Under the pieces are notes generated by a model. That model was not told where the DNA came from and made no database searches. It worked only from the letters and a program-made list of their open reading frames with translations. Positions 1-64,000 of a stretch of 64,000 bases of DNA are shown here, in pieces (positions within the stretch are counted from its first letter, which is position 1; each line of letters opens with the position of its first letter). The position numbers were made by a program, and so were the translations under genes. Origin of the DNA: Inhella crocodyli (GTDB taxonomy: Bacteria > Pseudomonadota > Gammaproteobacteria > Burkholderiales > Burkholderiaceae_C); assembly GCF_004004565.1 (NCBI RefSeq), contig NZ_SACM01000001.1, positions 744,001 through 808,000 on the forward strand. Reading direction: 5' to 3'.

Positions 1-236
1 CCCGCGACCTAGCATCCCTGCGAGGGACCTTGGGGGGCCCACGTCCGGGCAAACCCTCATACCGGTTTGACAAGGACGTGCCCGGGTGTGACAAACGCCC
101 AAGGCCGAGCCTCAAGTTCCAGAAAAAGTAACCGAAAGCCCGAAGACGATGGCCCGTTGAAGGGGTGCGCATTCGCTTGTGCGCCTTCGCAGCAGCCCCG
201 AAGAACGGCAACCCACACTGAACAAGTGAGCGCACC
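1..236. other. Leader region before the giant repeat gene, no gene seen
   Basis: No convincing coding sequence lies here. A perfect TTGACA sits at 67-72 on the plus strand, but I see no good -10 box at the right distance, so it is only a weak promoter candidate for the giant gene. An in-frame TGA at 219-221 closes the giant gene's frame just upstream of its ATG. The region contains no obvious repeat units of the downstream array. Confidence 0.4.
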
Positions 237-3200
237 ATGGCTTCTCTGATCTCCAGCCTGACCTCCGACCAAATCGCCGCCCTGTCAACGGTGACCTTGG
301 CCCGGCTGACCAGCGACGACTGGGCGGCGTTCAACACGAATCAGATCCAGGCGCTGACCACCGACCAGGTGCGCAGCCTCAGCAGCCAGGCCTTCGGTTT
401 CCTCAGCACCGAGCAGTTCGCGGCCTTCGAGACGCGGGACCTGCAGGTCATCAGCACGGCGGCCCTGTCGACGCTGAAGACCGACATGCTCAACGCCCTG
501 AGCACCGACCAGATGGGCGCGCTGACCTCGGCGCAGGTCAAGGGCCTGACCACCGGGCAAATCGCCTCGCTGGTCTCCGACAACGTCAACGCCCTGACCA
601 CGGCGCAGTTCGCCAACCTCAGCACCACCCAGCTGGGCGCGCTGACCACCGACCAGGTGTCGGTGCTGGAGTCGGCCGACCTGGTGGCCATCGGCAGCAC
701 CGGCATCCGCGCCTTCAGCAGCGCGGCCGTGGGCGCCTTGTCCACCGACAACATCGCCGCGCTCAGCTCCACCCAGGCGGCCGTGCTCACCAGCACCCAG
801 GCCAAGGGCCTGACCACCGACCAGATCGACGCCCTGGGCAGCGCCAACGTCGGCGTGCTGTCCACCGACCTGCTGCGCAGCCTGACCACGGCCCAGATCG
901 CCGCCATGGACTCGGCGCAGTTCTCGGCCCTGAAGAGCTCGCAGGTGCAGGCCTTCAGCACCGCCCAGATCTCGGCCCTGCCCACCGACACCCTGAACGC
1001 CCTGGGCACGGCCCAGTTCAACGCCCTGTCCACCACCCAGGTGTCGGCCCTGACGACCGACCAACTGGCCAGTCTGGAAACCGACGACCTGCGCGCCTTG
1101 AGCACCAACGCGCTGCGCTCGCTGTCCAGCGCCCAGGTGGGCGCCCTGAGCACCGACGGCGTGGTGGCCTTGACCACCGCGCAAGCCGCGTCGATCACGT
1201 CCAACCAGGCCAAGGGCTTGAGCACCGACCAGCTCGGTGCGCTGCAAACCGACGACCTGCGCGCCCTCAGCACCGACACCCTGCGCTCGCTCAGCTCCAA
1301 CCAGGTTGGCGCCCTCAGCACCGACAACATCGTGGCCTTGACCACGGGGCAGGCCGCGGCCCTGGCCTCGAACCAAGTGCAAGGCCTGAGCACCGACCAG
1401 ACCGGCGCCCTGCAAACGGACGACCTGCGCGCCTTGGGCACCGCCACGCTGCGGGCCCTGAGCACCGACCAGCTGGGCGCCTTGGGCTCTGACCAGCTCG
1501 GCGCGCTGACCACGGTGCAGGTGCAAAACCTCACCACCCAGCAAGTCGCCGGCCTCGACACCGACGACCTCAACGCCTTCGGCACCGCCCAGTTCGCGGC
1601 CATGACCACCGGCCAGCTGACCGGCCTGACCACCGACCAGGTGGCCAGCCTGCAGACGGCCGACCTGGTGGCCATCGGCTCGGCGGGCCTGCGTGCCCTG
1701 AACTCGGCCCAAGTGGGGGCCCTGAGCACCGATGGCGTCGTGGCCCTCACAACAACGCAGGCGGCCAGCCTGACCACCGGGCAAGCGGCCGGCCTGACCA
1801 CGGACCAAATGGCCGCCATGGCCACCGACGACCTGCGTGCCCTGTCGTCCGCGACCCTGCGCGCCCTCGACTCCGACCAACTGGGCGCCCTGACCAGCAC
1901 GCAATTGGGGCAACTGACCACCGCCCAGATCCAGGCCTTGACCACCGGCCAGCTGGCAGGCTTGGCCACCGACGACCTGAATGCCCTGACCACCGGCCAG
2001 TTTGCCGCGCTGACCACCGCCCAACTGCGGTCGCTGACCACCGACCAGCTCGGCAGCCTCGAAACCGATGACCTGCGCGCTTTGGGCAGCGCCGGCCTGT
2101 CGGCCCTCACCTCGGCACAGATCGCAGCGCTGAGCACCGACGGCATCGTGGCCCTGACCACGCAGCAGGCCGCCAGCCTCAGCACGGCGCAAGCCGCTGG
2201 CCTGAGCACCGACCAGATGGTGGCCCTGGCCACCGACGACCTGCGCGTGCTGAACACCGCCACCCTGCGCGCCCTGACCACGGCGCAGCTGGACGCGATG
2301 GGCTCCGACCAGTTCGGCAACCTGACCAGCACCCAAGTCCAGTCGCTGACCACCCTGCAGGTGTCCAAGTTGGGCACCGACGACCTCAACGCGCTGACCA
2401 GCGCACAGTTCGGCCAGCTCACCAGCACGCAGGTGTCGGTGCTGACGACCGACCAGTTGGGCAGCCTGGAAACGGCCGATGTGGTGGGCCTGGGCACCCA
2501 AGGCCTGCGCACGCTCAGCTCGGCCCAGATGGGCGCGCTCAGCACCGACGGCATCGTCGCGCTGACCACCGCACAGGCGGCCGCCATCGGCTCCACGCAA
2601 GCCGCGGGGCTGACGACCGACCAAATGGGCGCGCTGGAAACCGACGACATCCAACGCCTGACCAGCGTGGCCCTGCGCCAACTCAGCACCGACCAGATCG
2701 GTGCCCTGAGCTCCGACCAGCTGGGTTCGCTGACCAGCAGCCAAGTCCAAGCGCTGACGACGGGCCAGATCTCGACCCTGGCCACCGACACCCTCAACGC
2801 CCTGGGCACGGCCCAGTTCGCGGCGCTGAGCACGACGCAAGTCCGCTCCCTCACCACCGAGCAGGTCTCGGGCCTGGAAACGGCCGACCTGCGCGCCTTG
2901 GGCAGCGCCGGCATCGCCACCTTCACCACGGGCCAGATCGCCGCCATCAACACCGATGGCATCCAGGCCATGACGACGGCGCAGTTCGCCGCGCTGGCCA
3001 GCGGCCAAGCCGCCGGCCTGACCACCGACCAGATCGTCGCCCTGCAAACCGACGACCTGCGGGCAATCGGCACGGCGACGGTGCGTGCCCTGAGCACGGC
3101 CCAGGTCGACGCCCTGGGCTCCGACCAGATGGCCGCCCTGACCAGCCAGCAGCTGCAGGGCTTGAGCACGGGCCAAGTGGCCGCGCTCTCGACCGATGAC

Positions 3201-6200
3201 CTGAACGCGCTGACCACCGACCAGTTCGGGCAGCTGTTGACCTCGCAAGTGGCGGTGCTGACCACGACGCAGATGAGCGCCCTGGAGACCGCCGACGTGG
3301 TGGCCCTGGGCACCACGGGCGTTCGCGCGCTGAGCTCGGCCCAGCTCGGGGCCTTGAGCAGCGACAGCGTCGTGGCGCTCACCACCGCCCAAACCTCGGT
3401 GCTGACCACGGCCCAGGTGCAAGGCCTGAACACCGACCAGGTCGGCGTGATCGAAACGCTGGACGTCCGCAGCCTGACGACCGACGCGCTGCGCGCCCTG
3501 AGCACGGCGCAGTTGGACGCCTTGACGACCGACCAGTTCGCGCAGATGCGAACCAACCAGGTCCAAGCCCTGCGCACCAACCAGATCGCGGCCATCGGGA
3601 CCGACGACCTGAATGCCTTGAGCACCGACCAGTTCGCCGCCATGACGACGGCCCAGGTGGCCGCGCTGACGACCAACCAGGTCTCCAGCCTGGAAACGGC
3701 CGACCTGGTCGCCGTTGGCGTCAATGGCGTGCGCGCCCTCGGCACCGGCCAGATCGGGGCCATCAGCACCGACGGCATCGTGGCCATGACCACGGCCCAG
3801 TTCGCCGCGCTGAGCAGCGCCCAGGTGGCCGGCTTGAGCACCGACCAGATCGCCAACCTGGAAACCGACGACCTGCGCGCCCTCAGCACCGACGCCCTGC
3901 GGGCCCTGAGCACCAACCAGATCGGCGCCCTGAGCACCGACCAACTGGCGCAGCTCACCACCAACCAGGTGCGCGCGCTGACCACGGCGCAACTGGCCTC
4001 GTTGGGCACGGACGACCTGAACGCGCTGGGCACGGACCAAGTGGCGGCCCTCACAACCAACCAGATCGTGGCACTGACCACGGATCAGGTTGCCAGTTTG
4101 GAAACCGCCGACTTGGTGGCCATCGGCAGCAGCGGCACCCGTGCGCTGACCACCGCCCAGTTCGCCGCGCTGAGCACCGACAGCATCGTGGCCCTGACCA
4201 CGGCCCAAGCCGCGCAGATCACCTCGGCCCAGGCCGCGGCCCTGAGCACCGACCAGGTTGGCGCCCTGGCCACCGACGACTTCCGGGCCCTGAGCACGGC
4301 CGCCCTGTCGGGCTTCTCGTCGCGCAACATCGGCGCGCTGAGCACCGACAACATCGTGGCCCTGACCACGCTGCAGGCCAGCACGCTGACGACCGCCCAG
4401 GTCAAGGGCCTGAGCACCGACCAGATGGTGGCCCTGGCCACCGACGACCTGCGCGCCCTGAGCACGCAAGCCCTGACGACCCTGAGCACCGACCAGCTCA
4501 ACGCCATGGGCACCGACCAGTTCGCGCAGATGACCAATGCGCAGGTCCAGAGCCTGACCACGGGCCAGGTCACCTCGCTGGAAACCGACGACCTGAACGC
4601 CTTCGGCACCGCCCAGTTCGCGGCGCTGCGCACGGGCCAGGTGTCGGCCTTCTCCACCGACCAGATCGCCAACCTGCAGACCAACGACATCGTCGCCCTG
4701 GGCTCGGCCGGCATCCGCGTGCTGACCACCGCGCAACTGGGCGCCATGAGCTCCGACCAGCTCGGCTCGCTGACCAGCCAGCAGGTGCAGGGCATGACCA
4801 CGGGGCAGGTCTCGAGCCTCGCCACCGACACCCTCAACGCCCTGGGCACCACCCAGTTTGCGGCGATGAGCACGGCCCAGGTACGGGCCTTCACGACCGA
4901 CCAGGTCAACAACCTGGAAACCAACGACCTGCGCGCCATCGGCAGCGCCGGCGTGGCGGCCTTCACCACCGCCCAGGTCGGCGCCATCAGCACCGACGGC
5001 ATCCAGGCCATGACGACGGCGCAATTCGCCGCCATCGCTTCGGGCCAGGTTGCCGGCCTGACCACCGACCAGATCGCCGCCATCCAGACCGACGACGTTC
5101 AGGCCCTGGGCACCAGCAGCCTGCGCACCTTCAGCACGGCGCAGCTCGACGCGATGGGCTCCGACCAAATCGCCGCGCTCACCAGCCGCCAAGTGCAAGG
5201 CCTGGGCACCGGCCAGGTGGCCGCCCTGTCCACCGACGACCTGAACGCGCTGACCACCACCCAGTTCGGCCAGCTGCTGACCAGCCAGATCGCCGCGATG
5301 ACCACCAACCAGGTGGGCAGCCTGGAGACGGCCGACGTCGTCGCCATCGGCAGCGCCGGCGTCAAGGCACTGAACTCCGGCCAGATCGGCGCCTTGAGCA
5401 CCGACAACGTCGTGGCCCTCACCACCGCCCAGGCCGCGGTGCTCAACACCACCCAAGTCAAGGGCCTGACGACCGATCAGATCGGCGTGATCCAGACCGA
5501 CGACCTGCGCGCCCTCAGCACCGAGGCCGTGCGTGGCATGAGCACCGACCAGCTCGGCGCCTTGAGCACCGACCAGATTTCCAGCCTGCGCACGCAGCAA
5601 ACCCAGTCGCTGCTGACCAGCCAGGTCGCCTCGCTGAGCACCGACAACCTGAACGCGCTCAAGACCGAGCACTTCGCCACCCTGACCACCGGCCAGGTGG
5701 CCGCGCTGACGACGGGCCAAGTGAACAACCTGGAGACGACCGACGTCGTGGCCTTGGGCACCAACGGCGTCAAGGCGCTCAGCTCGGCGCAGATCGGTGC
5801 GCTGAACACCGACGGCGTGGTGGCGCTGACCACCGCCCAGGTCTCGGTCCTGAGCACGACGCAAGTCGCCGGCCTGACGACCGATCAGAACCCGGTGATC
5901 CAGACCGATGACGTGCGCGCCCTGAGCACCGCCGGCATCCGCAGCTTCACCACCGCCCAGCTCGATGCGCTGACCACCGACCAGCTGCGCAACATGACGA
6001 CGGCCCAGGTGCAAGCGCTGAGCACGGCCCAGCTGGTGTCCCTGGGCACCGACGACCTGAACGCCTTCGGCACCGCCCAGTTTGCGGCGATGAGCACGCT
6101 GCAGTTGGCCTCGCTGACGACCGACCAGGTCGCCAGCCTGGAGACGGCCGACCTGGTGGCCATTGGCGCCAACGGCGTCAAGGCGTTGACCTCGGCCCAG

Positions 6201-9200
6201 TTCAAAGCGCTGAGCACCGACAACATCCAAGCCCTGACGACCGCGCAAGCCGCCGCGCTGACCACGCTGCAAACCAAGGCGATGACGACCGACCAGGTGG
6301 GCGCTTTGGAAACCGACGACCTGCGGGCCCTGAGCACCGCGGCCTTGTCGGGCCTGGGCTCCGACCAGATCGGCGCGCTCAGCACCGACAACATCGTGGC
6401 CCTGACCAGCCAGCAAGCGGCCTCGCTGAGCACGGCCCAGGTCAAGGGCCTGAGCACCGATCAGTTGGTGGCCCTGGCCACGGACGACCTGCGCGCCCTG
6501 AGCACGCAAGCCCTCCAGGCCCTGTCCACCGACCAACTCAACGCCATGGGCACCGCGCAGTTCGCGCAGCTCACCAACGCCCAGGTGCAGAGCCTGAGCA
6601 CGGGCCAAGTGGCGTCGCTGGAAACGGACGATCTCAACGCCCTGAGCACGGCGCAGTTTGCGGCGCTGCGCACGGCCCAGATCGCCGTCTTGACCACCGA
6701 CCAGATCGGCAGCCTGCAAAGCGATGACCTCGTCGCCCTGGGCTCGGCCGGCTTGCGCGCCTTGGGCAGCGACCAGGTTGGCGCCATCGGCACCGCCAAC
6801 GTCCAGGCCATGACGAGCCAGCAATGGGGCTCGATCACCAGCACGCAGATTGCGGGCGTGACCACCGACCAACTTGGCGCCTTGGAGTCCAACGACCTGC
6901 GGGCCCTGGCCACGGCCACCCTGCGCGCGTTGACCTCCGACCAACTCGGCAGCCTGAGTTCGGCGCAGTTCCAGCAACTGCTCACCGCGCAATCGGCCAG
7001 CCTGGGCACCGGCCAGATCGCGGCCCTGGCCACGGACGACCTCAACGCCTTCGGCACCCAGCACTTCGCCAGCTTCACCAGCGCCCAGGTGGCCGCCCTG
7101 ACCAGCGACCAACTCGGCAGCCTGGAGACCGACGACCTGCGCGCCCTGGGCAGCAACGGCATCCGCGCCCTCAGCTCGGCACAGATCGCCGCGCTGAGCA
7201 CCGACGGCATCGTGGCCCTGACGACCGCACAAGCCACCACGCTGAGCTCCGCCCAGGTGGCCGGCCTGAGCACCGACCAGATGGTGGCCCTGGCCACCGA
7301 CGACCTGCGGGCCTTGAGCACGCAGGCGCTGTCCAAGCTGACCACGGCCCAACTGGACGCCATGGGCTCTGACCAGTTCGGCGCGCTGGCCACCAACCAA
7401 AGCCGCGGCCTCACCACGGCGCAGCTGGCGGCCCTGAGCACCGACGACCTCAATGCCCTGGGCACCCAGCACTTCGCCACCTTCAGCACCGACCAAGTGG
7501 CTGCGCTGACGACCGACCAGGTCAACAACCTGCAAACGGCCGACGTGGCCGCCATCGGGGCCAACGGCATCCGCGCCTTCAGCTCCAAGCAAATCGGCGC
7601 CCTGAGCACCGACGGCATCGTGGCCCTGAGCACGGCGATGGCCGCCAACCTGAGCACCAGCCAAGTGGCCGGCCTCACCACCGACCAAATGGCCGCCTTT
7701 GCCACCGACGATCTGCGGGCCCTCGTGGCCGGCACGGTCCGCGCGCTGAGCACCGACCAGCTCAACGCGATGACCAGCGACCAGTGGGCGAACCTCACCA
7801 CGACGCAAACCTCGTCGTTGACCACGGCCCAGATTCGTGGCCTGGAATCCGACGACCTGGTGGCGATGGGCACGGGCCAGTGGGCGTCGATGACCTCGGC
7901 CCAGTTGGCCGCGCTGACGACCGATCAAATCGGTTCGATGCAAAGCGCCGACATCGCCGCCATCGGCAGCAACGGCATCCGCGCGCTCGGGTCCGCCCAG
8001 ATCGCGGCCATCAGCACCGATGGCATCGTGGCCCTGGGCACCCAGCAGTTCGCGGTGCTCACCAGCGCCCAAGCCGCCGGGTTGACGACCGACCAGCTCG
8101 ACGCCATCGAAAGCGCCGACATGGCCGGCCTGTCCACCGCCGCGCTGCGTCAGCTGAGCACCGACCAGTTCACGGTGCTCGATTCGGCCCAAGTTTCGAA
8201 GCTGACGACAGCGCAAATCAGCGCGCTCACCTCGGCCCAGATCGGCACCCTGTCCACGGACGAGGTGGTGGCCCTGAGCACCGCACAAGTTCGTGCGTTG
8301 ACCTCGGCCCAAATGCTGGGCATCACCACCGAGCAGTTGGCGGCCATGGCCACCGACGACGTCGCGGTGCTGACGACCGCCCAGTTCAAGGCCTTCGATT
8401 CGGCCGACTTCAGCGCCCTGACCAGCGACCAAGTGGCCGCGCTCAGCAGTGCCCAAGTGGTAGGCATCACCAGCGACCAAGTCGTGGGCATCAGCACCGA
8501 CGCCATCGGCTCGCTGGGCACCGCCGCCTTGCGCGCCCTGGGCACCGCCGCCTTCGCGGCCCTGACCACCGACCAGATCGGCGCCCTGAGCACCGACCAG
8601 GTGGCCGCGCTCACCACCGGCCAGTTGGCCGCCATGAGCACTGCCCAGGTCGTGGCCCTGGAGACGGCCGACTTCGCCCTGCTGACCACGGGACAACTGC
8701 GGGCCTTCTCGTCGGCCCAGATCGGGGCCATCGAGACCGACGACTTGCGCACCCTGGGCACCGACGACATCGCCGCCTTCACCACGCTGCAGATCGACGG
8801 GCTGACCACCGACCAGATCCAGGCCTTCACGACCGACCAGGTCAAGGGCTTCGAGACGGCCGACCTGGGCAGCATGAACATGGACCAGGTGCTGGCCTTC
8901 ACCTCCGACCAGACGGGGGCCATGAGCACGGCACAGATCAACGCCCTGTTCCTGGCCACGCCCATCATGCTGGACCTGGACGGCAACGGCATCCAAACCC
9001 TGTCGGCCAGCCAAGGGGTGAACTTCGACCTGAACGGCGACGGACAGAGCGCGAAGTGGGGCTGGGCGGCCGGCAACGACGGCTTCCTGGTGATGGACCG
9101 CAACAACGACGGCGTCATCAACGACGGCAAGGAACTCTTCGGCTCGGGCACCCGCTTGGCCGACGGCACCCGTGCCGCCGATGGCTTCGCCGCCATGGCC

Positions 9201-9659
9201 GCCGAAGACAGCAACCGCGACGGCAAGCTCGACGCCCAGGACGCCAACTGGAGCAAGCTGCAGGTCTGGGTGGACGGCGACCACGACGGCGTGACCGACG
9301 CCGGCGAGCTCAAGAACTTGGCCGAACTGGGCATCACCTCCTTCGACCTCAGCGCGGCCAAGGGCAGCGACGTGAACAACGGCAACTTCGTGGGCCTGGT
9401 CTCCAAGTTCACGAAGGACGACGGCAGCACCCACACGCTGGCCGACGTCTGGTTCGCCAAGGACACGACGCCACCTCCGGCCGACGAGGTGATCGCCGCC
9501 GCACCCACGGCGCTGACCCTGCCTGGCACGACGGCCACGCCGATGGGCAGCACGGATGGCGCGGTGAGCGACTTGGCCAGCCTGCGCCACGGTGGCCTCA
9601 CGCCGAACTTGGTCTACAAGGGCGACGACGACGAGCGCTTCGTCCCGCCGATCATCTAA
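237..9659 (+). CDS. Giant octapeptide-repeat protein with C-terminal calcium-type loops, predicted type I secretion substrate
   Basis: The product is 3140 residues. The start is certain: an in-frame TGA at 219-221 is followed by the only ATG, at 237. Residues 7-2902 are about 362 consecutive octads with consensus x-L-[ST]-T-[DA]-Q-[VI]-x; almost every octad has Ser or Thr at position 4 and most also at position 3. I see no cysteine. Residues about 2910-3060 carry Asp/Gly-rich loops of EF-hand or dockerin type, such as DLDGNG, DLNGDG, DRNNDG, DSNRDG and DGDHDG. The tail of about 80 residues ends in VPPII. There is no signal peptide, no membrane segment and no RTX nonapeptide. The nearby minus-strand type I secretion genes and glycosyltransferases suggest an exported, probably O-glycosylated adhesin, surface-layer or matrix protein. 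Export and glycosylation are inference; the repeat structure is read directly. Confidence 0.93.
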   Translation: MASLISSLTSDQIAALSTVTLARLTSDDWAAFNTNQIQALTTDQVRSLSSQAFGFLSTEQFAAFETRDLQVISTAALSTLKTDMLNALSTDQMGALTSAQVKGLTTGQIASLVSDNVNALTTAQFANLSTTQLGALTTDQVSVLESADLVAIGSTGIRAFSSAAVGALSTDNIAALSSTQAAVLTSTQAKGLTTDQIDALGSANVGVLSTDLLRSLTTAQIAAMDSAQFSALKSSQVQAFSTAQISALPTDTLNALGTAQFNALSTTQVSALTTDQLASLETDDLRALSTNALRSLSSAQVGALSTDGVVALTTAQAASITSNQAKGLSTDQLGALQTDDLRALSTDTLRSLSSNQVGALSTDNIVALTTGQAAALASNQVQGLSTDQTGALQTDDLRALGTATLRALSTDQLGALGSDQLGALTTVQVQNLTTQQVAGLDTDDLNAFGTAQFAAMTTGQLTGLTTDQVASLQTADLVAIGSAGLRALNSAQVGALSTDGVVALTTTQAASLTTGQAAGLTTDQMAAMATDDLRALSSATLRALDSDQLGALTSTQLGQLTTAQIQALTTGQLAGLATDDLNALTTGQFAALTTAQLRSLTTDQLGSLETDDLRALGSAGLSALTSAQIAALSTDGIVALTTQQAASLSTAQAAGLSTDQMVALATDDLRVLNTATLRALTTAQLDAMGSDQFGNLTSTQVQSLTTLQVSKLGTDDLNALTSAQFGQLTSTQVSVLTTDQLGSLETADVVGLGTQGLRTLSSAQMGALSTDGIVALTTAQAAAIGSTQAAGLTTDQMGALETDDIQRLTSVALRQLSTDQIGALSSDQLGSLTSSQVQALTTGQISTLATDTLNALGTAQFAALSTTQVRSLTTEQVSGLETADLRALGSAGIATFTTGQIAAINTDGIQAMTTAQFAALASGQAAGLTTDQIVALQTDDLRAIGTATVRALSTAQVDALGSDQMAALTSQQLQGLSTGQVAALSTDDLNALTTDQFGQLLTSQVAVLTTTQMSALETADVVALGTTGVRALSSAQLGALSSDSVVALTTAQTSVLTTAQVQGLNTDQVGVIETLDVRSLTTDALRALSTAQLDALTTDQFAQMRTNQVQALRTNQIAAIGTDDLNALSTDQFAAMTTAQVAALTTNQVSSLETADLVAVGVNGVRALGTGQIGAISTDGIVAMTTAQFAALSSAQVAGLSTDQIANLETDDLRALSTDALRALSTNQIGALSTDQLAQLTTNQVRALTTAQLASLGTDDLNALGTDQVAALTTNQIVALTTDQVASLETADLVAIGSSGTRALTTAQFAALSTDSIVALTTAQAAQITSAQAAALSTDQVGALATDDFRALSTAALSGFSSRNIGALSTDNIVALTTLQASTLTTAQVKGLSTDQMVALATDDLRALSTQALTTLSTDQLNAMGTDQFAQMTNAQVQSLTTGQVTSLETDDLNAFGTAQFAALRTGQVSAFSTDQIANLQTNDIVALGSAGIRVLTTAQLGAMSSDQLGSLTSQQVQGMTTGQVSSLATDTLNALGTTQFAAMSTAQVRAFTTDQVNNLETNDLRAIGSAGVAAFTTAQVGAISTDGIQAMTTAQFAAIASGQVAGLTTDQIAAIQTDDVQALGTSSLRTFSTAQLDAMGSDQIAALTSRQVQGLGTGQVAALSTDDLNALTTTQFGQLLTSQIAAMTTNQVGSLETADVVAIGSAGVKALNSGQIGALSTDNVVALTTAQAAVLNTTQVKGLTTDQIGVIQTDDLRALSTEAVRGMSTDQLGALSTDQISSLRTQQTQSLLTSQVASLSTDNLNALKTEHFATLTTGQVAALTTGQVNNLETTDVVALGTNGVKALSSAQIGALNTDGVVALTTAQVSVLSTTQVAGLTTDQNPVIQTDDVRALSTAGIRSFTTAQLDALTTDQLRNMTTAQVQALSTAQLVSLGTDDLNAFGTAQFAAMSTLQLASLTTDQVASLETADLVAIGANGVKALTSAQFKALSTDNIQALTTAQAAALTTLQTKAMTTDQVGALETDDLRALSTAALSGLGSDQIGALSTDNIVALTSQQAASLSTAQVKGLSTDQLVALATDDLRALSTQALQALSTDQLNAMGTAQFAQLTNAQVQSLSTGQVASLETDDLNALSTAQFAALRTAQIAVLTTDQIGSLQSDDLVALGSAGLRALGSDQVGAIGTANVQAMTSQQWGSITSTQIAGVTTDQLGALESNDLRALATATLRALTSDQLGSLSSAQFQQLLTAQSASLGTGQIAALATDDLNAFGTQHFASFTSAQVAALTSDQLGSLETDDLRALGSNGIRALSSAQIAALSTDGIVALTTAQATTLSSAQVAGLSTDQMVALATDDLRALSTQALSKLTTAQLDAMGSDQFGALATNQSRGLTTAQLAALSTDDLNALGTQHFATFSTDQVAALTTDQVNNLQTADVAAIGANGIRAFSSKQIGALSTDGIVALSTAMAANLSTSQVAGLTTDQMAAFATDDLRALVAGTVRALSTDQLNAMTSDQWANLTTTQTSSLTTAQIRGLESDDLVAMGTGQWASMTSAQLAALTTDQIGSMQSADIAAIGSNGIRALGSAQIAAISTDGIVALGTQQFAVLTSAQAAGLTTDQLDAIESADMAGLSTAALRQLSTDQFTVLDSAQVSKLTTAQISALTSAQIGTLSTDEVVALSTAQVRALTSAQMLGITTEQLAAMATDDVAVLTTAQFKAFDSADFSALTSDQVAALSSAQVVGITSDQVVGISTDAIGSLGTAALRALGTAAFAALTTDQIGALSTDQVAALTTGQLAAMSTAQVVALETADFALLTTGQLRAFSSAQIGAIETDDLRTLGTDDIAAFTTLQIDGLTTDQIQAFTTDQVKGFETADLGSMNMDQVLAFTSDQTGAMSTAQINALFLATPIMLDLDGNGIQTLSASQGVNFDLNGDGQSAKWGWAAGNDGFLVMDRNNDGVINDGKELFGSGTRLADGTRAADGFAAMAAEDSNRDGKLDAQDANWSKLQVWVDGDHDGVTDAGELKNLAELGITSFDLSAAKGSDVNNGNFVGLVSKFTKDDGSTHTLADVWFAKDTTPPPADEVIAAAPTALTLPGTTATPMGSTDGAVSDLASLRHGGLTPNLVYKGDDDERFVPPII
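255..8942 (+). repeat. 24-bp (octapeptide) tandem repeat array with a 408-bp super-repeat
   Basis: The array holds 362 octads with no phase break. Super-repeats begin at 255, 663, 1071, 1647, 2055, 2463, 2871, 3279, 3687, 4095, 4671, 4911, 5319, 5727, 6135, 6711, 7119, 7527, 7935 and, degenerate, 8343. The spacing is 408 bp (17 octads) except for three of 576 bp (24 octads) and one of 240 bp (10 octads). Landmark octads with an Asp pair or its relic occur at positions 1, 8 and 14 of the 17: an LETADL type followed by AIGSxG, an ATDDLR type, and a GTDDLN type. The copies vary at synonymous and non-synonymous sites. Confidence 0.95.
1071..1406 (+). repeat. Two tandem copies of the 168-bp (7-octad) module
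   Basis: The dyad GACGAC of the TDD landmark octad occurs at 1083, 1251 and 1419, exactly 168 bp apart. The super-repeat starting at 1071 therefore carries an extra 7-octad block (1071-1238 and 1239-1406). The same gain explains the 576-bp super-repeats starting at 4095 and 6135. The 240-bp unit at 4671 is the reciprocal loss. Confidence 0.85.
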
Positions 9660-9698
9660 ACCGATTGCGCGAACGCCGGCCCCAATGCGGCCGGCCCC

Positions 9699-9733
9699 GA
9701 CCCCGCCACCTTCGGGTGCGCGGGGTCTTTTTT
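9699..9733 (+). terminator. Rho-independent terminator of the giant repeat gene
   Basis: A GC-rich stem (GACCCCG/CGGGGTC plus an inner CACC/GGTG) closes on a TTCG tetraloop and is followed by a run of T at 9727-9733. It lies 40 bases after the stop codon and separates the giant gene from the small gene at 9803. Confidence 0.85.
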
Positions 9734-9802
9734 GTCCGCATCCCCGGGCTGCTTGGCGTTTTTCCGAGGCGACGTTCCCTGCCGCAGCGCCACACTCGGT
9801 CC

Positions 9803-10306
9803 ATGCGCACCGGCGACGACGTCCCCACCCACACCGGGCATCCCCACCTGGGTCCAGGCGCCGTCGCTTGGGTCTTGACGCTGAGCCTGGTCGGGCTGGG
9901 CCTGGCGCTGGCCCTTCACGAGTCCGATTGGCAAGCCTGGCGGGCTTGGCAAGAGCGGCCGGTGGACTGGGAAGGCACGATGCAAAGGGCTGCCCAGGGG
10001 TTGGGCATCGATCGCGCCGTGGCCTGTGGTGTGGCGGTGTACCCGGGCGACGACGCGGCCCAGTCCCAGTGGGTGGCGGTGCGCCGTTGCGAGGACCACC
10101 AGGCCGAACGGGGGCAAGCGCACTGGTCGGTGCACGAGGTCCGGGGAGGCATCGACACCCACGGGTGGCGGCTCAAGATCCATGCCGCCGACGGTCGCCG
10201 GTGCCATGCCAGCCTGACGAACTTTTCCCCGTCACGCGCCGAGATCCGCGACGCCTTGGGTCGGCTCACCTGGCAGTGCGATCCACGCCAGGGCGACGGC
10301 GCTTAG
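9803..10306 (+). CDS. Hypothetical single-pass membrane protein
   Basis: A 167-residue protein that I do not recognise. Residues about 18-40 form one hydrophobic segment (GAVAWVLTLSLVGLGLALAL), so the rest is probably periplasmic. Cysteines occur in RAVACGV, RRCED, GRRCHAS and WQCDP and could form disulphides. The ATG at 9803 is the first plausible start after the preceding terminator; the reading frame is open further upstream only because repeat DNA lacks stops in several frames. It follows the giant gene on the same strand but beyond a strong terminator, so it probably has its own promoter. Amino-acid composition looks protein-like, but a role in the secretion system is only guilt by proximity. 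Confidence 0.6.
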   Translation: MRTGDDVPTHTGHPHLGPGAVAWVLTLSLVGLGLALALHESDWQAWRAWQERPVDWEGTMQRAAQGLGIDRAVACGVAVYPGDDAAQSQWVAVRRCEDHQAERGQAHWSVHEVRGGIDTHGWRLKIHAADGRRCHASLTNFSPSRAEIRDALGRLTWQCDPRQGDGA

Positions 10307-10335
10307 GTGGGCTTGGGGCGGACTTGGGGCGGTGG

Positions 10336-11151
10336 TCAGCGCGGCCGGCGCGTGGCCTGGGCCAGCACGCTGGCGCTGAGCGCGTCGAACTGCTGCAGGT
10401 ACTCGCCCGAGCCCGTGTCGCGCCAGGCCCGCTTGAGGGCCTCCATCGCGATCAACTGCTCGCGAAACGGGGACAGCATGCTGAACCAGGGCACGGCAAA
10501 GGGGCTGAGCGCGGCGACGCGGTAGTCGCCGCCCCAGCACAGCAGCGACGCAAAGCCCTCGCCCACGAAGACCTTGCGCTGCGCACCGCCGCCGTAGCTG
10601 GTGGCGGCGCTCAAGGCCTCGCGCATCGGGCCCTCGCCCTGCGCGATCAGCACCTCCACCCAGGCCAGCCACTGGCGCCAGAAGCGGGGGGTGGCCACCA
10701 GGTAGTTCGAGAACACGGCCACGCGGCTGTCCATGACCACCTTGTTCAGGTCCACCGGCACCCCGGCCTGCAAAAGCACCGATTGGGCCACGGCCAGGTA
10801 GCCGGGGTTGAAGGCCTCGCCGCCGTGGAAGACGCTGCGAAAGGCCATGTGCACGTCGGGCTGGGGCGAAAACAGGCAGACCTCGGCCTGCGGATGGGCC
10901 GCCGCGAAGGCGCGCACCTCGGCGGCGCCCAAGCCGGTCTTTTGCCGGAACTTGGGGCTGAAAAAGCCGTACAGCGCGCCCTCGTCCATCGGCTGGGCGC
11001 GCAGCCAGTGGGCGATGGGCCACAGCTCGTACCAATCGGGCCGGGGGTTGGCGCGGTTGTCCAGCAGGGTGAAGCCGGGCTCCATCGCGGCCGCGGTGGC
11101 CTCGCTGTAGCCGATGTGCAGCAGGTGCACGGGGCGGGGGCTAGCGCTCAT
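10336..11151 (-). CDS. Unrecognised protein of the glycosylation cluster
   Basis: A 271-residue soluble protein, no signal peptide or membrane segment. The start at 11151 is chosen because MSASPRPVHLLHIGYSE begins compact, conserved-looking sequence, whereas the upstream in-frame extension is low-complexity. Notable stretches are YELWPIAHWLR, LYGFFSPKF, SPQPDVHM and YGGGAQRKVFVGEGFAS. It is rich in Trp, Phe and Tyr, as sugar-handling enzymes often are. It is the last of three same-strand genes after the methyltransferase and the GT2-like glycosyltransferase, separated from the latter by 155 bases. A sugar-transfer or sugar-modification role is inferred only from that position. I cannot assign a family with confidence. 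Confidence 0.75.
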   Translation of the reverse strand: MSASPRPVHLLHIGYSEATAAAMEPGFTLLDNRANPRPDWYELWPIAHWLRAQPMDEGALYGFFSPKFRQKTGLGAAEVRAFAAAHPQAEVCLFSPQPDVHMAFRSVFHGGEAFNPGYLAVAQSVLLQAGVPVDLNKVVMDSRVAVFSNYLVATPRFWRQWLAWVEVLIAQGEGPMREALSAATSYGGGAQRKVFVGEGFASLLCWGGDYRVAALSPFAVPWFSMLSPFREQLIAMEALKRAWRDTGSGEYLQQFDALSASVLAQATRRPR

Positions 11152-11159
11152 GCCCAAGC

Positions 11160-11306
11160 GCGATGTCGCAACCGCGCACGACGTGTCCGTCCGAGCGCCG
11201 GGCCGCCCCAAGCCAACGCGCCCAGCGCCGCTGGCCAGTCGCACGGGCCGGCGGCGCCGTCCCCTCGGGGGACCGCCCCAGGCGAACCTTGGGCGAGGGG
11301 CTCATG
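11160..11306. repeat. Possible dispersed intergenic element of Burkholderiales type
   Basis: The 155-base gap is extremely GC-rich and holds a near-palindrome (GTCCCCTCGGGGGAC, about 11260-11275) together with stretches such as CTTGGGGCGGCCCGGCGCTC on the minus strand. From memory this resembles interspersed intergenic sequence common in Comamonadaceae genomes. Only one copy is visible in this window. An alternative is a 54-codon small ORF on the minus strand (11305 to 11141) that starts one base after the glycosyltransferase stop, but its composition does not look protein-like. Confidence 0.35.
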
Positions 11307-11975
11307 TCAATCTCCCCATTTGGCGAAGTACTTGGGCAACTCGGCGCGCCAAGCGGCCGAGAAGTTGCCCGCGCTGGCGTGCGTCACGGCCAGGGGCCAG
11401 GTGCCCAGGCGCAGCCCGGCGGCGCGGGCGCTGCGGCAAAAGTCCAGGTCGTAGAGGTGGAACTGGAAGCGTGGGTCGAAGGCCACCCCCGTGGCGCGCA
11501 GGCGGTCCACGCGGGCGGCCAGCAGCAAGCCGTCCAACAGCTCGCAGTCGGCGGGCGCCGGGCCAAAACGGGTGACGTGGGCGTCGGCGCCGTGGGCCAC
11601 GGTGCCGCTGAGCTGCTCGATCGCGTCCCAGGTGCCGCGGTCGTCGACAAAGCCCCAGCCGGGCTGCAGGGGCAGGCGCCGGCGGTTGCCCGCGATGCCG
11701 ACCACGTCGTAGCGCTGCAGCGCCTCGGTCAGGCGGTCGACCACGTGGTAGTCGTCGAAGCCCACGTCGTCGTGCACGAAGACCACCAAGTCGTCGTCGG
11801 CGCACTGCGCCATGCCGGCGTTGTAGACCGCCGGCAGCCCTGCGCGGTTCTCGAAGGCCACGACGGCGCGCAGGCGGGCCTCGAACTGCAGGCGCTGCAG
11901 GCTGCGCCCGAGCAAGGTGCCGGCACCGAACTCGGCCGCCGTGGCCCGCGTGGCGCTGACGAGGACGACGCCCAT
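11307..11975 (-). CDS. GT2-like (GT-A fold) glycosyltransferase
   Basis: A 222-residue protein predicted to transfer a sugar from a nucleotide donor in the cytoplasm. The pattern fits the GT-A-like 'glycosyltransferase like family' (Pfam Glyco_tranf_2_5 type): NRAGLPAVYNAG, then the metal-site-like DDDLVVFVHDDVGFDDY around residues 62-79, and later FQFHLYDLDFCRSARAAGL and an AVTHASAGNF segment. It is short for a GT2 enzyme. It starts two bases after the stop of the methyltransferase, so the two are translationally linked. Given the Ser/Thr-ladder substrate and the GT41 gene nearby, it may extend the first O-linked sugar; donor and acceptor are unknown. Confidence 0.8.
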   Translation of the reverse strand: MGVVLVSATRATAAEFGAGTLLGRSLQRLQFEARLRAVVAFENRAGLPAVYNAGMAQCADDDLVVFVHDDVGFDDYHVVDRLTEALQRYDVVGIAGNRRRLPLQPGWGFVDDRGTWDAIEQLSGTVAHGADAHVTRFGPAPADCELLDGLLLAARVDRLRATGVAFDPRFQFHLYDLDFCRSARAAGLRLGTWPLAVTHASAGNFSAAWRAELPKYFAKWGD

Positions 11976-11977
11976 GC

Positions 11978-12646
11978 TCAAGCCGGCCGCAGGCGGAACA
12001 CGTACTGGATGGGGGTGGCGTCCTGCTGCGCCTGCGCCGGGTCCAGGCCGAAGGCACTGGCAAAGGCGCCCACCGCCGCCAGGGCTTGGGCCTGCTGCGG
12101 CGCGGGCACCTGGCGCGACACGCCGGCTTCGACCCGCCAGCCGGTGCTGGCGAACATCTCCAGCATGGTTTGGCGCGTGAACCAGCGGATGTGGGTGCGG
12201 TCCATCAGGCCTTGGTCTTCGTAGCGGAACTGGCCGCTGAGCAGGCGCCACTGCACGCTCCAGTGCTGGGCGTTGGGGATGCAAGTGACCAGGCTGCCGT
12301 CGGCGTCGATGCGCTCGCGGATGCGGCTGAGCATGCGCCAAGGGTCGCGCAGGTGCTCCAAGCAGTCGCCGAACACCCAGCAGTCGCTGGGGAACAGGTC
12401 GGCCAAGGCGGCATCGTCGAGCTGCTCCACGTCGGCGGCAAAGGCCCGCTGGCAATGGGCGGCGGCGCGCGCGGCGTAGTCGGGGTCGATGTCGATGCCC
12501 ACGTAATGGCTGTCCGGGTGCTGGCTGCGCCAGGCGCGCGCCATGGCCCCGTTGGCACAACCGACCTCCACGATGCGGCGGCTGCCAGCCGGGATGTGGG
12601 CCAGCAGGTCGAGGTTGACGTTGTCGTGCGCAGGGGTTTGCTTCAT
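11978..12646 (-). CDS. Class I SAM-dependent methyltransferase
   Basis: A 222-residue Rossmann-fold methyltransferase of the Methyltransf_11/23 type. Motif I is IVEVGCANGAMARAW (about residues 24-38), motif II includes YVGIDIDPDYA, and the post-motif region WVFGDCLEHLRDPW matches small-molecule or sugar methyltransferases. The start at 12646 gives MKQTPAHDNVNLDLL directly before motif I; an upstream in-frame ATG at 12748 would add a low-complexity tail that crosses the divergent promoter region, so it is less likely. It is first of the three-gene minus-strand group and two bases from the glycosyltransferase. Methylation of a glycan end is a reasonable but unproved role. Confidence 0.85.
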   Translation of the reverse strand: MKQTPAHDNVNLDLLAHIPAGSRRIVEVGCANGAMARAWRSQHPDSHYVGIDIDPDYAARAAAHCQRAFAADVEQLDDAALADLFPSDCWVFGDCLEHLRDPWRMLSRIRERIDADGSLVTCIPNAQHWSVQWRLLSGQFRYEDQGLMDRTHIRWFTRQTMLEMFASTGWRVEAGVSRQVPAPQQAQALAAVGAFASAFGLDPAQAQQDATPIQYVFRLRPA

Positions 12647-12777
12647 GCCGTGGGCGCGAGAGGCCGAGGAGGCCGAACCATAGCCGTTCAATGCAGTCGG
12701 AGATCCCGAAAAAAGCCCGGGGGTCGGCCGCCAGCCGTTATCGTTCATCGCTGCCCGGTCAACGCCCCCACGAGGAC

Positions 12778-13686
12778 ATGAACGCTGTGATGCCCAACGC
12801 TCTCCGGTCCCGGCCCGCCCGCTGGCGCGCTTGCCGAGGCGTCGCCTTCGGCCTGGTGGCCCTGTGCGTCGCCGCGGCGGCGCAGGCCCGATGCAGCCGC
12901 CCGCTGCAGGCCCCGGTGGCGCCCATCGGCCTGGGGGTGACGGTGGACGCCGGCCAAGTGGGCGGCGTGTACCCTACGGTGCTGCGCGAGTGGGCGGTCC
13001 AGCAAGGCTGCGAGCTGCAATTCAGCCCGGTGCCGCGGGCCCGCCAAGAGCTGTTGCTCGAGAACGGCCACGCCGACCTGATGATCCCTGCCAGCCGCAG
13101 CAGCCGCCGCGACGCCTGGGGCGACTTCGTGCCGCTGCTGCAGGCCCGCCCGGCCGCCATCAGCCTGGGCGGCCGCCGGCTCTACCTGAGCGACCTGGAC
13201 CAGGTGCTGGCCCGCAAGGAACTGCGGCTGGCGGTCGTGCGGGGCTTCGACTTTGGCGAGCGCTACCGCGAGGTGCTGGCGCAACTGCGGCAGGCCGGGC
13301 GCTTGGTGGAGGAGGTCGATGCCGTGGCCGTGGCCCGCGTGCTGCAGGCGGGCATGGCCGACCTGACGGTGATGACGCCCACCATCATGTGGGGCGCCTT
13401 GCAAGGCGACGATCGCATCAGCCCGCTCGCCGACCAGTTGCGCGTGGACGCGCTGCAGGACTTCGATTGGTCGGAAACGGGGGTCTACCTGTCGCGGCAA
13501 GCCCTGGCCGAGCCCGACCGACGCCACCTGATGCAGATGTTCCGCGACCCCCGCCTGTCGCAGCGCGTGTGGACCTTGACGGTCGAGGCCTACGCCGGCT
13601 TGCCGCTGGAGGGTTGGATGCGCCCGGTGCCGACCCCGCCGCTCAGCGCAGCAAAGCCGTCACGCCGCGGCCCATCGAGCCCATGA
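12778..13686 (+). CDS. Periplasmic solute-binding (SBP family 3-like) protein
   Basis: A 302-residue exported protein. The ATG at 12778 has a GAGG five bases upstream; a second ATG at 12790 is possible. A signal peptide runs to about residue 38 (hydrophobic VAFGLVALCVAAAAQA). The mature part resembles bacterial extracellular solute-binding family 3: LGVTVDAGQVGGVYPTVLRE, then NGHADLMIPASRS, then a short region before the C-terminus. No ABC permease or ATPase is adjacent, so it may be a sensor-type or orphan binding protein. It faces the methyltransferase group divergently, and its 3' end overlaps the convergent TolC-like gene by 44 bases. Confidence 0.75.
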   Translation: MNAVMPNALRSRPARWRACRGVAFGLVALCVAAAAQARCSRPLQAPVAPIGLGVTVDAGQVGGVYPTVLREWAVQQGCELQFSPVPRARQELLLENGHADLMIPASRSSRRDAWGDFVPLLQARPAAISLGGRRLYLSDLDQVLARKELRLAVVRGFDFGERYREVLAQLRQAGRLVEEVDAVAVARVLQAGMADLTVMTPTIMWGALQGDDRISPLADQLRVDALQDFDWSETGVYLSRQALAEPDRRHLMQMFRDPRLSQRVWTLTVEAYAGLPLEGWMRPVPTPPLSAAKPSRRGPSSP

Positions 13687-15046
13687 CGGCCACGGCCTGC
13701 TGGGCGTCGTAGAGCGCGTTGATCTGGGCCACGCGCAGGCTGTAGTAATCGGCCTCCGCGCCCATCACGTCGAAGAGCGATCGACGCCCCAGTTGCTGCC
13801 ACTGCTGCAGGGTGGCCGCGCGCAACTGCTGGCTGGCGCGCAGCAACTCGGCAATCCGCTTGGCGCGGTCCAGGCTGTTGCCGGCGGCCTCGTGGATTTC
13901 GGTGAGGCGCCAGGTCTTGGCGTCCAGGGCTTCGTCGCGCTGCGCGTTGGCGGCCTCGGCCCGGCGGCGGGCGGCGCTCAGTTGGGGCTCGTCGGTGGCG
14001 CGCCACAGCGGCACGGTGACCTGCACGCCGCCGATGTAGTCCACCCGCCGTCCGTTGCCCGCTGCGGCGTTGGCGCTGCCCAGCCAGCTCACCTGGGGCT
14101 TTTGTCCGGCGGCGGTGGCCTCGGCCAGGCGCTGCGCGGCCAGGGCCTGGGCGGTGGCGGCACCGACATCGGGGGCGGCCAACAGGTCTTTCTGCAGCAG
14201 GCCCAAATCGGGCAGTTGCGCCAGCACCGCCGAAAGGCTGCCCACCGGCGGCAGCGGATCGCCCACCAAGCGGCGCAGCCGCGTCTCGTTGCTCTTGAGC
14301 AGGTCCTGCGTGGTGGCCAGCGCCAACTCGGCCTGCTGCTGGTTCTTCTGCGCCTGCACCAGCTCGCTGGCGCGCCCCGGGTCGAGCTGGGTGATCGTCT
14401 GCAGGGCCTCGACCAAGCAGGCCATCTTGCGCACGTACTGGCCGTAGACCTGCGATTGCAGGCTGTAGCGGCTGCGGTCCAGGCTCAGGCTCACGGCCTG
14501 CAGGGCCACCTGCTCGGCGGCGTTGGCGCGGCCCGCGGCGGCGGCTTCGCCCAGTTGCCGGCGCCACTCGACCAATTGCTTCTGGCGGCCCCAATCCCAC
14601 AGCGGCCCGCCGATCTGCAAGGCGGCGCGGGCTTCAACGCCGCTGGAGAGGTTCACGCCGTTCAAGTGGCTGCCGCCGTAGCCCCCGGTCAGGTTGAGCT
14701 GCATCTGGGGCAGGCTGGCGGCCTGGGCGTCGCGCAGGTCGTCCCGGGCCGCGGCCTCCAGCAGTTGCGCCACGTTGACGCTGCGGCTGCGCTGCACGGC
14801 GCTGTCGGCCACCTGGAGGAGGTAGGCGCGGGGGTCGCTCTGCGCCTGCACCGCCTGGGCCGGGTTGGCCGCACCCGCCGCAGCGGGGCGCAGGGCCTCG
14901 TCGTCGCCGCCGCAGCGCACGCCGCTCGGGGCGGCGGGGGCCACGGGCACCGCCGGTGGCGCCTTGGGCTTTTTCTTGGCCGCGCGCTGGGCGTGGGCGG
15001 GCCCCAGGGCCAGGCACAGGCTGAGCATCAACAACAAGGCACGCAT
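13643..15046 (-). CDS. TolC-like outer-membrane factor of type I secretion
   Basis: A 467-residue protein. The start at 15046 gives a classical signal peptide (MRALLLMLSLCLALGPAHA). A Lys/Pro/Ala-rich linker follows, and the rest shows the two-fold heptad-rich coiled-coil pattern of outer-membrane efflux proteins, with VEARAALQIGGPLWDWGR and the second-half equivalent VQVTVPLW about 220 residues later. It would form the trimeric channel-tunnel that receives substrate from the ABC transporter and fusion protein encoded immediately upstream. It is the last gene of that minus-strand operon, 90 bases after the fusion-protein stop. The cargo is most likely the giant repeat protein. Confidence 0.88.
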   Translation of the reverse strand: MRALLLMLSLCLALGPAHAQRAAKKKPKAPPAVPVAPAAPSGVRCGGDDEALRPAAAGAANPAQAVQAQSDPRAYLLQVADSAVQRSRSVNVAQLLEAAARDDLRDAQAASLPQMQLNLTGGYGGSHLNGVNLSSGVEARAALQIGGPLWDWGRQKQLVEWRRQLGEAAAAGRANAAEQVALQAVSLSLDRSRYSLQSQVYGQYVRKMACLVEALQTITQLDPGRASELVQAQKNQQQAELALATTQDLLKSNETRLRRLVGDPLPPVGSLSAVLAQLPDLGLLQKDLLAAPDVGAATAQALAAQRLAEATAAGQKPQVSWLGSANAAAGNGRRVDYIGGVQVTVPLWRATDEPQLSAARRRAEAANAQRDEALDAKTWRLTEIHEAAGNSLDRAKRIAELLRASQQLRAATLQQWQQLGRRSLFDVMGAEADYYSLRVAQINALYDAQQAVAVMGSMGRGVTALLR

Positions 15047-15136
15047 GGCGACGGGTCCGGAGGACGGAAAGCGACAGGCGTTACTGCACCACGCCAAGCC
15101 CCCGGCCTGTGCGCCGAAAAACAGGGCTTTGCGCCC

Positions 15137-16327
15137 TCACCTCTCGCGCAGCGCTTCTTGGCTCTTGAGCATCGGCCGCAACAGCACGCTGAGCACCGAG
15201 CGCTGGCCGGTCTTGATCTCGACCGTGGCGGCCATGCCGGGGATCAGCGGGGCCGGCTCGCCCCGCACCGGCTTGAGGGTGTTGCGGTCGGCCACCACCA
15301 GCACGCGGTAGTAGCTCGCGTCGGGGTTTTTGTCCGGGTCGCCAAAGGCGTCGGGGCTGATGTAGTTGACCTTGGCGTGCAGACCGCCGTAGAGGCTGTA
15401 GTCGTAGCCCGAGAGCTTGACCTCGGCCGCTTGGTCGAGCGTGACGAAGCCCACGTCCTTGGGCTTGACCCGGGCCTCGACGATGACGCGCCCGCCGATG
15501 GGCGCGATCTCCATGATGGGCGCGCCCGAGGTGACCACGCCGCCGACGGTGTTGACCTTGATGCTCTTGACGACGCCCGCCACCGGGCTGGTGAGCGTGG
15601 TGCGCTTGAGCTGGTCTTGGCGAACGACCATCTGCTCTTCGATCACCGCCAGCTCGTTCTTGACCTTCACCAGTTCGGCGGCGGCATCTTGGCGAAAGCG
15701 GCTCAGCTGCTGGCTGCGGCTGGCCTGCAACTCGCTGACCTGGCGCGTCAGGCGCATGACCTCGACATTGCTCATCAGGCCCTGCTGGGCCATTTGGCGC
15801 GCCATCGCCAGCTCGCGCTCCACCAGGCCGATGGAGCGGCTCAAGCCCGCCAGGCCGTCGTCCAAGGCGCGGCGGCGGGCCTCGAAGCTCTCGCGCTCGG
15901 CCTGCTGGAAGCGTGGGCCCTCTTTCAGCTCGGGCGGGAAGCTCAGGGCCGTGCCGTTGGCCTCGGCGCTCAGCCGGGCGGCGGTGGCCATGAGCGCCAG
16001 GCGCCGCAAAGCGCCCTCGTTCTCGGCCGCCTCCACGCGGGTTGGGTCGAGGCGCACCAGCTCCTGGCCGGCGACGACTTGCTGGCCCTCGCGCACCAAC
16101 AATTCGCCCAAGAGCCCCGGCTCCAGGCTGGCGATGACCTGTTCTTTGCCGTCGGGCACCAGGCGGCCTTCGGCGCGCGCCACCTCGTCGACCTGCGCCC
16201 AAGCGGCCCAGCCGATGAAGCAGACCACGAAGGCGATCATCAGGTAGAGCGCCCAGGTGGCCTTGGGCAGGGCCTCGGCCGTTTGCGCGGCCTGCAGGCT
16301 GCTCAGGTACTGGCGCTCGTCGCTCAT
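15137..16327 (-). CDS. HlyD-family membrane-fusion protein of type I secretion
   Basis: A 396-residue periplasmic adaptor. One N-terminal membrane anchor (about residues 24-44, ALYLMIAFVVCFIGWAAWAQ) follows a short cytoplasmic tail. A lipoyl half-motif (VIASLEPGLLGELLVREGQQV) and its partner (LTSPVAGVVKSIKVNTVGGVV) flank a long alpha-helical hairpin, and beta-barrel domains close the C-terminus. Its ATG overlaps the ABC transporter's stop by four bases (ATGA), showing translational coupling. It would bridge the inner-membrane transporter to the TolC-like protein next in the operon. The length is normal for the LapC/HlyD group. Confidence 0.92.
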   Translation of the reverse strand: MSDERQYLSSLQAAQTAEALPKATWALYLMIAFVVCFIGWAAWAQVDEVARAEGRLVPDGKEQVIASLEPGLLGELLVREGQQVVAGQELVRLDPTRVEAAENEGALRRLALMATAARLSAEANGTALSFPPELKEGPRFQQAERESFEARRRALDDGLAGLSRSIGLVERELAMARQMAQQGLMSNVEVMRLTRQVSELQASRSQQLSRFRQDAAAELVKVKNELAVIEEQMVVRQDQLKRTTLTSPVAGVVKSIKVNTVGGVVTSGAPIMEIAPIGGRVIVEARVKPKDVGFVTLDQAAEVKLSGYDYSLYGGLHAKVNYISPDAFGDPDKNPDASYYRVLVVADRNTLKPVRGEPAPLIPGMAATVEIKTGQRSVLSVLLRPMLKSQEALRER

Positions 16328-18687
16328 ACCGAGGGCGAGCGCTGCACGGGCTGCGACGCCGGGTGGATGCGAACCTTGGCCGCCTCGGCGGTTTCACCCG
16401 GCGCGGTTTGGCTCGGCTTGGCCCCGCTCAGCGCGGCCAGCACGGCGTCGCGCGCGCCGTCCATGACGATCTTGCCGTTGTCCACCACCACGATGCGCCC
16501 CACCAGCTCCAGCACCGCCGGGCGGTGGGTGACGACCACCAGCGTGCAGCCGCCGTTCTGGTGCAGGGCCTCGCGCAGTTGGCGCAAGAAAACGAGTTCG
16601 CTTTGTGCGTCCATGCTGCTGGTGGGCTCGTCCATCAGCAGCACCTGCGGCTGGTGCACCAGCGCCCGGGCCAAGGCCACCAGCTGGCGCTGACCGCCGC
16701 TGAGCAGGCCGCCCATCTCGCCCACGTGCAGGTCCCAGCCCTGCGGGTGGCTGGCCACCAAGCGGTCCAGGCCCGTCAGGCGGGCGACCTCCACCAGGCG
16801 GGCGGCGTCGATGTCGCCGCGGCCCATGGTGACGTTGTCGCGCAGCGTGCCGTGGAACAGGCGCGGCTCCTGGCCGACGAAGCCCATGCGGGCGCGGAAC
16901 TCGGCGGGGTCGACCTGGCGCAAGTCGATGCCATCGAAGTCGACCTGGCCCTCGGTGGGCTGGTAGAGGCCGGCCAGCAGGCGCAGCACCGTGCTCTTGC
17001 CCGAGCCGATGCGGCCGAGCACGGCCACGCGCTCGCCCGGCTCGATGCGCAGGTTCACGCCCTTGAGCACCTTGGGGGGATTGCCCTGCACGCCGGGCGG
17101 CAGGGGGTAGCAAAAGCCAACCTCGTTGAGGCTCAGCCGGCCCTGGGCCTGCTGGATGGAAACGTAGGCCTTGGCCGCGTCGCGCTCCTGGGGGCGCTTC
17201 ATCAGCCGGTCGATGTTGAGCATGGCGGCCCGCGCCCCTTGGTAGCGCGTGGCCAGGCTCACCAGGCTTGACAACGGCGCCAGGGCGCGACCGGCGAACA
17301 TCACGGCCCCCACCAGGGCGCCGCTGCTCAGGAGCCCATCCTGGATCAGGTACACGCCCCACACCAGCATCACGATGGTCAGGCCCTGCTGCATCGTCAT
17401 GGACAGGTTGCTGGCCAAGGCCGAGACGGCGCGCATGCGCAGGCTGTGCTCGGCGGCGATGGCACTGCTCATCTCGTAGCGACGCAGGAAGCGGCCCTGG
17501 GCGCCGGCGGTCTTGAGGTCTTCCAGGCCTTCCACGGCCTCCACCAAGGTGCCCTGCAAGTCGGCCTGCTCGGCCAGGTGCTTGCTGACGTTGCGCCGCA
17601 CCCGCAGCTGCATGTAGACCGTCACGGCCAGGATGAGCGGCACGGCCAGGGCCAGGACCCAGCCCAGCTGCCCCGCGAGCACGAAGGTCATCGCGACGAA
17701 CAGCAGCACGAAGGGCAAATCGGTCAGCACCGACAGCGAGGCCGAGGCGCAGAAGTCGCGCACCACCTCCACCTGCGCCAAGTAGTGCGCGTACGAGCCC
17801 GCGCTCTCCGGCCGGTGCTCCATGCGCACGCCCAGGGTGCGGCGGAACAACTCGGCGCCGATGAGCAGGTCGGCCTTGCGGCCGGCCAGGTCCAGCAGGT
17901 GGCTGCGCAGCTGGCGGGCGAACAGGTCGAAGGCCAGCGCGATGGCCGCGCCCACGGCCAGGGTCCACAGGGTGGTGGTGGCGTTGTGGGGGATGACCTT
18001 GTCGAAGATGACCGAGGTCACCAGGCCCGTCACCAAGAGCAACACGTTGGACAGCAAGGCCGCCAGCATCGAGGCCCGGTAGTAGGGCACGAAGCGCCGC
18101 AAGGTGCCCCAGAGCCAGTGCTTGGCCGGGTCGCTGCCGTCGGCGGCTTCGCTGCGGCTGCTGGCGCTTTCCTCCTTGGGCGTGGCCACCAGCACGAAGC
18201 CGCTGTAGGCCTGCTCCAGCTCGGCCGCCGTGGCGGCGGCCGGCTGGCCCATGGCCCCATCGGCATCCGGGAAAACGACCTGAAAGCGCTCGCTATCGGG
18301 GTCGCGCGCCACCAGCACGCAGGCGTCGCCCTCGCCCAGCAACAGGATGGCCGGCAGCAGCAAAGGGTTGATGTCGGCGATGCGCTTGGGCAACAGGCCG
18401 GCGTTGTAGCCGGCCTCGCGCAGCAAGCGCAGGGCCTGGTCCGGCATCACGCGGCCGTCCACCGGTTGGCCGGCGCGCAGGCTCTCGGGGCTGCGGGCCC
18501 GCCCGTGGTGGGCCGTCAGCCACGCGATGCACTGCAGCAGGGGATCGGTGCTGCCGCTGGGGCGCGGCGCGGCGGCCGGGGCCGGTGCGGCCGCCCCCTC
18601 GGCCCCGGTGCCCACCGCCGCGACCTGCAAGGGCGAACGGCCGCGCGGGGCGGCCGGTTCGTCGAAGAAGTCGGGGCGGTTGGCCAT
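16324..18687 (-). CDS. LapB/HlyB-like type I secretion ABC transporter (permease-ATPase)
   Basis: A 787-residue fused ABC exporter. After a Pro/Ala-rich head of about 50 residues comes a C39-peptidase-like domain (DPLLQCIAWLTAHHG) that lacks a clear catalytic Cys-His arrangement and so probably docks, rather than cleaves, its substrate. Six membrane helices span about residues 190-480. The ATPase shows Walker A GRIGSGKST (about 556), signature LLSGGQRQ (about 658), Walker B VLLMDEPTSS (about 679) and the switch His in VVTHRP. The degenerate N-terminal domain is typical of transporters for very large adhesins such as LapB. The gene begins ten bases after the GT41 glycosyltransferase stop and overlaps the fusion-protein gene by four. 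Confidence 0.92.
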   Translation of the reverse strand: MANRPDFFDEPAAPRGRSPLQVAAVGTGAEGAAAPAPAAAPRPSGSTDPLLQCIAWLTAHHGRARSPESLRAGQPVDGRVMPDQALRLLREAGYNAGLLPKRIADINPLLLPAILLLGEGDACVLVARDPDSERFQVVFPDADGAMGQPAAATAAELEQAYSGFVLVATPKEESASSRSEAADGSDPAKHWLWGTLRRFVPYYRASMLAALLSNVLLLVTGLVTSVIFDKVIPHNATTTLWTLAVGAAIALAFDLFARQLRSHLLDLAGRKADLLIGAELFRRTLGVRMEHRPESAGSYAHYLAQVEVVRDFCASASLSVLTDLPFVLLFVAMTFVLAGQLGWVLALAVPLILAVTVYMQLRVRRNVSKHLAEQADLQGTLVEAVEGLEDLKTAGAQGRFLRRYEMSSAIAAEHSLRMRAVSALASNLSMTMQQGLTIVMLVWGVYLIQDGLLSSGALVGAVMFAGRALAPLSSLVSLATRYQGARAAMLNIDRLMKRPQERDAAKAYVSIQQAQGRLSLNEVGFCYPLPPGVQGNPPKVLKGVNLRIEPGERVAVLGRIGSGKSTVLRLLAGLYQPTEGQVDFDGIDLRQVDPAEFRARMGFVGQEPRLFHGTLRDNVTMGRGDIDAARLVEVARLTGLDRLVASHPQGWDLHVGEMGGLLSGGQRQLVALARALVHQPQVLLMDEPTSSMDAQSELVFLRQLREALHQNGGCTLVVVTHRPAVLELVGRIVVVDNGKIVMDGARDAVLAALSGAKPSQTAPGETAEAAKVRIHPASQPVQRSPSV

Positions 18688-18697
18688 GGTGCGGGGC

Positions 18698-20602
18698 TCA
18701 GGCCTCGGGGTTCAGCGGCAGGCCGGCCCGGGCCTGGGTGGCCAGGCGCTCGAACACGCGCTCGATCTCGCGCACGATGGCCGGCACGTCGAACAGCGCG
18801 CTGTGCCGGCCATGCTCGGCCAGGTAGCGCTTGTACGAGGCAGACCGAGCCGGGTTGCGGCCGATCTGCACCGCCAGGCGCTCGTACTCGGCCAGGCTGG
18901 TGGCGATCAGGTCGGGCAGGCCCACGTGGGTGAGCAGGCTGCCGCACATGCGGCTGATGTAGCTCTGGCCGCTGAGCGTGAGGATGGGCGCGCCGGCCCA
19001 CAGGCAATCGCTGGCGGTGGTGCCGGCGTTGTAGGGAAAGGTGTCCAGCACCAGGTCGGCCAGGGCGAAGCGCGCCAGGTAGTCGGCCGGCAGCACGCGC
19101 GGGGCAAACACCAAGCGCTCGGGCGCCACGCCGTGCGCTTGCGCGGCCGCGCGCAGGTTGGCCTCGGCCCAGCGGTTGTCGGCCAACAGCCAGAGCACCG
19201 AGCCCGGCACCTGGTGCAGCACGCGCATCCAGCAGGCCACCATCTCTTGGCTGTACTTGTGGTTGTTGTTGAAGCTGGCGAAGACGAAGGCGCCTTCGGG
19301 CAGTTGGTACTGCGCGCGGGTGGGCGGGGCGCCGATCTCGCGCTGGCGATCACTCACTTGGTAGCAGGTGTTGAGGTAGAGCGGCCGCTCGCTGCAGTAG
19401 CGCAGGTACTCGGGCTGCATGACGTAGCGGTCGGCCAGCATCCAATCCACCCCGGGCACGGCCGAGGTGGCGGGCAAGCCCAGGTAGCTGACCTGCACCG
19501 GCGCGGGCCGGTTCACGAGGATGTTGGGGCGGGCACCGCTGGTGAGCCCTTGCAGGTCCACCAGCACGTCGATGCCGGCCTTGGCGATGCGCTGGGCGGC
19601 CTCGTCGTCGCTGACGCCATGCAGGCTGTCCCAGTGCTCGAAGCTGCGCTTGATGCGCGCGCGCAGCGCCGTGCCGTCTTCGCGGCCCCAGTCGAAGGCG
19701 AAGAGCTCGAAGCGTTGCTTGTCGTGCAACTCGTACAACTCGGCGGTGAGCAGCCCCACGGCGTGCATGCACAGGTCGCCCGAGGCGTAACCGATGCGGA
19801 TGCGCCCTTCGCGCCGCGCCGGTCCGTGCAGCCGGTGGTAAGGCTTGCCACTGGGCTTTTGCACCTTCTCGTGCACGAAGCGCTGGGCGGTGAGCAATTG
19901 CATGGCCGGTTCGTCGCTGGCCGAGAGCATGGCCAGCAACGAGGTGTGCACCCACAGCGCGTTCTCGCTGACCTCTCCGAAGGGCTGGTGCACCGGCCAC
20001 TCGCACTGCTTCTGGCGGATGTGCACCCAGTGCTGGATGACGTCGCCCTGCCCCGGCTTGAGCAAGAGGCTGCGGTGCATCAGTGCCTCGGCCTCGTCGT
20101 AGCGCTTGAGCTGCTCCAGCAGGCGCGCTGAGTTGTTCATCGCGTGCAGTTGCAGGTCCAGGGCGTCGGCGCCGACGCAATCGAGCTGGGCGATGCCGTC
20201 GAACACCGCGCGCCACTGCGCCAAGGCCTCGTCGGGCTTGCCCTGGTGCTCCAACTGGTGCGCCAGGTTGAGCTGGGCCTGCGCGAAATCGGGCTTGACG
20301 GACAGCGCCCGCCGGTAAGCGGCTTCGGCCTTCGCGTGCTGGAACAGGCTGCCCAGCAAGGTGCCCCAATTGAACAGGGCCAGGGCCTGGTGCGGCGTGT
20401 CGGTCTTGGCGATCCAGGTCTCGTACAGCAGGGCCGCCAGGTCCAGGCGCCCCGCCGCTTGCCAGGCGTTGGCCTTGGCCATCAAGTCGCCCAGGGGCCA
20501 CTGCCCCGAGGCGGCCAGGGCCAAGGAAGCCTGGGGCTCGGGCGGCTGGGCGGCGACGGGCTGGAGGGGGAGGACGTTGCTTGATGCGTTGCTGGATGGC
20601 AT
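18698..20602 (-). CDS. GT41 (SPINDLY/O-GlcNAc transferase-like) TPR glycosyltransferase
   Basis: A 634-residue cytoplasmic enzyme expected to put a sugar from a nucleotide donor on protein Ser/Thr. The first 270 or so residues contain tetratricopeptide repeats (for example FNWGTLLGSLFQHAKAEAAY and AQLNLAHQLEHQGKPDEALA). The GT-B catalytic half shows GT41 hallmarks: RPAPVQVSYLGLPATS, DWMLADRYVM, FVFASFNNNHKYS, GSVLWLLADN, ADLVLDTFPYNAGTTASD, LWAGAPILTLSG and SRMCGSLL. The start at 20602 is the first ATG that leaves out proline-rich non-homologous upstream sequence. It heads the operon with the type I exporter (ten-base gap), tying glycosylation to secretion. The Ser/Thr-ladder repeat protein is the obvious candidate acceptor; donor sugar unknown. 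Confidence 0.9.
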   Translation of the reverse strand: MPSSNASSNVLPLQPVAAQPPEPQASLALAASGQWPLGDLMAKANAWQAAGRLDLAALLYETWIAKTDTPHQALALFNWGTLLGSLFQHAKAEAAYRRALSVKPDFAQAQLNLAHQLEHQGKPDEALAQWRAVFDGIAQLDCVGADALDLQLHAMNNSARLLEQLKRYDEAEALMHRSLLLKPGQGDVIQHWVHIRQKQCEWPVHQPFGEVSENALWVHTSLLAMLSASDEPAMQLLTAQRFVHEKVQKPSGKPYHRLHGPARREGRIRIGYASGDLCMHAVGLLTAELYELHDKQRFELFAFDWGREDGTALRARIKRSFEHWDSLHGVSDDEAAQRIAKAGIDVLVDLQGLTSGARPNILVNRPAPVQVSYLGLPATSAVPGVDWMLADRYVMQPEYLRYCSERPLYLNTCYQVSDRQREIGAPPTRAQYQLPEGAFVFASFNNNHKYSQEMVACWMRVLHQVPGSVLWLLADNRWAEANLRAAAQAHGVAPERLVFAPRVLPADYLARFALADLVLDTFPYNAGTTASDCLWAGAPILTLSGQSYISRMCGSLLTHVGLPDLIATSLAEYERLAVQIGRNPARSASYKRYLAEHGRHSALFDVPAIVREIERVFERLATQARAGLPLNPEA

Positions 20603-20727
20603 GGCGGAACCTGGGCGCAATCCCGGTCCTGTCGATGTTAGGCGCCGGGCCCCCACCCCGCCCGACGAATTGGCGGGCAAGCCCCTGGCATTTGCCAACA
20701 TCTGCCGGCCCCGCGCCGCTTCGCCCA

Positions 20728-20749
20728 GCCTGCCCGCACCCGGGCAGGC
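20728..20749. other. Perfect inverted repeat between divergent genes
   Basis: A 9-bp perfect stem (GCCTGCCCG/CGGGCAGGC) encloses a four-base loop in the divergent region between the GT41 operon and the hydroxyacid dehydrogenase gene. No T-run follows on either strand, so it is not a simple terminator. It could be an operator or an mRNA leader hairpin. Confidence 0.4.
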
Positions 20750-20793
20750 CCCATGGGGAAGCCCCCAGGGGCGGCGGCACAATGCCCGCCGCC

Positions 20794-21807
20794 ATGAACG
20801 TGATCATCCTCGACGACTACCAAGACGCCGTGCGCAAGCTGCGCTGCTCGGCCACGCTGGACGTCGAGGGCATCCAGGCCAAGGTGTTCACCAACACCGT
20901 CAAAGGCGTGGGCCAGCTGTCGGTGCGCCTGCGGGACGCCGAGGCCCTGGTGCTGATCCGCGAGCGCACCGCCTTTCCCCGGCTGCTGCTGGAGAAGCTG
21001 CCCCGCCTCAAGCTCATCGTCCAAACCGGCAAGGTCGGGCCCCACGTGGACGTGGAGGCCTGCACGCGCCTGGGCATCGCCGTGGCCGAAGGCGAAGGCT
21101 CCCCGACCGCGGCGGCCGAGCTGACCTGGGCGCTGACGCTGGCCGCCATGCGGCGGCTGCCGCAGTACATCGGCAACCTCAAGCACGGGGCCTGGCAGCA
21201 GTCGGGCCTCAAGGCGGCTTCGATGCCGCCCAACTTCGGCATCGGCATGGTGCTCAAGGGCAAGCGCCTGGGCGTGTGGGGCTACGGCCGCATCGGCCAA
21301 CTGGTGGCCGGCTACGGCCGGGCTTTCGGCATGCAGGTGCAGGTCTGGGGCAGCGAAGCCTCCAGGCTCAAGGCCCTGGCCGATGGGCTCGAGGTGCCCG
21401 AGAGCCGCGAGGCCTTCTTCGCCAGCAGCGACGTGCTGACCCTGCACCTGCGTTTGAACGCCGCCACGCGGGGCCTCGTCACGCCCGAAGACCTGGCCTT
21501 GATGAAGCCCACGGCGCTGTTCGTCAACACCTCGCGGGCCGAATTGGTGGTGGAAAACGCCCTGGTCTCGGCCTTGAACCGCGGCCGGCCCGGCATGGCC
21601 GCGATCGACGTCTTCGAGAGCGAGCCCATCCTGCAAGGCCACCCCTTGCTGCGCCTGGAAAACGCGGTGTGCACGCCGCACATCGGCTACGTCGAGCAGG
21701 ACAGCTACGAGAAGTACTTCGGCGAGGCCTTCCAGCACGTGGTCAATTTCGTGCGGGGCACGCCCAGCGGCCTGGTCAACCCCGAGGCCTTGCGCCACGC
21801 CCGATGA
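20794..21807 (+). CDS. D-2-hydroxyacid dehydrogenase (phosphoglycerate dehydrogenase-like)
   Basis: A 337-residue NAD(P)-dependent dehydrogenase that interconverts a 2-hydroxyacid and its 2-oxoacid. The Rossmann motif is VWGYGRIGQLV; the catalytic Arg is in NTSRAELV, the Glu in FESEP and the His in CTPHIGY. The start at 20794 (MNVIILDDYQDAV) is typical for the family; an ATG four codons earlier at 20782 is possible. The substrate cannot be deduced, though these genes are often annotated as serA-like. Its stop overlaps the start of the first chromate-transporter half by four bases, so the three genes form an operon. Confidence 0.9.
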   Translation: MNVIILDDYQDAVRKLRCSATLDVEGIQAKVFTNTVKGVGQLSVRLRDAEALVLIRERTAFPRLLLEKLPRLKLIVQTGKVGPHVDVEACTRLGIAVAEGEGSPTAAAELTWALTLAAMRRLPQYIGNLKHGAWQQSGLKAASMPPNFGIGMVLKGKRLGVWGYGRIGQLVAGYGRAFGMQVQVWGSEASRLKALADGLEVPESREAFFASSDVLTLHLRLNAATRGLVTPEDLALMKPTALFVNTSRAELVVENALVSALNRGRPGMAAIDVFESEPILQGHPLLRLENAVCTPHIGYVEQDSYEKYFGEAFQHVVNFVRGTPSGLVNPEALRHAR

Positions 21808-22355
21808 GGCCCCCGGCGTCGCCCTGGCACCTGGCCCGGGTCTGCAACCGGCTCGCCTTGCAAGGCTTTGGCGGCATCTTGGCCGTGGCCCGGCACGAGT
21901 TCGTGGAGCGCGAGCGTTGGCTGGACGACGACGAATTCTTGGCCCTGCTCGGCACGGCCCAGGTGCTGCCCGGCCCCAACGTCATCAACCTGGCCCTGAT
22001 GCTGGGCGAGCAGTGCTTCGGCTGGCGCGGGGTGCTGGCCGTCTTGGGCGGGATGTTGCTGGTGCCCGGCCTGCTGGCGCTGGGCCTGATGGGCCTGGTG
22101 CTCGCCCAGGTGCACCGCCCCGAGGTGCAAGGCGCTTTGCGCGGCATGGGCGTGGTGGCCGCCGGCCTGCTGCTGGGCACCTGCTGGAAGCTCGTCGCCC
22201 CCCTGCGCCGCACGCCCCTGGGGGCCGCCTGGGGCTTCGGGCTGGCCCTGGGCGCCCTGGCCCTGAGCGCCTGGGCGCGCTGGCCGCTGGGCTGGGTGGT
22301 GCTGGGCGTGGGCGGCCTGGGCATGGCGCTGGCGTGGCGGCGTCTGCTGCCATGA
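21804..22355 (+). CDS. Chromate transporter (CHR family), first half-protein
   Basis: A 183-residue membrane protein of the short-chain CHR type, with about five or six hydrophobic helices. The family motif FGG (LALQGFGGILAVARHEFVE) and the AQVLPGPNVINLALMLG stretch are intact. In short-chain CHR systems two such half-proteins act as a pair to move chromate or sulphate-like anions; the second half is the next gene. It starts inside the stop codon of the hydroxyacid dehydrogenase (ATGA). The substrate in this organism is not evident. Confidence 0.87.
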   Translation: MRPPASPWHLARVCNRLALQGFGGILAVARHEFVERERWLDDDEFLALLGTAQVLPGPNVINLALMLGEQCFGWRGVLAVLGGMLLVPGLLALGLMGLVLAQVHRPEVQGALRGMGVVAAGLLLGTCWKLVAPLRRTPLGAAWGFGLALGALALSAWARWPLGWVVLGVGGLGMALAWRRLLP

Positions 22356-22377
22356 GCCGGCTTCGGAAGGCAAGCCG

Positions 22378-22914
22378 GTGAGCGGCCTTGAGTTCTTGCA
22401 CCTCAGTGCGCAGTTCGCGCTGCTGTCCCTGCTGTCGGTGGGCGGCGTCAGCGCCATCCTGGCCGACACCCACCGCCTGCTGGTGGTGGAGCGCCACGGG
22501 CTCAGCGACGCTGGCTTTGCCCAGGGCGTGGCCCTGGGGCAGGCCATGCCCGGCCCGAACATCCTGGTGGTGGCGGTGCTGGGCTGGATGGCCGCCGGCC
22601 CGCTGGGCCTCATCGCCTGCCTGGGCGGGATCTTGTTGCCCTCCACCCTGCTGGTCTGGCGCTTCAGCGCCTGGGCCCGCCAACACCACGACAGCCGCCT
22701 CCTGCGCGCCTTCCAGCTGGGCTGCGCCCCGCTGGTGCTGGGCCTGACCCTGGCCGGCTGCGTGGTGCTGGCCCGCCCGTACTTGAGCGAAGGCCGTTGG
22801 CTGGGCTTCGCCCTGCTGGCCGCTGTGGCCCTGGGCAGCGCGTGGCGCCCCAAGTGGCCACCGCTGGCGTGGCTGGCCGTGGGCGCCGCGGCCGGCGCGT
22901 TGGGCTGGGTCTGA
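22378..22914 (+). CDS. Chromate transporter (CHR family), second half-protein
   Basis: A 178-residue partner to the preceding half-protein. It starts with GTG at 22378 behind a good GGAAGG ribosome-binding site. The paired motifs are VGGVSAILADTHRLLV and GQAMPGPNILVVAVLGW, which mirror those of the first half in the inverted membrane topology known for CHR pairs. The gap to the first half is 22 bases. The C-terminus is membranous to the end, so the protein is complete. Confidence 0.85.
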   Translation: MSGLEFLHLSAQFALLSLLSVGGVSAILADTHRLLVVERHGLSDAGFAQGVALGQAMPGPNILVVAVLGWMAAGPLGLIACLGGILLPSTLLVWRFSAWARQHHDSRLLRAFQLGCAPLVLGLTLAGCVVLARPYLSEGRWLGFALLAAVALGSAWRPKWPPLAWLAVGAAAGALGWV

Positions 22915-22923
22915 GCCGAAGAC

Positions 22924-23322
22924 TCAGCGCGTGCTGCGTTGGTAGACGTCGCCCAGCGGGTTCACGAGACTGCGGCGCCCTTCCGCCCAGCGCAAGGCCA
23001 AGCCCTTGGTGCTGCCCTTGACCGGGCACAGCAGGCTCACGCCCTTGGCGTCGGCTTGGTAGGTGCAGCGGGCGTAGACCCCTTTCGAGCTTCTCAGCAC
23101 CGCTTTGCCCTGTCGCTCGAAGTCCATGAAGTCGTCGGTGTAGCCCGGCCGCTCGACGTCGTGCACCAACTGCCAGGTGCCCAACAGCGCGTCGGCTTGC
23201 GCCGCGGCGGTGCTGTGCAGGCCTGCGATGAACAGCCATGCGGCGCAAAGCCACGCGCGACGGCGCCCAAGCGGCCGCGCCGGCCTGGCCGTTGCAGGTG
23301 AAACAGGCATGCGACTCGCCAT
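22924..23322 (-). CDS. Small secreted hypothetical protein
   Basis: A 132-residue protein with a signal peptide (Arg-rich start, then LCAAWLFIAGLHSTAAAQA). The mature part of about 90 residues (LLGTWQLVHDVERPGY onward) has a GTW motif reminiscent of lipocalin-like or DUF-type beta-barrel proteins, and two Cys (YARCTYQ and LLCPVKG). The ATG at 23322 has GGAG eight bases upstream and is preferred over one four codons later. It is the last gene of the rlmB-upp-ankyrin run, 27 bases after the ankyrin gene. Function unknown. Confidence 0.7.
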   Translation of the reverse strand: MASRMPVSPATARPARPLGRRRAWLCAAWLFIAGLHSTAAAQADALLGTWQLVHDVERPGYTDDFMDFERQGKAVLRSSKGVYARCTYQADAKGVSLLCPVKGSTKGLALRWAEGRRSLVNPLGDVYQRSTR

Positions 23323-23349
23323 GGGCCACTCCCAACTGAACGCGGTGAC

Positions 23350-23724
23350 TCACACCGCCCGGCGCTGAAACCAATTCCACCAAGCCCACCCAGGGCGGTA
23401 CGATGCCTCGGCGACCCTCGGCAGGCGCGGCTCAGCGCCCAAGGCTTGGAGGTCCTGGGCCAAGGCGTCCATGCCCATGCGATGGGCGGCTTGCCAAGGG
23501 GTCAAGCCGTCCAACTCAGAGCCCAAGCAGGGGTCGGCGCCATGCGCCAACAGGCAACGCGCCGCGGGCTCTTGGCCAGCCAAGATGCTGGCCACCAGGG
23601 GCGTGGACAAAAACTCGGGGTGGGCGAAGTTGACGTCGACCCCGCGCTCGGCGTGGTGGCGCAGCAGCGTCAAGTCGCCGTCGCAGGCGGCCTGAAACAG
23701 TTCCTTCCAATCACCGCCGGACAT
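23350..23724 (-). CDS. Ankyrin-repeat protein
   Basis: A 124-residue soluble protein with about three ankyrin repeats: LFQAACDGDLTLLRHHAERG, then STPLVASILAGQEPAARCLL with AHGADP, then GLTPWQAAHRMGMDALAQDL. Ankyrin repeats bind proteins; no partner is evident. A Trp-rich C-terminus (GWAWWNWFQ) is unusual. It starts 15 bases after the upp stop and is probably co-transcribed with it. Confidence 0.82.
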   Translation of the reverse strand: MSGGDWKELFQAACDGDLTLLRHHAERGVDVNFAHPEFLSTPLVASILAGQEPAARCLLAHGADPCLGSELDGLTPWQAAHRMGMDALAQDLQALGAEPRLPRVAEASYRPGWAWWNWFQRRAV

Positions 23725-23739
23725 GGCCAGGGCTCCGGC

Positions 23740-24369
23740 TCACTCCTTGGTGCCAAAGATCTTGTCGCCCGCGTCGCCCAGGCCCGGAATGATGTAGCCC
23801 TGGGCGTTGAGGTGGCTGTCGATGGCGGCCGTCCAGCAGCGCACGTCGGGGTGCGTTGCTTCCAGGGCCTTCACGCCTTCGGGCGCTGCCACCAGCACCA
23901 GCGCGCGGATGTCTTTGCAGCCGCGGGCTTTGAGCAGGTCGATCGTGGCAATCATGCTGCCGGCGGTGGCCAGCATGGGGTCGATGATGAGCGCGGTGCG
24001 CTCGTCCAACTGGCCCACGAAGCGGTCGAAGTAGTTCACCGGCTTGAGGGTTTCGTGGTCGCGCGCCAGGCCGACGACGCTGACCTTGGCGTTGGGCAGG
24101 ATGTCGAGCACGCCGTCCAGCATGCCCAGCCCCGCGCGCAAGATGGGCACCACGGTGACCTTCTTGCCGGCGATTTGGTCCACGGCGGTGGGGCCGCTCC
24201 AGCATTCGATGGTGACCTTTTCGGTCGGGAAGTCGGCCGTGGCCTCGTAGGCCAGCAGGCGGGCCACCTCTTGGGTCAGTTCGCGGAACTTCTTGGTGGA
24301 AATGTCGGCCTCGCGCATGAGGCCGACCTTGTGCTTGACGAGCGGGTGCTTGACGTCGATGACGGGCAT
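23740..24369 (-). CDS. upp: Uracil phosphoribosyltransferase
   Basis: A 209-residue enzyme of pyrimidine salvage that converts uracil and PRPP to UMP. The length is standard. The PRPP loop ([14 protein letters not shown]) and the uracil-binding C-terminal region ([19 protein letters not shown]) are intact, as is [14 protein letters not shown]. It lies ten bases downstream of rlmB on the same strand. Confidence 0.97.
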
Positions 24370-24379
24370 GGGGGTTCCT

Positions 24380-25138
24380 TCAGCCGCGCTGGCGCAGCGA
24401 TTCGTACAGGCAAACGCCGGCCGCGACCGACACGTTGAGGCTTTCGACGGCGCCGCGCATGGGGATGCTCACCAGGCGGTCGCAGGTCTTGGCGGTGAGT
24501 TGGCGCAGGCCCTTGCCCTCGGCGCCCAGCACCCAGGCCACGGGGCCGGCCAGCTCGCCGGCCGGCAGTTGGTAGAGCGAGCCCTCGGCCTGGTCGGAGG
24601 TGCCGACGCACACGATGTCGCGCTCCTTCAACTCGCCCAAGGTGCGGGCCAGGTTCGTGACCATCAGGTAGGGCACGCTTTCGGCGGCGCCACTGGCCAC
24701 CTTGGCCACGGTGGCATTCACGCCCACGGCGTGGTCGCGGGGAGCGAGCACCGCGTGCGCCCCGGCACCGTCGGCCACGCGCAGGCAGGCGCCCAGGTTG
24801 TGGGGGTCGGTGACGCCGTCCAGCACCAACAACAGCGGCTTCTCGCCGCGGGCCTGCACCTCGTCCAACAGGTCGTCCAGCGAGTGCTGGGGCTTCAGCG
24901 CCTCCACCCGGGCGACCACGCCTTGGTGGCGGTCGGTGCGGGCCAGGCGGTCGAGTTGCAGGGCTTCGGTCTCCACGACCTTGACGCCGGCCTCGGTGGC
25001 GCGGGCCAACAGGCTGCGCATGCGGTGGTCGCGGCGGCTGGGGTCGACCAGGATCGTTTCGATGCTGGTGGGGGCGATCTTGAGGCGGGCGCTCAGGGCG
25101 TGAAAGCCAAAGAGCACGGTACGGGGCTTGTCGGTCAT
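24380..25138 (-). CDS. rlmB: 23S rRNA (guanosine-2'-O-)-methyltransferase RlmB
   Basis: A 252-residue SPOUT-class methyltransferase that modifies a guanosine of 23S rRNA (G2251 in E. coli). The N-terminal L30e-like substrate domain ([12 protein letters not shown]) is followed by the knotted catalytic domain with [31 protein letters not shown] and [18 protein letters not shown]. The gene starts four bases after the diguanylate cyclase stop and precedes upp, forming part of a minus-strand run. Confidence 0.96.
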
Positions 25139-25142
25139 GGCG

Positions 25143-26852
25143 TCATGCTACGTCCCGCCCCGCGATGGCCACCCGATTCCGGCCGGCGCGCTTGGCCTGG
25201 AGCAGTGCCCAATCGGCCGCGTGCAGCAGCGCTTCCAGGGTCGCGGTGTCGGGGCCGCGCTCGGCCACGCCCAGGCTCAGTCCCAGGGCGCCTCCCTCGG
25301 AGGCAGGCCGGGCCTGCGCCACCGCCCGCAGCCGCTCGGCCATGGCCGCCGCCTCGTCGGCGCCCAGCTCGGGCATCAGCACCACGAACTCGTCGCCGCC
25401 CCAGCGCACGGGCACGTCGGTGACCCGGCACTGCTCTTGGATTTGCCGCGCCAGCCAGCGCAGGCAGTCGTCCCCGGCCTGGTGCCCCAACTCGTCGTTG
25501 ATGGCCTTGAAGCGGTCGACGTCGAGCACCAAGGCGCTGAGCGGGCGGTGGTGGCGCACCGAGAGGCGCCAGGCCAAGCTGGCACGCTCTTCGAAGGCCA
25601 GGCGGTTGGGCAGGCCCGTCAGCGCGTCGGTGCGGGCTTGCAGGCTGGCCTGCTGGCGCACCCGCTCGCGGTCTCGCACCTGGTGCGACAGGCCCAGGGC
25701 CAGCAGCGTGGCCTCCAGGGCCACGCCGACCTCCAGGGCATGGAAGCCGCTGACGGTGAAAGGCAGCAGGCCCCAGACCGACAGGGTGGTGACCACGGCC
25801 CCGCCCAAGCCAAACACGATGGCCGCCAGGTAGTAGTTGGCACTGACGTCTTGCCCCCGCGCCCGCAGGGCCACCATGCCCCCCAGCACCACGGGCACCG
25901 CCGTGGCCACCAAGGTGTAGGGGAAGGCGGCCAGCACGGCCGCTTCGTGCGCGCCGAACACGGCGCACAAGGGCACCGAAGCCAGGCCGACGACGGCAAA
26001 GCCCATCAGCCCCCGACTCAGTCGCGGTCGCGTCACGTCCAAGCCCAAGTAGCGCAGGCCGAAAACCATGCCGGCCGAGCCGAAGGTGGTCATCAGCACG
26101 AGGTTGACGTAGCGCTGCAAGTCCACCGCCTGCGGCCACAGGCCGAACCAGCCGTGCCCGGTGTAGCCCACGTTCAGGGCGATGAAGCTCAAGAGGTACA
26201 CGGAGTAGGCCGAGTTGCTTTGCGCCCCCAGGCTGAGCCAGAGCAAGGCAAAGAACACCGCCAGCGCCCCGATGTAACCGTACAGCGCGCCATAGCCGTA
26301 GGCCGTGGCGCGCTTGGTGCGCACCAATTCGTCGCTGCTCCACAGGCGGGGGCTCAGCAGCAGCGGGTCGGGCGTGTCGACCCGCACCCACAGCTCGGTG
26401 CGCCCTGGCGCCAGCGTCACCGGCACCACCATCCCCAATCCCGGCTCCACGTACAAGGCCCCGGGCAGGTCGTCGCCCAGGCGGAACGCTTGGACGGACC
26501 CGCCGTGCACCACGTGCAAGGTGACGCGGTCCAGCCAGGACATGCCAATGCGGTAGTGCATGCCCAAGGCCGAGGCGCGCGGGTTGTGCGCTTCCACCCG
26601 CATCCAATGCGGACGCGCGCCCAAGCCCAGGCTGCCCCGCAAGCCCTCCCGGAAGGCGCCCGCACGCCATGCGGCCTGCGCCTCGGCCAAGGTCAGCGGC
26701 GCGCCGGTCTCGGCCATCAGCCAAGGCTCGCCCAAGCTCACGTCGGTCACGGGGGCCTCGTTGCGGGGCGCGTCGGCCCGCGCCGTGGCCACGCCGCAGG
26801 CCAAGGCCGCGGCCAGGGCCCAGGCGGCCAGCCGGATCAGGCCGAACGCCAC
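25143..26852 (-). CDS. Diguanylate cyclase with 7TMR-DISM sensor
   Basis: A 569-residue membrane protein that should make c-di-GMP. It has a signal peptide, a periplasmic 7TMR-DISM extracellular-2 domain (about residues 40-165), seven membrane helices (about 175-390), a short coiled coil and a GGDEF domain. The catalytic motif [10 protein letters not shown] is intact at about 485-489, and an RVTD inhibitory site precedes it by five residues, so product inhibition is expected. The start is GTG at 26852, nine bases after GGGCGG; it overlaps the upstream membrane protein gene by 16 bases. The ligand sensed is unknown. Confidence 0.9.
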
Positions 26853-27589
26853 AGCCACAAACCGCCCAACAAGGCGGCCAACAGCACCGGCTGGTGCAAC
26901 AGGTAAAAGCTCAGCGGCCAGCGGCCCAAGGCCGCCAGCCCACGTGCCAGGCGCCCCAGGCCTCCTTCGGGCAGCGGGCCCTGCATGAGGCGCAGGCAGC
27001 GCGGGCTGCGCGCCGCCGCCAAACCCAGCAGCAGCGGCGCCACCCACGGCAGCACCGGCACGAAGTCTTCGGTGATGGGCTTGTGCGTCACCAGGCCCAC
27101 CCAGTTCGTCCAGCGGCTGTCGAACACCGGGTGCTGCACCAGGGCCGGCAAGGCGACGGCCAGGGCCGCCACGCCCACCAGGGCCGGCGTGGGCAGGTGG
27201 GGGCCGGCCCAGCGCAGCACGGGCAGCAGCAGGGCAAAGGCGTGCAAGACCCCGAAGCTGATCCAGCTGTTCGGGAACATCCAACTGGACCCCACGCTCA
27301 CCAGGCACGCCGCCCCGGCAATCTGCAACCAACGGCGCGCGAAACGCGGCCCGCTTTGCCCCGCCGCCAGGGCCAGTCCCTGAGACCACCCCGCCCAGAA
27401 CAGGAAGCCACTCAAGATGAGGGTGCGCTGGGTGGTCCACAGCGCATCGACGTAGAAGTTGGCGTCGATGAGGCGGTAGTGCGCCAGGTCGAAGGCCAAG
27501 TGAAACGCCGCCATCCACACCATCCACGTGCCGCGCCACGCATCGAGGCGCGCATGCCGCATCTCCAAGGAGGGGGTTGGTGTTTGCAT
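26837..27589 (-). CDS. DUF1624 (heparan-alpha-glucosaminide N-acetyltransferase-like) membrane protein
   Basis: A 250-residue integral membrane protein with about seven helices. The N-terminal RLDAWRGTWMVWMAAFHLAF with the following FYVDALWTTQR matches the DUF1624/HGSNAT catalytic domain, a family of membrane acyltransferases. The conserved His lies in the first helix. Start ATG at 27589. It leads the minus-strand run with the diguanylate cyclase, which overlaps its 3' end. The acceptor is unknown; a cell-surface sugar is plausible. Confidence 0.82.
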   Translation of the reverse strand: MQTPTPSLEMRHARLDAWRGTWMVWMAAFHLAFDLAHYRLIDANFYVDALWTTQRTLILSGFLFWAGWSQGLALAAGQSGPRFARRWLQIAGAACLVSVGSSWMFPNSWISFGVLHAFALLLPVLRWAGPHLPTPALVGVAALAVALPALVQHPVFDSRWTNWVGLVTHKPITEDFVPVLPWVAPLLLGLAAARSPRCLRLMQGPLPEGGLGRLARGLAALGRWPLSFYLLHQPVLLAALLGGLWLWRSA

Positions 27590-27667
27590 AGGCCGGGCGA
27601 TTGTGCCGGCTCCAATAATCTGCGCGTGTCCGATCGACCGGCGGCCAACGCCGCCCTCTAGCGCACC

Positions 27668-28792
27668 ATGCCCTTGACCGACCGTGCCCCCGCCTGGCGA
27701 CGCTGGGCCCCCTGGCTCGCCCTGGCCACCGCCCTGCTGCTGGCCGCTTGCTGGCCGCCCCATGCCGTTGGCCGCGCCGACGCCAGCGCCCAAGCCCGCC
27801 CCGTCACGCCCCGCGGCCCGCTGGAGGCCGACGAGCAAAACAACGTCAACGTGTTCAAGCGCGTGTCGCCTTCGGTGGTGCACATCACCACCCTGCAGGC
27901 GCAACGCGATTTCTTTTCGCGGCGGGTGGCCGAGGTGCCCACCGGCACCGGCTCGGGCTTTGTGTGGGACGACAAAGGCCACATCGTCACGAACTTCCAC
28001 GTGATCCAGGGCGCCGACCGGGCCAAGGTCACCCTGGCCGACCAGAGCGCCTACGACGCCCAGGTGGTCGGCGCCTTCCCCGACCGCGACCTGGCGGTGC
28101 TGCGCATCGACGCGCCGGCGGCCAAGCTGCCGGCCATCGGCATCGGCACCAGCCGCGAGTTGCAGGTGGGGCAGAAGGTGTACGCCATCGGCAACCCCTT
28201 CGGCCTGGACTTCACGCTCACCACCGGCATCGTGTCGGCGCTGAACCGGGAGATCGAATCGGTGACCCGCCGCAGCATCCGCGGCGCCATCCAAACCGAC
28301 GCCGCGATCAACCCCGGCAACAGCGGCGGCCCCCTGCTCGATTCGGCCGGCCGCCTGATCGGCGTCAACACGAGCATCTACAGCCCCAGCGGCGCCAGCG
28401 CCGGCATCGGCTTCGCCATCCCGGTCGACGAGGTCAACCGCATCGTGCCGCGCCTGATCCGCGACGGTCGCTTCATCCGCCCGGCCTTGGGCATCGACGG
28501 CAGCGCCCTGGCAGCCAACAGCCAGTACAAGCTGCCCCGCGGCATCGCCGTCACGCGCATCGCCCCCGGCGGGCCGGCCGATCGTGCTGGCCTCAAGCCC
28601 TTCCAGCGGCGTCGCGACGGGGCGCTGGTGATCGGCGACGTGATCACCGCGATCAACGACGCCGCCGTGAGCGACTTCGACGACCTGCTCAACGAACTCG
28701 AAAAGCGCGCGCCGGGAGACACTGTGCGCCTGACCGTGTGGCGCGAAGGACGCAGCCTCACCTTGCCCGTCACCGTCGTGGCCTCGGAATGA
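27668..28792 (+). CDS. HtrA/DegP-like periplasmic serine protease (S1C family)
   Basis: A 374-residue trypsin-like protease with a membrane-anchor or signal segment (WLALATALLLAACW), a protease domain and one PDZ domain, as in DegS/HhoB-type proteins. The triad is His in HIVTNFHVIQG, Asp in FPDRDLAVLRI and Ser in AINPGNSGGPLLD. The sequence LLLAACW could also be read as a lipobox-like cleavage site. It acts in envelope protein quality control. Four bases separate its stop from the GTG start of the histidine kinase, implying a shared transcript. Confidence 0.93.
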   Translation: MPLTDRAPAWRRWAPWLALATALLLAACWPPHAVGRADASAQARPVTPRGPLEADEQNNVNVFKRVSPSVVHITTLQAQRDFFSRRVAEVPTGTGSGFVWDDKGHIVTNFHVIQGADRAKVTLADQSAYDAQVVGAFPDRDLAVLRIDAPAAKLPAIGIGTSRELQVGQKVYAIGNPFGLDFTLTTGIVSALNREIESVTRRSIRGAIQTDAAINPGNSGGPLLDSAGRLIGVNTSIYSPSGASAGIGFAIPVDEVNRIVPRLIRDGRFIRPALGIDGSALAANSQYKLPRGIAVTRIAPGGPADRAGLKPFQRRRDGALVIGDVITAINDAAVSDFDDLLNELEKRAPGDTVRLTVWREGRSLTLPVTVVASE

Positions 28793-28796
28793 CCCT

Positions 28797-31700
28797 GTGA
28801 CCCCTGCTTCGCTCTGGCCCTGGCAACTGCCGCCGCTGCTCGTCGCCCTGCTGGGCGCGGTGGCGGTGAGCCTGTCGGCCTGGCAGGCGCGCGACGAGGC
28901 CTTGAACCAGGCCCGACGCCAGGTGGAGCAGCAGGTGCAGGTGGCCAAGGCCAAGTTGGACCAGGCCGTTGAACAGAGCTTCAGCCCGACCCTGGGCCTG
29001 GCCACACTGATCCAAGACGACGGGCAGATGACGCAGGCCCGCTTCGACCGATTCACGCGCGACAGCATCACCGAACGCCAACGGCTGCGCAGCCTGGTCG
29101 TGGCGCCGAACGACGTGGCGCGTTTTGTGGCGCCGGTCGAGGGCAACGAGGCCGTGCTCAACCTCGACTACCGAAGCGTGCCCGCGCAGTACGCCCAGGT
29201 CGAGCGCGCCCGCACCTTGGGCACACCGCTGGTGGTGGGGCCGGTGCGCCTCGTCCAAGGCGGGCTGGGCATCATCCAGCGGCGCCCCGTCTTTTTGCGG
29301 CGCGAGGACGGAAGCCTGCGCTACTGGGGCGTGGTGTCGGCCGTGGTCGATCGCGATGCCTTGATGCGGCGCATGGGCTGGCCCCATGCCGAGCTGTCCA
29401 TCGCCCTGTACGAACTGCAGGGCAACGGCGGCTTGGGCGGCCTGGTCGGCGGCGACGGCGGCCTGCACACCGACGACGTGGTGACGGCGGACACGCAACT
29501 CCCTGGGGCGCGTTGGCAGTTGCGAGCCCGGCCGGCCCAAGGATGGCCCGCTCACCTGCCCTGGCTGCACCCCCGCGTGCTTTTGCTGGCCCTGGGCAGC
29601 CTGTTGCTCACCGGCCTGACCACCCTGACCTCGCGCCAACGCCACCTGCTGGCCACGCGCCATGCCGAACTGGCGGCCGAGGCCAGCTTGCGCGCCCAAG
29701 CCCAGGCCGAAAGCGAGGCCCTGCGGGAGCGCTTCCAGTCCTTGGCGCGCATGGGTTCCGACTGGTTTTGGGAGCAGGACCGCGACCTGCGCCTGAGTCG
29801 CCTGCAACTGGGCAACGACCCGGCCCTGGCCTCGCTGCAACAGGCCCTGGGCTGTTTGCGCTGGGAGGCGCCTGGCGTGCAACCCGAGGCCGATTGGGAG
29901 GCTCACCGCCAACAATTGGCACGCCGCGAGCCCTTCCGCGACTTCGAATACCGGATGCGCGACCCCCGGGGCCACGAACGCGTCATTTCCGTGTCGGGCG
30001 AGCCGGTGTTCGATGCGCAGGGGCAGTTCCAAGGCTATCGCGGCGTCGGTCGTGACCTCACCGCCATGCGCCAGACCGAGCGCGCCCTGGCCCACATGCG
30101 CGACGAGTTGGGGCGCACCCGCGACCACCTGCAATCGCTGCTGGACTCGGCAACGGGCATTTCGGTCATCGCCACCGACTTGGACAACCGCATCACCGAC
30201 TTCAGCCGGGGGGCCGAGCTGATGCTGGGCTACCGCGCGCGGGAGGTGCTGGGCAGCTCGCCCCACCGCTTCCACGACCCCGACGAGATGGCCGAGCGCG
30301 CCGCCGCCCTGACCCAGGCCAGCGGTGCCCCGGTGGCCCCGGGCGAGGTGTTCATGCACCCGCTGACCCGAAGGCAAGGAGAGAGCAGCACCTGGACCTA
30401 CATCCGCTCCGACGGCCGCCGGGTGCCCGTGTCCCTGAGCCTGAGCGAGCTGCGCGATCGGCGCGGGCAGGTGGTGGGGCACCTGGGCGTTGCCATTGAC
30501 CTCAGCCACCAAATCGGCACCCAACAGCAATTGGCCCGGACCGCCGAGCGTTTGCAAACGGTGATGGACAGCGCCGAGGGCGTGGCCATCGTTTGCCTCG
30601 ACATTGAAGGCCGGGTGCAACTCTTCAACCGCGGCGCGGAACGGCTCTTGGGCTGCAGCGCCCAGCAGGCCATCGGTCGCTCGCCCCGCCGCTTTCACCT
30701 CGCCAGTGAAATTGACGCCGAGCGGCAACGGCTGGCGCAGGAACTGGGGCGGGAAGTGCCTTGGCACGAGGTCTTCGAGCGCCAGGCCGCGGGCTTGGAC
30801 GGGGGAAACACCCGCTTGTGGACCTACGTGCGCGCCGACGATGGGACCCACCGGCGGGTCTCCCACACCTTCAGCCCGGTGCGCGACGCCAAGGGCCAGC
30901 TCACGGGCTACATGGCGGTGGCGCGGGACGTGAGCGAGCAGGTGGAAGCCGAAGAGCAATTGGTGCGCAGCACCGCCCGGCTGCAAGCGGTCTTGGACGC
31001 CGCCGACGAGATCGGCATCGTGTCCACCGACCTCCAGGGCCGCGTGATGCTGTTCAACCGTGGGGCCGAGCGCATGCTGGGCTACAGCGCCGACGAGATG
31101 GTCGGCGCCCTGCCCGACCGCCTGTACGACGCCGCGGCGTTCGGGCTGCGCTTGAAGGCGTGGAGCGACCGACTCGGTCGCCCGGTGTCGCCGAGCGAGG
31201 TCATGGCCCTGCAGGCCCGCGAACCGGGCGAACAGCGCACGCAGCTCTACACCCTGGTGGCGAAGTCGGGCACGCGACTGCGGGTGTCGGTGACTTTGTC
31301 CGAGATGCGCGACCACGCCGGCGCCTTGTTGGGTCACGTGGCGATCGCGCGCGACGTGACCGCGGCACTCAGCCACGAGGAAGCCTTGCGCGACACGCGC
31401 GACCGCCTCCAGAGCGTCTTGGACTCGGCACTCGACGTTGGCATCTTGGTGGTCAACCTGAAGGGCAAGATCGAGCTCTTCAACCGGGGGGCCGAGCGCC
31501 TGTTCGGCTACGCGCAGCACGAGGTCATCGGGCGCTCGACCTTGATGCTGCACGACCTGCCCGAGCTGCAGGCCAAGGCCGATGCGATGTCACAGGACTT
31601 GGGGCGCCGGGTGCACAAGGCCGAGGTTTTCACCTTGCCCCTGGCCGAGACCGGCGACAGCACCCTGACCCACTGGACCTTCGTGCGCAAGACGGGGGAG

Positions 31701-32687
31701 CGTTTGAACTGCGCGCTTCGCTTCAGCCGCATGGTGGACCGGGAAGGTCAGTTCCACGGCTACTTGGCCATCGTCATGGACACCTCGGCCCAGGTGCGGG
31801 CGCAGCGCGCGCTGGAGGAATTGAACGCGGAGTTGGAGCAGCGCGTGGCGCAGCGCACGCAAGACCTGGCGCGCGCCCACGACGACCTGGTGCGCAGCGA
31901 CAAGCTCGCCGCCCTGGGCTCGATGGTGGCCGGGGTGGCCCACGAACTGAACACGCCCATCGGCACCAGCCTGACGGCGGCCAGCACCTTGGCCGACCGC
32001 TGCACCGAGATCCAGCGGGCCGTGGCCGCCAACGCCGTGCGTCGCTCCACCTTGGACGCCTTCTTGACCGACGTGCAGGCCGTGGGGCAGTTGTTGCTGC
32101 GCAGCCTGGGCAATGCCGCGGACCTGGTGCAGCATTTCAAGCAGCTGTCGGCCGACCAAACCAGCGAGCAGCGCCGCCATTTCGCGTTGGCCCAGGTCGT
32201 CGACGACGTGCTCTCGGTCACCCGTCCCCAACTGAAGCACAGCGGCATGCGCGTCGAGACCGATATCGAGCCCGAACTGTGGATGGACAGCTACCCCGGC
32301 GCTCTGGGCCGTGTGCTGACCAACCTGCTGATCAACGCCCAGCTGCACGCCTTCGACGGCCGGGACGACGGCCTGGTGACCCTGAAGGCGCGCCGCCTGC
32401 CCGGCAAGGACCGCCTGGAGCTGGTGGTGGCCGACGACGGCGTGGGCATGAGGGACGAGGTCAAGCGCCGCGCCTTCGACCCCTTCTTCACCACCAAGCT
32501 CGGCCAAGGCGGCACGGGCCTGGGCTTGAACATCGTGCACAACATCGCGACCGTCATCCTCGGCGGCAGCCTGCAACTGGACACCGCGCCCGGACAGGGC
32601 TCCCGCTTCGTCTTCGAGTTGCCGCTGCAGGCGCCACTGGATGGCGCCCACGGCGGCAACCTCACCGGCTACCGCGCCCCGGGCTGA
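28797..32687 (+). CDS. CHASE/multi-PAS sensor histidine kinase
   Basis: A 1296-residue hybrid-free sensor kinase. TM1 (about residues 8-30) and TM2 (about 258-278) flank a periplasmic CHASE domain (GPVRLVQGGLGIIQRRPVFL). Five PAS domains follow to about residue 980; PAS 2-5 are clear tandem duplicates sharing an LFNRGAERLLGY-type core. The kinase core has the H-box VAGVAHELNTPIGTS (His about 1049), N-box LTNLLINAQLHAF, G1 VVADDGVGM, F-box FDPFFTTK and G2 GTGLGLNIVHNI. No receiver domain and no adjacent response regulator are present, so it is an orphan kinase. GTG start at 28797. Confidence 0.93.
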   Translation: MTPASLWPWQLPPLLVALLGAVAVSLSAWQARDEALNQARRQVEQQVQVAKAKLDQAVEQSFSPTLGLATLIQDDGQMTQARFDRFTRDSITERQRLRSLVVAPNDVARFVAPVEGNEAVLNLDYRSVPAQYAQVERARTLGTPLVVGPVRLVQGGLGIIQRRPVFLRREDGSLRYWGVVSAVVDRDALMRRMGWPHAELSIALYELQGNGGLGGLVGGDGGLHTDDVVTADTQLPGARWQLRARPAQGWPAHLPWLHPRVLLLALGSLLLTGLTTLTSRQRHLLATRHAELAAEASLRAQAQAESEALRERFQSLARMGSDWFWEQDRDLRLSRLQLGNDPALASLQQALGCLRWEAPGVQPEADWEAHRQQLARREPFRDFEYRMRDPRGHERVISVSGEPVFDAQGQFQGYRGVGRDLTAMRQTERALAHMRDELGRTRDHLQSLLDSATGISVIATDLDNRITDFSRGAELMLGYRAREVLGSSPHRFHDPDEMAERAAALTQASGAPVAPGEVFMHPLTRRQGESSTWTYIRSDGRRVPVSLSLSELRDRRGQVVGHLGVAIDLSHQIGTQQQLARTAERLQTVMDSAEGVAIVCLDIEGRVQLFNRGAERLLGCSAQQAIGRSPRRFHLASEIDAERQRLAQELGREVPWHEVFERQAAGLDGGNTRLWTYVRADDGTHRRVSHTFSPVRDAKGQLTGYMAVARDVSEQVEAEEQLVRSTARLQAVLDAADEIGIVSTDLQGRVMLFNRGAERMLGYSADEMVGALPDRLYDAAAFGLRLKAWSDRLGRPVSPSEVMALQAREPGEQRTQLYTLVAKSGTRLRVSVTLSEMRDHAGALLGHVAIARDVTAALSHEEALRDTRDRLQSVLDSALDVGILVVNLKGKIELFNRGAERLFGYAQHEVIGRSTLMLHDLPELQAKADAMSQDLGRRVHKAEVFTLPLAETGDSTLTHWTFVRKTGERLNCALRFSRMVDREGQFHGYLAIVMDTSAQVRAQRALEELNAELEQRVAQRTQDLARAHDDLVRSDKLAALGSMVAGVAHELNTPIGTSLTAASTLADRCTEIQRAVAANAVRRSTLDAFLTDVQAVGQLLLRSLGNAADLVQHFKQLSADQTSEQRRHFALAQVVDDVLSVTRPQLKHSGMRVETDIEPELWMDSYPGALGRVLTNLLINAQLHAFDGRDDGLVTLKARRLPGKDRLELVVADDGVGMRDEVKRRAFDPFFTTKLGQGGTGLGLNIVHNIATVILGGSLQLDTAPGQGSRFVFELPLQAPLDGAHGGNLTGYRAPG

Positions 32688-32700
32688 GGCGGGCGCCCGT

Positions 32701-35700
32701 TCAGGCGCACCAGCGACGCGCGTTCACGAACATCTGCAACCAGGGCGAGGCCTCGCCCAGCGCCGCGCTGCCCGACCAGCTCATCTGCGCGTTGCGGAAC
32801 ACGCGCTCCGGGTGTGGCATCAGCGCCGTGAAGCGGCCGTCGGGCGTGGTCACCGAGGTCAGGCCCGCCGGGCTGCCGTTGGGGTTGGCCGGGTAGGCTT
32901 GCGTGGGCTGACCGTGGCCGTCGACGAAGCGCATGCTGCGCAACACGGCGGCTTCGTCGCCCTGCACCGAGAAGTCGGCCCGGCCCTCGCCGTGCGCCAC
33001 GGCGATGGGCGCGCGGGTGCCCGCCATGCCGGTGAAGAAGATGGAGGGCGAGTCCAGCACCTCGACCATCGACAGGCGCGCCTCGAACTGCTCGCTCTCG
33101 TTGCGCACGAAGCGCGGCCAGGCGTTGGCGCCGGGGATCATCTCGGCCAGCGCCGCCAGCATCTGGCAGCCGTTGCACACGCCCAGCGCGAAAGTGTCGG
33201 GGCGGGCGAAGAAGGCCTCGAACTGGGCCTTCAGCACCGGGTTGAACAGGATGGATCGGGCCCAGCCCTCGCCGGCGCCCAGGGTGTCGCCGTAGCTGAA
33301 CCCCCCGCAGGCCACGAAGCCGCGGAAGTCCTTCAAGTGCTGGCGCCCCGACTGCAGGTCGCTCATGTGCACGTCCACGGCCTCGAAGCCGGCCAGGGCC
33401 ATGGCGTAGGCCATTTCCACGTGGCTGTTGACGCCCTGCTCGCGCAGGATGGCCACGCGCGGGCCGCGGCCGGCGGGCAGCACGGTGGGCAGGCTGGCGG
33501 TGTCGAACGGAACGTGGCGGTGCAGGCCTGGTGCGGTGGGGTCGATGGCGGCGGCGTGCTCGGCGGCGGCGCAGGCCGGGTTGTCGCGCAGGCGGGCGAT
33601 CTGGTGGCTGACGGCATCCCAGCTGGCCAGGGCTTCGCCCAGGGCGATCTTGAAGGCGCACTTGGCGTCGGCCCACACGCTCAGGGCGGCGTCGGCGGTC
33701 GTCTTGCCCACGACGTGGGCGTGGGTCGACAGTCCGTGGGCGCGCAGCACGCCGATCGCGGCGTCGCGGTCGGCGGTGCGCACCTGCAGCACCACGCCGA
33801 GCTCTTCGTTGAACAGCGCACGCAGCAGCTGCTCGTGGCGGCGGCCGCTCACCTGCTGGGCCCAATTCTTGGCGTCGCCGTGGTCGCTCAGGCTGTCGCT
33901 GACGGCGGTGCTCGGCGTCATCGCGGCATCAAGGTTCAGTGCCACGCCCACGCGGCCGGCAAAGGCCATCTCGGCCACCGCGGCCCACAGGCCGCCGTCG
34001 CTGCGGTCGTGGTAGGCCAGCAGCTTGCCCTCGCTGCGCAGCGCGTTCACGGCGCTGAACAAGGCCTTGAGTTGGGCCGGCTCGTCCAAGTCGGGCACGG
34101 GGCCGCCGAACTGCTGGCTGACCTGCGCCACGATGGAGCCGCCCATGCGGCCCCGGCCTTGGCCCAGGTCGACCAGGATCAGGCTGGTGTCGCCCGCTTG
34201 CAGCTGCGGGGTGAGCGTGCCGCGCACGTCGTCCAGGCTGGCGAAGGCGCTGACGATCAGCGACACGGGGGCCGTGACTTGATTCCCGTCCCACTTCGTT
34301 CGCATCGACAGCGAATCCTTGCCCACCGGGATGCCAATGCCCAGCGCCGGGCACAGGTCCATGCCCACGGCCTTGACGGTGTCGTACAGCGCGGCGTCTT
34401 CGCCGGCTTCGCCGCAGGCCGCCATCCAGTTGGCGCTGAGCTTGACGCGGTCCAGGTTCACCGGCGCGGCCAGCAGGTTGGTCAGGCACTCGCCCACGGC
34501 CATGCGGCCCGACGCCGGCGCGTCCACGGCGGCGAGGGGCGACTTCTCGCCCATGCTCATGGCCTCGCCGGCCAAGCCGCGGAAGTCGGCCAGGGTCACG
34601 GCCACGTCGGCCACGGGCACCTGCCAGGGGCCGACCATCTGGTCGCGGTGCGTCAGGCCGCCCACGGTGCGGTCGCCAATGCTGATCAGGAAGCGCTTGC
34701 TGGCCACCGTGGGGTGGCGCAGCACGGCGTGGGCGGTGGCGGCCAGGTCGGTGATGGCCTCGGCGTCAAACCGGCCGGCGTCGCGCGCCACGCGCTTCAC
34801 GTCGCGGGTCATCTTGGGCGGCTTGCCCAGCAGCACGTCCATCGGCATGTCGATGGGGGTGTCTTGGCCTTCGTCCACCAGCTGCAGCTGCGGCTCGGCG
34901 GTGGTCACGCCCACCACGGCAAAGGGGCTGCGCTCGCGCTCGCACAGGGCACGGAAGGCGTCGAGGCTCTCGGGCGCGATGGCCAGCACGTAGCGCTCTT
35001 GGCTCTCGTTGCACCAAATCTCTTTGGGGGCCAGGCCCGACTCTTCGAGCGGCACGGCGCGCAGGTCGAAGCGCGCCCCGCGGCCAGCGTCGTTCACCAG
35101 CTCGGGGAAGGCGTTGGAGATGCCGCCCGCGCCCACGTCGTGGATGGCCAGGATGGGGTTGTCGGCCCCCATGGCCCAACAGGCGGTGATGACCTCTTGC
35201 GCGCGGCGCTGGATTTCGGGGTTGCCGCGCTGCACCGAGTCAAAGTCCAGCTCGGCGCTGTTCACGCCGGCGGCCATGGAACTGGCCGCGCCACCGCCCA
35301 TGCCGATGCGCATGCCGGGACCGCCCAGCTGCACCAGCAGGGTGCCGGGCGGGAACGGGATCTTCTTGGTGAGGTCGGCGCGGATTTGCCCCAAGCCGCC
35401 GGCGATCATGATGGGCTTGTGAAAGCCCCGCTGCACGCCGGCCACGGCCTGCTCGTAGGCGCGGAAGTAGCCCAGCAGGTTGGGCCGGCCGAACTCGTTG
35501 TTGAAGGCGGCGCCGCCGATGGGGCCGTCGATCATGATCTGCAGCGGGCTTGCGATGTGCGCCGGCTTGCTTTCGGGCGTCTCCCAGGGCTCGGCCAACC
35601 CCGGCAGGCGCAGGTGGCTGACGGTGAAGCCCGTCAGGCCCGCCTTGGGCTTGGCGCCGCGGCCGGTGGCGCCTTCGTCGCGGATCTCACCGCCGGCGCC

Positions 35701-36663
35701 CGTGGCCGCGCCGCTGAAGGGCGAGATGGCCGTGGGGTGGTTGTGCGTTTCCACCTTCATCAGCACCTGGGCCTGCTCGTCGGCGGCGCCGTACACCTGG
35801 CCGGCGCGCGGCAGCCAGCGCTCGATGGCGTGGCCGGTCATCACGGCGGCGTTGTCGGCGTAGGCGATGACGGTGTGCTGGGGGCTGAGCTTCTCGGTGT
35901 TGCGGATCATCCCGAACATCGACAGCGGCTGCGCCTCGCCGTCGATGACGAACTGGGCGTTGAAGATTTTGTGGCGGCAGTGCTCGCTGTTGGCCTGCGC
36001 GAACATCATCAGCTCAACGTCGCTGGGGTTGCGCTTCAGCTTGGTGCCGAAGGCGTCCAGCAGGTAGTCGATCTCGTCGCCGCTCAGGGCCAGGCCCCAG
36101 TCGGCGTTGGCGCGCTCCAGCGCCGCGCGGCCTTGGCCCAGCACGTCCACGCGCTCCAGGGGCTGCGCTTGCTTCTCGTCGAACAGGTGGCGGGCGTCGT
36201 CGCGCTGGCGCAGCACGCTCTCGGTCATGCGGTCGTGCAGCACGCCAGCGCAGGCCTGCCACTCCGCCTCGCTCAGGGGCTTAGCGCTGCCCAGCAAGGG
36301 CTTGTCCAGCACCAAGGTGTACTCGGTGACGCGCTCCACGTGTTGGATGGCAAAGCCACAGTTGTGCGCGATGTCGCTGGCCTTTGACGCCCAGGGGCTG
36401 AGCGTGCCCAGGCGCGGGGTGACGACCACCAAGGCGCCCTCGGCCTGGGGCGCGGCGGCGGGCCCGTAGGTCAGCAAGGCGGCGAGGCGTTCGTTCTGCG
36501 CCGCGTCCAGCGCCTGGGCGCTGCTCACCCAGTGCACGAAGCGGCCTTGGACGGCCTTGACGCGCGGCACCGCCGCCTGCAAGCGATTCAGCAAGGCCTT
36601 CGCGCGGAAGGCGGACAAGGCGTTGCCGCCCTCGAAACACTGCAGATGCTGGGAGCTGGCCAT
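32701..36663 (-). CDS. purL: Phosphoribosylformylglycinamidine synthase
   Basis: A 1320-residue large-type PurL, the ATP- and glutamine-dependent fourth step of de novo purine synthesis (FGAR to FGAM). The order is N-terminal PurS-like domain, linker, two AIRS-type ATP-binding/catalytic halves, and a C-terminal class I glutamine amidotransferase with Cys in [10 protein letters not shown], His in [11 protein letters not shown] and His/Glu in [10 protein letters not shown]. The start at 36663 ([13 protein letters not shown]) is preferred over an upstream ATG at 36687. The 3' end converges on the histidine kinase with only 13 bases between them. Confidence 0.97.
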
Positions 36664-36758
36664 GGCGTGGAGCGCTAGAAATAGCACCGGCCACGCAAAG
36701 GCGGTGGCCGGCGGGGGTGGAGATGCGGGATTCTACTGAGCCGACTGGGGCGGACGCC

Positions 36759-38078
36759 TCAGGCGCCCTGCCCGGCCTTCATCTTGGCCACGGTGTCCTC
36801 GACCTCGGCCAGCACCTGCGACAGGTTGAAGCGGGTCAGTTGGCGCTGCTTCAGCACGCGCTCGCCCTGCACCCAGACGTCGCTGACGTGCTCGCGCGCC
36901 GCCACGTAGACCAATTGGGCGTCGGGGTGGTAGACCGGGCGGCACTCGGGGGCCGAGAGGTCGACGGCGATCACGTCGGCCAGCTTGCCCACCTCGATGG
37001 AGCCCAGGTCGGCCTCGCGGCCCAGGGCCTTGGCGCCGCCGATCGTGGCCATCTCCAGCGCGCGGCGGGCGTTGACCACCGTGGGCTGGCCGGTGCTGCC
37101 CTTGGCCAGCAGCGCGGCCTGGCGGATCTCTTCGAACATGTCCTGCCGGTTGTTGCTGGCCGCGCCGTCGGTGCCCAGGGCCACGTTGACGCCCGCGGCG
37201 TCCAGGTCGGCCACGCGGGCGATGCCGCTGGCCAGCTTCAGGTTGCTGCTGGCGTTGTGGGCGATGTGCACCTTGTTCTTGGCCAGCATGGCGATCTCGT
37301 CGTCGGTCAGGTGGACCATGTGCACGGCGATCATGCGTTCGTTCATCAGGCCCAGCTTTTCCAGGCGGGCCAGGGGGCGCACCCCGTGCTGCTGCACGCC
37401 GCCGTTGACCTCGTCCATCGTTTCGTGGATGTGGCAGTGCATGACCATGTCGTGCTGCTCGGACAGCTGGCGCAGCTTGACAAAGGTCTCGTCGCTGACC
37501 GTGTAGGGCGCGTGCGGGCTGCTGGTGAACTGCAGCAGCTTTTCGCCCTTGTACTTTTCGTAGGCCGCCACGCCCTTGGCGATGTAGTCGTCCGGCCCTG
37601 AGGCGTACCCCGTGGGGAAGTCGATCACGTTGATCGAGACCGCGGCGCGGATGCCGGCTTGCAAGGCGGCCTCCGCCATGGCCTCGGGGAAGAAGTACAT
37701 GTCGTTCAGCGTGGTCACGCCCCCGCGCAGGGCCTCGGCGGCGCTGAACAGGCTGCCCAGGCGCGTCCACGCATGGCTGACCCACTGCTTTTCCAGCGGC
37801 CAGATGTGGTTGTTCAGCCAGTCCATCAGGCCCAGGTCGTCGGCCACGCCGCGCAGCAGGCTCATGGCGCTGTGGGTGTGGCTGTTGATCAGGCCGGGCA
37901 TCAGCACGTGCTCGGGCAGCTCCACGCGGGTGGCGTTGGGGTGCAGCGCCATCAGGTCGGCGGCGGCGCCCACGGCGGCGATGCGCTCGCCCTCCAGCAG
38001 CACGGCCTGGCCGGTTTGCACCGGTTCACCGGTCTTCATCGTCAGCAGCCAACGGGGCAGCAGCAGGGTCGCGGTCAT
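36759..38078 (-). CDS. TRZ/ATZ-family amidohydrolase (MTA/SAH or 5'-deoxyadenosine deaminase-like)
   Basis: A 439-residue metal-dependent deaminase of the amidohydrolase superfamily. Metal ligands are visible in LINSHTHSAMS, MVMHCHIHET, AVHMVHLTDDE and VALGTDGAASNN. The family (MtaD-like) deaminates 5'-methylthioadenosine, S-adenosylhomocysteine or related purine nucleosides. The start at 38078 has AGGAGA nine bases upstream. It follows the nucleoside hydrolase by 19 bases, so ribokinase, nucleoside hydrolase and this deaminase form a nucleoside-salvage operon. Confidence 0.9.
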   Translation of the reverse strand: MTATLLLPRWLLTMKTGEPVQTGQAVLLEGERIAAVGAAADLMALHPNATRVELPEHVLMPGLINSHTHSAMSLLRGVADDLGLMDWLNNHIWPLEKQWVSHAWTRLGSLFSAAEALRGGVTTLNDMYFFPEAMAEAALQAGIRAAVSINVIDFPTGYASGPDDYIAKGVAAYEKYKGEKLLQFTSSPHAPYTVSDETFVKLRQLSEQHDMVMHCHIHETMDEVNGGVQQHGVRPLARLEKLGLMNERMIAVHMVHLTDDEIAMLAKNKVHIAHNASSNLKLASGIARVADLDAAGVNVALGTDGAASNNRQDMFEEIRQAALLAKGSTGQPTVVNARRALEMATIGGAKALGREADLGSIEVGKLADVIAVDLSAPECRPVYHPDAQLVYVAAREHVSDVWVQGERVLKQRQLTRFNLSQVLAEVEDTVAKMKAGQGA

Positions 38079-38097
38079 CGGGGGTCTCCTCAAAGAA

Positions 38098-39057
38098 TCA
38101 GCAGGACTGCCAGGCCTGGAGGCACAGCAGGGTCAGGGTTTCGGCGTCGGTGTCGGTGGCCACCGCATGCGGCGGCAAGCCTTGCCATTCGGAATCGGTG
38201 GCCGAGGCCAGGTGCTGCCAGTCTTGCACGGTCTGGCCGTGGGCCAAGCCGCCTTCGACCACGCGAATGGGCCCGGTGCGCCATGTGAACGCTTCCGGCG
38301 CCAGCAGCGCGGCCACGGCGGTGGCGTCGTGCGCCACCAAGGCGTTCTCGCCATCGCGCGTGGCGTAGTAGCCGGCGTAGGGCTGGCTGGCAGCCCACAG
38401 CAGGCGCTGCGTGGCATTGCCCTCGGCCAAGGGCGCCAGGCGGTGGATAGGGATGCGCGTGCGCTGCGTGGCATCCAGGCCGATCACCCGGCACCGTGCC
38501 CAGGGCGCGGCCAGCACCTCGGCCGCTGCGCGGGGGTCGTTGTGGACGTTGGCCTCGGCGCAGGGGGTGACGTTGCCGGTGTAGCCATGGCCGCCAAAGG
38601 CCGCGCCCATCAGCGTGAGGCTGGCCACGCGCTGCGGCAGGCTGGGGTCTTGCCGCAGCGCCAGGGCGAGGTTGGTGAACGGACCCACGGCCACGAGGTG
38701 CAACGCGCCGGCGTGGGCGTGGCTGGCGGCCAGCAAGGCCTCGACCGCCGACACGGGATGGGCCGCACCGGCGGGCTCGGGCAGCTGCGCGGTGCAGCCG
38801 CTCATGCCATCGTTGCCGTGCACGGCCGCCGCAAAGCGAGGCTCGCCCACCAAGGGCCGCGCCGCGCCCGCATGCACGGGCAGTTCAGGGCGGCCGAACA
38901 GGGTCAGCAAGCGCAGCGCGTTGGCCGTGGTTTGCTCGACGCTGGCATTGCCAAACACGGTCGAAACGCCGAGCAGCTCGAACTCCGGCCGCGCCAGGAT
39001 CAGCGCCAGCGCCAGCGCGTCGTCCACGCCCGGGTCGGTATCGAGCCAGAGCTTCAT
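38098..39057 (-). CDS. Nucleoside hydrolase (inosine/uridine-preferring type)
   Basis: A 319-residue enzyme that hydrolyses ribonucleosides to ribose and base. The calcium-binding signature WLDTDPGVDDALAL is at the N-terminus, and AVGPFTNLALAL and CAEANVHNDPRAA form the rest of the active site. The start at 39057 overlaps the ribokinase stop by four bases (ATGA); another ATG two codons earlier is possible. Substrate preference cannot be read. Its ribose product would feed the ribokinase encoded just upstream. Confidence 0.92.
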   Translation of the reverse strand: MKLWLDTDPGVDDALALALILARPEFELLGVSTVFGNASVEQTTANALRLLTLFGRPELPVHAGAARPLVGEPRFAAAVHGNDGMSGCTAQLPEPAGAAHPVSAVEALLAASHAHAGALHLVAVGPFTNLALALRQDPSLPQRVASLTLMGAAFGGHGYTGNVTPCAEANVHNDPRAAAEVLAAPWARCRVIGLDATQRTRIPIHRLAPLAEGNATQRLLWAASQPYAGYYATRDGENALVAHDATAVAALLAPEAFTWRTGPIRVVEGGLAHGQTVQDWQHLASATDSEWQGLPPHAVATDTDAETLTLLCLQAWQSC

Positions 39058-39962
39058 GCGCATGCCAGGGCGGCCTCCACCTCGGCACGGCGCGGCATGG
39101 CGTCTTGCACGCCGGTGCGCGACACCGCCAAGCCCGCGGCCGCCTGCGCGAAGCGCAGCGCCTGCGCGACGGGTTGCCCTTCGGCCAGGGCGGTGACCAA
39201 GGCGCCCACCAAGGTGTCGCCCGCGCCCACCGTGTCCACCGCCACCACGCGGGCGGCCGCGGCGCGCTGCACGCCTTCGGCGTCGGCCCAGACCAAGCCC
39301 TCGGCCCCCAAGGACACGAGCACCGCGCGCGGCCCCAGGGCCAGCAAGCCACGGGCGGCGTCCTCGGCACCGGCCACCGGCCCCGGCAACAGCGACTGGG
39401 CTTCGCCTTGGTTCACCACGAGGAGGTCGCACAGCGGCAAGAGGCCCAGCGACTCCGGCCGGTAGGGGGCTGCGTTCAGCAAGGTCTTCACGCCCAGGGT
39501 GCGCGCGCGCTCGAAGGCCCGGGCGATGGAGGCCAGCGGCAGCTCCTGCTGCGCCACGAGCCAGCGCAAGCCCGCCAGGGGCAGGCTCTCGACTTGATCG
39601 AGCGGCAGCGTTCCGTTCGAGCCGGCGACGGTGACGATCTGGTTCTCCCCGTCGGCCGCGCCCACCACGATCAAGGCCACGCCCGGCGCCTCGTCCGCGG
39701 GCTGCTGCACCGCGCGCACGTCCACGCCCTCGCCCGCCAGCTGGGCCACCAAGGCCGCGCCCTGCTCCAACTGCCCCACGCGGGCCGCCAGGGCCACGCG
39801 AGCGCCCAGGCGCGCGGCGGCCACCGCCTGGTTCGCCCCCTTGCCCCCCAAGCTGCTGGCAAAGCGCTGGCCACGCAGGGTCTCGCCGGGCACGGGCAGC
39901 CGCGGCGCGTGAACGATCAGGTCGCGGTTGACGCTGCCCAGCACGAGGACGTCGGTCGGCAT
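39054..39962 (-). CDS. rbsK: Ribokinase
   Basis: A 302-residue PfkB-family kinase that phosphorylates ribose to ribose-5-phosphate. Signature 1 is SSLGGKGANQAVAAARLGA, signature 2 is AVDTVGAGDTLVGAL with the catalytic Asp, and NAAPYRPES and LVVNQGEA are also typical. The start at 39962 is set by GGAGG nine bases upstream. It sits only 15 bases beyond the gltA terminator, so its transcription needs either read-through or a promoter inside gltA's 3' end. Confidence 0.93.
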   Translation of the reverse strand: MPTDVLVLGSVNRDLIVHAPRLPVPGETLRGQRFASSLGGKGANQAVAAARLGARVALAARVGQLEQGAALVAQLAGEGVDVRAVQQPADEAPGVALIVVGAADGENQIVTVAGSNGTLPLDQVESLPLAGLRWLVAQQELPLASIARAFERARTLGVKTLLNAAPYRPESLGLLPLCDLLVVNQGEAQSLLPGPVAGAEDAARGLLALGPRAVLVSLGAEGLVWADAEGVQRAAAARVVAVDTVGAGDTLVGALVTALAEGQPVAQALRFAQAAAGLAVSRTGVQDAMPRRAEVEAALACA

Positions 39963-39976
39963 GGAAACCTCCAATG

Positions 39977-40001
39977 AAAACGCCCCCGCGGGCGGGGGCG
40001 T
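39977..40001 (-). terminator. Rho-independent terminator of the sdh-gltA operon
   Basis: On the minus strand a perfect GC stem (ACGCCCCCGC/GCGGGGGCGT) is followed by TTTTC, 20 bases after the gltA stop. It lies directly ahead of the rbsK ribosome-binding site, so it may attenuate rather than fully block transcription into the salvage genes. Confidence 0.8.
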
Positions 40002-40020
40002 CGGTCGGGCCGGTGGCCGA

Positions 40021-41331
40021 TCAGCGTTGGCCGATGGGCTTGACGTCGCGCGAAGTGGCGCCGACGAAGAGCTGGCGCGGGCGGCCGATCTTGTACTCGG
40101 GGTCGCCGATCATCTCGTTCAGCTGGGCGATCCAGCCGACCGTGCGGGCCAGCGCGAAGATGGCGGTGAACAGCGGCACCGGGATGCCGATGGCGCGCTG
40201 CACGATGCCCGAGTAGAAGTCCACGTTCGGGTACAGCTTGCGGGCAACGAAGTACTCGTCTTCCAGCGCGATCTTCTCCAGCTCCATGGCCAGCTTGAAC
40301 ATCGGGTCGTTCTGCAGACCCAGCTCGCCCAGCACCTCGTGGCAGGTCTCGCGCATCAGCTTGGCGCGCGGGTCGTAGTTCTTGTAGACCCGGTGGCCGA
40401 AGCCCATCAGCTTGACGCCGCTGTTCTTGTCCTTGACCTGCTTGATGAACTCGCCGATCTTGGCCACGCCGCCTTGGTTCTGGATGTCGGCCAGCATGTT
40501 CAGGCAGGCCTCGTTGGCGCCCCCGTGCGCCGGGCCCCACAGGCAGGCCACGCCGGCCGCGATGGCCGCGAACGGGTTGGTGCCCGACGAGCCGCACAGG
40601 CGAACGGTCGAGGTCGACGCGTTTTGCTCGTGGTCGGCGTGCAAGGTGAAGATGCGGTCCATCGCGCGCACCAGCACGTCGTTGGGCTTGTAGTCCTCGC
40701 AGGGCGTGGCGAACATCATCCGCATGAAGTTCCCGGCGTAGCTCAGGTCGTTCTTCGGGTAGATGTAGGGCTGGCCGATCGTGTACTTGTAGGCCATGGC
40801 CACCAGCGTGGGCATCTTGGCGATCAGGCGGATCGCCGCGATCTCGCGGTGCTCGGGGTTATTGATGTCCGTGCTGTCGTGATAGAAGGCCGACAGGGCG
40901 CCCACCAAGCCCGTCATGACGGCCATCGGGTGGGCGTCACGGCGGAAGCCGCGCAGGAAGAACTGCATCTGCTCGTTGACCATCGTGTGGTGCATCACGC
41001 GGTCGTTGAAGGACGCCTTCTGGTCGGCGTTCGGCAGCTCTCCGTAGAGCAGCAGGTAGCAGGTTTCCAGGTAGTCGCAGTTCACCGCCAGCTGTTCGAT
41101 GGGGTAGCCGCGGTACAGCAGCTCGCCCTTGTCGCCGTCGATGTAGGTGATGGTGCTGTTGCACGAGGCCGTGCTCAGGAAGCCCGGGTCGTAGGTGAAC
41201 TTGCCGGTCTGGGCGTACAGCTTGCGGATGTCGATCACATCCGGGCCGATCGAGCCCTTGTAGATCGGCAGTTCCATGCTGGGGCTGCCATCGCTGAAGG
41301 CCAATGTGGCCTTGACGTCGGACGGGGTCAT
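40021..41331 (-). CDS. gltA: Citrate synthase
   Basis: A 436-residue type II (Gram-negative, NADH-sensitive hexameric class) citrate synthase, condensing oxaloacetate and acetyl-CoA. Catalytic residues are in [15 protein letters not shown] (His) and [15 protein letters not shown] (His), with the typical N-terminal beta-rich extension. The start at 41331 overlaps the sdhE stop by four bases. It ends the sdhCDAB-sdhE-gltA operon, the common Burkholderiales arrangement. Confidence 0.98.
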
Positions 41332-41627
41332 CGTGGGGCTCCTTGGGTTTGCGAAGAATTCTGCGGCGGTTGGCGCATCAGCGCCAGCAAGGCGTGCACA
41401 TCGGGTTGATCCAGCTCACCTTCGGGCTCTTTGCGAGCCAGCAACAGGTCCAGCAGATCGTTGTCGCTCAGGTCCATCAGCCTCGTCAAGGCCGCGCCCT
41501 GCGCCAACGTGATTTGCTCCGCTTGTCGCTTGAAAAAACGCTCGATGAACAGGTCGTTCTCCAGCAAGCCGCGCCGGCAGCGCCAGTGCAGCTTGCTGAG
41601 CTCGCGTTCGTCGAGGTAGGTGGGCAT
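41328..41627 (-). CDS. sdhE: FAD assembly factor SdhE
   Basis: A 99-residue member of the SdhE/YgfY family that promotes covalent flavinylation of SdhA. The family motif appears as [17 protein letters not shown], a version of the RGxxE signature needed for function, near residue 18. Its start overlaps the sdhB stop by one base (TGATG) and its stop overlaps the gltA start by four, so it is tightly coupled within the operon. Confidence 0.93.
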
Positions 41628-42331
41628 CAGACGGCCCGGCGGACCATCAGCTCTTTGATCTTGCCGATGGCTTTGGTCGGGTTCAGGCCCTTCGGGCACA
41701 CGTCCACGCAGTTCATGATGCTGTGGCAACGGAACAGGCGGTACGGGTCTTCCAGGTTGTCCAAGCGGCCGGCGGTGTCTTGGTCGCGGCTGTCGGCGAT
41801 GAAGCGGTAAGCCTGCAGCAGGCCGGCCGGGCCGACGAACTTGTCCGGGTTCCACCAGAAGCTGGGGCAGCTGGTCGAGCAGCTGGCGCACAAGATGCAC
41901 TCGTACAGGCCGTTGAGCTCGTCACGCTCTTCGGGCGACTGCAGGCGCTCCTTCTCGGGCGGGATGCTGTCGTTGACCAGGTAGGGCTTGATCGAGTTGT
42001 ACTGCTTGAAGAACTGCGTCATGTCCACGATCAGGTCGCGAACCACGGGCAGGCCGGGCAGCGGCTTGAGCACGACCACCTCCGGCAAGGAGCGCATGTT
42101 GGTCAGGCAGGCCAGTCCGTTCTTGCCGTTGATGTTCATCGCGTCCGAGCCGCACACGCCCTCGCGGCAGCTGCGGCGGAAGCTGATGGTCGGGTCGACC
42201 GACTTCAGCTTCATGAGCGCGTCCAGCAGCATGCGCTCGCTGCCGTCGAGTTCGACCTCGACGGTCTGCATGTAAGGCTTGGCGTCCTTGTCCGGGTCGT
42301 AGCGGTAGATCTTGAAGGTGCGTTTCGTCAT
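41627..42331 (-). CDS. sdhB: Succinate dehydrogenase iron-sulfur subunit
   Basis: A 234-residue subunit that carries electrons from the flavin to quinone. The 2Fe-2S ligands are in CREGVCGSDAM with a later GLAC; the 4Fe-4S ligands in CILCASCSTSCP; the 3Fe-4S ligands in CHSIMNCVDVCPKG. Ten bases separate it from sdhA. Standard length. Confidence 0.98.
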   Translation of the reverse strand: MTKRTFKIYRYDPDKDAKPYMQTVEVELDGSERMLLDALMKLKSVDPTISFRRSCREGVCGSDAMNINGKNGLACLTNMRSLPEVVVLKPLPGLPVVRDLIVDMTQFFKQYNSIKPYLVNDSIPPEKERLQSPEERDELNGLYECILCASCSTSCPSFWWNPDKFVGPAGLLQAYRFIADSRDQDTAGRLDNLEDPYRLFRCHSIMNCVDVCPKGLNPTKAIGKIKELMVRRAV

Positions 42332-42341
42332 GACGGCGGCC

Positions 42342-44129
42342 TCAGAAGGTGCGGACCTTGGGCGGGATGGATTCGACGGTGAGCGGCTTGAGGTTCACCG
42401 GCTTGTAGGACAGGCTGTTGCTGGCGCTGTGCCACAGGGTGTGCTTCATCCAAACATCGTCGTTGCGACCGTTCGGGTGCTCCGGCGTGTCGCCGTAGTC
42501 GTTCACCGTGTGCGCACCGCGGCTCTCGTGGCGAGCGGCGGCCGACACCATGGTCGCCTGCGCGGCCTCGATCAGGTTCTCGACCTCCAAGGCCTCGATG
42601 CGCGCGGTGTTGAACACCTTGCTCTTGTCCTTCAGGCCGATGCGCTTCACGCGCTCGCGCAACTCGGCGATCTTCTGGACGCCCTGGTCCATGCTGGCCT
42701 GGGTGCGGAACACGCCGGCATGCTGCTGCATGCTGGTGCGCAGGTCGTTGGCCACGTCCTGGGCGTACTCGCCGTCGGTCGCGCTGTCCAAGCGGTCCAG
42801 GCGCGCCTGCGAAACCGCGGCCGCGTCGGCCGGCAGGTCTTGGTGCGACAGGCCGGCTTTGTGGGCGCCCACGATGTGGTTGCCCGCCGCACGACCGAAC
42901 ACCAACAGGTCCAGCAGGGAGTTCGTGCCCAGGCGGTTGGCGCCGTGCACGCTGACGCAAGCGCACTCGCCCACCGCGTAAAGGCCATTGACGATCTGCT
43001 GCGAGCCATCGGCCGCGGGCGCCACGACTTGGCCGTGGATGTTCGTCGGAATGCCCCCCATCTGGTAGTGGATGGTGGGCACGACCGGGATCGGCTCTTT
43101 GGTGATGTCGACGTTGGCGAAGTTGTGGCCGATCTCGAACACCGAGGGCAGGCGCTTCAGGATGGTCTCGCCACCCAGGTGCGTCATGTCGAGCTCGATG
43201 TAGTCCTTGTTCGGGCCGCAGCCACGGCCTTCTTTGATTTCCTGGTCCATGCAGCGGGACACGAAGTCGCGCGGGGCCAGGTCCTTCAAGGTCGGGGCGT
43301 AGCGCTCCATGAAGCGCTCGCCGTTGCAGTTGCGCAGGATCGCGCCCTCGCCCCGGCAGCCTTCGGTCAGCAGCACGCCCGCGCCGGCCACGCCGGTGGG
43401 GTGGAACTGCCAGAACTCCATGTCTTGCAGCGGGATGCCGGCACGCGCGGCCATGCCCAGGCCGTCGCCGGTGTTGATGAAGGCGTTGGTGCTGGCCGCG
43501 AAGATGCGCCCGGCGCCGCCGGTGGCCAGCAGCACGGTCTTGGCTTCCAGGATATGCAGCTCGCCGGTTTCCATTTCCAGCGCCGTCACGCCGACCACGT
43601 CGCCCGAGGCGTTGCGGATCAGGTCCAGCGCCATCCACTCGACGAAGAACTGCGTGCGCGCCTTCACGTTCTGCTGGTACAGCGTGTGCAGCATGGCGTG
43701 GCCGGTGCGGTCGGCGGCCGCGCAAGCGCGCTGCACCGGCTTCTCGCCGTAGTTGGCCGTGTGGCCACCGAACGGACGCTGGTAGATCGTGCCGTCGGCA
43801 TTGCGGTCGAAGGGCATGCCGAAGTGCTCGAGCTCGTACACGACCTTGGGCGCTTCGCGGCACATGAACTCGATGGCGTCTTGGTCGCCGAGCCAGTCGG
43901 AGCCCTTGACGGTGTCGAAGAAGTGGTAGTGCCAGTTGTCTTCGCTCATGTTGCCCAGGCTGGCGCCGATGCCGCCCTGCGCGGCCACGGTGTGCGAGCG
44001 GGTGGGGAACACCTTGGACAGCACGGCCACGTTCAGGCCGGCCAGGGACAACTGCAGCGAGGCACGCATGCCCGAGCCGCCGGCGCCCACGATGACGACG
44101 TCAAATTTGCGTTTGGCGATGGCTGCCAT
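42342..44129 (-). CDS. sdhA: Succinate dehydrogenase flavoprotein subunit
   Basis: A 595-residue catalytic subunit oxidising succinate to fumarate. The FAD dinucleotide motif is IVGAGGSGMRASLQL; the covalent-FAD His lies in TRSHTVAAQGGIGAS; substrate residues are in HPTGVAGAG and the C-terminal RHESRGAH segment. Three bases separate it from sdhD. Confidence 0.98.
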   Translation of the reverse strand: MAAIAKRKFDVVIVGAGGSGMRASLQLSLAGLNVAVLSKVFPTRSHTVAAQGGIGASLGNMSEDNWHYHFFDTVKGSDWLGDQDAIEFMCREAPKVVYELEHFGMPFDRNADGTIYQRPFGGHTANYGEKPVQRACAAADRTGHAMLHTLYQQNVKARTQFFVEWMALDLIRNASGDVVGVTALEMETGELHILEAKTVLLATGGAGRIFAASTNAFINTGDGLGMAARAGIPLQDMEFWQFHPTGVAGAGVLLTEGCRGEGAILRNCNGERFMERYAPTLKDLAPRDFVSRCMDQEIKEGRGCGPNKDYIELDMTHLGGETILKRLPSVFEIGHNFANVDITKEPIPVVPTIHYQMGGIPTNIHGQVVAPAADGSQQIVNGLYAVGECACVSVHGANRLGTNSLLDLLVFGRAAGNHIVGAHKAGLSHQDLPADAAAVSQARLDRLDSATDGEYAQDVANDLRTSMQQHAGVFRTQASMDQGVQKIAELRERVKRIGLKDKSKVFNTARIEALEVENLIEAAQATMVSAAARHESRGAHTVNDYGDTPEHPNGRNDDVWMKHTLWHSASNSLSYKPVNLKPLTVESIPPKVRTF

Positions 44130-44132
44130 TTG

Positions 44133-44573
44133 TCAGAGTCTCCAGAGCACTTGAACGGCCCAGCCGGTGCAAGCCACCAGCCAGACCAAGGTGAACACGT
44201 GCAGCACCAGGCGCACGCTCACGGGCTTCACGTAATCCATCCAGATGTCACGCACGCCCACCCAGGCGTGGTACGCCAAGGACAGGATCAACGTGAAGGT
44301 CAGGACCTTCATCCACTGCGCCGAAAAGATCGCGGCCCAGCGGTCGTAGCCCATAGCGTCCTTGGGCAACCATTCGATCAACCAATTGGGCAACAGGCTC
44401 AGCAACCAGCTACACCCCGCGGCACCAGGAGCACATTGGTTGGGTAGAAGCACCTGAACGAGTAGCGCGATGGTGAACAAGGCCATCAAGGCCCCCGTCA
44501 CACGCTGGGCCAGCCAGTCCCGCAGGCCGTAGTGGGCGCCCGAAACGAGGCGTTTGCTTCCGTAAGTCGTCAT
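44133..44573 (-). CDS. sdhD: Succinate dehydrogenase membrane anchor subunit SdhD
   Basis: A 146-residue three-helix membrane anchor. It begins MTTYGSKRLVSGAHYGLRDW, typical of betaproteobacterial SdhD, and the second helix contains the haem/quinone-region sequence LAYHAWVGVRDIWMDY. An extra Cys-containing loop (LPNQCAPGAAGCSW) follows the first helix. Eleven bases separate it from sdhC. Confidence 0.94.
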   Translation of the reverse strand: MTTYGSKRLVSGAHYGLRDWLAQRVTGALMALFTIALLVQVLLPNQCAPGAAGCSWLLSLLPNWLIEWLPKDAMGYDRWAAIFSAQWMKVLTFTLILSLAYHAWVGVRDIWMDYVKPVSVRLVLHVFTLVWLVACTGWAVQVLWRL

Positions 44574-44584
44574 GGTCAAGCTCC

Positions 44585-45010
44585 TCAGTACACGCCGAAC
44601 AGCTTGGCGCCCAGCGCGGCCGTCAACAGCAGGCTGACCGTCATCACCGCGATGGCGCTGGACTTGCCCTGCTCCTTGCTCACGCTGTGCGTCGCGTCCA
44701 TCCACAGGTGGCGCAGGCCGGCGCAGAAGTGGTGCAGGTAGCCCCAGATCAGGCCCAGCACGGTCAGCTTCACGAACCAAGCGGGCACGAACCCGATGCC
44801 CGCCACGAAGGCCGAGCGAAACACCTCGAACGAGATTTCGCTCGTCAGGCTCGTGTCGAACAGCCAGACCACGAAGGGCAACAGGATGAACAACAGCAGG
44901 CCGCTGATGCGGTGCAGGATGGACACGATGCCGGCCACCGGGAGGCGGTAGCTCGTCAAGTCCTTGAAAACATTGAGGTTGGTGTATTGGGGTCTGGTTT
45001 TCGTGTTCAT
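44585..45010 (-). CDS. sdhC: Succinate dehydrogenase cytochrome b556 subunit SdhC
   Basis: A 141-residue membrane anchor with three helices. HRISGLLLF in the first helix and YLHHFCAGLRHLWMD in the second supply the conserved quinone-site and haem-ligand residues. It starts at 45010 (MNTKTRPQYTNLNVF) and is the first gene of the operon. A TAGAAT sequence on the minus strand at 45072-45067 is a possible -10 for the operon, without a clear -35. Confidence 0.95.
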   Translation of the reverse strand: MNTKTRPQYTNLNVFKDLTSYRLPVAGIVSILHRISGLLLFILLPFVVWLFDTSLTSEISFEVFRSAFVAGIGFVPAWFVKLTVLGLIWGYLHHFCAGLRHLWMDATHSVSKEQGKSSAIAVMTVSLLLTAALGAKLFGVY

Positions 45011-45130
45011 GGGCGAGCCTCGATCGGGTCGGCGGGGACGTAATCGGCTGTAAACAACGGCCGCGGATTCTAGGCACGGGCCTTGCGCGAGCCTGACGCA
45101 GGCTTCGCAAAGACAGACTGGATCGCTGTG

Positions 45131-45159
45131 TGTAACCCGTAGGAACCCTGCCCTAAACT
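45131..45159 (+). promoter_or_regulatory. Candidate mdh promoter
   Basis: TAAACT at 45154-45159 is a reasonable -10 with a weak -35 (TGTAAC) 17 bases upstream, and lies 42 bases before the mdh start. The assignment rests on sequence likeness only. Confidence 0.3.
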
Positions 45160-45201
45160 GCGCGCGATTCCCTTTCCACCCCCCTCCCCGGAGTTCCACC
45201 C

Positions 45202-46188
45202 ATGAGCAAGAAACCCGTTCGCGTTGCCGTCACCGGCGCCGCCGGCCAAATTGGTTACGCCCTGCTGTTCCGCATCGCCTCGGGCGAAATGCTGGGCAAG
45301 GACCAGCCGGTGATCCTGCAACTGCTGGAAATCCCGGACGAGAAGGCCCAGAACGCCCTCAAGGGCGTGATGATGGAACTCGAAGATTGCGCCTTCCCCT
45401 TGCTGGCCGGCATGGAAGCCCACAGCGACCCGATGACGGCGTTCAAGGACACCGACTACGCCCTGCTGGTGGGCGCCCGCCCGCGCGGCCCCGGCATGGA
45501 GCGCGCCGACCTGCTGAGCGCCAACGCCGCCATCTTCACGGCTCAGGGCAAGGCCCTGAACGCTGTGGCCTCGCGCAACGTGAAGGTGCTGGTGGTGGGC
45601 AACCCCGCGAACACCAACGCCTACATCGCCATGAAGTCGGCCCCCGACCTGCCGGCCAAGAACTTCACCGCGATGCTGCGCCTGGACCACAACCGTGCCG
45701 CCAGCCAAATCGCCGCCAAGACCAGCAAGCCGGTGGGCGCCATCAAGAAGCTGACGGTGTGGGGCAACCACTCGCCGACCATGTACGCCGACTACCGCTT
45801 CGCCACCATCGAGGGTGCCGCGGTCAAGGACATGATCAACGACCAGGTCTGGAACAAGGACGTCTTCTTGCCCACCGTGGGCAAGCGGGGCGCCGCGATC
45901 ATCGCGGCCCGTGGCCTGTCGTCGGCCGCGTCGGCCGCCAACGCCGCCATCGACCACATGCGCGACTGGGCCTTGGGCACCAACGGCGAGTGGGTCACCA
46001 TGGGCATCCCGTCCCTGGGTGATTACGAGATCCCGAAGGAAGTCATGTACGGTTTCCCCGTCACCTGCGAGAACGGCGAGTACAAGGTCGTTCAAGGCCT
46101 CGAGATCGATGCCTTCAGCCGCGAGTGCATGACCAAGACCCTGAACGAACTGCTCGAAGAGAAGGCCGCCATCCAGCACCTGCTGTGA
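45202..46188 (+). CDS. mdh: Malate dehydrogenase
   Basis: A 328-residue NAD-dependent malate dehydrogenase. The NAD motif is [19 protein letters not shown]; substrate residues are in [13 protein letters not shown] and [12 protein letters not shown]; the catalytic His is in [12 protein letters not shown]. The form is the cytosolic-type MDH usual in betaproteobacteria. It is divergent from the sdh operon, with GGAG ten bases before the ATG. A terminator follows at 46211. Confidence 0.98.
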
Positions 46189-46210
46189 TGCACGTCCGTC
46201 GATGACCTTC

Positions 46211-46235
46211 AGGGCCGGGCAACCGGCCCTTTTTC
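46211..46235 (+). terminator. Rho-independent terminator after mdh
   Basis: A stem GGGCCGG/CCGGCCC around a GCAA tetraloop is followed by six T. It lies 22 bases after the mdh stop and only about 12 bases before the next gene's ATG. Confidence 0.85.
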
Positions 46236-46246
46236 TTGGCCTGCCC

Positions 46247-47242
46247 ATGCGCATCCACCCCCACGACGCCCTCAGCGACGCCCAAGACCCCCCGAGCCGC
46301 TGGCTGCCCCCGGTCGACCACTACTGCGGGGTCGAGAAGCTCATGCGCAAGAGCCTGGCACTGCAGGCCGAATGGCAAGGGCGCTTCGACGTCACCCTGG
46401 ACTGCGAAGACGGGGCCGCCGTGGGCGCCGAAGCGGCCCATGTCGACCTCGTCGTGGACCTGCTCCGGGGCCCAACGGGCGGCCGCGTCGGCGTGCGCGT
46501 GCACCCCGTCGACCACCCGGCCTTCGAGATGGAGGTCCACCGTCTGGCGCACGAGGCCGGCGAGCGGCTGGCCTACCTGATGCTGCCCAAGATCGACAGC
46601 GCCGAGCAACTGCACCGGGGGGCGGTGCGCGTTCAGCAGGCCTGGCGGCAAGCCGGGCACGAGCAAGGCCCGCCCCTGCAGGCCTTGGTCGAAACCCACG
46701 GTGCGCTGCGCGAGGTGGACGCCTTGGCGGCCCACCCCGACATCGAGTCCTTGTCCTTCGGCTTGATGGACTTTGTCTCCGCCCACCGGGGCGCCATTCC
46801 GGCCGAGGCCATGGGGGTGCAGGGGCAGTTTCAGCACCCGCTCGTGCTGCGCGCCAAGCTGGCCATCAGCGCCGCGTGCCACGCGCACGGGAAGGTGCCC
46901 TCGCACTGCGTCGTCACCGAGCTCCAGGACTTGGCGCAGCTTCGCAACGCGGGCCGGCGCGCGGCGCGCGAGCTGGGCTACACGCGGATGTGGAGCATCC
47001 ACCCTGCCCAGATCGAACCTTTGCTGGCGGCCTTGGCGCCCGACCCCAGCGAGCTTGACGAAGCCGCCGACATCCTCTGCGCGGCCCAAGACGCCGATTG
47101 GGCGCCCACGCGGCACCGCGACCGCCTGCACGACCGGGCCAGCTACCGCTACTACTGGCACCTGCTGAGCCAAGCCCACCGGCAACAGATCGCACTGCCT
47201 GCCGAGGCCGTGTTGCGCTTCTTCACACCGCCAACAGCCTGA
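46247..47242 (+). CDS. HpcH/HpaI aldolase / CitE-like lyase
   Basis: A 331-residue TIM-barrel lyase of the CitE-like group, acting on CoA-linked or free hydroxy-diacids (malyl/citramalyl type). Metal and substrate residues appear in DVTLDCEDGAAVG, LMLPKIDSAEQL, QALVETHGALRE and MWSIHPAQIEPLL. The start at 46247 (MRIHPHDAL) is chosen because the alternative at 46202 would run through the mdh terminator. The exact substrate cannot be inferred; such genes are often found beside mdh in Burkholderiales. Confidence 0.87.
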   Translation: MRIHPHDALSDAQDPPSRWLPPVDHYCGVEKLMRKSLALQAEWQGRFDVTLDCEDGAAVGAEAAHVDLVVDLLRGPTGGRVGVRVHPVDHPAFEMEVHRLAHEAGERLAYLMLPKIDSAEQLHRGAVRVQQAWRQAGHEQGPPLQALVETHGALREVDALAAHPDIESLSFGLMDFVSAHRGAIPAEAMGVQGQFQHPLVLRAKLAISAACHAHGKVPSHCVVTELQDLAQLRNAGRRAARELGYTRMWSIHPAQIEPLLAALAPDPSELDEAADILCAAQDADWAPTRHRDRLHDRASYRYYWHLLSQAHRQQIALPAEAVLRFFTPPTA

Positions 47243-47325
47243 CACCGGTCCTCACCAAGCCCTACCGCCTGCCCGGAGCTGCGCGCGACAATGCGTGGCG
47301 ACCCTCTTCTTGCCTTGAGCTGCCC

Positions 47326-47862
47326 ATGCGCCTGATCCTCCCGCTCGCCCTCGCCGGCCTGGTGTCCACCGCCCTCCAAGCGCAGACCCACCCCACCCAC
47401 CCCGAGCACCCCACGCTCAAGGCCTCGCCGACCCGCCCGCCGGTGAAGAAGGCCACCAAGCCCAGCGCCAAGCCCGCCGCCATGGCGCAACCCAGTGCCA
47501 CCGAGGCCCCCACCGGTGCTGAGCCCGAAGCGCTGGACCCCGATCGCCTCGCGGTGGCCCCGCTGGTGCTCGTGGGCGAAGCCCGCTGCGAGCACGGCAA
47601 GACCGTGGACGTGAAGCCCCACCCGTCCCTGGCCGGTCGCTTCGTGCTGACGCACGGCAAAGAGGCCTACACCCTGACGCCCCAGCCGACCAACACCGGC
47701 GTGGTGCGCCTGGAGAACCCGCGCGCGGGCATCGTCTGGCTGCAAGTGCCGATCAAGTCCATGCTCATGGACGCCAAGCGCGGCCAGCGCATGGCCGACA
47801 GCTGCCTCCATGCCGAACAGGTCGCCGAGGTGGAAGCGATGAAGGCCCCAAAAACCCCGTGA
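47326..47862 (+). CDS. Hypothetical secreted protein
   Basis: A 178-residue protein with a clear signal peptide (MRLILPLALAGLVSTALQAQ). A low-complexity linker rich in Pro, Thr, Ala and Lys (about residues 20-65) leads to a compact domain of about 100 residues containing GEARCEHGKTVDVKPHP and GIVWLQVPIKSMLMD. Two cysteines (GEARCEHG and ADSCLHAE) could form a disulphide. I do not recognise a family by name. The stop at 47862 lies inside the candidate rpsU promoter. Confidence 0.75.
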   Translation: MRLILPLALAGLVSTALQAQTHPTHPEHPTLKASPTRPPVKKATKPSAKPAAMAQPSATEAPTGAEPEALDPDRLAVAPLVLVGEARCEHGKTVDVKPHPSLAGRFVLTHGKEAYTLTPQPTNTGVVRLENPRAGIVWLQVPIKSMLMDAKRGQRMADSCLHAEQVAEVEAMKAPKTP

Positions 47863-47887
47863 TTTCCCGGAAAAGCTCGGCTATACT
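47859..47887 (+). promoter_or_regulatory. Candidate rpsU promoter
   Basis: TATACT at 47882-47887 is a strong -10 in otherwise GC-rich sequence, with a partial -35 (GTGATT) 17 bases upstream that overlaps the stop of the previous gene. A leader of about 130 bases follows before rpsU. Confidence 0.5.
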
Positions 47888-47947
47888 CGCGGGCTTGCTA
47901 GCAAACCCCCGCAACGATTTGCGCCTTTGCGGCGGCTTGGCGACCCC

Positions 47948-47974
47948 GGCACTTCGGTCCGGACCCCAAGTGCC
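47948..47974 (+). other. Hairpin in the rpsU leader
   Basis: GGCACTT pairs with AAGTGCC, and an inner GGT/ACC extends the stem. It lies about 50 bases before the rpsU ATG in an unusually long leader and could take part in translational control of S21. No function is established from sequence. Confidence 0.4.
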
Positions 47975-48024
47975 TGCGGCCCCAGCCACCCTGGCGTGAA
48001 CACCGAGCGAACCTGGAACCTTAC

Positions 48025-48237
48025 ATGACCACCATCCGCGTCAAAGAGAACGAGCCGTTCGACGTCGCCCTGCGTCGTTTCAAGCGCACCATTGAAAAGC
48101 TGGGCCTGCTGACCGACTTGCGCGCCCGCGAGTTCTACGAAAAGCCGACCGCCGAGCGCAAGCGCAAGAAGGCCGCCGCCGTCAAGCGTCACTACAAGCG
48201 CGTGCGCAGCATGCAGCTGCCCAAGCGCATGTACTGA
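48025..48237 (+). CDS. rpsU: 30S ribosomal protein S21
   Basis: A 70-residue basic protein identical in plan to S21: [20 protein letters not shown], then [17 protein letters not shown]. It binds the small subunit near the anti-Shine-Dalgarno and helps initiation. It is followed by its own terminator and then yqeY, the conserved proteobacterial order. Confidence 0.98.
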
Positions 48238-48263
48238 TCCCCCGCGGGAATCAGCACCAGAAG

Positions 48264-48287
48264 GCCCGCCTCACCGCGGGCTTTTTT
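48264..48287 (+). terminator. Rho-independent terminator after rpsU
   Basis: GCCCGC/GCGGGC with a six-base loop is followed by six T, 27 bases after the rpsU stop and 25 bases before yqeY. It may give partial read-through into yqeY. Confidence 0.8.
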
Positions 48288-48312
48288 CATTCAGCCGCCA
48301 CCCCATCCGACC

Positions 48313-48759
48313 ATGAGCCTCAAAGACCGCATCACCGATGACATGAAAGCCGCCATGCGCGCCAAAGAGACCGAGCGTCTCGGCACGATCCGCATGCTCC
48401 TGGCCGCCATCAAGCAAAAGGAAGTGGACGAGCGGGTCGTGGTCGACGACGCCATGGCGGTGGCGATCGTGGACAAGCTCATCAAGCAGCGCAAAGACGC
48501 CATCGAGCAGTTCGGGGCGGCGGGCCGCCAAGACCTGGTGGACAAGGAGGCCGCCGAGTTGACCGTGCTGAGCGCCTACCTGCCGGAGCGCCTGTCGGCC
48601 GAGGCCTTGGACGCCGCCGTGGCCGACATCGTCAAGGCGCTGGGCGCCAGCGGGCCGGCCGACATGGGCAAGGTCATGGGCGCGGTCAAGGCGCAGTTGG
48701 CCGGCAAGGCCGACATGGGCATGGCCTCCGCGGCCGTCAAGAAGGCCCTGGCGGCCTGA
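48313..48759 (+). CDS. GatB/YqeY domain-containing protein
   Basis: A 148-residue all-helical YqeY protein: MSLKDRITDDMKAAMRAKE, then TIRMLLAAIKQKEVD, VLSAYLPERLS and GKVMGAVKAQLAGKADMG. The domain is related to the tRNA-binding tail of GatB; its physiological role is unclear. It follows rpsU as in most proteobacteria, but dnaG is not next here. Confidence 0.93.
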   Translation: MSLKDRITDDMKAAMRAKETERLGTIRMLLAAIKQKEVDERVVVDDAMAVAIVDKLIKQRKDAIEQFGAAGRQDLVDKEAAELTVLSAYLPERLSAEALDAAVADIVKALGASGPADMGKVMGAVKAQLAGKADMGMASAAVKKALAA

Positions 48760-48773
48760 ACGGAGGGATCGCC

Positions 48774-49118
48774 ATGCAACACCTGCCCGCCCATGCCCTG
48801 ACGTCCGACGTGTGCGTCGCACCGCAACTCGGCCCGGAGCACATGGCCGCGGCCGCCGCGGCCGGCTTCAAGAGCGTGGTCAACAACCGGCCCGATTTCG
48901 AGCACGGCCCCGACCAGCCCACCAACGCGGCCATCGAAGCCGCGGCGCTGGCCGCCGGCCTGACCTACCGCTTCCTGCCCGTCAGCGGCGGCTGGCAAAG
49001 CCCTGAGCAGATCGCCGCGATGGCGGCCCTGTTGCAAGAACTGCCCCGCCCGCTGCTTATGTTCTGCCGTTCGGGCTCGCGCTCGGCCATGCTTTACCAG
49101 CAAGCGTCTGAGCACTGA
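48774..49118 (+). CDS. DUF442/TIGR01244-type phosphatase or sulfur-transferase-like protein
   Basis: A 114-residue protein of the small dual-specificity-phosphatase-like family also found at the N-terminus of Blh proteins. Diagnostic stretches are VAPQLGPEHMAAAAAAGFKS, VVNNRPDFE and the Cys loop LMFCRSGSRSAML, with Cys about residue 98. The loop resembles a phosphatase/rhodanese active site. It starts 14 bases after yqeY and is probably co-transcribed. The substrate is unknown. Confidence 0.85.
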   Translation: MQHLPAHALTSDVCVAPQLGPEHMAAAAAAGFKSVVNNRPDFEHGPDQPTNAAIEAAALAAGLTYRFLPVSGGWQSPEQIAAMAALLQELPRPLLMFCRSGSRSAMLYQQASEH

Positions 49119-49203
49119 CGGGGTAAACGCCGCCTCCCGTCTAGAGGCCCGTCCCTAGAATTCCCCCAGAGCCTGCCACCTGCAGGGCAAAGGGTGAATT
49201 GCG

Positions 49204-49770
49204 GTGAAGTTCCTCGTGTTTGCGTCCCAAGCGATCGACCGCTTGGGGCTCCTCATCGGCCACGGCATTCGGTGGCTGATCTTGGCCTCGGTGCTGATCA
49301 GCGCCGGCAATGCGGTGATGCGAAAGGCGTTCGACATTGGGTCGAACGCGTTCCTCGAGGTTCAGTGGTACCTGTTCTCGGCCGTGTTCTTGCTCGGAGC
49401 CGGTTACGTGTTCCTTCGCAATGCGCACGTTCGCATCGACTTTCTGGCGGGCCGCCTCAGTGAACGCGCCCAGGCTGTCATCGACATCGTGGGGATCTTG
49501 GTCGTGGTGGCACCCTTGACGGTGCTGCTGGTGAACCTGTCTTGGCCCTTGTTCCACCAAGCCTGGGTGTCGGGCGAAATGAGCCAGAACGCGGGGGGGC
49601 TGATTCGCTGGCCCGTCTTGTTGCTCATGCCCTTGGGCTTTGGCCTGCTGCTCTTGCAGGCCGCGTCGGAGTTGATCAAACGCGTTGCGTTCTTGACTGG
49701 GCACCTGCCCCACGCCATCACCCCTGAAGTCAAGGCCGCAGAGGCCTCTGAGCAAGGGGCTTCGGCATGA
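49204..49770 (+). CDS. TRAP transporter small permease subunit (DctQ type)
   Basis: A 188-residue four-helix membrane protein. ASVLISAGNAVMRKAF and LEVQWYLFSAVFLLGAGYVF are typical DctQ stretches. GTG start at 49204 behind AAAGGG. It pairs with the large permease that begins inside its stop codon (ATGA). Together with the binding protein encoded convergently at 51630 it forms a sodium-driven tripartite uptake system. Confidence 0.93.
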   Translation: MKFLVFASQAIDRLGLLIGHGIRWLILASVLISAGNAVMRKAFDIGSNAFLEVQWYLFSAVFLLGAGYVFLRNAHVRIDFLAGRLSERAQAVIDIVGILVVVAPLTVLLVNLSWPLFHQAWVSGEMSQNAGGLIRWPVLLLMPLGFGLLLLQAASELIKRVAFLTGHLPHAITPEVKAAEASEQGASA

Positions 49771-51539
49771 CGCTCTGGATTGCCCAAAACTTCGTGCCCC
49801 TGATGTTCCTGGGGCTGCTGTTGATGCTGCTCTCGGGATTCCCGGTCGCCTTCGGACTGGCGGCGACGGGCTTGGGCTTTGGTCTGCTCGGGATGGAACT
49901 CAGCAACCTGCACCCGGAGTTGCTGCACATTGGCAGCAGCTTGTTTCAGGCTCTGCCCCTGCGCGTGTTCGGCATCATGCAGAACGACACGCTGTTGGCC
50001 ATCCCGTTCTTCACGCTGATGGGCATCATCTTGGAGCGGTCGGGCATGGCCGAAGACCTGCTCGAGACGGTGGGGCAAGTGTTCGGTCCGGTTCGTGGCG
50101 GACTGGCGATTGCGGTGATCTTGGTGGGCGCCTTGTTGGCCGCCACGACCGGTGTGGTCGCCGCAGCCGTCATCTCCATGGGCTTGATCTCGCTGCCCAT
50201 CATGCTTCGTTACGGCTACAACCGAAGCATCGCGACGGGCACCATCACGGCGTCTGGCACCCTGGCACAGGCCATCCCTCCCAGCTTGGTGCTGATCGTC
50301 CTGGCCGACCAGTTGGGACGCTCGGTGGGCGACATGTACGCCGGCGCCCTGGTGCCTGGCTTGATGCTGGTCGGGCTGTACCTCCTCTTCATCGTGGCCG
50401 TTGCCGTCGTCAAGCCGGATTGGGTGCCGGCCTTGCCGTTGGAAGCGCGCATCTACAAAGAGTCAGACGGCAGTGGGGGCTACCGCTCTCTTGCGGCGTT
50501 GCTGGCCGTGTGCGCGCTGGCGGGTGTGGCCTGGCACCACCAGCACGACGCCATCCTCAATCCGATGCTCGAACGCAGCCTGCCTGCGCCAGAAGACGAG
50601 CGATTGATCATGTCGATGACCGTCGGCGCCGTCTTGGCCTGGGTGCTGGCCTTGGCCAACAAGTTCCTGCGTTTGAACTTGTTGTCGCGCTTGGCCCAGC
50701 AGGTGACCTTCGTGCTGATTCCGCCCTTGGTGCTGATCTTTTTGGTGCTGGGAACGATCTTTTTGGGCGTTGCCACGCCCACCGAAGGGGGTGCCATGGG
50801 GGCCGTGGGTGCGCTCATCATGGCGGGGGTCAAGCGACGCTTGAGCTTTGGCCTCTTGAATCAGGCCCTCGACAACACGGCCCGGCTCTCGTGCTTCGTG
50901 CTGTTCATCCTGATCGGCTCCACGGTGTTCAGCTTCACCTTCAATGCCGCCGAAGGTCACATTTGGGTCGAGCACCTGTTCGACAAACTGCCCGGCGGCG
51001 CGCTGGGCTTTCTGATCGTCGTGAACGTCCTGGTGTTTGTCCTCGGCATGTTCATCGACTTCTTCGAGATCGCCTTCATCGTGGTTCCCATCCTGGCGCC
51101 GGTTGCCGCCAGCGTGTTGCCCGCCATGGTGCCGGGCATGAGCCCCGACATGGTCATGATCTGGTTCGGGGTCATCTTGGCCATGAACCTGCAAACCTCC
51201 TTCCTGACCCCGCCCTTTGGCTTCGCGCTGTTTTACCTGCGCAGCGTGGCCCCGAACAAGGACTACACCGACCGCGTGACGGGCAAAACGATTCCGGCGG
51301 TGAGCACGGCGCAGATCTACAAGGGCTCGGTGGCCTTCATCGTGCTTCAGTTGATCATGGTCGCCGCCGTGATCGCGTGGCCGCAATTGGTGACGGGCAA
51401 CATGTCCACGGTGGAAACGGTGGACGTGGACAAGGCCATGGAAGACATGGCCCCCAAGGACCCGGGCTTCGATGCCGCGCCGATCGACCCCATGGACGGC
51501 GCTTCCAGCCCCGAGGCCGCCGCCTCGGCAGCGCCTTAG
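49767..51539 (+). CDS. TRAP transporter large permease subunit (DctM type)
   Basis: A 590-residue membrane protein with about 12-14 helices. FFTLMGIILERSGMAEDLLE, TTGVVAAAVISMG, ITASGTLAQAIPPSLVLI and LQTSFLTPPFGFALFYLR are DctM hallmarks. It is longer than the usual 430 or so because of an insertion near residues 210-310, as seen in large permeases that work with TakP-type binding proteins. The C-terminal tail is acidic and soluble. Confidence 0.93.
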   Translation: MTLWIAQNFVPLMFLGLLLMLLSGFPVAFGLAATGLGFGLLGMELSNLHPELLHIGSSLFQALPLRVFGIMQNDTLLAIPFFTLMGIILERSGMAEDLLETVGQVFGPVRGGLAIAVILVGALLAATTGVVAAAVISMGLISLPIMLRYGYNRSIATGTITASGTLAQAIPPSLVLIVLADQLGRSVGDMYAGALVPGLMLVGLYLLFIVAVAVVKPDWVPALPLEARIYKESDGSGGYRSLAALLAVCALAGVAWHHQHDAILNPMLERSLPAPEDERLIMSMTVGAVLAWVLALANKFLRLNLLSRLAQQVTFVLIPPLVLIFLVLGTIFLGVATPTEGGAMGAVGALIMAGVKRRLSFGLLNQALDNTARLSCFVLFILIGSTVFSFTFNAAEGHIWVEHLFDKLPGGALGFLIVVNVLVFVLGMFIDFFEIAFIVVPILAPVAASVLPAMVPGMSPDMVMIWFGVILAMNLQTSFLTPPFGFALFYLRSVAPNKDYTDRVTGKTIPAVSTAQIYKGSVAFIVLQLIMVAAVIAWPQLVTGNMSTVETVDVDKAMEDMAPKDPGFDAAPIDPMDGASSPEAAASAAP

Positions 51540-51559
51540 CCCAAGCCAAGCGCCATGAC

Positions 51560-51588
51560 AAAGGGCCCCGAGGGGCCCTTTGTTTTTG
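51560..51588 (+). terminator. Terminator between convergent TRAP genes
   Basis: A long stem (AAAGGGCCCC/GGGGCCCTTT) is followed by TGTTTTT on the plus strand. The symmetry means it may also help to end the convergent binding-protein transcript. Confidence 0.8.
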
Positions 51589-51629
51589 TTGGCGCGTCCG
51601 CGCTGACGGTTGGCAGCGCGGACACCGCC

Positions 51630-52715
51630 TCAAAGCGACGTGATCTTGCTCTGCATGTAGCGGTCGAAGATCGCTTCCGTGTAGCGGAACCAGCGGTTGC
51701 TTTCCTTGCGGAAGGCCGCGTAGTCCGTGTAGACCTTCTTCCAGTTCGGGTTCTTGGCCGAGATCTCGTCGTACAGCGCCATCGACTCCTTGAAGGCCAG
51801 GTCCATCACCGGGATGGGCATCTGAACCAGCTTGGTCTTGTTGGCCAGCAATTGCGTCAAGGCGGCGGGGTTGCGGGCGTCGTAGCGGGCCTGCATCTCG
51901 GTGTGCGCGTAGGCCGAAGCGGCATCGACCATGGCCTTGTACTCGGCCGGCAGGCCGTCGTAGGCCTTGGTGTTGATGTAGAGGTCGAGCTGCGGGCCGC
52001 CTTCCCACCAGCCGGGGTACATGTAGAACGGGGCCACCTTGAAGAAGCCCAGCTTCAAGTCGTCGTAGGGGCCCACCCACTCGGCGGCGTCGATCGTGCC
52101 CTTTTCCAGCGCGGCGTACACCTCACCTCCGGGGATGTTTTGCGGCACGCCGCCCATGCGCTCCAGCACCTTGCCCGAGAAGCCGCCGATGCGCATCTTC
52201 AGGCCCTTGATGTCGGCGACGGTCTTGATCTCTTTGCGGTACCAACCGCCCATTTGGGCGCCGGTGTTGCCCATGGGGAAGTGGATGATGTTGTAGTTCC
52301 GGTAGAACTCGCGCATCAGCTTCAGGCCATTGCCCTCGTACTGCCAGGCGGTCATTTGGCGGCTGTTCAGGCCAAAGGGAATCGCACAGCCCAAGGCGAA
52401 GGTCTCGTCCTTGCCGAAGTGGTAGTACGGCGCGGTATGCGCCATTTCGACGGTGCCGTTCTGCACGCCGTCGACCACGCCGAAGGGGGGCATGAGTTCG
52501 CCACCGGCGTGCACCGACACCTGGAACTTGCCTCCCGACATCTCGGCCAACTTCTTGGAGAAGACCTCGGCCGCGCCATAAATGGTGTCCAGGGCTTTCG
52601 GGAACGCAGAAGCCAAGCGCCACCGCAGCGTGGCCTGGGCATGCACGGCCGGGGCCACGCCCGCCGCCAAGACGCCGGCCAAACCGGCTTTCGACACAAA
52701 CGAACGACGTTCCAT
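51630..52715 (-). CDS. TRAP transporter substrate-binding protein (TakP/DctP type)
   Basis: A 361-residue periplasmic protein with a Tat-like signal (MERRSFVSKAGLAGVLAAG ending AVHAQ). The mature part closely follows TakP, which binds 2-oxo monocarboxylates with a metal ion: GGKFQVSVHAGGEL, MRIGGFSGKVLERMG, LEKGTIDAAEWVGPYDD and YMYPGWWEGGPQLD. Pyruvate or another 2-oxoacid, or lactate, is the likely ligand. Unusually it lies on the opposite strand, convergent with its permease genes. Confidence 0.92.
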   Translation of the reverse strand: MERRSFVSKAGLAGVLAAGVAPAVHAQATLRWRLASAFPKALDTIYGAAEVFSKKLAEMSGGKFQVSVHAGGELMPPFGVVDGVQNGTVEMAHTAPYYHFGKDETFALGCAIPFGLNSRQMTAWQYEGNGLKLMREFYRNYNIIHFPMGNTGAQMGGWYRKEIKTVADIKGLKMRIGGFSGKVLERMGGVPQNIPGGEVYAALEKGTIDAAEWVGPYDDLKLGFFKVAPFYMYPGWWEGGPQLDLYINTKAYDGLPAEYKAMVDAASAYAHTEMQARYDARNPAALTQLLANKTKLVQMPIPVMDLAFKESMALYDEISAKNPNWKKVYTDYAAFRKESNRWFRYTEAIFDRYMQSKITSL

Positions 52716-52836
52716 CTCGCGGTCTCCATTGGGAAGTTGAGCCGCGCCGATTCTAGGGAGCCCCCTCTACGGGCCGAACCGGGAATGCCCTGTGCGCGAC
52801 CGAGACACGCAGCGTGTCCAACTGCCGGTCAGGTGT

Positions 52837-54198
52837 TCAGTTGCCAGCCACTTTCATGCGCCGCACCAAGACCGACCCGACCGTCTTGGTGCCCGTCGTG
52901 TAGGCATCGGCGCCGATGGCGACGATGTCTTTGAACATCTGCGGCAGGTGCCCCGCGATGGTGATCTCTTCCACCGGATGCACGATCTCGCCGTTTTCGA
53001 CCCAATAGCCGCTGGCCCCGCGGGAGTAATCGCCGGTGACGTAATTGACGCCCTGCCCCATCAACTCGGTGACGAACAGGCCGCGGTGCAAGCGCTTGAG
53101 CATCACCGCCAAGGTGTCGCCCGGCGCCGTCGCCCGGCTCTTCATGACGAGGTTGTGCGAGCCGCCGGCGTGACCGGTGGTCTTCATGCCCAACTTGCGC
53201 GCCGAGTAGCTCGACAGGAAGTAGCCCTGCAGCACGCCACCCTGCACCACGCTGCGGGCCCGTGTGCGCACGCCTTCGTCGTCGTAAGGCGCGCTGCCCT
53301 TGCCCCGGGGCACGAAGGGGTCCTCCTCGACGTCGATGTGGGAGGCCAAGATGGGCTGCCCCAGGCTGTCCAACAAGAAACTGGCCTTGCGGTAGAGCGC
53401 CCCGCCGCTCGTGGCTTGCACCAACGCACCCAGCAGGCCGGCGGCCAGCGTGCTTTCGAACAGCACCGGCACCTCCGCCGTGGCCACCTTGCGTGCCTTC
53501 AGGCGCGACAGCGCGCGCTCGGCGGCATAGCGGCCCACGGCCTCCGGCGTGGCCAAGTCGGCGGCGCATCGCTGGCTGCTGTACCAGGCGTCGCGCTGCA
53601 TCCCGGCCCCGCGTCCGGCGATGGGAGCGACCGACAGCGAGTGGCGGCTGCTGGCATAGCCCCCGCGAAACCCTCGGCTGTTGCCAGCGAAGAAGTGCGA
53701 CTGCTGGGCCGACACGCCCGCGCCTTCGCTGTTGGTGATCCGGCGGTCGGTCTGCAACGCCGCCGCCTCGCAGCGCAGGGCCAACTCGGCCGCCTGTTGG
53801 GCGTCGATGGCCCAGGGGTGGAACAGGTCCAGGTCGGGCACCGACTCGAGCATCAGGTCCTCAGCGTCGGGCAAGCCGGCGCAAGGATCCTCGGCGGTGT
53901 AGCGCGCGATGTCGTAGGCCGCCCGCACGGTGTCGCGCAGCGCCCGGTCGGAAAAATCGGAGGTGCTGGCGTGGCCGCGGCGTTGGCCCAGGTAGACGCT
54001 CACGCCCAAGCTCTTGTCGCGGTTGCGCTCCACGTTCTCCAGCTTGCCCATGCGGGCCGAGACCGACAAGCCGGCCCCCTCGCTGACCTCGGCCACCGCG
54101 TCGCTGGCGCCCTGCTCGCGGGCCAGGGCCAGCGTGCGCTCGACCAGGTCCTGGAACTCCTCACGGCTGTGCGCGAAACCGGCGGTGGCTTGGGTCAT
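52837..54198 (-). CDS. pmbA: Metalloprotease subunit PmbA/TldE
   Basis: A 453-residue TldD/PmbA-family protein. TldE/PmbA pairs with TldD to form a zinc-dependent protease that matures small peptides; the metal ligands are in TldD, and TldE is the non-catalytic partner. Family stretches include FLLDSLGQPILAS, GKGSAPYDDEGVRT, YFLSSYSARKLGM and GDYSRGASGYWVENGE. Start at 54198 (MTQATAGFAHSREEF); an ATG 16 codons upstream is less likely. Divergent from darP, as is common in betaproteobacteria. Confidence 0.95.
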   Translation of the reverse strand: MTQATAGFAHSREEFQDLVERTLALAREQGASDAVAEVSEGAGLSVSARMGKLENVERNRDKSLGVSVYLGQRRGHASTSDFSDRALRDTVRAAYDIARYTAEDPCAGLPDAEDLMLESVPDLDLFHPWAIDAQQAAELALRCEAAALQTDRRITNSEGAGVSAQQSHFFAGNSRGFRGGYASSRHSLSVAPIAGRGAGMQRDAWYSSQRCAADLATPEAVGRYAAERALSRLKARKVATAEVPVLFESTLAAGLLGALVQATSGGALYRKASFLLDSLGQPILASHIDVEEDPFVPRGKGSAPYDDEGVRTRARSVVQGGVLQGYFLSSYSARKLGMKTTGHAGGSHNLVMKSRATAPGDTLAVMLKRLHRGLFVTELMGQGVNYVTGDYSRGASGYWVENGEIVHPVEEITIAGHLPQMFKDIVAIGADAYTTGTKTVGSVLVRRMKVAGN

Positions 54199-54239
54199 GA
54201 AATGGCTCGGGATCAAGGGGCGGTCATGATAATGAGCGC

Positions 54240-54782
54240 ATGCCAAGACCCCGCCCCGCCAGCCCAGGCCCCAGCGACGACGACCTGGACGCCGTTTACG
54301 ACCCCGGCGTCCCCAGCCGAACCCAGCAAAAGAAGGAAAGCGAAGCGCTCCAGGCCCTTGGGCTGGAGCTGCTGGCCCTGCCCGACAGCCGCCTGGACGC
54401 GATCGGCCTGCCCGACAACCTGCGCCAAGCGCTGCGCGACGGCAAAAAGATCACCGCCAACGGCGGCAAGCGCCGCCAGATGCAGTACATCGGCAAGCTC
54501 ATGCGCCAGGTCGATGCCGAACCGCTGCGCGAAGCCGTGGCCGCCTTCAAGCTCGGCCACGCGCACGACCAGCTGCGCCTGCACGAGTTGGAGGCCACGC
54601 GCGAGGCCCTTCTGGCCGACGACCAAGCCTTGCAGGACTACATCGCCGCGCACCCGGGCGTGGACGTGCAGCAATTGCGCAGCCTGGTGCGCTCGGCGCG
54701 CAAGGACGCGGCCGCCCAGCCAGAGTCTCGCAGCGGGCGGGGCTACCGCGAGTTGTTCCAGTTTCTGAAGGCGCAGCCCTGA
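54240..54782 (+). CDS. darP: Ribosome-associated protein DarP (YjgA)
   Basis: A 180-residue DUF615 protein that binds pre-50S particles and aids late large-subunit assembly. RTQQKKESEALQALGLELL, ITANGGKRRQMQYIGKLMR and a C-terminal GYRELFQFLK are diagnostic. Its stop overlaps the mog start by one base (TGATG). Confidence 0.94.
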   Translation: MPRPRPASPGPSDDDLDAVYDPGVPSRTQQKKESEALQALGLELLALPDSRLDAIGLPDNLRQALRDGKKITANGGKRRQMQYIGKLMRQVDAEPLREAVAAFKLGHAHDQLRLHELEATREALLADDQALQDYIAAHPGVDVQQLRSLVRSARKDAAAQPESRSGRGYRELFQFLKAQP

Positions 54783-55351
54783 TGGACGCGGTGCGCATCG
54801 GCCTGGTCTCGTGCTCCGACCGGGCCAGCAGCGGCGTGTACGCCGACCAAGGCCTGCCCAGCCTGCGGACCTGGCTGACCCAGGCCCTGCGCAATCCGGT
54901 GACCTTCGAAGAACGTCTGATCCCTGACGAGCGCAGCGCCATCGCTGCAACCCTGCGCTCGCTGGTGGACGAAGTGGCCTGCGACTTGGTGCTGACCACC
55001 GGCGGCACCGGGCCCGCTCCCCGCGATGTGACCCCCGATGCCACCCTGGACGTGGCAGACCGCGAAATGCCGGGCTTTGGGGAGCAGATGCGCCAAATCT
55101 CCCTGCGCTTCGTGCCCACGGCCATCTTGTCGCGGCAGGTGGCCGTCATCCGCGGGCGCGCTTTGATCTTGAACCTTCCGGGGCAACCCAAGGCCATCGC
55201 AGAAACCTTGGGCGGGCTGGAGGGCACCCCGGGCATCTTTGCCGCGGTGCCTTACTGCCTCGACCTTCTCGGCGGGCCCTACTTGGAAACCGACGCCACC
55301 GTCTGCAAGGCCTTTCGCCCGAAGTCGGCACTCCGTCCCCCGGCGGGCTGA
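54782..55351 (+). CDS. mog: Molybdopterin adenylyltransferase
   Basis: A 189-residue MogA-type enzyme that adenylates molybdopterin in molybdenum-cofactor synthesis. The active-site region LVLTTGGTGPAPRDVTPDAT and the later LILNLPGQPKAIAE are standard. The ATG at 54782 overlaps the darP stop. Confidence 0.95.
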   Translation: MDAVRIGLVSCSDRASSGVYADQGLPSLRTWLTQALRNPVTFEERLIPDERSAIAATLRSLVDEVACDLVLTTGGTGPAPRDVTPDATLDVADREMPGFGEQMRQISLRFVPTAILSRQVAVIRGRALILNLPGQPKAIAETLGGLEGTPGIFAAVPYCLDLLGGPYLETDATVCKAFRPKSALRPPAG

Positions 55352-55365
55352 GCCCCGGACCCCTT

Positions 55366-56025
55366 TCAGCGAGGCGGGGCGCTCGGGAGGTACTGCGGCG
55401 CCGTCACGCCCATGCTGACGTACAGGCTGGTGATGGCCTCGGCGCTGAGCTCGGCCGGGGTCACCCAGTCTTCCGGCACGAACAGCAACCCGCCGCCCAC
55501 GGGCACCGGGGCCGTGGGCACCAACACAACGAGGCAGGGCCGCCCTGCCACCAAGACCGCTTCGGGTGCGCTTTGGAACCCGAGAACGGCACTGTGGGGC
55601 GCATCCCGCCCCCCGAAATGGCACCACACCGGGCGCATCGCCCGCGTGCTGGAGGGCGCCCGCGGCGACACCAGGTTGACGAAGCGCTGCGCCAAGTCGT
55701 AGACGCTGCGAACCAAGGGAATGCGTCTCACCAGCGCGTCCACCAGCCCCACCAAGCCGCGCTGCAATCCCAACTCGGTCAGCAGGCCCAGCACCAGGAG
55801 CACGGCCACGATGAGGGCCACCCCCAGCAAGTAGCCAAGCATCTCCGACTCCGAGACGCCCAGCCCAATGCGGCCCAGCCACTGGCCGAATGGGCTGGAA
55901 GGTCCGATCGACTGGCGCAGCAAGGCAAAGACCCAGGCGAACAAGGCCACGGTGGCGGCCAGGGGCAGTGCGGCCAGGGCGCCCGTGACCAACAGGCGGA
56001 GCAGGTGTCGAGGCACTCGGCGCAT
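55366..56025 (-). CDS. DUF502 family membrane protein
   Basis: A 219-residue protein with two N-terminal membrane helices (about residues 9-35 and 60-83) followed by a soluble domain, the DUF502 plan. RRIPLVRSVYDLAQRFVN and LFVPEDWVTP are characteristic. The function of the family in bacteria is not settled. It starts two bases after the cysE stop and converges on mog. Confidence 0.88.
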   Translation of the reverse strand: MRRVPRHLLRLLVTGALAALPLAATVALFAWVFALLRQSIGPSSPFGQWLGRIGLGVSESEMLGYLLGVALIVAVLLVLGLLTELGLQRGLVGLVDALVRRIPLVRSVYDLAQRFVNLVSPRAPSSTRAMRPVWCHFGGRDAPHSAVLGFQSAPEAVLVAGRPCLVVLVPTAPVPVGGGLLFVPEDWVTPAELSAEAITSLYVSMGVTAPQYLPSAPPR

Positions 56026-56027
56026 GG

Positions 56028-56801
56028 TCAGGACGGATCCACCAGCTTGGACAACTCTTCGGCGTTGAAGTGCTCAGCCTTTGCGGCGTCGGCAGGCAGG
56101 CAGTCCTTCTGGCCCTGCTGCAACTTCTGCAAGGCCCCCCACAGCAGGGCGATCTGGTGCTCGTGCCCCGCCGCCGAGTCGATCAAGCCCTTCATGGCCT
56201 GGGCCACGGGGTCATCGCCTTGGGTCACCGCGTAGGCGCTGAAGCCCATCTTGCTGGCCGCCGCCTCGCGGGCCTGCTCGGCACTGGCCTCGATGATGCG
56301 GGCCGGGTTGCCCACGGCCGTGGCGCCAGGGGGCACCGGCTTGGTGACCACCGCGCCCGACCCGATGCGCGCGCCCTCGCCCACCGTGAAGCCGCCCAGG
56401 ACGCAGGCGTTGGCACCCACCACGACGCCACGCGCCAGCGTGGGGTGGCGCTTGGCGCCTTTCACCAGGGTGGTGCCGCCCAAGGTCACGCCTTGGTAGA
56501 TGGTCACGTCGTCGTGGATCTCGGCCATCTCGCCGATCACGACGCCCATGCCGTGGTCGATGAACACCCGGCGGCCGAACTGCGCGCCCGGGTGGATTTC
56601 GATGCCCGTCAGCCAACGCCCCAGGTGCGAGACGAAGCGCGCCAGCGTGGTGAAGCCGTGCTGCCACAACCAATGGGCGCGGCGGTGGACGATCAGGGCG
56701 TGCAAGCCGGGGTAGCACCAGAACACTTCCCAGGCGCTTCGCGCGGCAGGGTCGCGTTCCAGGATGCAGGCGATGTCTTCGCGCAGGCGGGCAAACAACA
56801 T
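56028..56801 (-). CDS. cysE: Serine O-acetyltransferase
   Basis: A 257-residue enzyme that makes O-acetylserine, the first step of cysteine synthesis. The helical N-terminus is followed by a left-handed beta-helix of hexapeptide repeats with [20 protein letters not shown] and [20 protein letters not shown]. The C-terminal tail beyond the helix is longer than in short CysE forms. Co-transcribed with the DUF502 gene. Confidence 0.95.
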
Positions 56802-56856
56802 GGGAGGGGACTTTCCAGAGGGCGGGGAGTGTAGGGACGCGGGGAGAAGGCCCGCG

Positions 56857-57591
56857 TCAACACCGCTCTTTGGCTTTCTGGGCCTGCGCCTGCATCGCCC
56901 GGGCGATGCCGCGCAGGATGTGCACCTCTTCGGCCTGCAGTCCGGCCCGGTTGAACAACTGGTTCAGGCGCGGCATCAGCTTTTTGGGGGCGGCAGGGTC
57001 GAGGAAACCGACGTCCACCAAGGCCTGCTCCCAGTGCGTCAACAGGCCCTGCACCGCCTGGGCATCGGCTGGCGTGGGGTCGGGCGTGCGGGCCTGCACA
57101 TGAAAGCCCCCCAGGGCTTGGCGCCATTCGTACGCCAAGAGCTGGACGGCTTGTGCCAGGTTCAGCGAGCCGTAGTCGGGGTGCGTCGGGATCGAGACCA
57201 AGGCATGGCAGCGGTAGACGTCTTCGTTGGCCATGCCAAAGCGTTCGCTGCCGAAGACGAAGCCCACCCCGGTGCCCGCCAGCGCCAGCTCCGGCATCAG
57301 CGCGCGCGGCGCGTGGCAGGGCGGGCCGAAGTCGCGCGGGGTCATGGCCGTGCCCACCACGGTGTGGATGCCGTCCAGGGCCTCGGCCAGGGTGCCCACC
57401 ACGCGCGCCTGTTGCAGCACATCGGTGGCCCCGCTGGCAAAGGCCAGGGTCTCGGGCTGGGTGAGGACGTCGTCGAATCGGGGCTGGACCAGCACCAGGT
57501 CGTGGAAGCCCATGACCTTCATCGCCCGGGCGGTGGCCCCGACGTTGCCGGGGTGGCTGGTGCGGACGAGAACGAAGCGTGTGGTTTGCAC
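56857..57591 (-). CDS. trmJ: tRNA (cytidine/uridine-2'-O-)-methyltransferase TrmJ-type
   Basis: A 244-residue SPOUT methyltransferase that 2'-O-methylates tRNA position 32. [20 protein letters not shown] opens the protein; [18 protein letters not shown] and [20 protein letters not shown] build the knot and SAM site. No ATG lies at the right place; GTG at 57591 gives [12 protein letters not shown], matching family starts. Divergent from suhB with 113 bases between. Confidence 0.9.
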
Positions 57592-57704
57592 GACGGGCGC
57601 CGGCGGCGATCTCAGTAGAATCCCGCAATTATCCCGGCCACCGCCGGATCCCCTTGCGGGACGCTCTTTTCCACCGCCAGCCCACCTTTTCTCCAGGAAC
57701 ACGC

Positions 57705-58547
57705 ATGTCCTCTGCAGCCCTGCATCCCATGCTCAACGTGGCCATCAAGGCCGCCCGCACCGCCGGTTCGATCATCAACCGCGCATCTCTTGACCTGGAC
57801 GTGCTGAAGGTGGGCTCCAAAGGCGTGAACGACTTCGTCACCGAAGTCGACCATGCGGCCGAGGCCGCCATCATCAAAACCCTGCTGGAGGCCTACCCCC
57901 AGCACGGCATCCTGGCCGAAGAGTCGGGCCGCGAGCACGGCAACTCGCAAAGCGAGTACCAGTGGATCATCGACCCGCTGGACGGCACCACGAACTTCAT
58001 CCACGGCCTGCCCATTTATGCCGTGTCCATCGCCCTCGCCCACCGTGGGGTGGTGCAGCAGGCCGTCGTGTACGACCCCACCCGCAACGACCTGTACCAC
58101 GCCAGCAAGGGCCGTGGCGCCTTTTTGAACGACCGCCGCCTGCGCGTGTCCAAGCGCACGCGCCTGGGCGATTCGCTGGTGGGCACGGGCTTTCCGTTCC
58201 GCAAGGGCGACAGCTTCAAGCGCTACCTCAAGCTCTTTGAGGACGTGATGATGCAAACGGCGGGCGTGCGCCGCCCGGGCGCGGCGAGCCTGGACCTGTG
58301 CTTTGTGGCCGCGGGCTACTACGACGCCTTCTTCGAGACCGGCCTGTCGCCCTGGGACGTGGCCGCAGGGTCGCTGATCGTGACCGAGGCCGGCGGCCTG
58401 GTGGGCAACTTCACCGGCGAGTCGGACTTCCTGCACCAGCGGGAGTTGCTGGCCGGCACGCCGAAGATCTACGCCCAGTTGGTGCCGATCTTGCAGCCTT
58501 ACACGCGGGTGATCAGCCAAGACGACAAGCCCGCCGACGAGGCCTGA
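57705..58547 (+). CDS. suhB: Inositol monophosphatase / SuhB
   Basis: A 280-residue magnesium-dependent phosphatase. [21 protein letters not shown] and [18 protein letters not shown] are the metal and lithium-site motifs. SuhB also acts in rRNA antitermination in Enterobacteria. The start at 57705 has AGGA seven bases upstream; an internal ATG at 57729 (MLNVAIKAA) is an alternative. Confidence 0.95.
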
Positions 58548-58571
58548 GCCGGTCGACGGTCCCAAGGTCAA

Positions 58572-58600
58572 CAGGGCGCCGCGGCGCCCTGTTCCTTTTT
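58572..58600 (+). terminator. Rho-independent terminator after suhB
   Basis: CAGGGCGCC/GGCGCCCTG with a two-base turn is followed by TTCCTTTTT, 24 bases after the suhB stop. The T-run is only on the plus strand. Confidence 0.8.
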
Positions 58601-58612
58601 GAGACGTGAAGC

Positions 58613-60256
58613 TCAGCGGAATTCGTTGATCTGCAGCACCGTCGTGCTGCCGCTGACCTCGTGGCCCACGATCAGCAAGGCCTTGCCGTTGGGCGATTTG
58701 GCCGCGGGAATGAGGTGCAGGCCTTCGGGCCCCCGGTCGCCGCCCAGGCCGTCGCGGGGGTTCAGGTAGTCCATGAGCACGGGCGACCGCGGATCCGTCA
58801 CGTCGTACACCGCCACGCCGCCGACGCGCTCCAGGCCGATGAAGGCGAGGGTCTTGGCACCAAAGCGCCCCAGCACCACCCCCTCGGGCTCCGGACCCTT
58901 GCTGGGGCTGCGGCTGTCCAAGGTGTTGTTGTCGTGGCTGGCGTTGAAGTTGGCGTTGCCCAGGCTGCTGGTGAGGCGCTCCAGGTCCTCGCCCGAATCG
59001 AACACGCGCTCCACGTTCGCATTCCAAATGCTGAACGAGCGCGCGCCGAAGCTGTACAGCGCGGTGCACTGGCCCGTGGCGTTCTTGCCGTCGGTGCCCC
59101 CGTTCGGGGTGGCGGTGATGCGCAGGCGACCCAGGTTGCTGTCGAACAGGAGGTTGGCCGCGTTCGTGCCGAACACCGCCGGGTCCAGGCCGTTGCTGCA
59201 GTGCTGGCGCACGCGCGTTTCCTCGTTGAATCCAGGCCAGTCGGCGCGCGCGTCGCCCTCGTTGGCGGTGATGAAGTAAGTGTTGCCGCCCACGGTGTAC
59301 GACGCGATGGCATCGGGCAGGTACAGGCCGCGCACCGGGTAGTTGGCGATTTTCAGCAGCGGCGTGCCACTGTTGGTGTTGGTGCCGCCGTCCTCGTCGC
59401 TGGCATCCAGCCCCATGCCGGGGAGGCTGTGGTCCTTCCAGCCCAAGGGTTTGATGTCGGTCACCGTGGCGGTGGCCACGTCGACGATGGCGATGGCGTT
59501 GTTTTCCTGCAGCGTGACGTAGGCCTTGGTGCCGTCGCCGTTGAAGGCGATGTACTCGGGCTCGAGGTCTTGCGCCACGCTGGCGCCCGGGCCGTATATG
59601 CGCACGCCCGCGGCGCGCAATTCGGCCGCGCGGGCGTTGAACGCGCGGAAATCGGCCGTGGCCCCCGTGGGCGCCGTGCCGCCGTTGACGGTGATCACGC
59701 TGATCGAACCCTCCGGGTCCACCGAGTCGGGCAGGCCGTAGCTGTTGGGCTCGCCCTCGTTGGCGGTCAGCACCTTCCTGCCATCGGGCGTGAACACGAT
59801 CATGTCGGGCTGGGCGCCCACGCGCACGCTGCCCAGCAGGCGCAGGTCGGTGGCGCTGTAAAAGGCCACGGTCCCCGGGTTCGTCTTGGGGTTGGCCTCG
59901 ATGGCCAGGGCCACGATGCCCTCGTGCACGGCCACGCTGTTGACCGCGGCACCGAAGGCGCTGACCGAGATCGTGCCCACCTTGCTGGGCGCGCCCGGGT
60001 TGGACAGGTCCAGAACGTCGACCGTGCCATTGGCCCCGTTGACCACGAACAGGCGCTTGCTGCCCGCGTCAAAAGCGGTGATCTCGGCCGCGCCCAGCGT
60101 CCCGCCCTCGAAACCCCCGATCTTGACCAACTTGACCGCTCGCGGCCCCAGGTCCTCGCTGGGGGTTTCAGAGCCGCCGCCGCAAGCCGCTAGCAGCGAG
60201 AGGGACAAACACAGGGGCAGCACTCGGAAAGTGCGAGGCAACAGGCGGTGGCGCAT
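58613..60256 (-). CDS. Choice-of-anchor I domain lipoprotein
   Basis: A 547-residue protein with a lipoprotein signal peptide ending in the lipobox LLAACGG, so Cys about residue 25 would be lipidated. The body is a beta-propeller-like choice-of-anchor I domain: RLFVVNGANGTVDVLDLSN, VLTANEGEPNSYG, EYIAFNGDGTKAYVTLQENN, FITANEGDARADW and GPEGVVLGRFG. Related proteins are annotated as alkaline-phosphatase-like, but I see no phosphatase active site. Here the lipid serves as the anchor, with no C-terminal sorting signal. Start at 60256. Confidence 0.87.
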   Translation of the reverse strand: MRHRLLPRTFRVLPLCLSLSLLAACGGGSETPSEDLGPRAVKLVKIGGFEGGTLGAAEITAFDAGSKRLFVVNGANGTVDVLDLSNPGAPSKVGTISVSAFGAAVNSVAVHEGIVALAIEANPKTNPGTVAFYSATDLRLLGSVRVGAQPDMIVFTPDGRKVLTANEGEPNSYGLPDSVDPEGSISVITVNGGTAPTGATADFRAFNARAAELRAAGVRIYGPGASVAQDLEPEYIAFNGDGTKAYVTLQENNAIAIVDVATATVTDIKPLGWKDHSLPGMGLDASDEDGGTNTNSGTPLLKIANYPVRGLYLPDAIASYTVGGNTYFITANEGDARADWPGFNEETRVRQHCSNGLDPAVFGTNAANLLFDSNLGRLRITATPNGGTDGKNATGQCTALYSFGARSFSIWNANVERVFDSGEDLERLTSSLGNANFNASHDNNTLDSRSPSKGPEPEGVVLGRFGAKTLAFIGLERVGGVAVYDVTDPRSPVLMDYLNPRDGLGGDRGPEGLHLIPAAKSPNGKALLIVGHEVSGSTTVLQINEFR

Positions 60257-60336
60257 GGCAATGGCAATGGCGGATTCTGAAAACCCGCCATCGTGGCCTG
60301 CGCCGGTGACATGGGCGTGACAGGCCTTGGCGCGGC

Positions 60337-62754
60337 TCAAGCCATGAACAGCCGCGCGAAATCGGGGGCCGGCTGCGGCTTGCCAAAGAGCCACCCTTGC
60401 CCGTAGTCGCAATCCAGCATCTTCAAGAGCGCCGCCTGCTCGGCGGTCTCCACGCCCTCGGCCACCACGGTGAGCTTGAGGGCACGCGCCATCCCCGCGA
60501 TGGCCCGCACCAGCGCATCGGCGTCGGCGTCCTTGCCGAGGTCACGAACGAAGGCGCGGTCGATCTTCAAGATGTCCACGGGAAAGCGGCGGAGGTAGGA
60601 CAGGGACGAATACCCGGTGCCGAAGTCGTCGATGGCCAGGCGCAGGCCCAGGTCCTTCAGGCCGAACAGCAAGTCGCGCGTCAAGCCATCGCGGTCCAAG
60701 AGCACCGACTCCGTCACCTCCAGCACCAGGCTGCTCGCAGGCACGGCGCAGCGCTCGATCTCCGCAGCCACCTTTTGCACCAAGTTGCGGGCGCGGAACT
60801 GCCGCGCCGACAGGTTGGCCGCCAGGGTGAGTTGGGTGTGCCCGGCCGCATGCCAATCGCGCAGGGTCTCGCAGCACCGCGCCAGCACCCAGTCGCCGAT
60901 GGGCTCGATCAAGCCGCTGTCTTCCGCCAAGGGGATGAAGCGGTCCGGCGGCACCGAGCCGAATTGCGGCGATTGCCAGCGCAGCAGGGCCTCCGCCCCC
61001 TTCAACTGCCCGCTGCTGAGCAGCATCTGGGGTTGGTAGTGCAGCGACAACTCGCCGCCCTCTTGCGCACGGCGCAGGCGGTTGATGAGCTGCACCCGCT
61101 CGCGCGATCGCTGGTTCATATCAGCGCGGAAGAACTGGTGGTGGCCGCGGCCCAATTCCTTCGACCGGTGCAAAGCCGTCTCGGCGTGCTGCAGCAGGGC
61201 CTCGGCGTTGTCGCCATCGTCAGGGCACACCGACAGCCCCAGGCTCGCGGTCAAGAAGATTTCCTGCTCATCCAAGGTGAAGGGCTGGTCGAAGGTGCCC
61301 AGCAGTTTGTTGGCCATGGCCTCGGTCTCGGCCTCGCTGGCCAAGCCGTCCAGCAGCACCCCAAACTGGTCGCCTGTGAGGCGCACGACCAGGTCCTTGC
61401 CGCGCAGCCGGCTCTGCAAACGCTGCGCGCAGGCGTTGAGCAAGGCATCGCCTGCGGCCATGCCAAAGGACTCGTTGACCAAGCGGAAGTGGTCGAGCCC
61501 GATGGCCCCCACCACCAGCTTCGCCCCTTCGCGGGGCGTGCGCGTCAGCGCTTCGGCCAAACGCTCACGCATCAACAGGCGGTTGGGCAGGCCGGTGGTG
61601 GCGTCAAAGTGCGCCAAGCGGTCGATGCGAGACGCTGCCTCTTTGCTCTCGGTGATGTCCAGCAGGGTGCCCATGCGCCGGAGAGGACAGGCAGGATCGC
61701 TGGGCTCGACGTGCAGCAGGTAGTGGCGGTCGCCCTCGGGGGAGGTGTAACGCAACTCCGTGTCCAAACCTTCCGGGGCGGCGCTGACTTTCGACAGCAC
61801 GGCATCCAACTGTTGGCCCTGACCCGCATCCAGCACGGCCCGCAAGGCGTCCATGCTGCACTCGCCCCCATTTTGGGCACCGAACCAGCGACCGATCTCG
61901 GAGGACCAACGCAGGCGCGCCTCCGCCGGGTCCCACTCCCACCAACCGGCGTGGCTGGCCTGGCTGACGAGTTGCAGTTGTTGCGCCCGCCGGTGGCCCT
62001 CGGTCATCGCCTGACGCTGTTGACGCAGGTCCACGTCGATGCAGTACATCTCGGGCTCGCCCCAGCTGTTGCGCAACAGCACATGGCTTGAGAACACCGG
62101 CACTGGGCTGCCGTCCTTGCGCTGCAACTCCAACTCCCCGGCCGGTATGGCTTGGTCGTGTTCGACCCATGCGCTGTGCAGGCGAATCACCTCGGCGCGC
62201 ATGGGCACCGGGATGATCAGCTCTTCGAGCAGGCGGCCCAAGGCCTCCTCCCGACGCCAGCCGTACAGGGCTTCGCTGGCCGCGTTCCAATAAATCACCC
62301 GGCGTTGGCGGTCGTAGCCCTGCACGGCCGTGGTCGGGGTTTGGTCAAACGCGTGGCGGAACCGCTGCTCGGCGTCGCGCCAGCTGTCCATGCGCTGGCC
62401 CTCGCCGGGCAAGTCGATCAAGGCCCCGGTCACCACGCCGCCTTCGGCCAAGCCGGAGAGGCGGGCCCAGGTGCCAGCAGCCGGGCCCTGCAAGAGCTTG
62501 AACCGGCGCTGAATCCGCCCCCCGCTGCTCACCGCCCCTTCCAAGGCCGAGCGGACCTGGGCCTGGTCGGCCGGGTCGATGGCGTCCAAGAAGTCCTGCA
62601 ACTGGCACACCAAGGGCAGGCCCAGCGCGGCCGCCACGTCGGGATCGGACGTCCACAACCCACTGCCAGGTTGGAAACGCCAGCCACCGGCGAAGCCGCC
62701 GCCGGACCAAGTCGGCACCGCGGCCGCGGGGGTGAGCGGGGTCACTTTCAACAT
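60337..62754 (-). CDS. PAS/degenerate-GGDEF/EAL c-di-GMP phosphodiesterase
   Basis: An 805-residue cytoplasmic protein. One or two PAS-like domains (about residues 20-370; the clear one is FRHAFDQTPTTAVQGYD onward) precede a GGDEF domain whose signature is TGDQF (about residue 460), so cyclase activity is probably lost. The EAL domain is intact: EALLRW (Glu about 588), NLSARQF, LEVTES, DDFGTGYSSLSYL, LKIDRAFV and VVAEGVET. It should hydrolyse c-di-GMP, with the GGDEF part regulatory. ATG at 62754 with GGGAG eight bases upstream. Confidence 0.92.
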   Translation of the reverse strand: MLKVTPLTPAAAVPTWSGGGFAGGWRFQPGSGLWTSDPDVAAALGLPLVCQLQDFLDAIDPADQAQVRSALEGAVSSGGRIQRRFKLLQGPAAGTWARLSGLAEGGVVTGALIDLPGEGQRMDSWRDAEQRFRHAFDQTPTTAVQGYDRQRRVIYWNAASEALYGWRREEALGRLLEELIIPVPMRAEVIRLHSAWVEHDQAIPAGELELQRKDGSPVPVFSSHVLLRNSWGEPEMYCIDVDLRQQRQAMTEGHRRAQQLQLVSQASHAGWWEWDPAEARLRWSSEIGRWFGAQNGGECSMDALRAVLDAGQGQQLDAVLSKVSAAPEGLDTELRYTSPEGDRHYLLHVEPSDPACPLRRMGTLLDITESKEAASRIDRLAHFDATTGLPNRLLMRERLAEALTRTPREGAKLVVGAIGLDHFRLVNESFGMAAGDALLNACAQRLQSRLRGKDLVVRLTGDQFGVLLDGLASEAETEAMANKLLGTFDQPFTLDEQEIFLTASLGLSVCPDDGDNAEALLQHAETALHRSKELGRGHHQFFRADMNQRSRERVQLINRLRRAQEGGELSLHYQPQMLLSSGQLKGAEALLRWQSPQFGSVPPDRFIPLAEDSGLIEPIGDWVLARCCETLRDWHAAGHTQLTLAANLSARQFRARNLVQKVAAEIERCAVPASSLVLEVTESVLLDRDGLTRDLLFGLKDLGLRLAIDDFGTGYSSLSYLRRFPVDILKIDRAFVRDLGKDADADALVRAIAGMARALKLTVVAEGVETAEQAALLKMLDCDYGQGWLFGKPQPAPDFARLFMA

Positions 62755-62918
62755 GGGCTCCCTGGCGCCGAGCAAGCGCGGTCACCCGCGGAAAAGCGCC
62801 TGAGGCCTTGTAACCATGGCAGAGCCGCTGGTCAAGCCTGAAACCGCTCGGAAACTGCATGGCACCGACGCCCTCCACCCGAAAGCGGGGTCGGTCGCCC
62901 CCTAAGATCCCGCGCCCC

Positions 62919-64000
62919 ATGACGACCCCTTCCCCCACCGAGACGGCCGACCTGTCGGCCCACACCCCCTTGATGCAGCAGTACCTGCGCATCAAGGCCG
63001 AGCACCCGGATCTGCTCGTGTTCTTCCGCATGGGGGACTTCTACGAGCTGTTCTACGACGACGCCCGCAAGGCCAACGCCTTGCTGGACATCACGCTGAC
63101 GGTGCGCGGCAGCAGCGGGGGCGAGCCCGTGGTCATGGCCGGGGTGCCCGTGGTGTCGCTCGAGGGTTATCTGTCCCGCCTGCTCAAGCTGGGCGAGTCG
63201 GTGGCCATCGCCGAGCAAGTGGGCGAGGTGGGCGCGGGCAAGGGCCCGGTCGAGCGCAAGGTGGTGCGCATCGTCACCCCCGGCACGGTCACCGACGCCG
63301 AGTTGCTGGCCGACAAGCAAGACGCCCCGCTGCTCGCCCTGCACGCGGGCGGTGGCCGCTTCGGCCTGGCCTGGGTCACCGTCAGCCAGGGCGAAATCGG
63401 CTTGCTGGAGTGCAGCGCCGCCGAGCTGCCGGGCTGGCTGGTGCGCCTGGGCCCGGCCGAGATCCTGGTGGCCCGCGACACCAGTGCCGTGGGGCAACCC
63501 GAGGCCCTGGCCGCCGTGCGCAGCGCCCTCACCCCCCGGCCCGTCTGGCAGTTCGAGCCCTCGCTGGGCGAGCGCAAGCTGTGCAGCCAGTTGGGCGTGG
63601 CCTCGCTGCAAGGCCTGAACGCGCAAGACCTGCCCCGTGCCCACGCCGCGGCAGGCGCGCTGCTGGCCTACCTGGAACACACCCAGGGCCGCGCCTTGGG
63701 GCACCTGCAGCGCCTGCAGGTGCTGCGCGCGACCGAGCTGATCGATCTGCCCCCCGCCACCCAGCGCAACCTGGAGCTCACGCTCACCCTGCGCGGCGAG
63801 CCCGAACCCACGCTGCTGAGTCTCTTGGACGTGTGCCGCACCGGCATGGGCAGCCGCATGCTGCGCCACTGGCTGCTGACGCCGGCGCGCGACCGCCGCC
63901 AGGCCGTGGGCCGCCAAGAAGCCATCGCCGTGCTGATCGAGGCCGGCTTCGGCCCCTTGCGCGACGCGCTGCGCCAGGTGTCCGACGTCGAGCGCGTGAG
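62919..64000 (+). CDS. mutS: DNA mismatch repair protein MutS (5' part, truncated by the window end)
   Basis: The first 360 residues of MutS. The start at 62919 leads into [19 protein letters not shown] and the mismatch-reading Phe-Tyr-Glu motif in [13 protein letters not shown] (about residues 42-50), followed by the connector domain and the start of the core lever region ([19 protein letters not shown]). The frame is open to the last base of the window; the ATPase part lies beyond it. Divergent from the phosphodiesterase gene. Confidence 0.96.

Follow-up and report, generated by a model that had tools for sequence, protein, structure and literature searches.

OGT transfers GlcNAc, and SPY fucose, to Ser/Thr residues of proteins. 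For most bacterial OGT-like enzymes the acceptors are, to our knowledge, not known, and we know of no tie between XcOGT or the animal O-GlcNAc transferase and a secretion system. On the export side, LssB/LapB-type systems carry giant repetitive substrates, glycosylated serine-rich proteins leave by the accessory-Sec pathway (GtfA/GtfB with SecA2), an analogy for what follows, and the substrate of FlmG in Caulobacter crescentus is exported by the flagellar route. The available parts of the FlmG paper describe a TPR region that binds the substrate and a C-terminal GT-B domain that O-glycosylates this exported protein in the cytoplasm (PMC7591256). In the HMW1C/HMW1/HMW1B system of Haemophilus, a GT41 enzyme works alongside an exporter and glycosylates the exported protein, a very large one of the cell surface, at several sites, according to the parts available of two reports (PMC3983070, PMC3012730). 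Our search of the open-access literature, outside which most subscription papers lie, found, among the matches listed, no description of a system combining GT41 with a type I exporter, no paper pairing type I secretion with O-GlcNAc transferase, and none mentioning the protein family ALTTAQ (PF20080).

We analysed a stretch of 64,000 nucleotides from Inhella crocodyli, here called the window (contig NZ_SACM01000001.1, positions 744,001 to 808,000). A preliminary description of this DNA had reported a four-gene cluster in the order GT41, ABC transporter, membrane-fusion protein (MFP) and TolC-like factor, and translation and family matches agreed with it (Table 1). In the translated window, 10 bases separate the GT41 and ABC genes, the ABC and MFP genes share a 4-base overlap, and about 90 bases lie between the MFP gene and that of the outer-membrane factor. 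Terminator-like sites numbered 5 in the region, against 4.2 expected by chance, and a promoter scan of positions 13000-21000 returned no sigma-70-like site (0.3 expected). The gene of the proposed substrate lies outside the cluster on the opposite strand, convergent with it. Most other scanned genes of the window look like housekeeping or transport genes; positions 28797-32687 (+) encode a large CHASE/multi-PAS histidine kinase.

Table 1. Features of the secretion locus, in window coordinates, with the evidence for each.
Feature	Position	Strand	Evidence
Giant octad-repeat protein, 3,140 aa, probable exported substrate	237..9659	+	PF20080 in both ends scanned; mod-8 composition
Non-repeat C-terminal domain of the giant, 237 residues, possible type I export signal	8946..9659	+	DxDxDG motifs, acidic tail DDDERFVPPII; homologous ends in other octad giants
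Glycosyltransferase-like protein, 271 aa, no Pfam family, possible accessory gene	10336..11151	-	Fold comparison
GT2-like glycosyltransferase, possible accessory gene	11307..11975	-	PF13712 27.7 bits, cut-off 27; start codon chosen
SAM methyltransferase, possible accessory gene	11978..12646	-	PF13489 56.7 bits; start codon chosen
TolC-like outer-membrane factor	~13643..15046	-	PF02321 62.4 bits
Terminator-like hairpin directly 3' of the MFP stop	15123..15137	-	Terminator scan
HlyD-type membrane-fusion protein (MFP)	15137..16327	-	TIGR01843 323.8 bits; ATG 16327
Type I secretion permease/ATPase, LssB type	16324..18687	-	TIGR03375 770 bits; ATG 18687
TPR + GT41 protein glycosyltransferase, 634 aa	18698..20602	-	PF13844 251 bits; ATG 20602, stop 18698
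D-2-hydroxyacid dehydrogenase, divergent, upstream of GT41	20581-21807	+	Family search

The 634-aa protein carries TPR matches besides its GT41 domain, for which the PF13844 cut-off is 25 bits. Its catalytic part belongs to the same family as XcOGT (XCC0866) and the animal O-GlcNAc transferase, and among solved structures XcOGT (2jlb) was its nearest relative at 245 bits, followed by animal OGT, with plant SPINDLY at 130 bits. The earlier label of a SPINDLY/OGT-type transferase needs one qualification: the catalytic part is closer to OGT than to plant SPINDLY. XcOGT H218 and K388, the catalytic His and Lys, are retained in the alignment together with the TTASD motif; the equivalents of the His, the Lys and the TTASD Asp (H280, K449 and D532) are invariant across 11 aligned orthologues. 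A second GT41 of the same genome (contig C10; L055 8510-10957, -) was rejected as part of the system: it also contains a methyltransferase domain together with a SEC-C motif, its neighbour is a protein kinase gene, and no exporter gene matched nearby.

The ABC protein exceeds the cut-off of the LssB model (693.1 bits), and its N-terminal region is weakly C39-like (PF03412, 15.1 bits, under the cut-off of 22). The MFP lies above its TIGR01843 cut-off of 208.65 bits; the outer-membrane factor passes PF02321 (cut-off 22) and, at 54.9 bits, falls under the TIGR01844 cut-off of 225.15. A second LssB-like ATPase of the same genome (contig C13, 40% identity) is followed by an MFP, but no octad protein was found on the 16.5 kb read there, and it was set aside.

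A scan of named genomes with the GT41 alignment found 230 relatives, and we retained the best 80 (58–91% identity), which came mostly from Roseateles, Pelomonas, Paucibacter, Ideonella, Rubrivivax, Aquabacterium and related Burkholderiales; the best match among named genomes was in Inhella sp. LE19-195.1D (91%). This neighbourhood survey, which the preliminary description had proposed as a check, found an ABC gene starting no more than 500 bases from GT41 on the same strand in all 80 of these best-matching orthologues. The MFP gene came next after it in all 77 loci with enough contig. The linkage of GT41 with ABC and MFP is no local accident, because the ABC gene is next on the same strand in every one of these orthologues. 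An outer-membrane-factor homologue was present in 59 of the 80 loci; contig ends truncate several of the remaining 21, and this fourth gene is kept less consistently than the three before it. A stretch of the octad giant was seen in 9 of the 80, many of these loci ending at a contig end or at the 10 kb flank. The divergent upstream dehydrogenase lay within 2.5 kb in only 39 of the 73 loci with room for it; therefore, the order GT41-ABC-MFP is kept more strictly than the wider neighbourhood.

Inheritance of the two proteins was compared at two levels. Across 60 genomes, GT41 orthologues (at least 60% identity) and ABC orthologues (at least 59%) occurred in the same 12, that of I. crocodyli included, and adjoined each other, the next best ABC protein beyond those 12 being 45% identical. 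One genome with a 45% ABC about 15 kb from a 41% GT41 (G042) was not counted; it contains no ALTTAQ protein, and the stretch has no octads. For the tree comparison, 46 rows were drawn randomly from the 79 in which both proteins were long enough. The GT41 and ABC trees gave a Mantel correlation of 0.806, a value that none of 999 shuffles reached. Of the strong branches, 21 of 26 in the GT41 tree were recovered in the ABC tree and 20 of 25 in the reverse direction, and strongly supported conflicts amounted to 3 and 5 branches. By these measures the two trees are largely congruent. The preliminary description had named separate inheritance of GT41 and exporter as the finding that would count against it: joint inheritance holds among the close orthologues, but five deeper GT41 relatives (46–50%) have no such exporter adjoining.

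At the start of the window, the giant consists of about 360 octads without an indel, the period of 8 holding through the first 2,880 residues by mod-8 composition, with a consensus of approximately L-[T/S]-[T/S]-[D/A]-Q-[hydrophobic]-x-A. Ser/Thr occupies the second T/S position in 353 of the 360 octads and the first in 223, figures that rest on the mod-8 count, the octad pattern search itself having fixed an [ST] position. The giant contains no cysteine. A higher-order repeat of 408 bases (17 octads) runs over the array, and the listed spacings are multiples of 24 bases. The giant is a member of the ALTTAQ family, for which the Pfam line gives no function; PF20080 scored 405.6 bits for residues 1-488 (cut-off 26.4). 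Gly/Asp nonapeptide repeats of the RTX kind were not found: the period is 8, and there was no RTX Pfam match in the giant's two scanned ends. An antisense open reading frame of 3,101 aa over the octad array (285-9590, -) was rejected as a gene, the codon-score selection having taken the plus frame (2370), and is probably non-coding.

AlphaFold predicted a stretch of 30 octads with confidence (pLDDT 95.3, pTM 0.86) as a solenoid with approximately one five-residue helix per octad. Each predicted helix opens with the near-invariant Ser/Thr, which may therefore be conserved for structural reasons; the more variable T/S position preceding it is the other candidate acceptor. Foldseek gave the octad model only a weak resemblance to mesothelin (E 1.6e-4, TM 0.35) and VIA-align only a weak one to armadillo-type proteins (Z up to 7.0); in repeat proteins such resemblances may reflect no more than a shared arrangement. 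A viral library yielded three matches at E 0.001 with TM no higher than 0.33.

The C-terminal domain of the giant is single-copy in its own genome, and recurs at 43–77% identity in giants of other genera and in G017 and G424. The acidic tail ends in PPII, PPLI or similar in several of these giants, though not in all. Weaker copies (36–43%) occur in other open reading frames of G016, G424, G003 and G002, and the domain was not found in the loci of a distant family (f65, see below). The copy in G016 (C8:271820-274976, 41%) forms part of a 2,208-aa frame beside that genome's second LssB-like ATPase.

We next considered how GT41 and ALTTAQ proteins are distributed in a family sample of 250 genomes, defining an orthologue of this GT41 by E 1e-140 or better, a cut placed at a gap in the scores. 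Such an orthologue was present in 49 genomes of 29 genera; its identity was at least 56% in 44 of these and 46–50% in the other 5. PF20080 was found in all 49 genomes with the orthologue and in 16 of the 201 others (P = 2e-38, Fisher test uncorrected for ancestry). Those 16 genomes were also rich in other GT41 proteins: at E 1e-60, 13 of them had one, compared with 54 of the remaining 185 (P = 6e-5, in a Fisher test that ignores shared ancestry). In the 24 genomes whose available coordinates place giant and GT41 on one contig, the two lay 7.7–64 kb apart in 22, G591 (about 10 kb) among them, and the other two spacings were 219 kb in G005 and about 430 kb in G543. In seven genomes (G001, G004, G032, G563, G642, G626 and G538) the two are on different contigs.

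A phylum sample gave PF20080 in 20 of 398 genomes (E 1e-7) and PF13844 in 128 of 398 (E 1e-10). GT41 was present in 17 of the 19 other genomes with PF20080 in this sample. In 10 of the 17 genomes with both, the two lay within 25 kb, against about 1.7 expected under a crude random model that takes GT41 gene numbers as rough halves of match counts. Caulobacter vibrioides was the only control genome to match PF20080, and it also matches PF13844. ALTTAQ proteins were found with no GT41 detected in G251 (L197), G444 (L198) and G028, in the last of which the ALTTAQ copy is cut at a contig end, and at E 1e-60 also in G468 and G472. The ALTTAQ proteins of such genomes may be unglycosylated versions or may be served by another enzyme.

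The 16 ALTTAQ genomes without the orthologue were represented by G017 (L047) and by GT41 stretches from six more. Four of these (G568, G654, G630 and G463) have an exporter with ABC at 53–61%, MFP at 51–55% and outer-membrane factor at 37–46% identity, and a distant GT41 (33–38%) follows the outer-membrane factor, at the 3' end of the exporter cluster. The loci with such a distant 3' GT41 at the orthologous exporter are L242, L243, L246 and L247, and probably L245. G549 has an outer-membrane factor and then GT41 in the same order, with the MFP 4.7 kb on, and the stretch ends before any ABC gene. The preliminary description had made GT41 the first gene of the operon; that position is not essential, GT41 being the last gene in four or five relatives. 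That GT41 belongs functionally with the exporter, as was first suggested, is well supported by these replacements in four relatives and probably a fifth, together with the 80 conserved neighbourhoods, the shared presence in 12 of 60 genomes and the largely congruent trees. In G571 a distant GT41 lies close to the giant, and the 20 kb read there contains no type I exporter; the same holds for the stretch read in G017. GT41 and ALTTAQ were no more than 22 kb apart on one contig in 6 of the 9 ALTTAQ genomes without the orthologue for which there were coordinates; in G582, G617 and G500 they were on different contigs of drafts.

Other arrangements were found further out. In G593, G560, G649 and G655 (L249-L252; GT41 46–50%), GT41 is near the giant and no exporter matched on the stretch. 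G622 (L253) has, all on one strand, the giant, an ABC protein (29%), an MFP (29%), GT41, a methyltransferase and a glycosyltransferase-like protein, and G424, of the same class, has the giant and GT41 (48%) on one strand, and these are followed on the opposite strand by a divergent-type ABC (28%) and an MFP (26%). Six loci of the distant family f65 (L189-L194) combine ABC, MFP and giant, in that order, with a divergent GT41; the octads of this family mostly read L-T-T-T-Q or L-x-S-T-Q. Three more f65 loci (L195, L196 and L201) have GT41s and a giant, the one in L201 weakly matched, with no ABC match on their stretches. At L195 3048-12275, L196 350-7069 and L201 5858-12637, single frames of approximately 2,460–3,780 aa carry tandem GT41 domains, two of them beside clear octad giants. 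L200 has an exporter and GT41, but the 38 kb read there showed no octad giant; in G404 GT41 adjoins a giant, and the stretches read contained no type I exporter.

In a tree of GT41 sequences, the 5' clade formed one branch (branch value 95) and the 3' GT41s fell in another, with further ALTTAQ neighbours (98), while the f65/f62 rows made two more clades (100 and 99). The label 'near ALTTAQ' needs 7 changes on this tree, in which rows L199 and L200 were labelled 'other' and row L059_1351 was left out for its very long branch. The loci were chosen for a nearby ALTTAQ, and the tree shows that several GT41 branches are involved with ALTTAQ giants, not how frequently.

Three genes between the giant and the exporter may be accessory to the system. 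The start of the GT2-like gene comes 2 bases after the methyltransferase gene, given the start chosen. The 271-aa protein was modelled at pLDDT 89.7, and VIA-align placed WbbM first (Z 13.2 over 190 residues at 3.1 A), with other glycosyltransferases at Z 8–9.5 and some nucleotidyltransferases among the matches; by this comparison its fold is of the GT-A type. Foldseek alone gave this model no match at E 0.001. Homologues of the GT2-like protein and of the 271-aa protein were each found in 6 of 117 linked loci and in none of 27 control GT41 loci, and methyltransferase homologues in 3 of 117 against 1 of 27, in a linked set that includes some genomes twice and in which most loci end soon after the exporter. 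Methyltransferase homologues were also present in 2 of 9 f65 loci, and one follows GT41 in L253. The association of these genes with the linked loci is suggestive only.

These data point to a conserved system larger than the preliminary description had drawn, comprising GT41, a type I exporter and an octad giant, with the giant at 237-9659 the likely substrate of both enzyme and exporter. From comparative genomics, we consider it probable that a cytoplasmic GT41 O-glycosylates the octad protein before its type I export. Several observations weigh against this: ALTTAQ proteins in genomes with no GT41 detected, deeper and other relatives in which GT41 is near the giant and the stretch read shows no such exporter, the L200 locus with exporter and GT41 but no giant found, the place of the giant outside the cluster and at times far from GT41, the possibly structural role of the near-invariant Ser/Thr, and the strong conflicts between the trees. 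On the preferred reading, GT41 would serve in the cytoplasm as the O-glycosyltransferase of a single exported protein. Most likely through its TPRs, it would recognise the newly made ALTTAQ protein and place O-linked sugars on Ser/Thr within the repeats, perhaps hundreds of them on one molecule; the glycan may then be extended or capped by the products of the neighbouring glycosyltransferase-like and methyltransferase genes. We infer that glycosylation precedes export: the LssB-type exporter would carry the glycosylated giant out of the cell, engaging it at its C-terminal domain and acidic tail. Beyond the cell, with about one short helix per octad, the protein would extend as a long solenoid, a sugar-coated fibre that may be surface-bound or released. 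We lean, if only slightly, towards the broader view that several families of Pseudomonadota share a class of export-coupled protein O-glycosylation not described until now, of which this locus is one example. GT41 would in that case have been recruited more than once, from different branches of its family, and would act with a type I exporter and accessory glycan enzymes to make a giant helical-solenoid fibre in which as many as hundreds of sugars follow an eight-residue register.

GT41 might instead work with the exporter on some other acceptor, such as the MFP, the outer-membrane factor or a second exported protein, its link with ALTTAQ being indirect. The position of the giant outside the cluster, and sometimes far from it, is in keeping with that, as is the exporter and GT41 pair of L200, near which no octad giant was found. 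Yet ALTTAQ accompanied the GT41 orthologue in 49 of 49 genomes, and in G404, G017, G571 and L249-L252 the DNA read has GT41 near a giant yet no type I exporter; therefore, the link between GT41 and giant holds independently of the exporter, and we think an acceptor of this other kind unlikely. The TPR region also fits a protein that is mainly a chaperone, keeping the giant soluble or guiding it to the exporter, with sugar transfer secondary or absent, and a chaperone role is discussed for HMW1C in the part available of one report (PMC3983070). The invariance of the equivalents of the catalytic His, Lys and TTASD Asp in all 11 aligned orthologues makes a mainly chaperone role quite improbable.

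Shared ancestry is a different kind of explanation, under which the GT41-ABC order would reflect only descent from one ancestor and no functional connection, and GT41 would modify flagellin or other proteins. The named loci do come almost wholly from one broad Burkholderiales group, and a TPR-glycosyltransferase protein acts on flagellin in Caulobacter, as the available part of that paper states (PMC7591256). Against this, the upstream neighbour is retained in only 39 of 73 loci, a distant GT41 stands in for the usual one at the same exporter cluster, and pairs of GT41 and ALTTAQ occur in other families. Mere common descent is thus very unlikely to account for the arrangement. O-glycosylation of the octad giant by GT41 before its export is the reading we prefer.

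On this reading, the genes around GT41 point to a likely acceptor with about 360 similar units of eight residues in a fixed register, and the target of a bacterial GT41 therefore becomes directly testable. If it is true, dedicated glycosylation extends to type I secretion, and the giant would be a natural repeat scaffold for the dense, regular display of sugars.

Each of the described systems resembles this locus in part. HMW1C differs in having an AAD domain in the position that TPRs take in other GT41 enzymes, in making N-linked hexoses and in its TpsB pore, whereas TPRs and a type I exporter are present here; neither a TpsB exporter nor an AAD in the place of TPRs was found at this locus. 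The substrate of FlmG is flagellin and its sugar is pseudaminic acid, and the name GT41 is absent from its description, as far as the available part of that paper goes (PMC7591256). The ATPase over the LssB cut-off and the HlyD partner are shared with LssB/LapB-type secretion of giant adhesins, and the outer-membrane factor is TolC-like by PF02321, but here a glycosyltransferase is the fixed neighbour of the exporter, and the probable substrate has octad helical repeats. A glycosyltransferase tied to the exporter of its substrate is a known kind of system, and this locus would be a new form of it.
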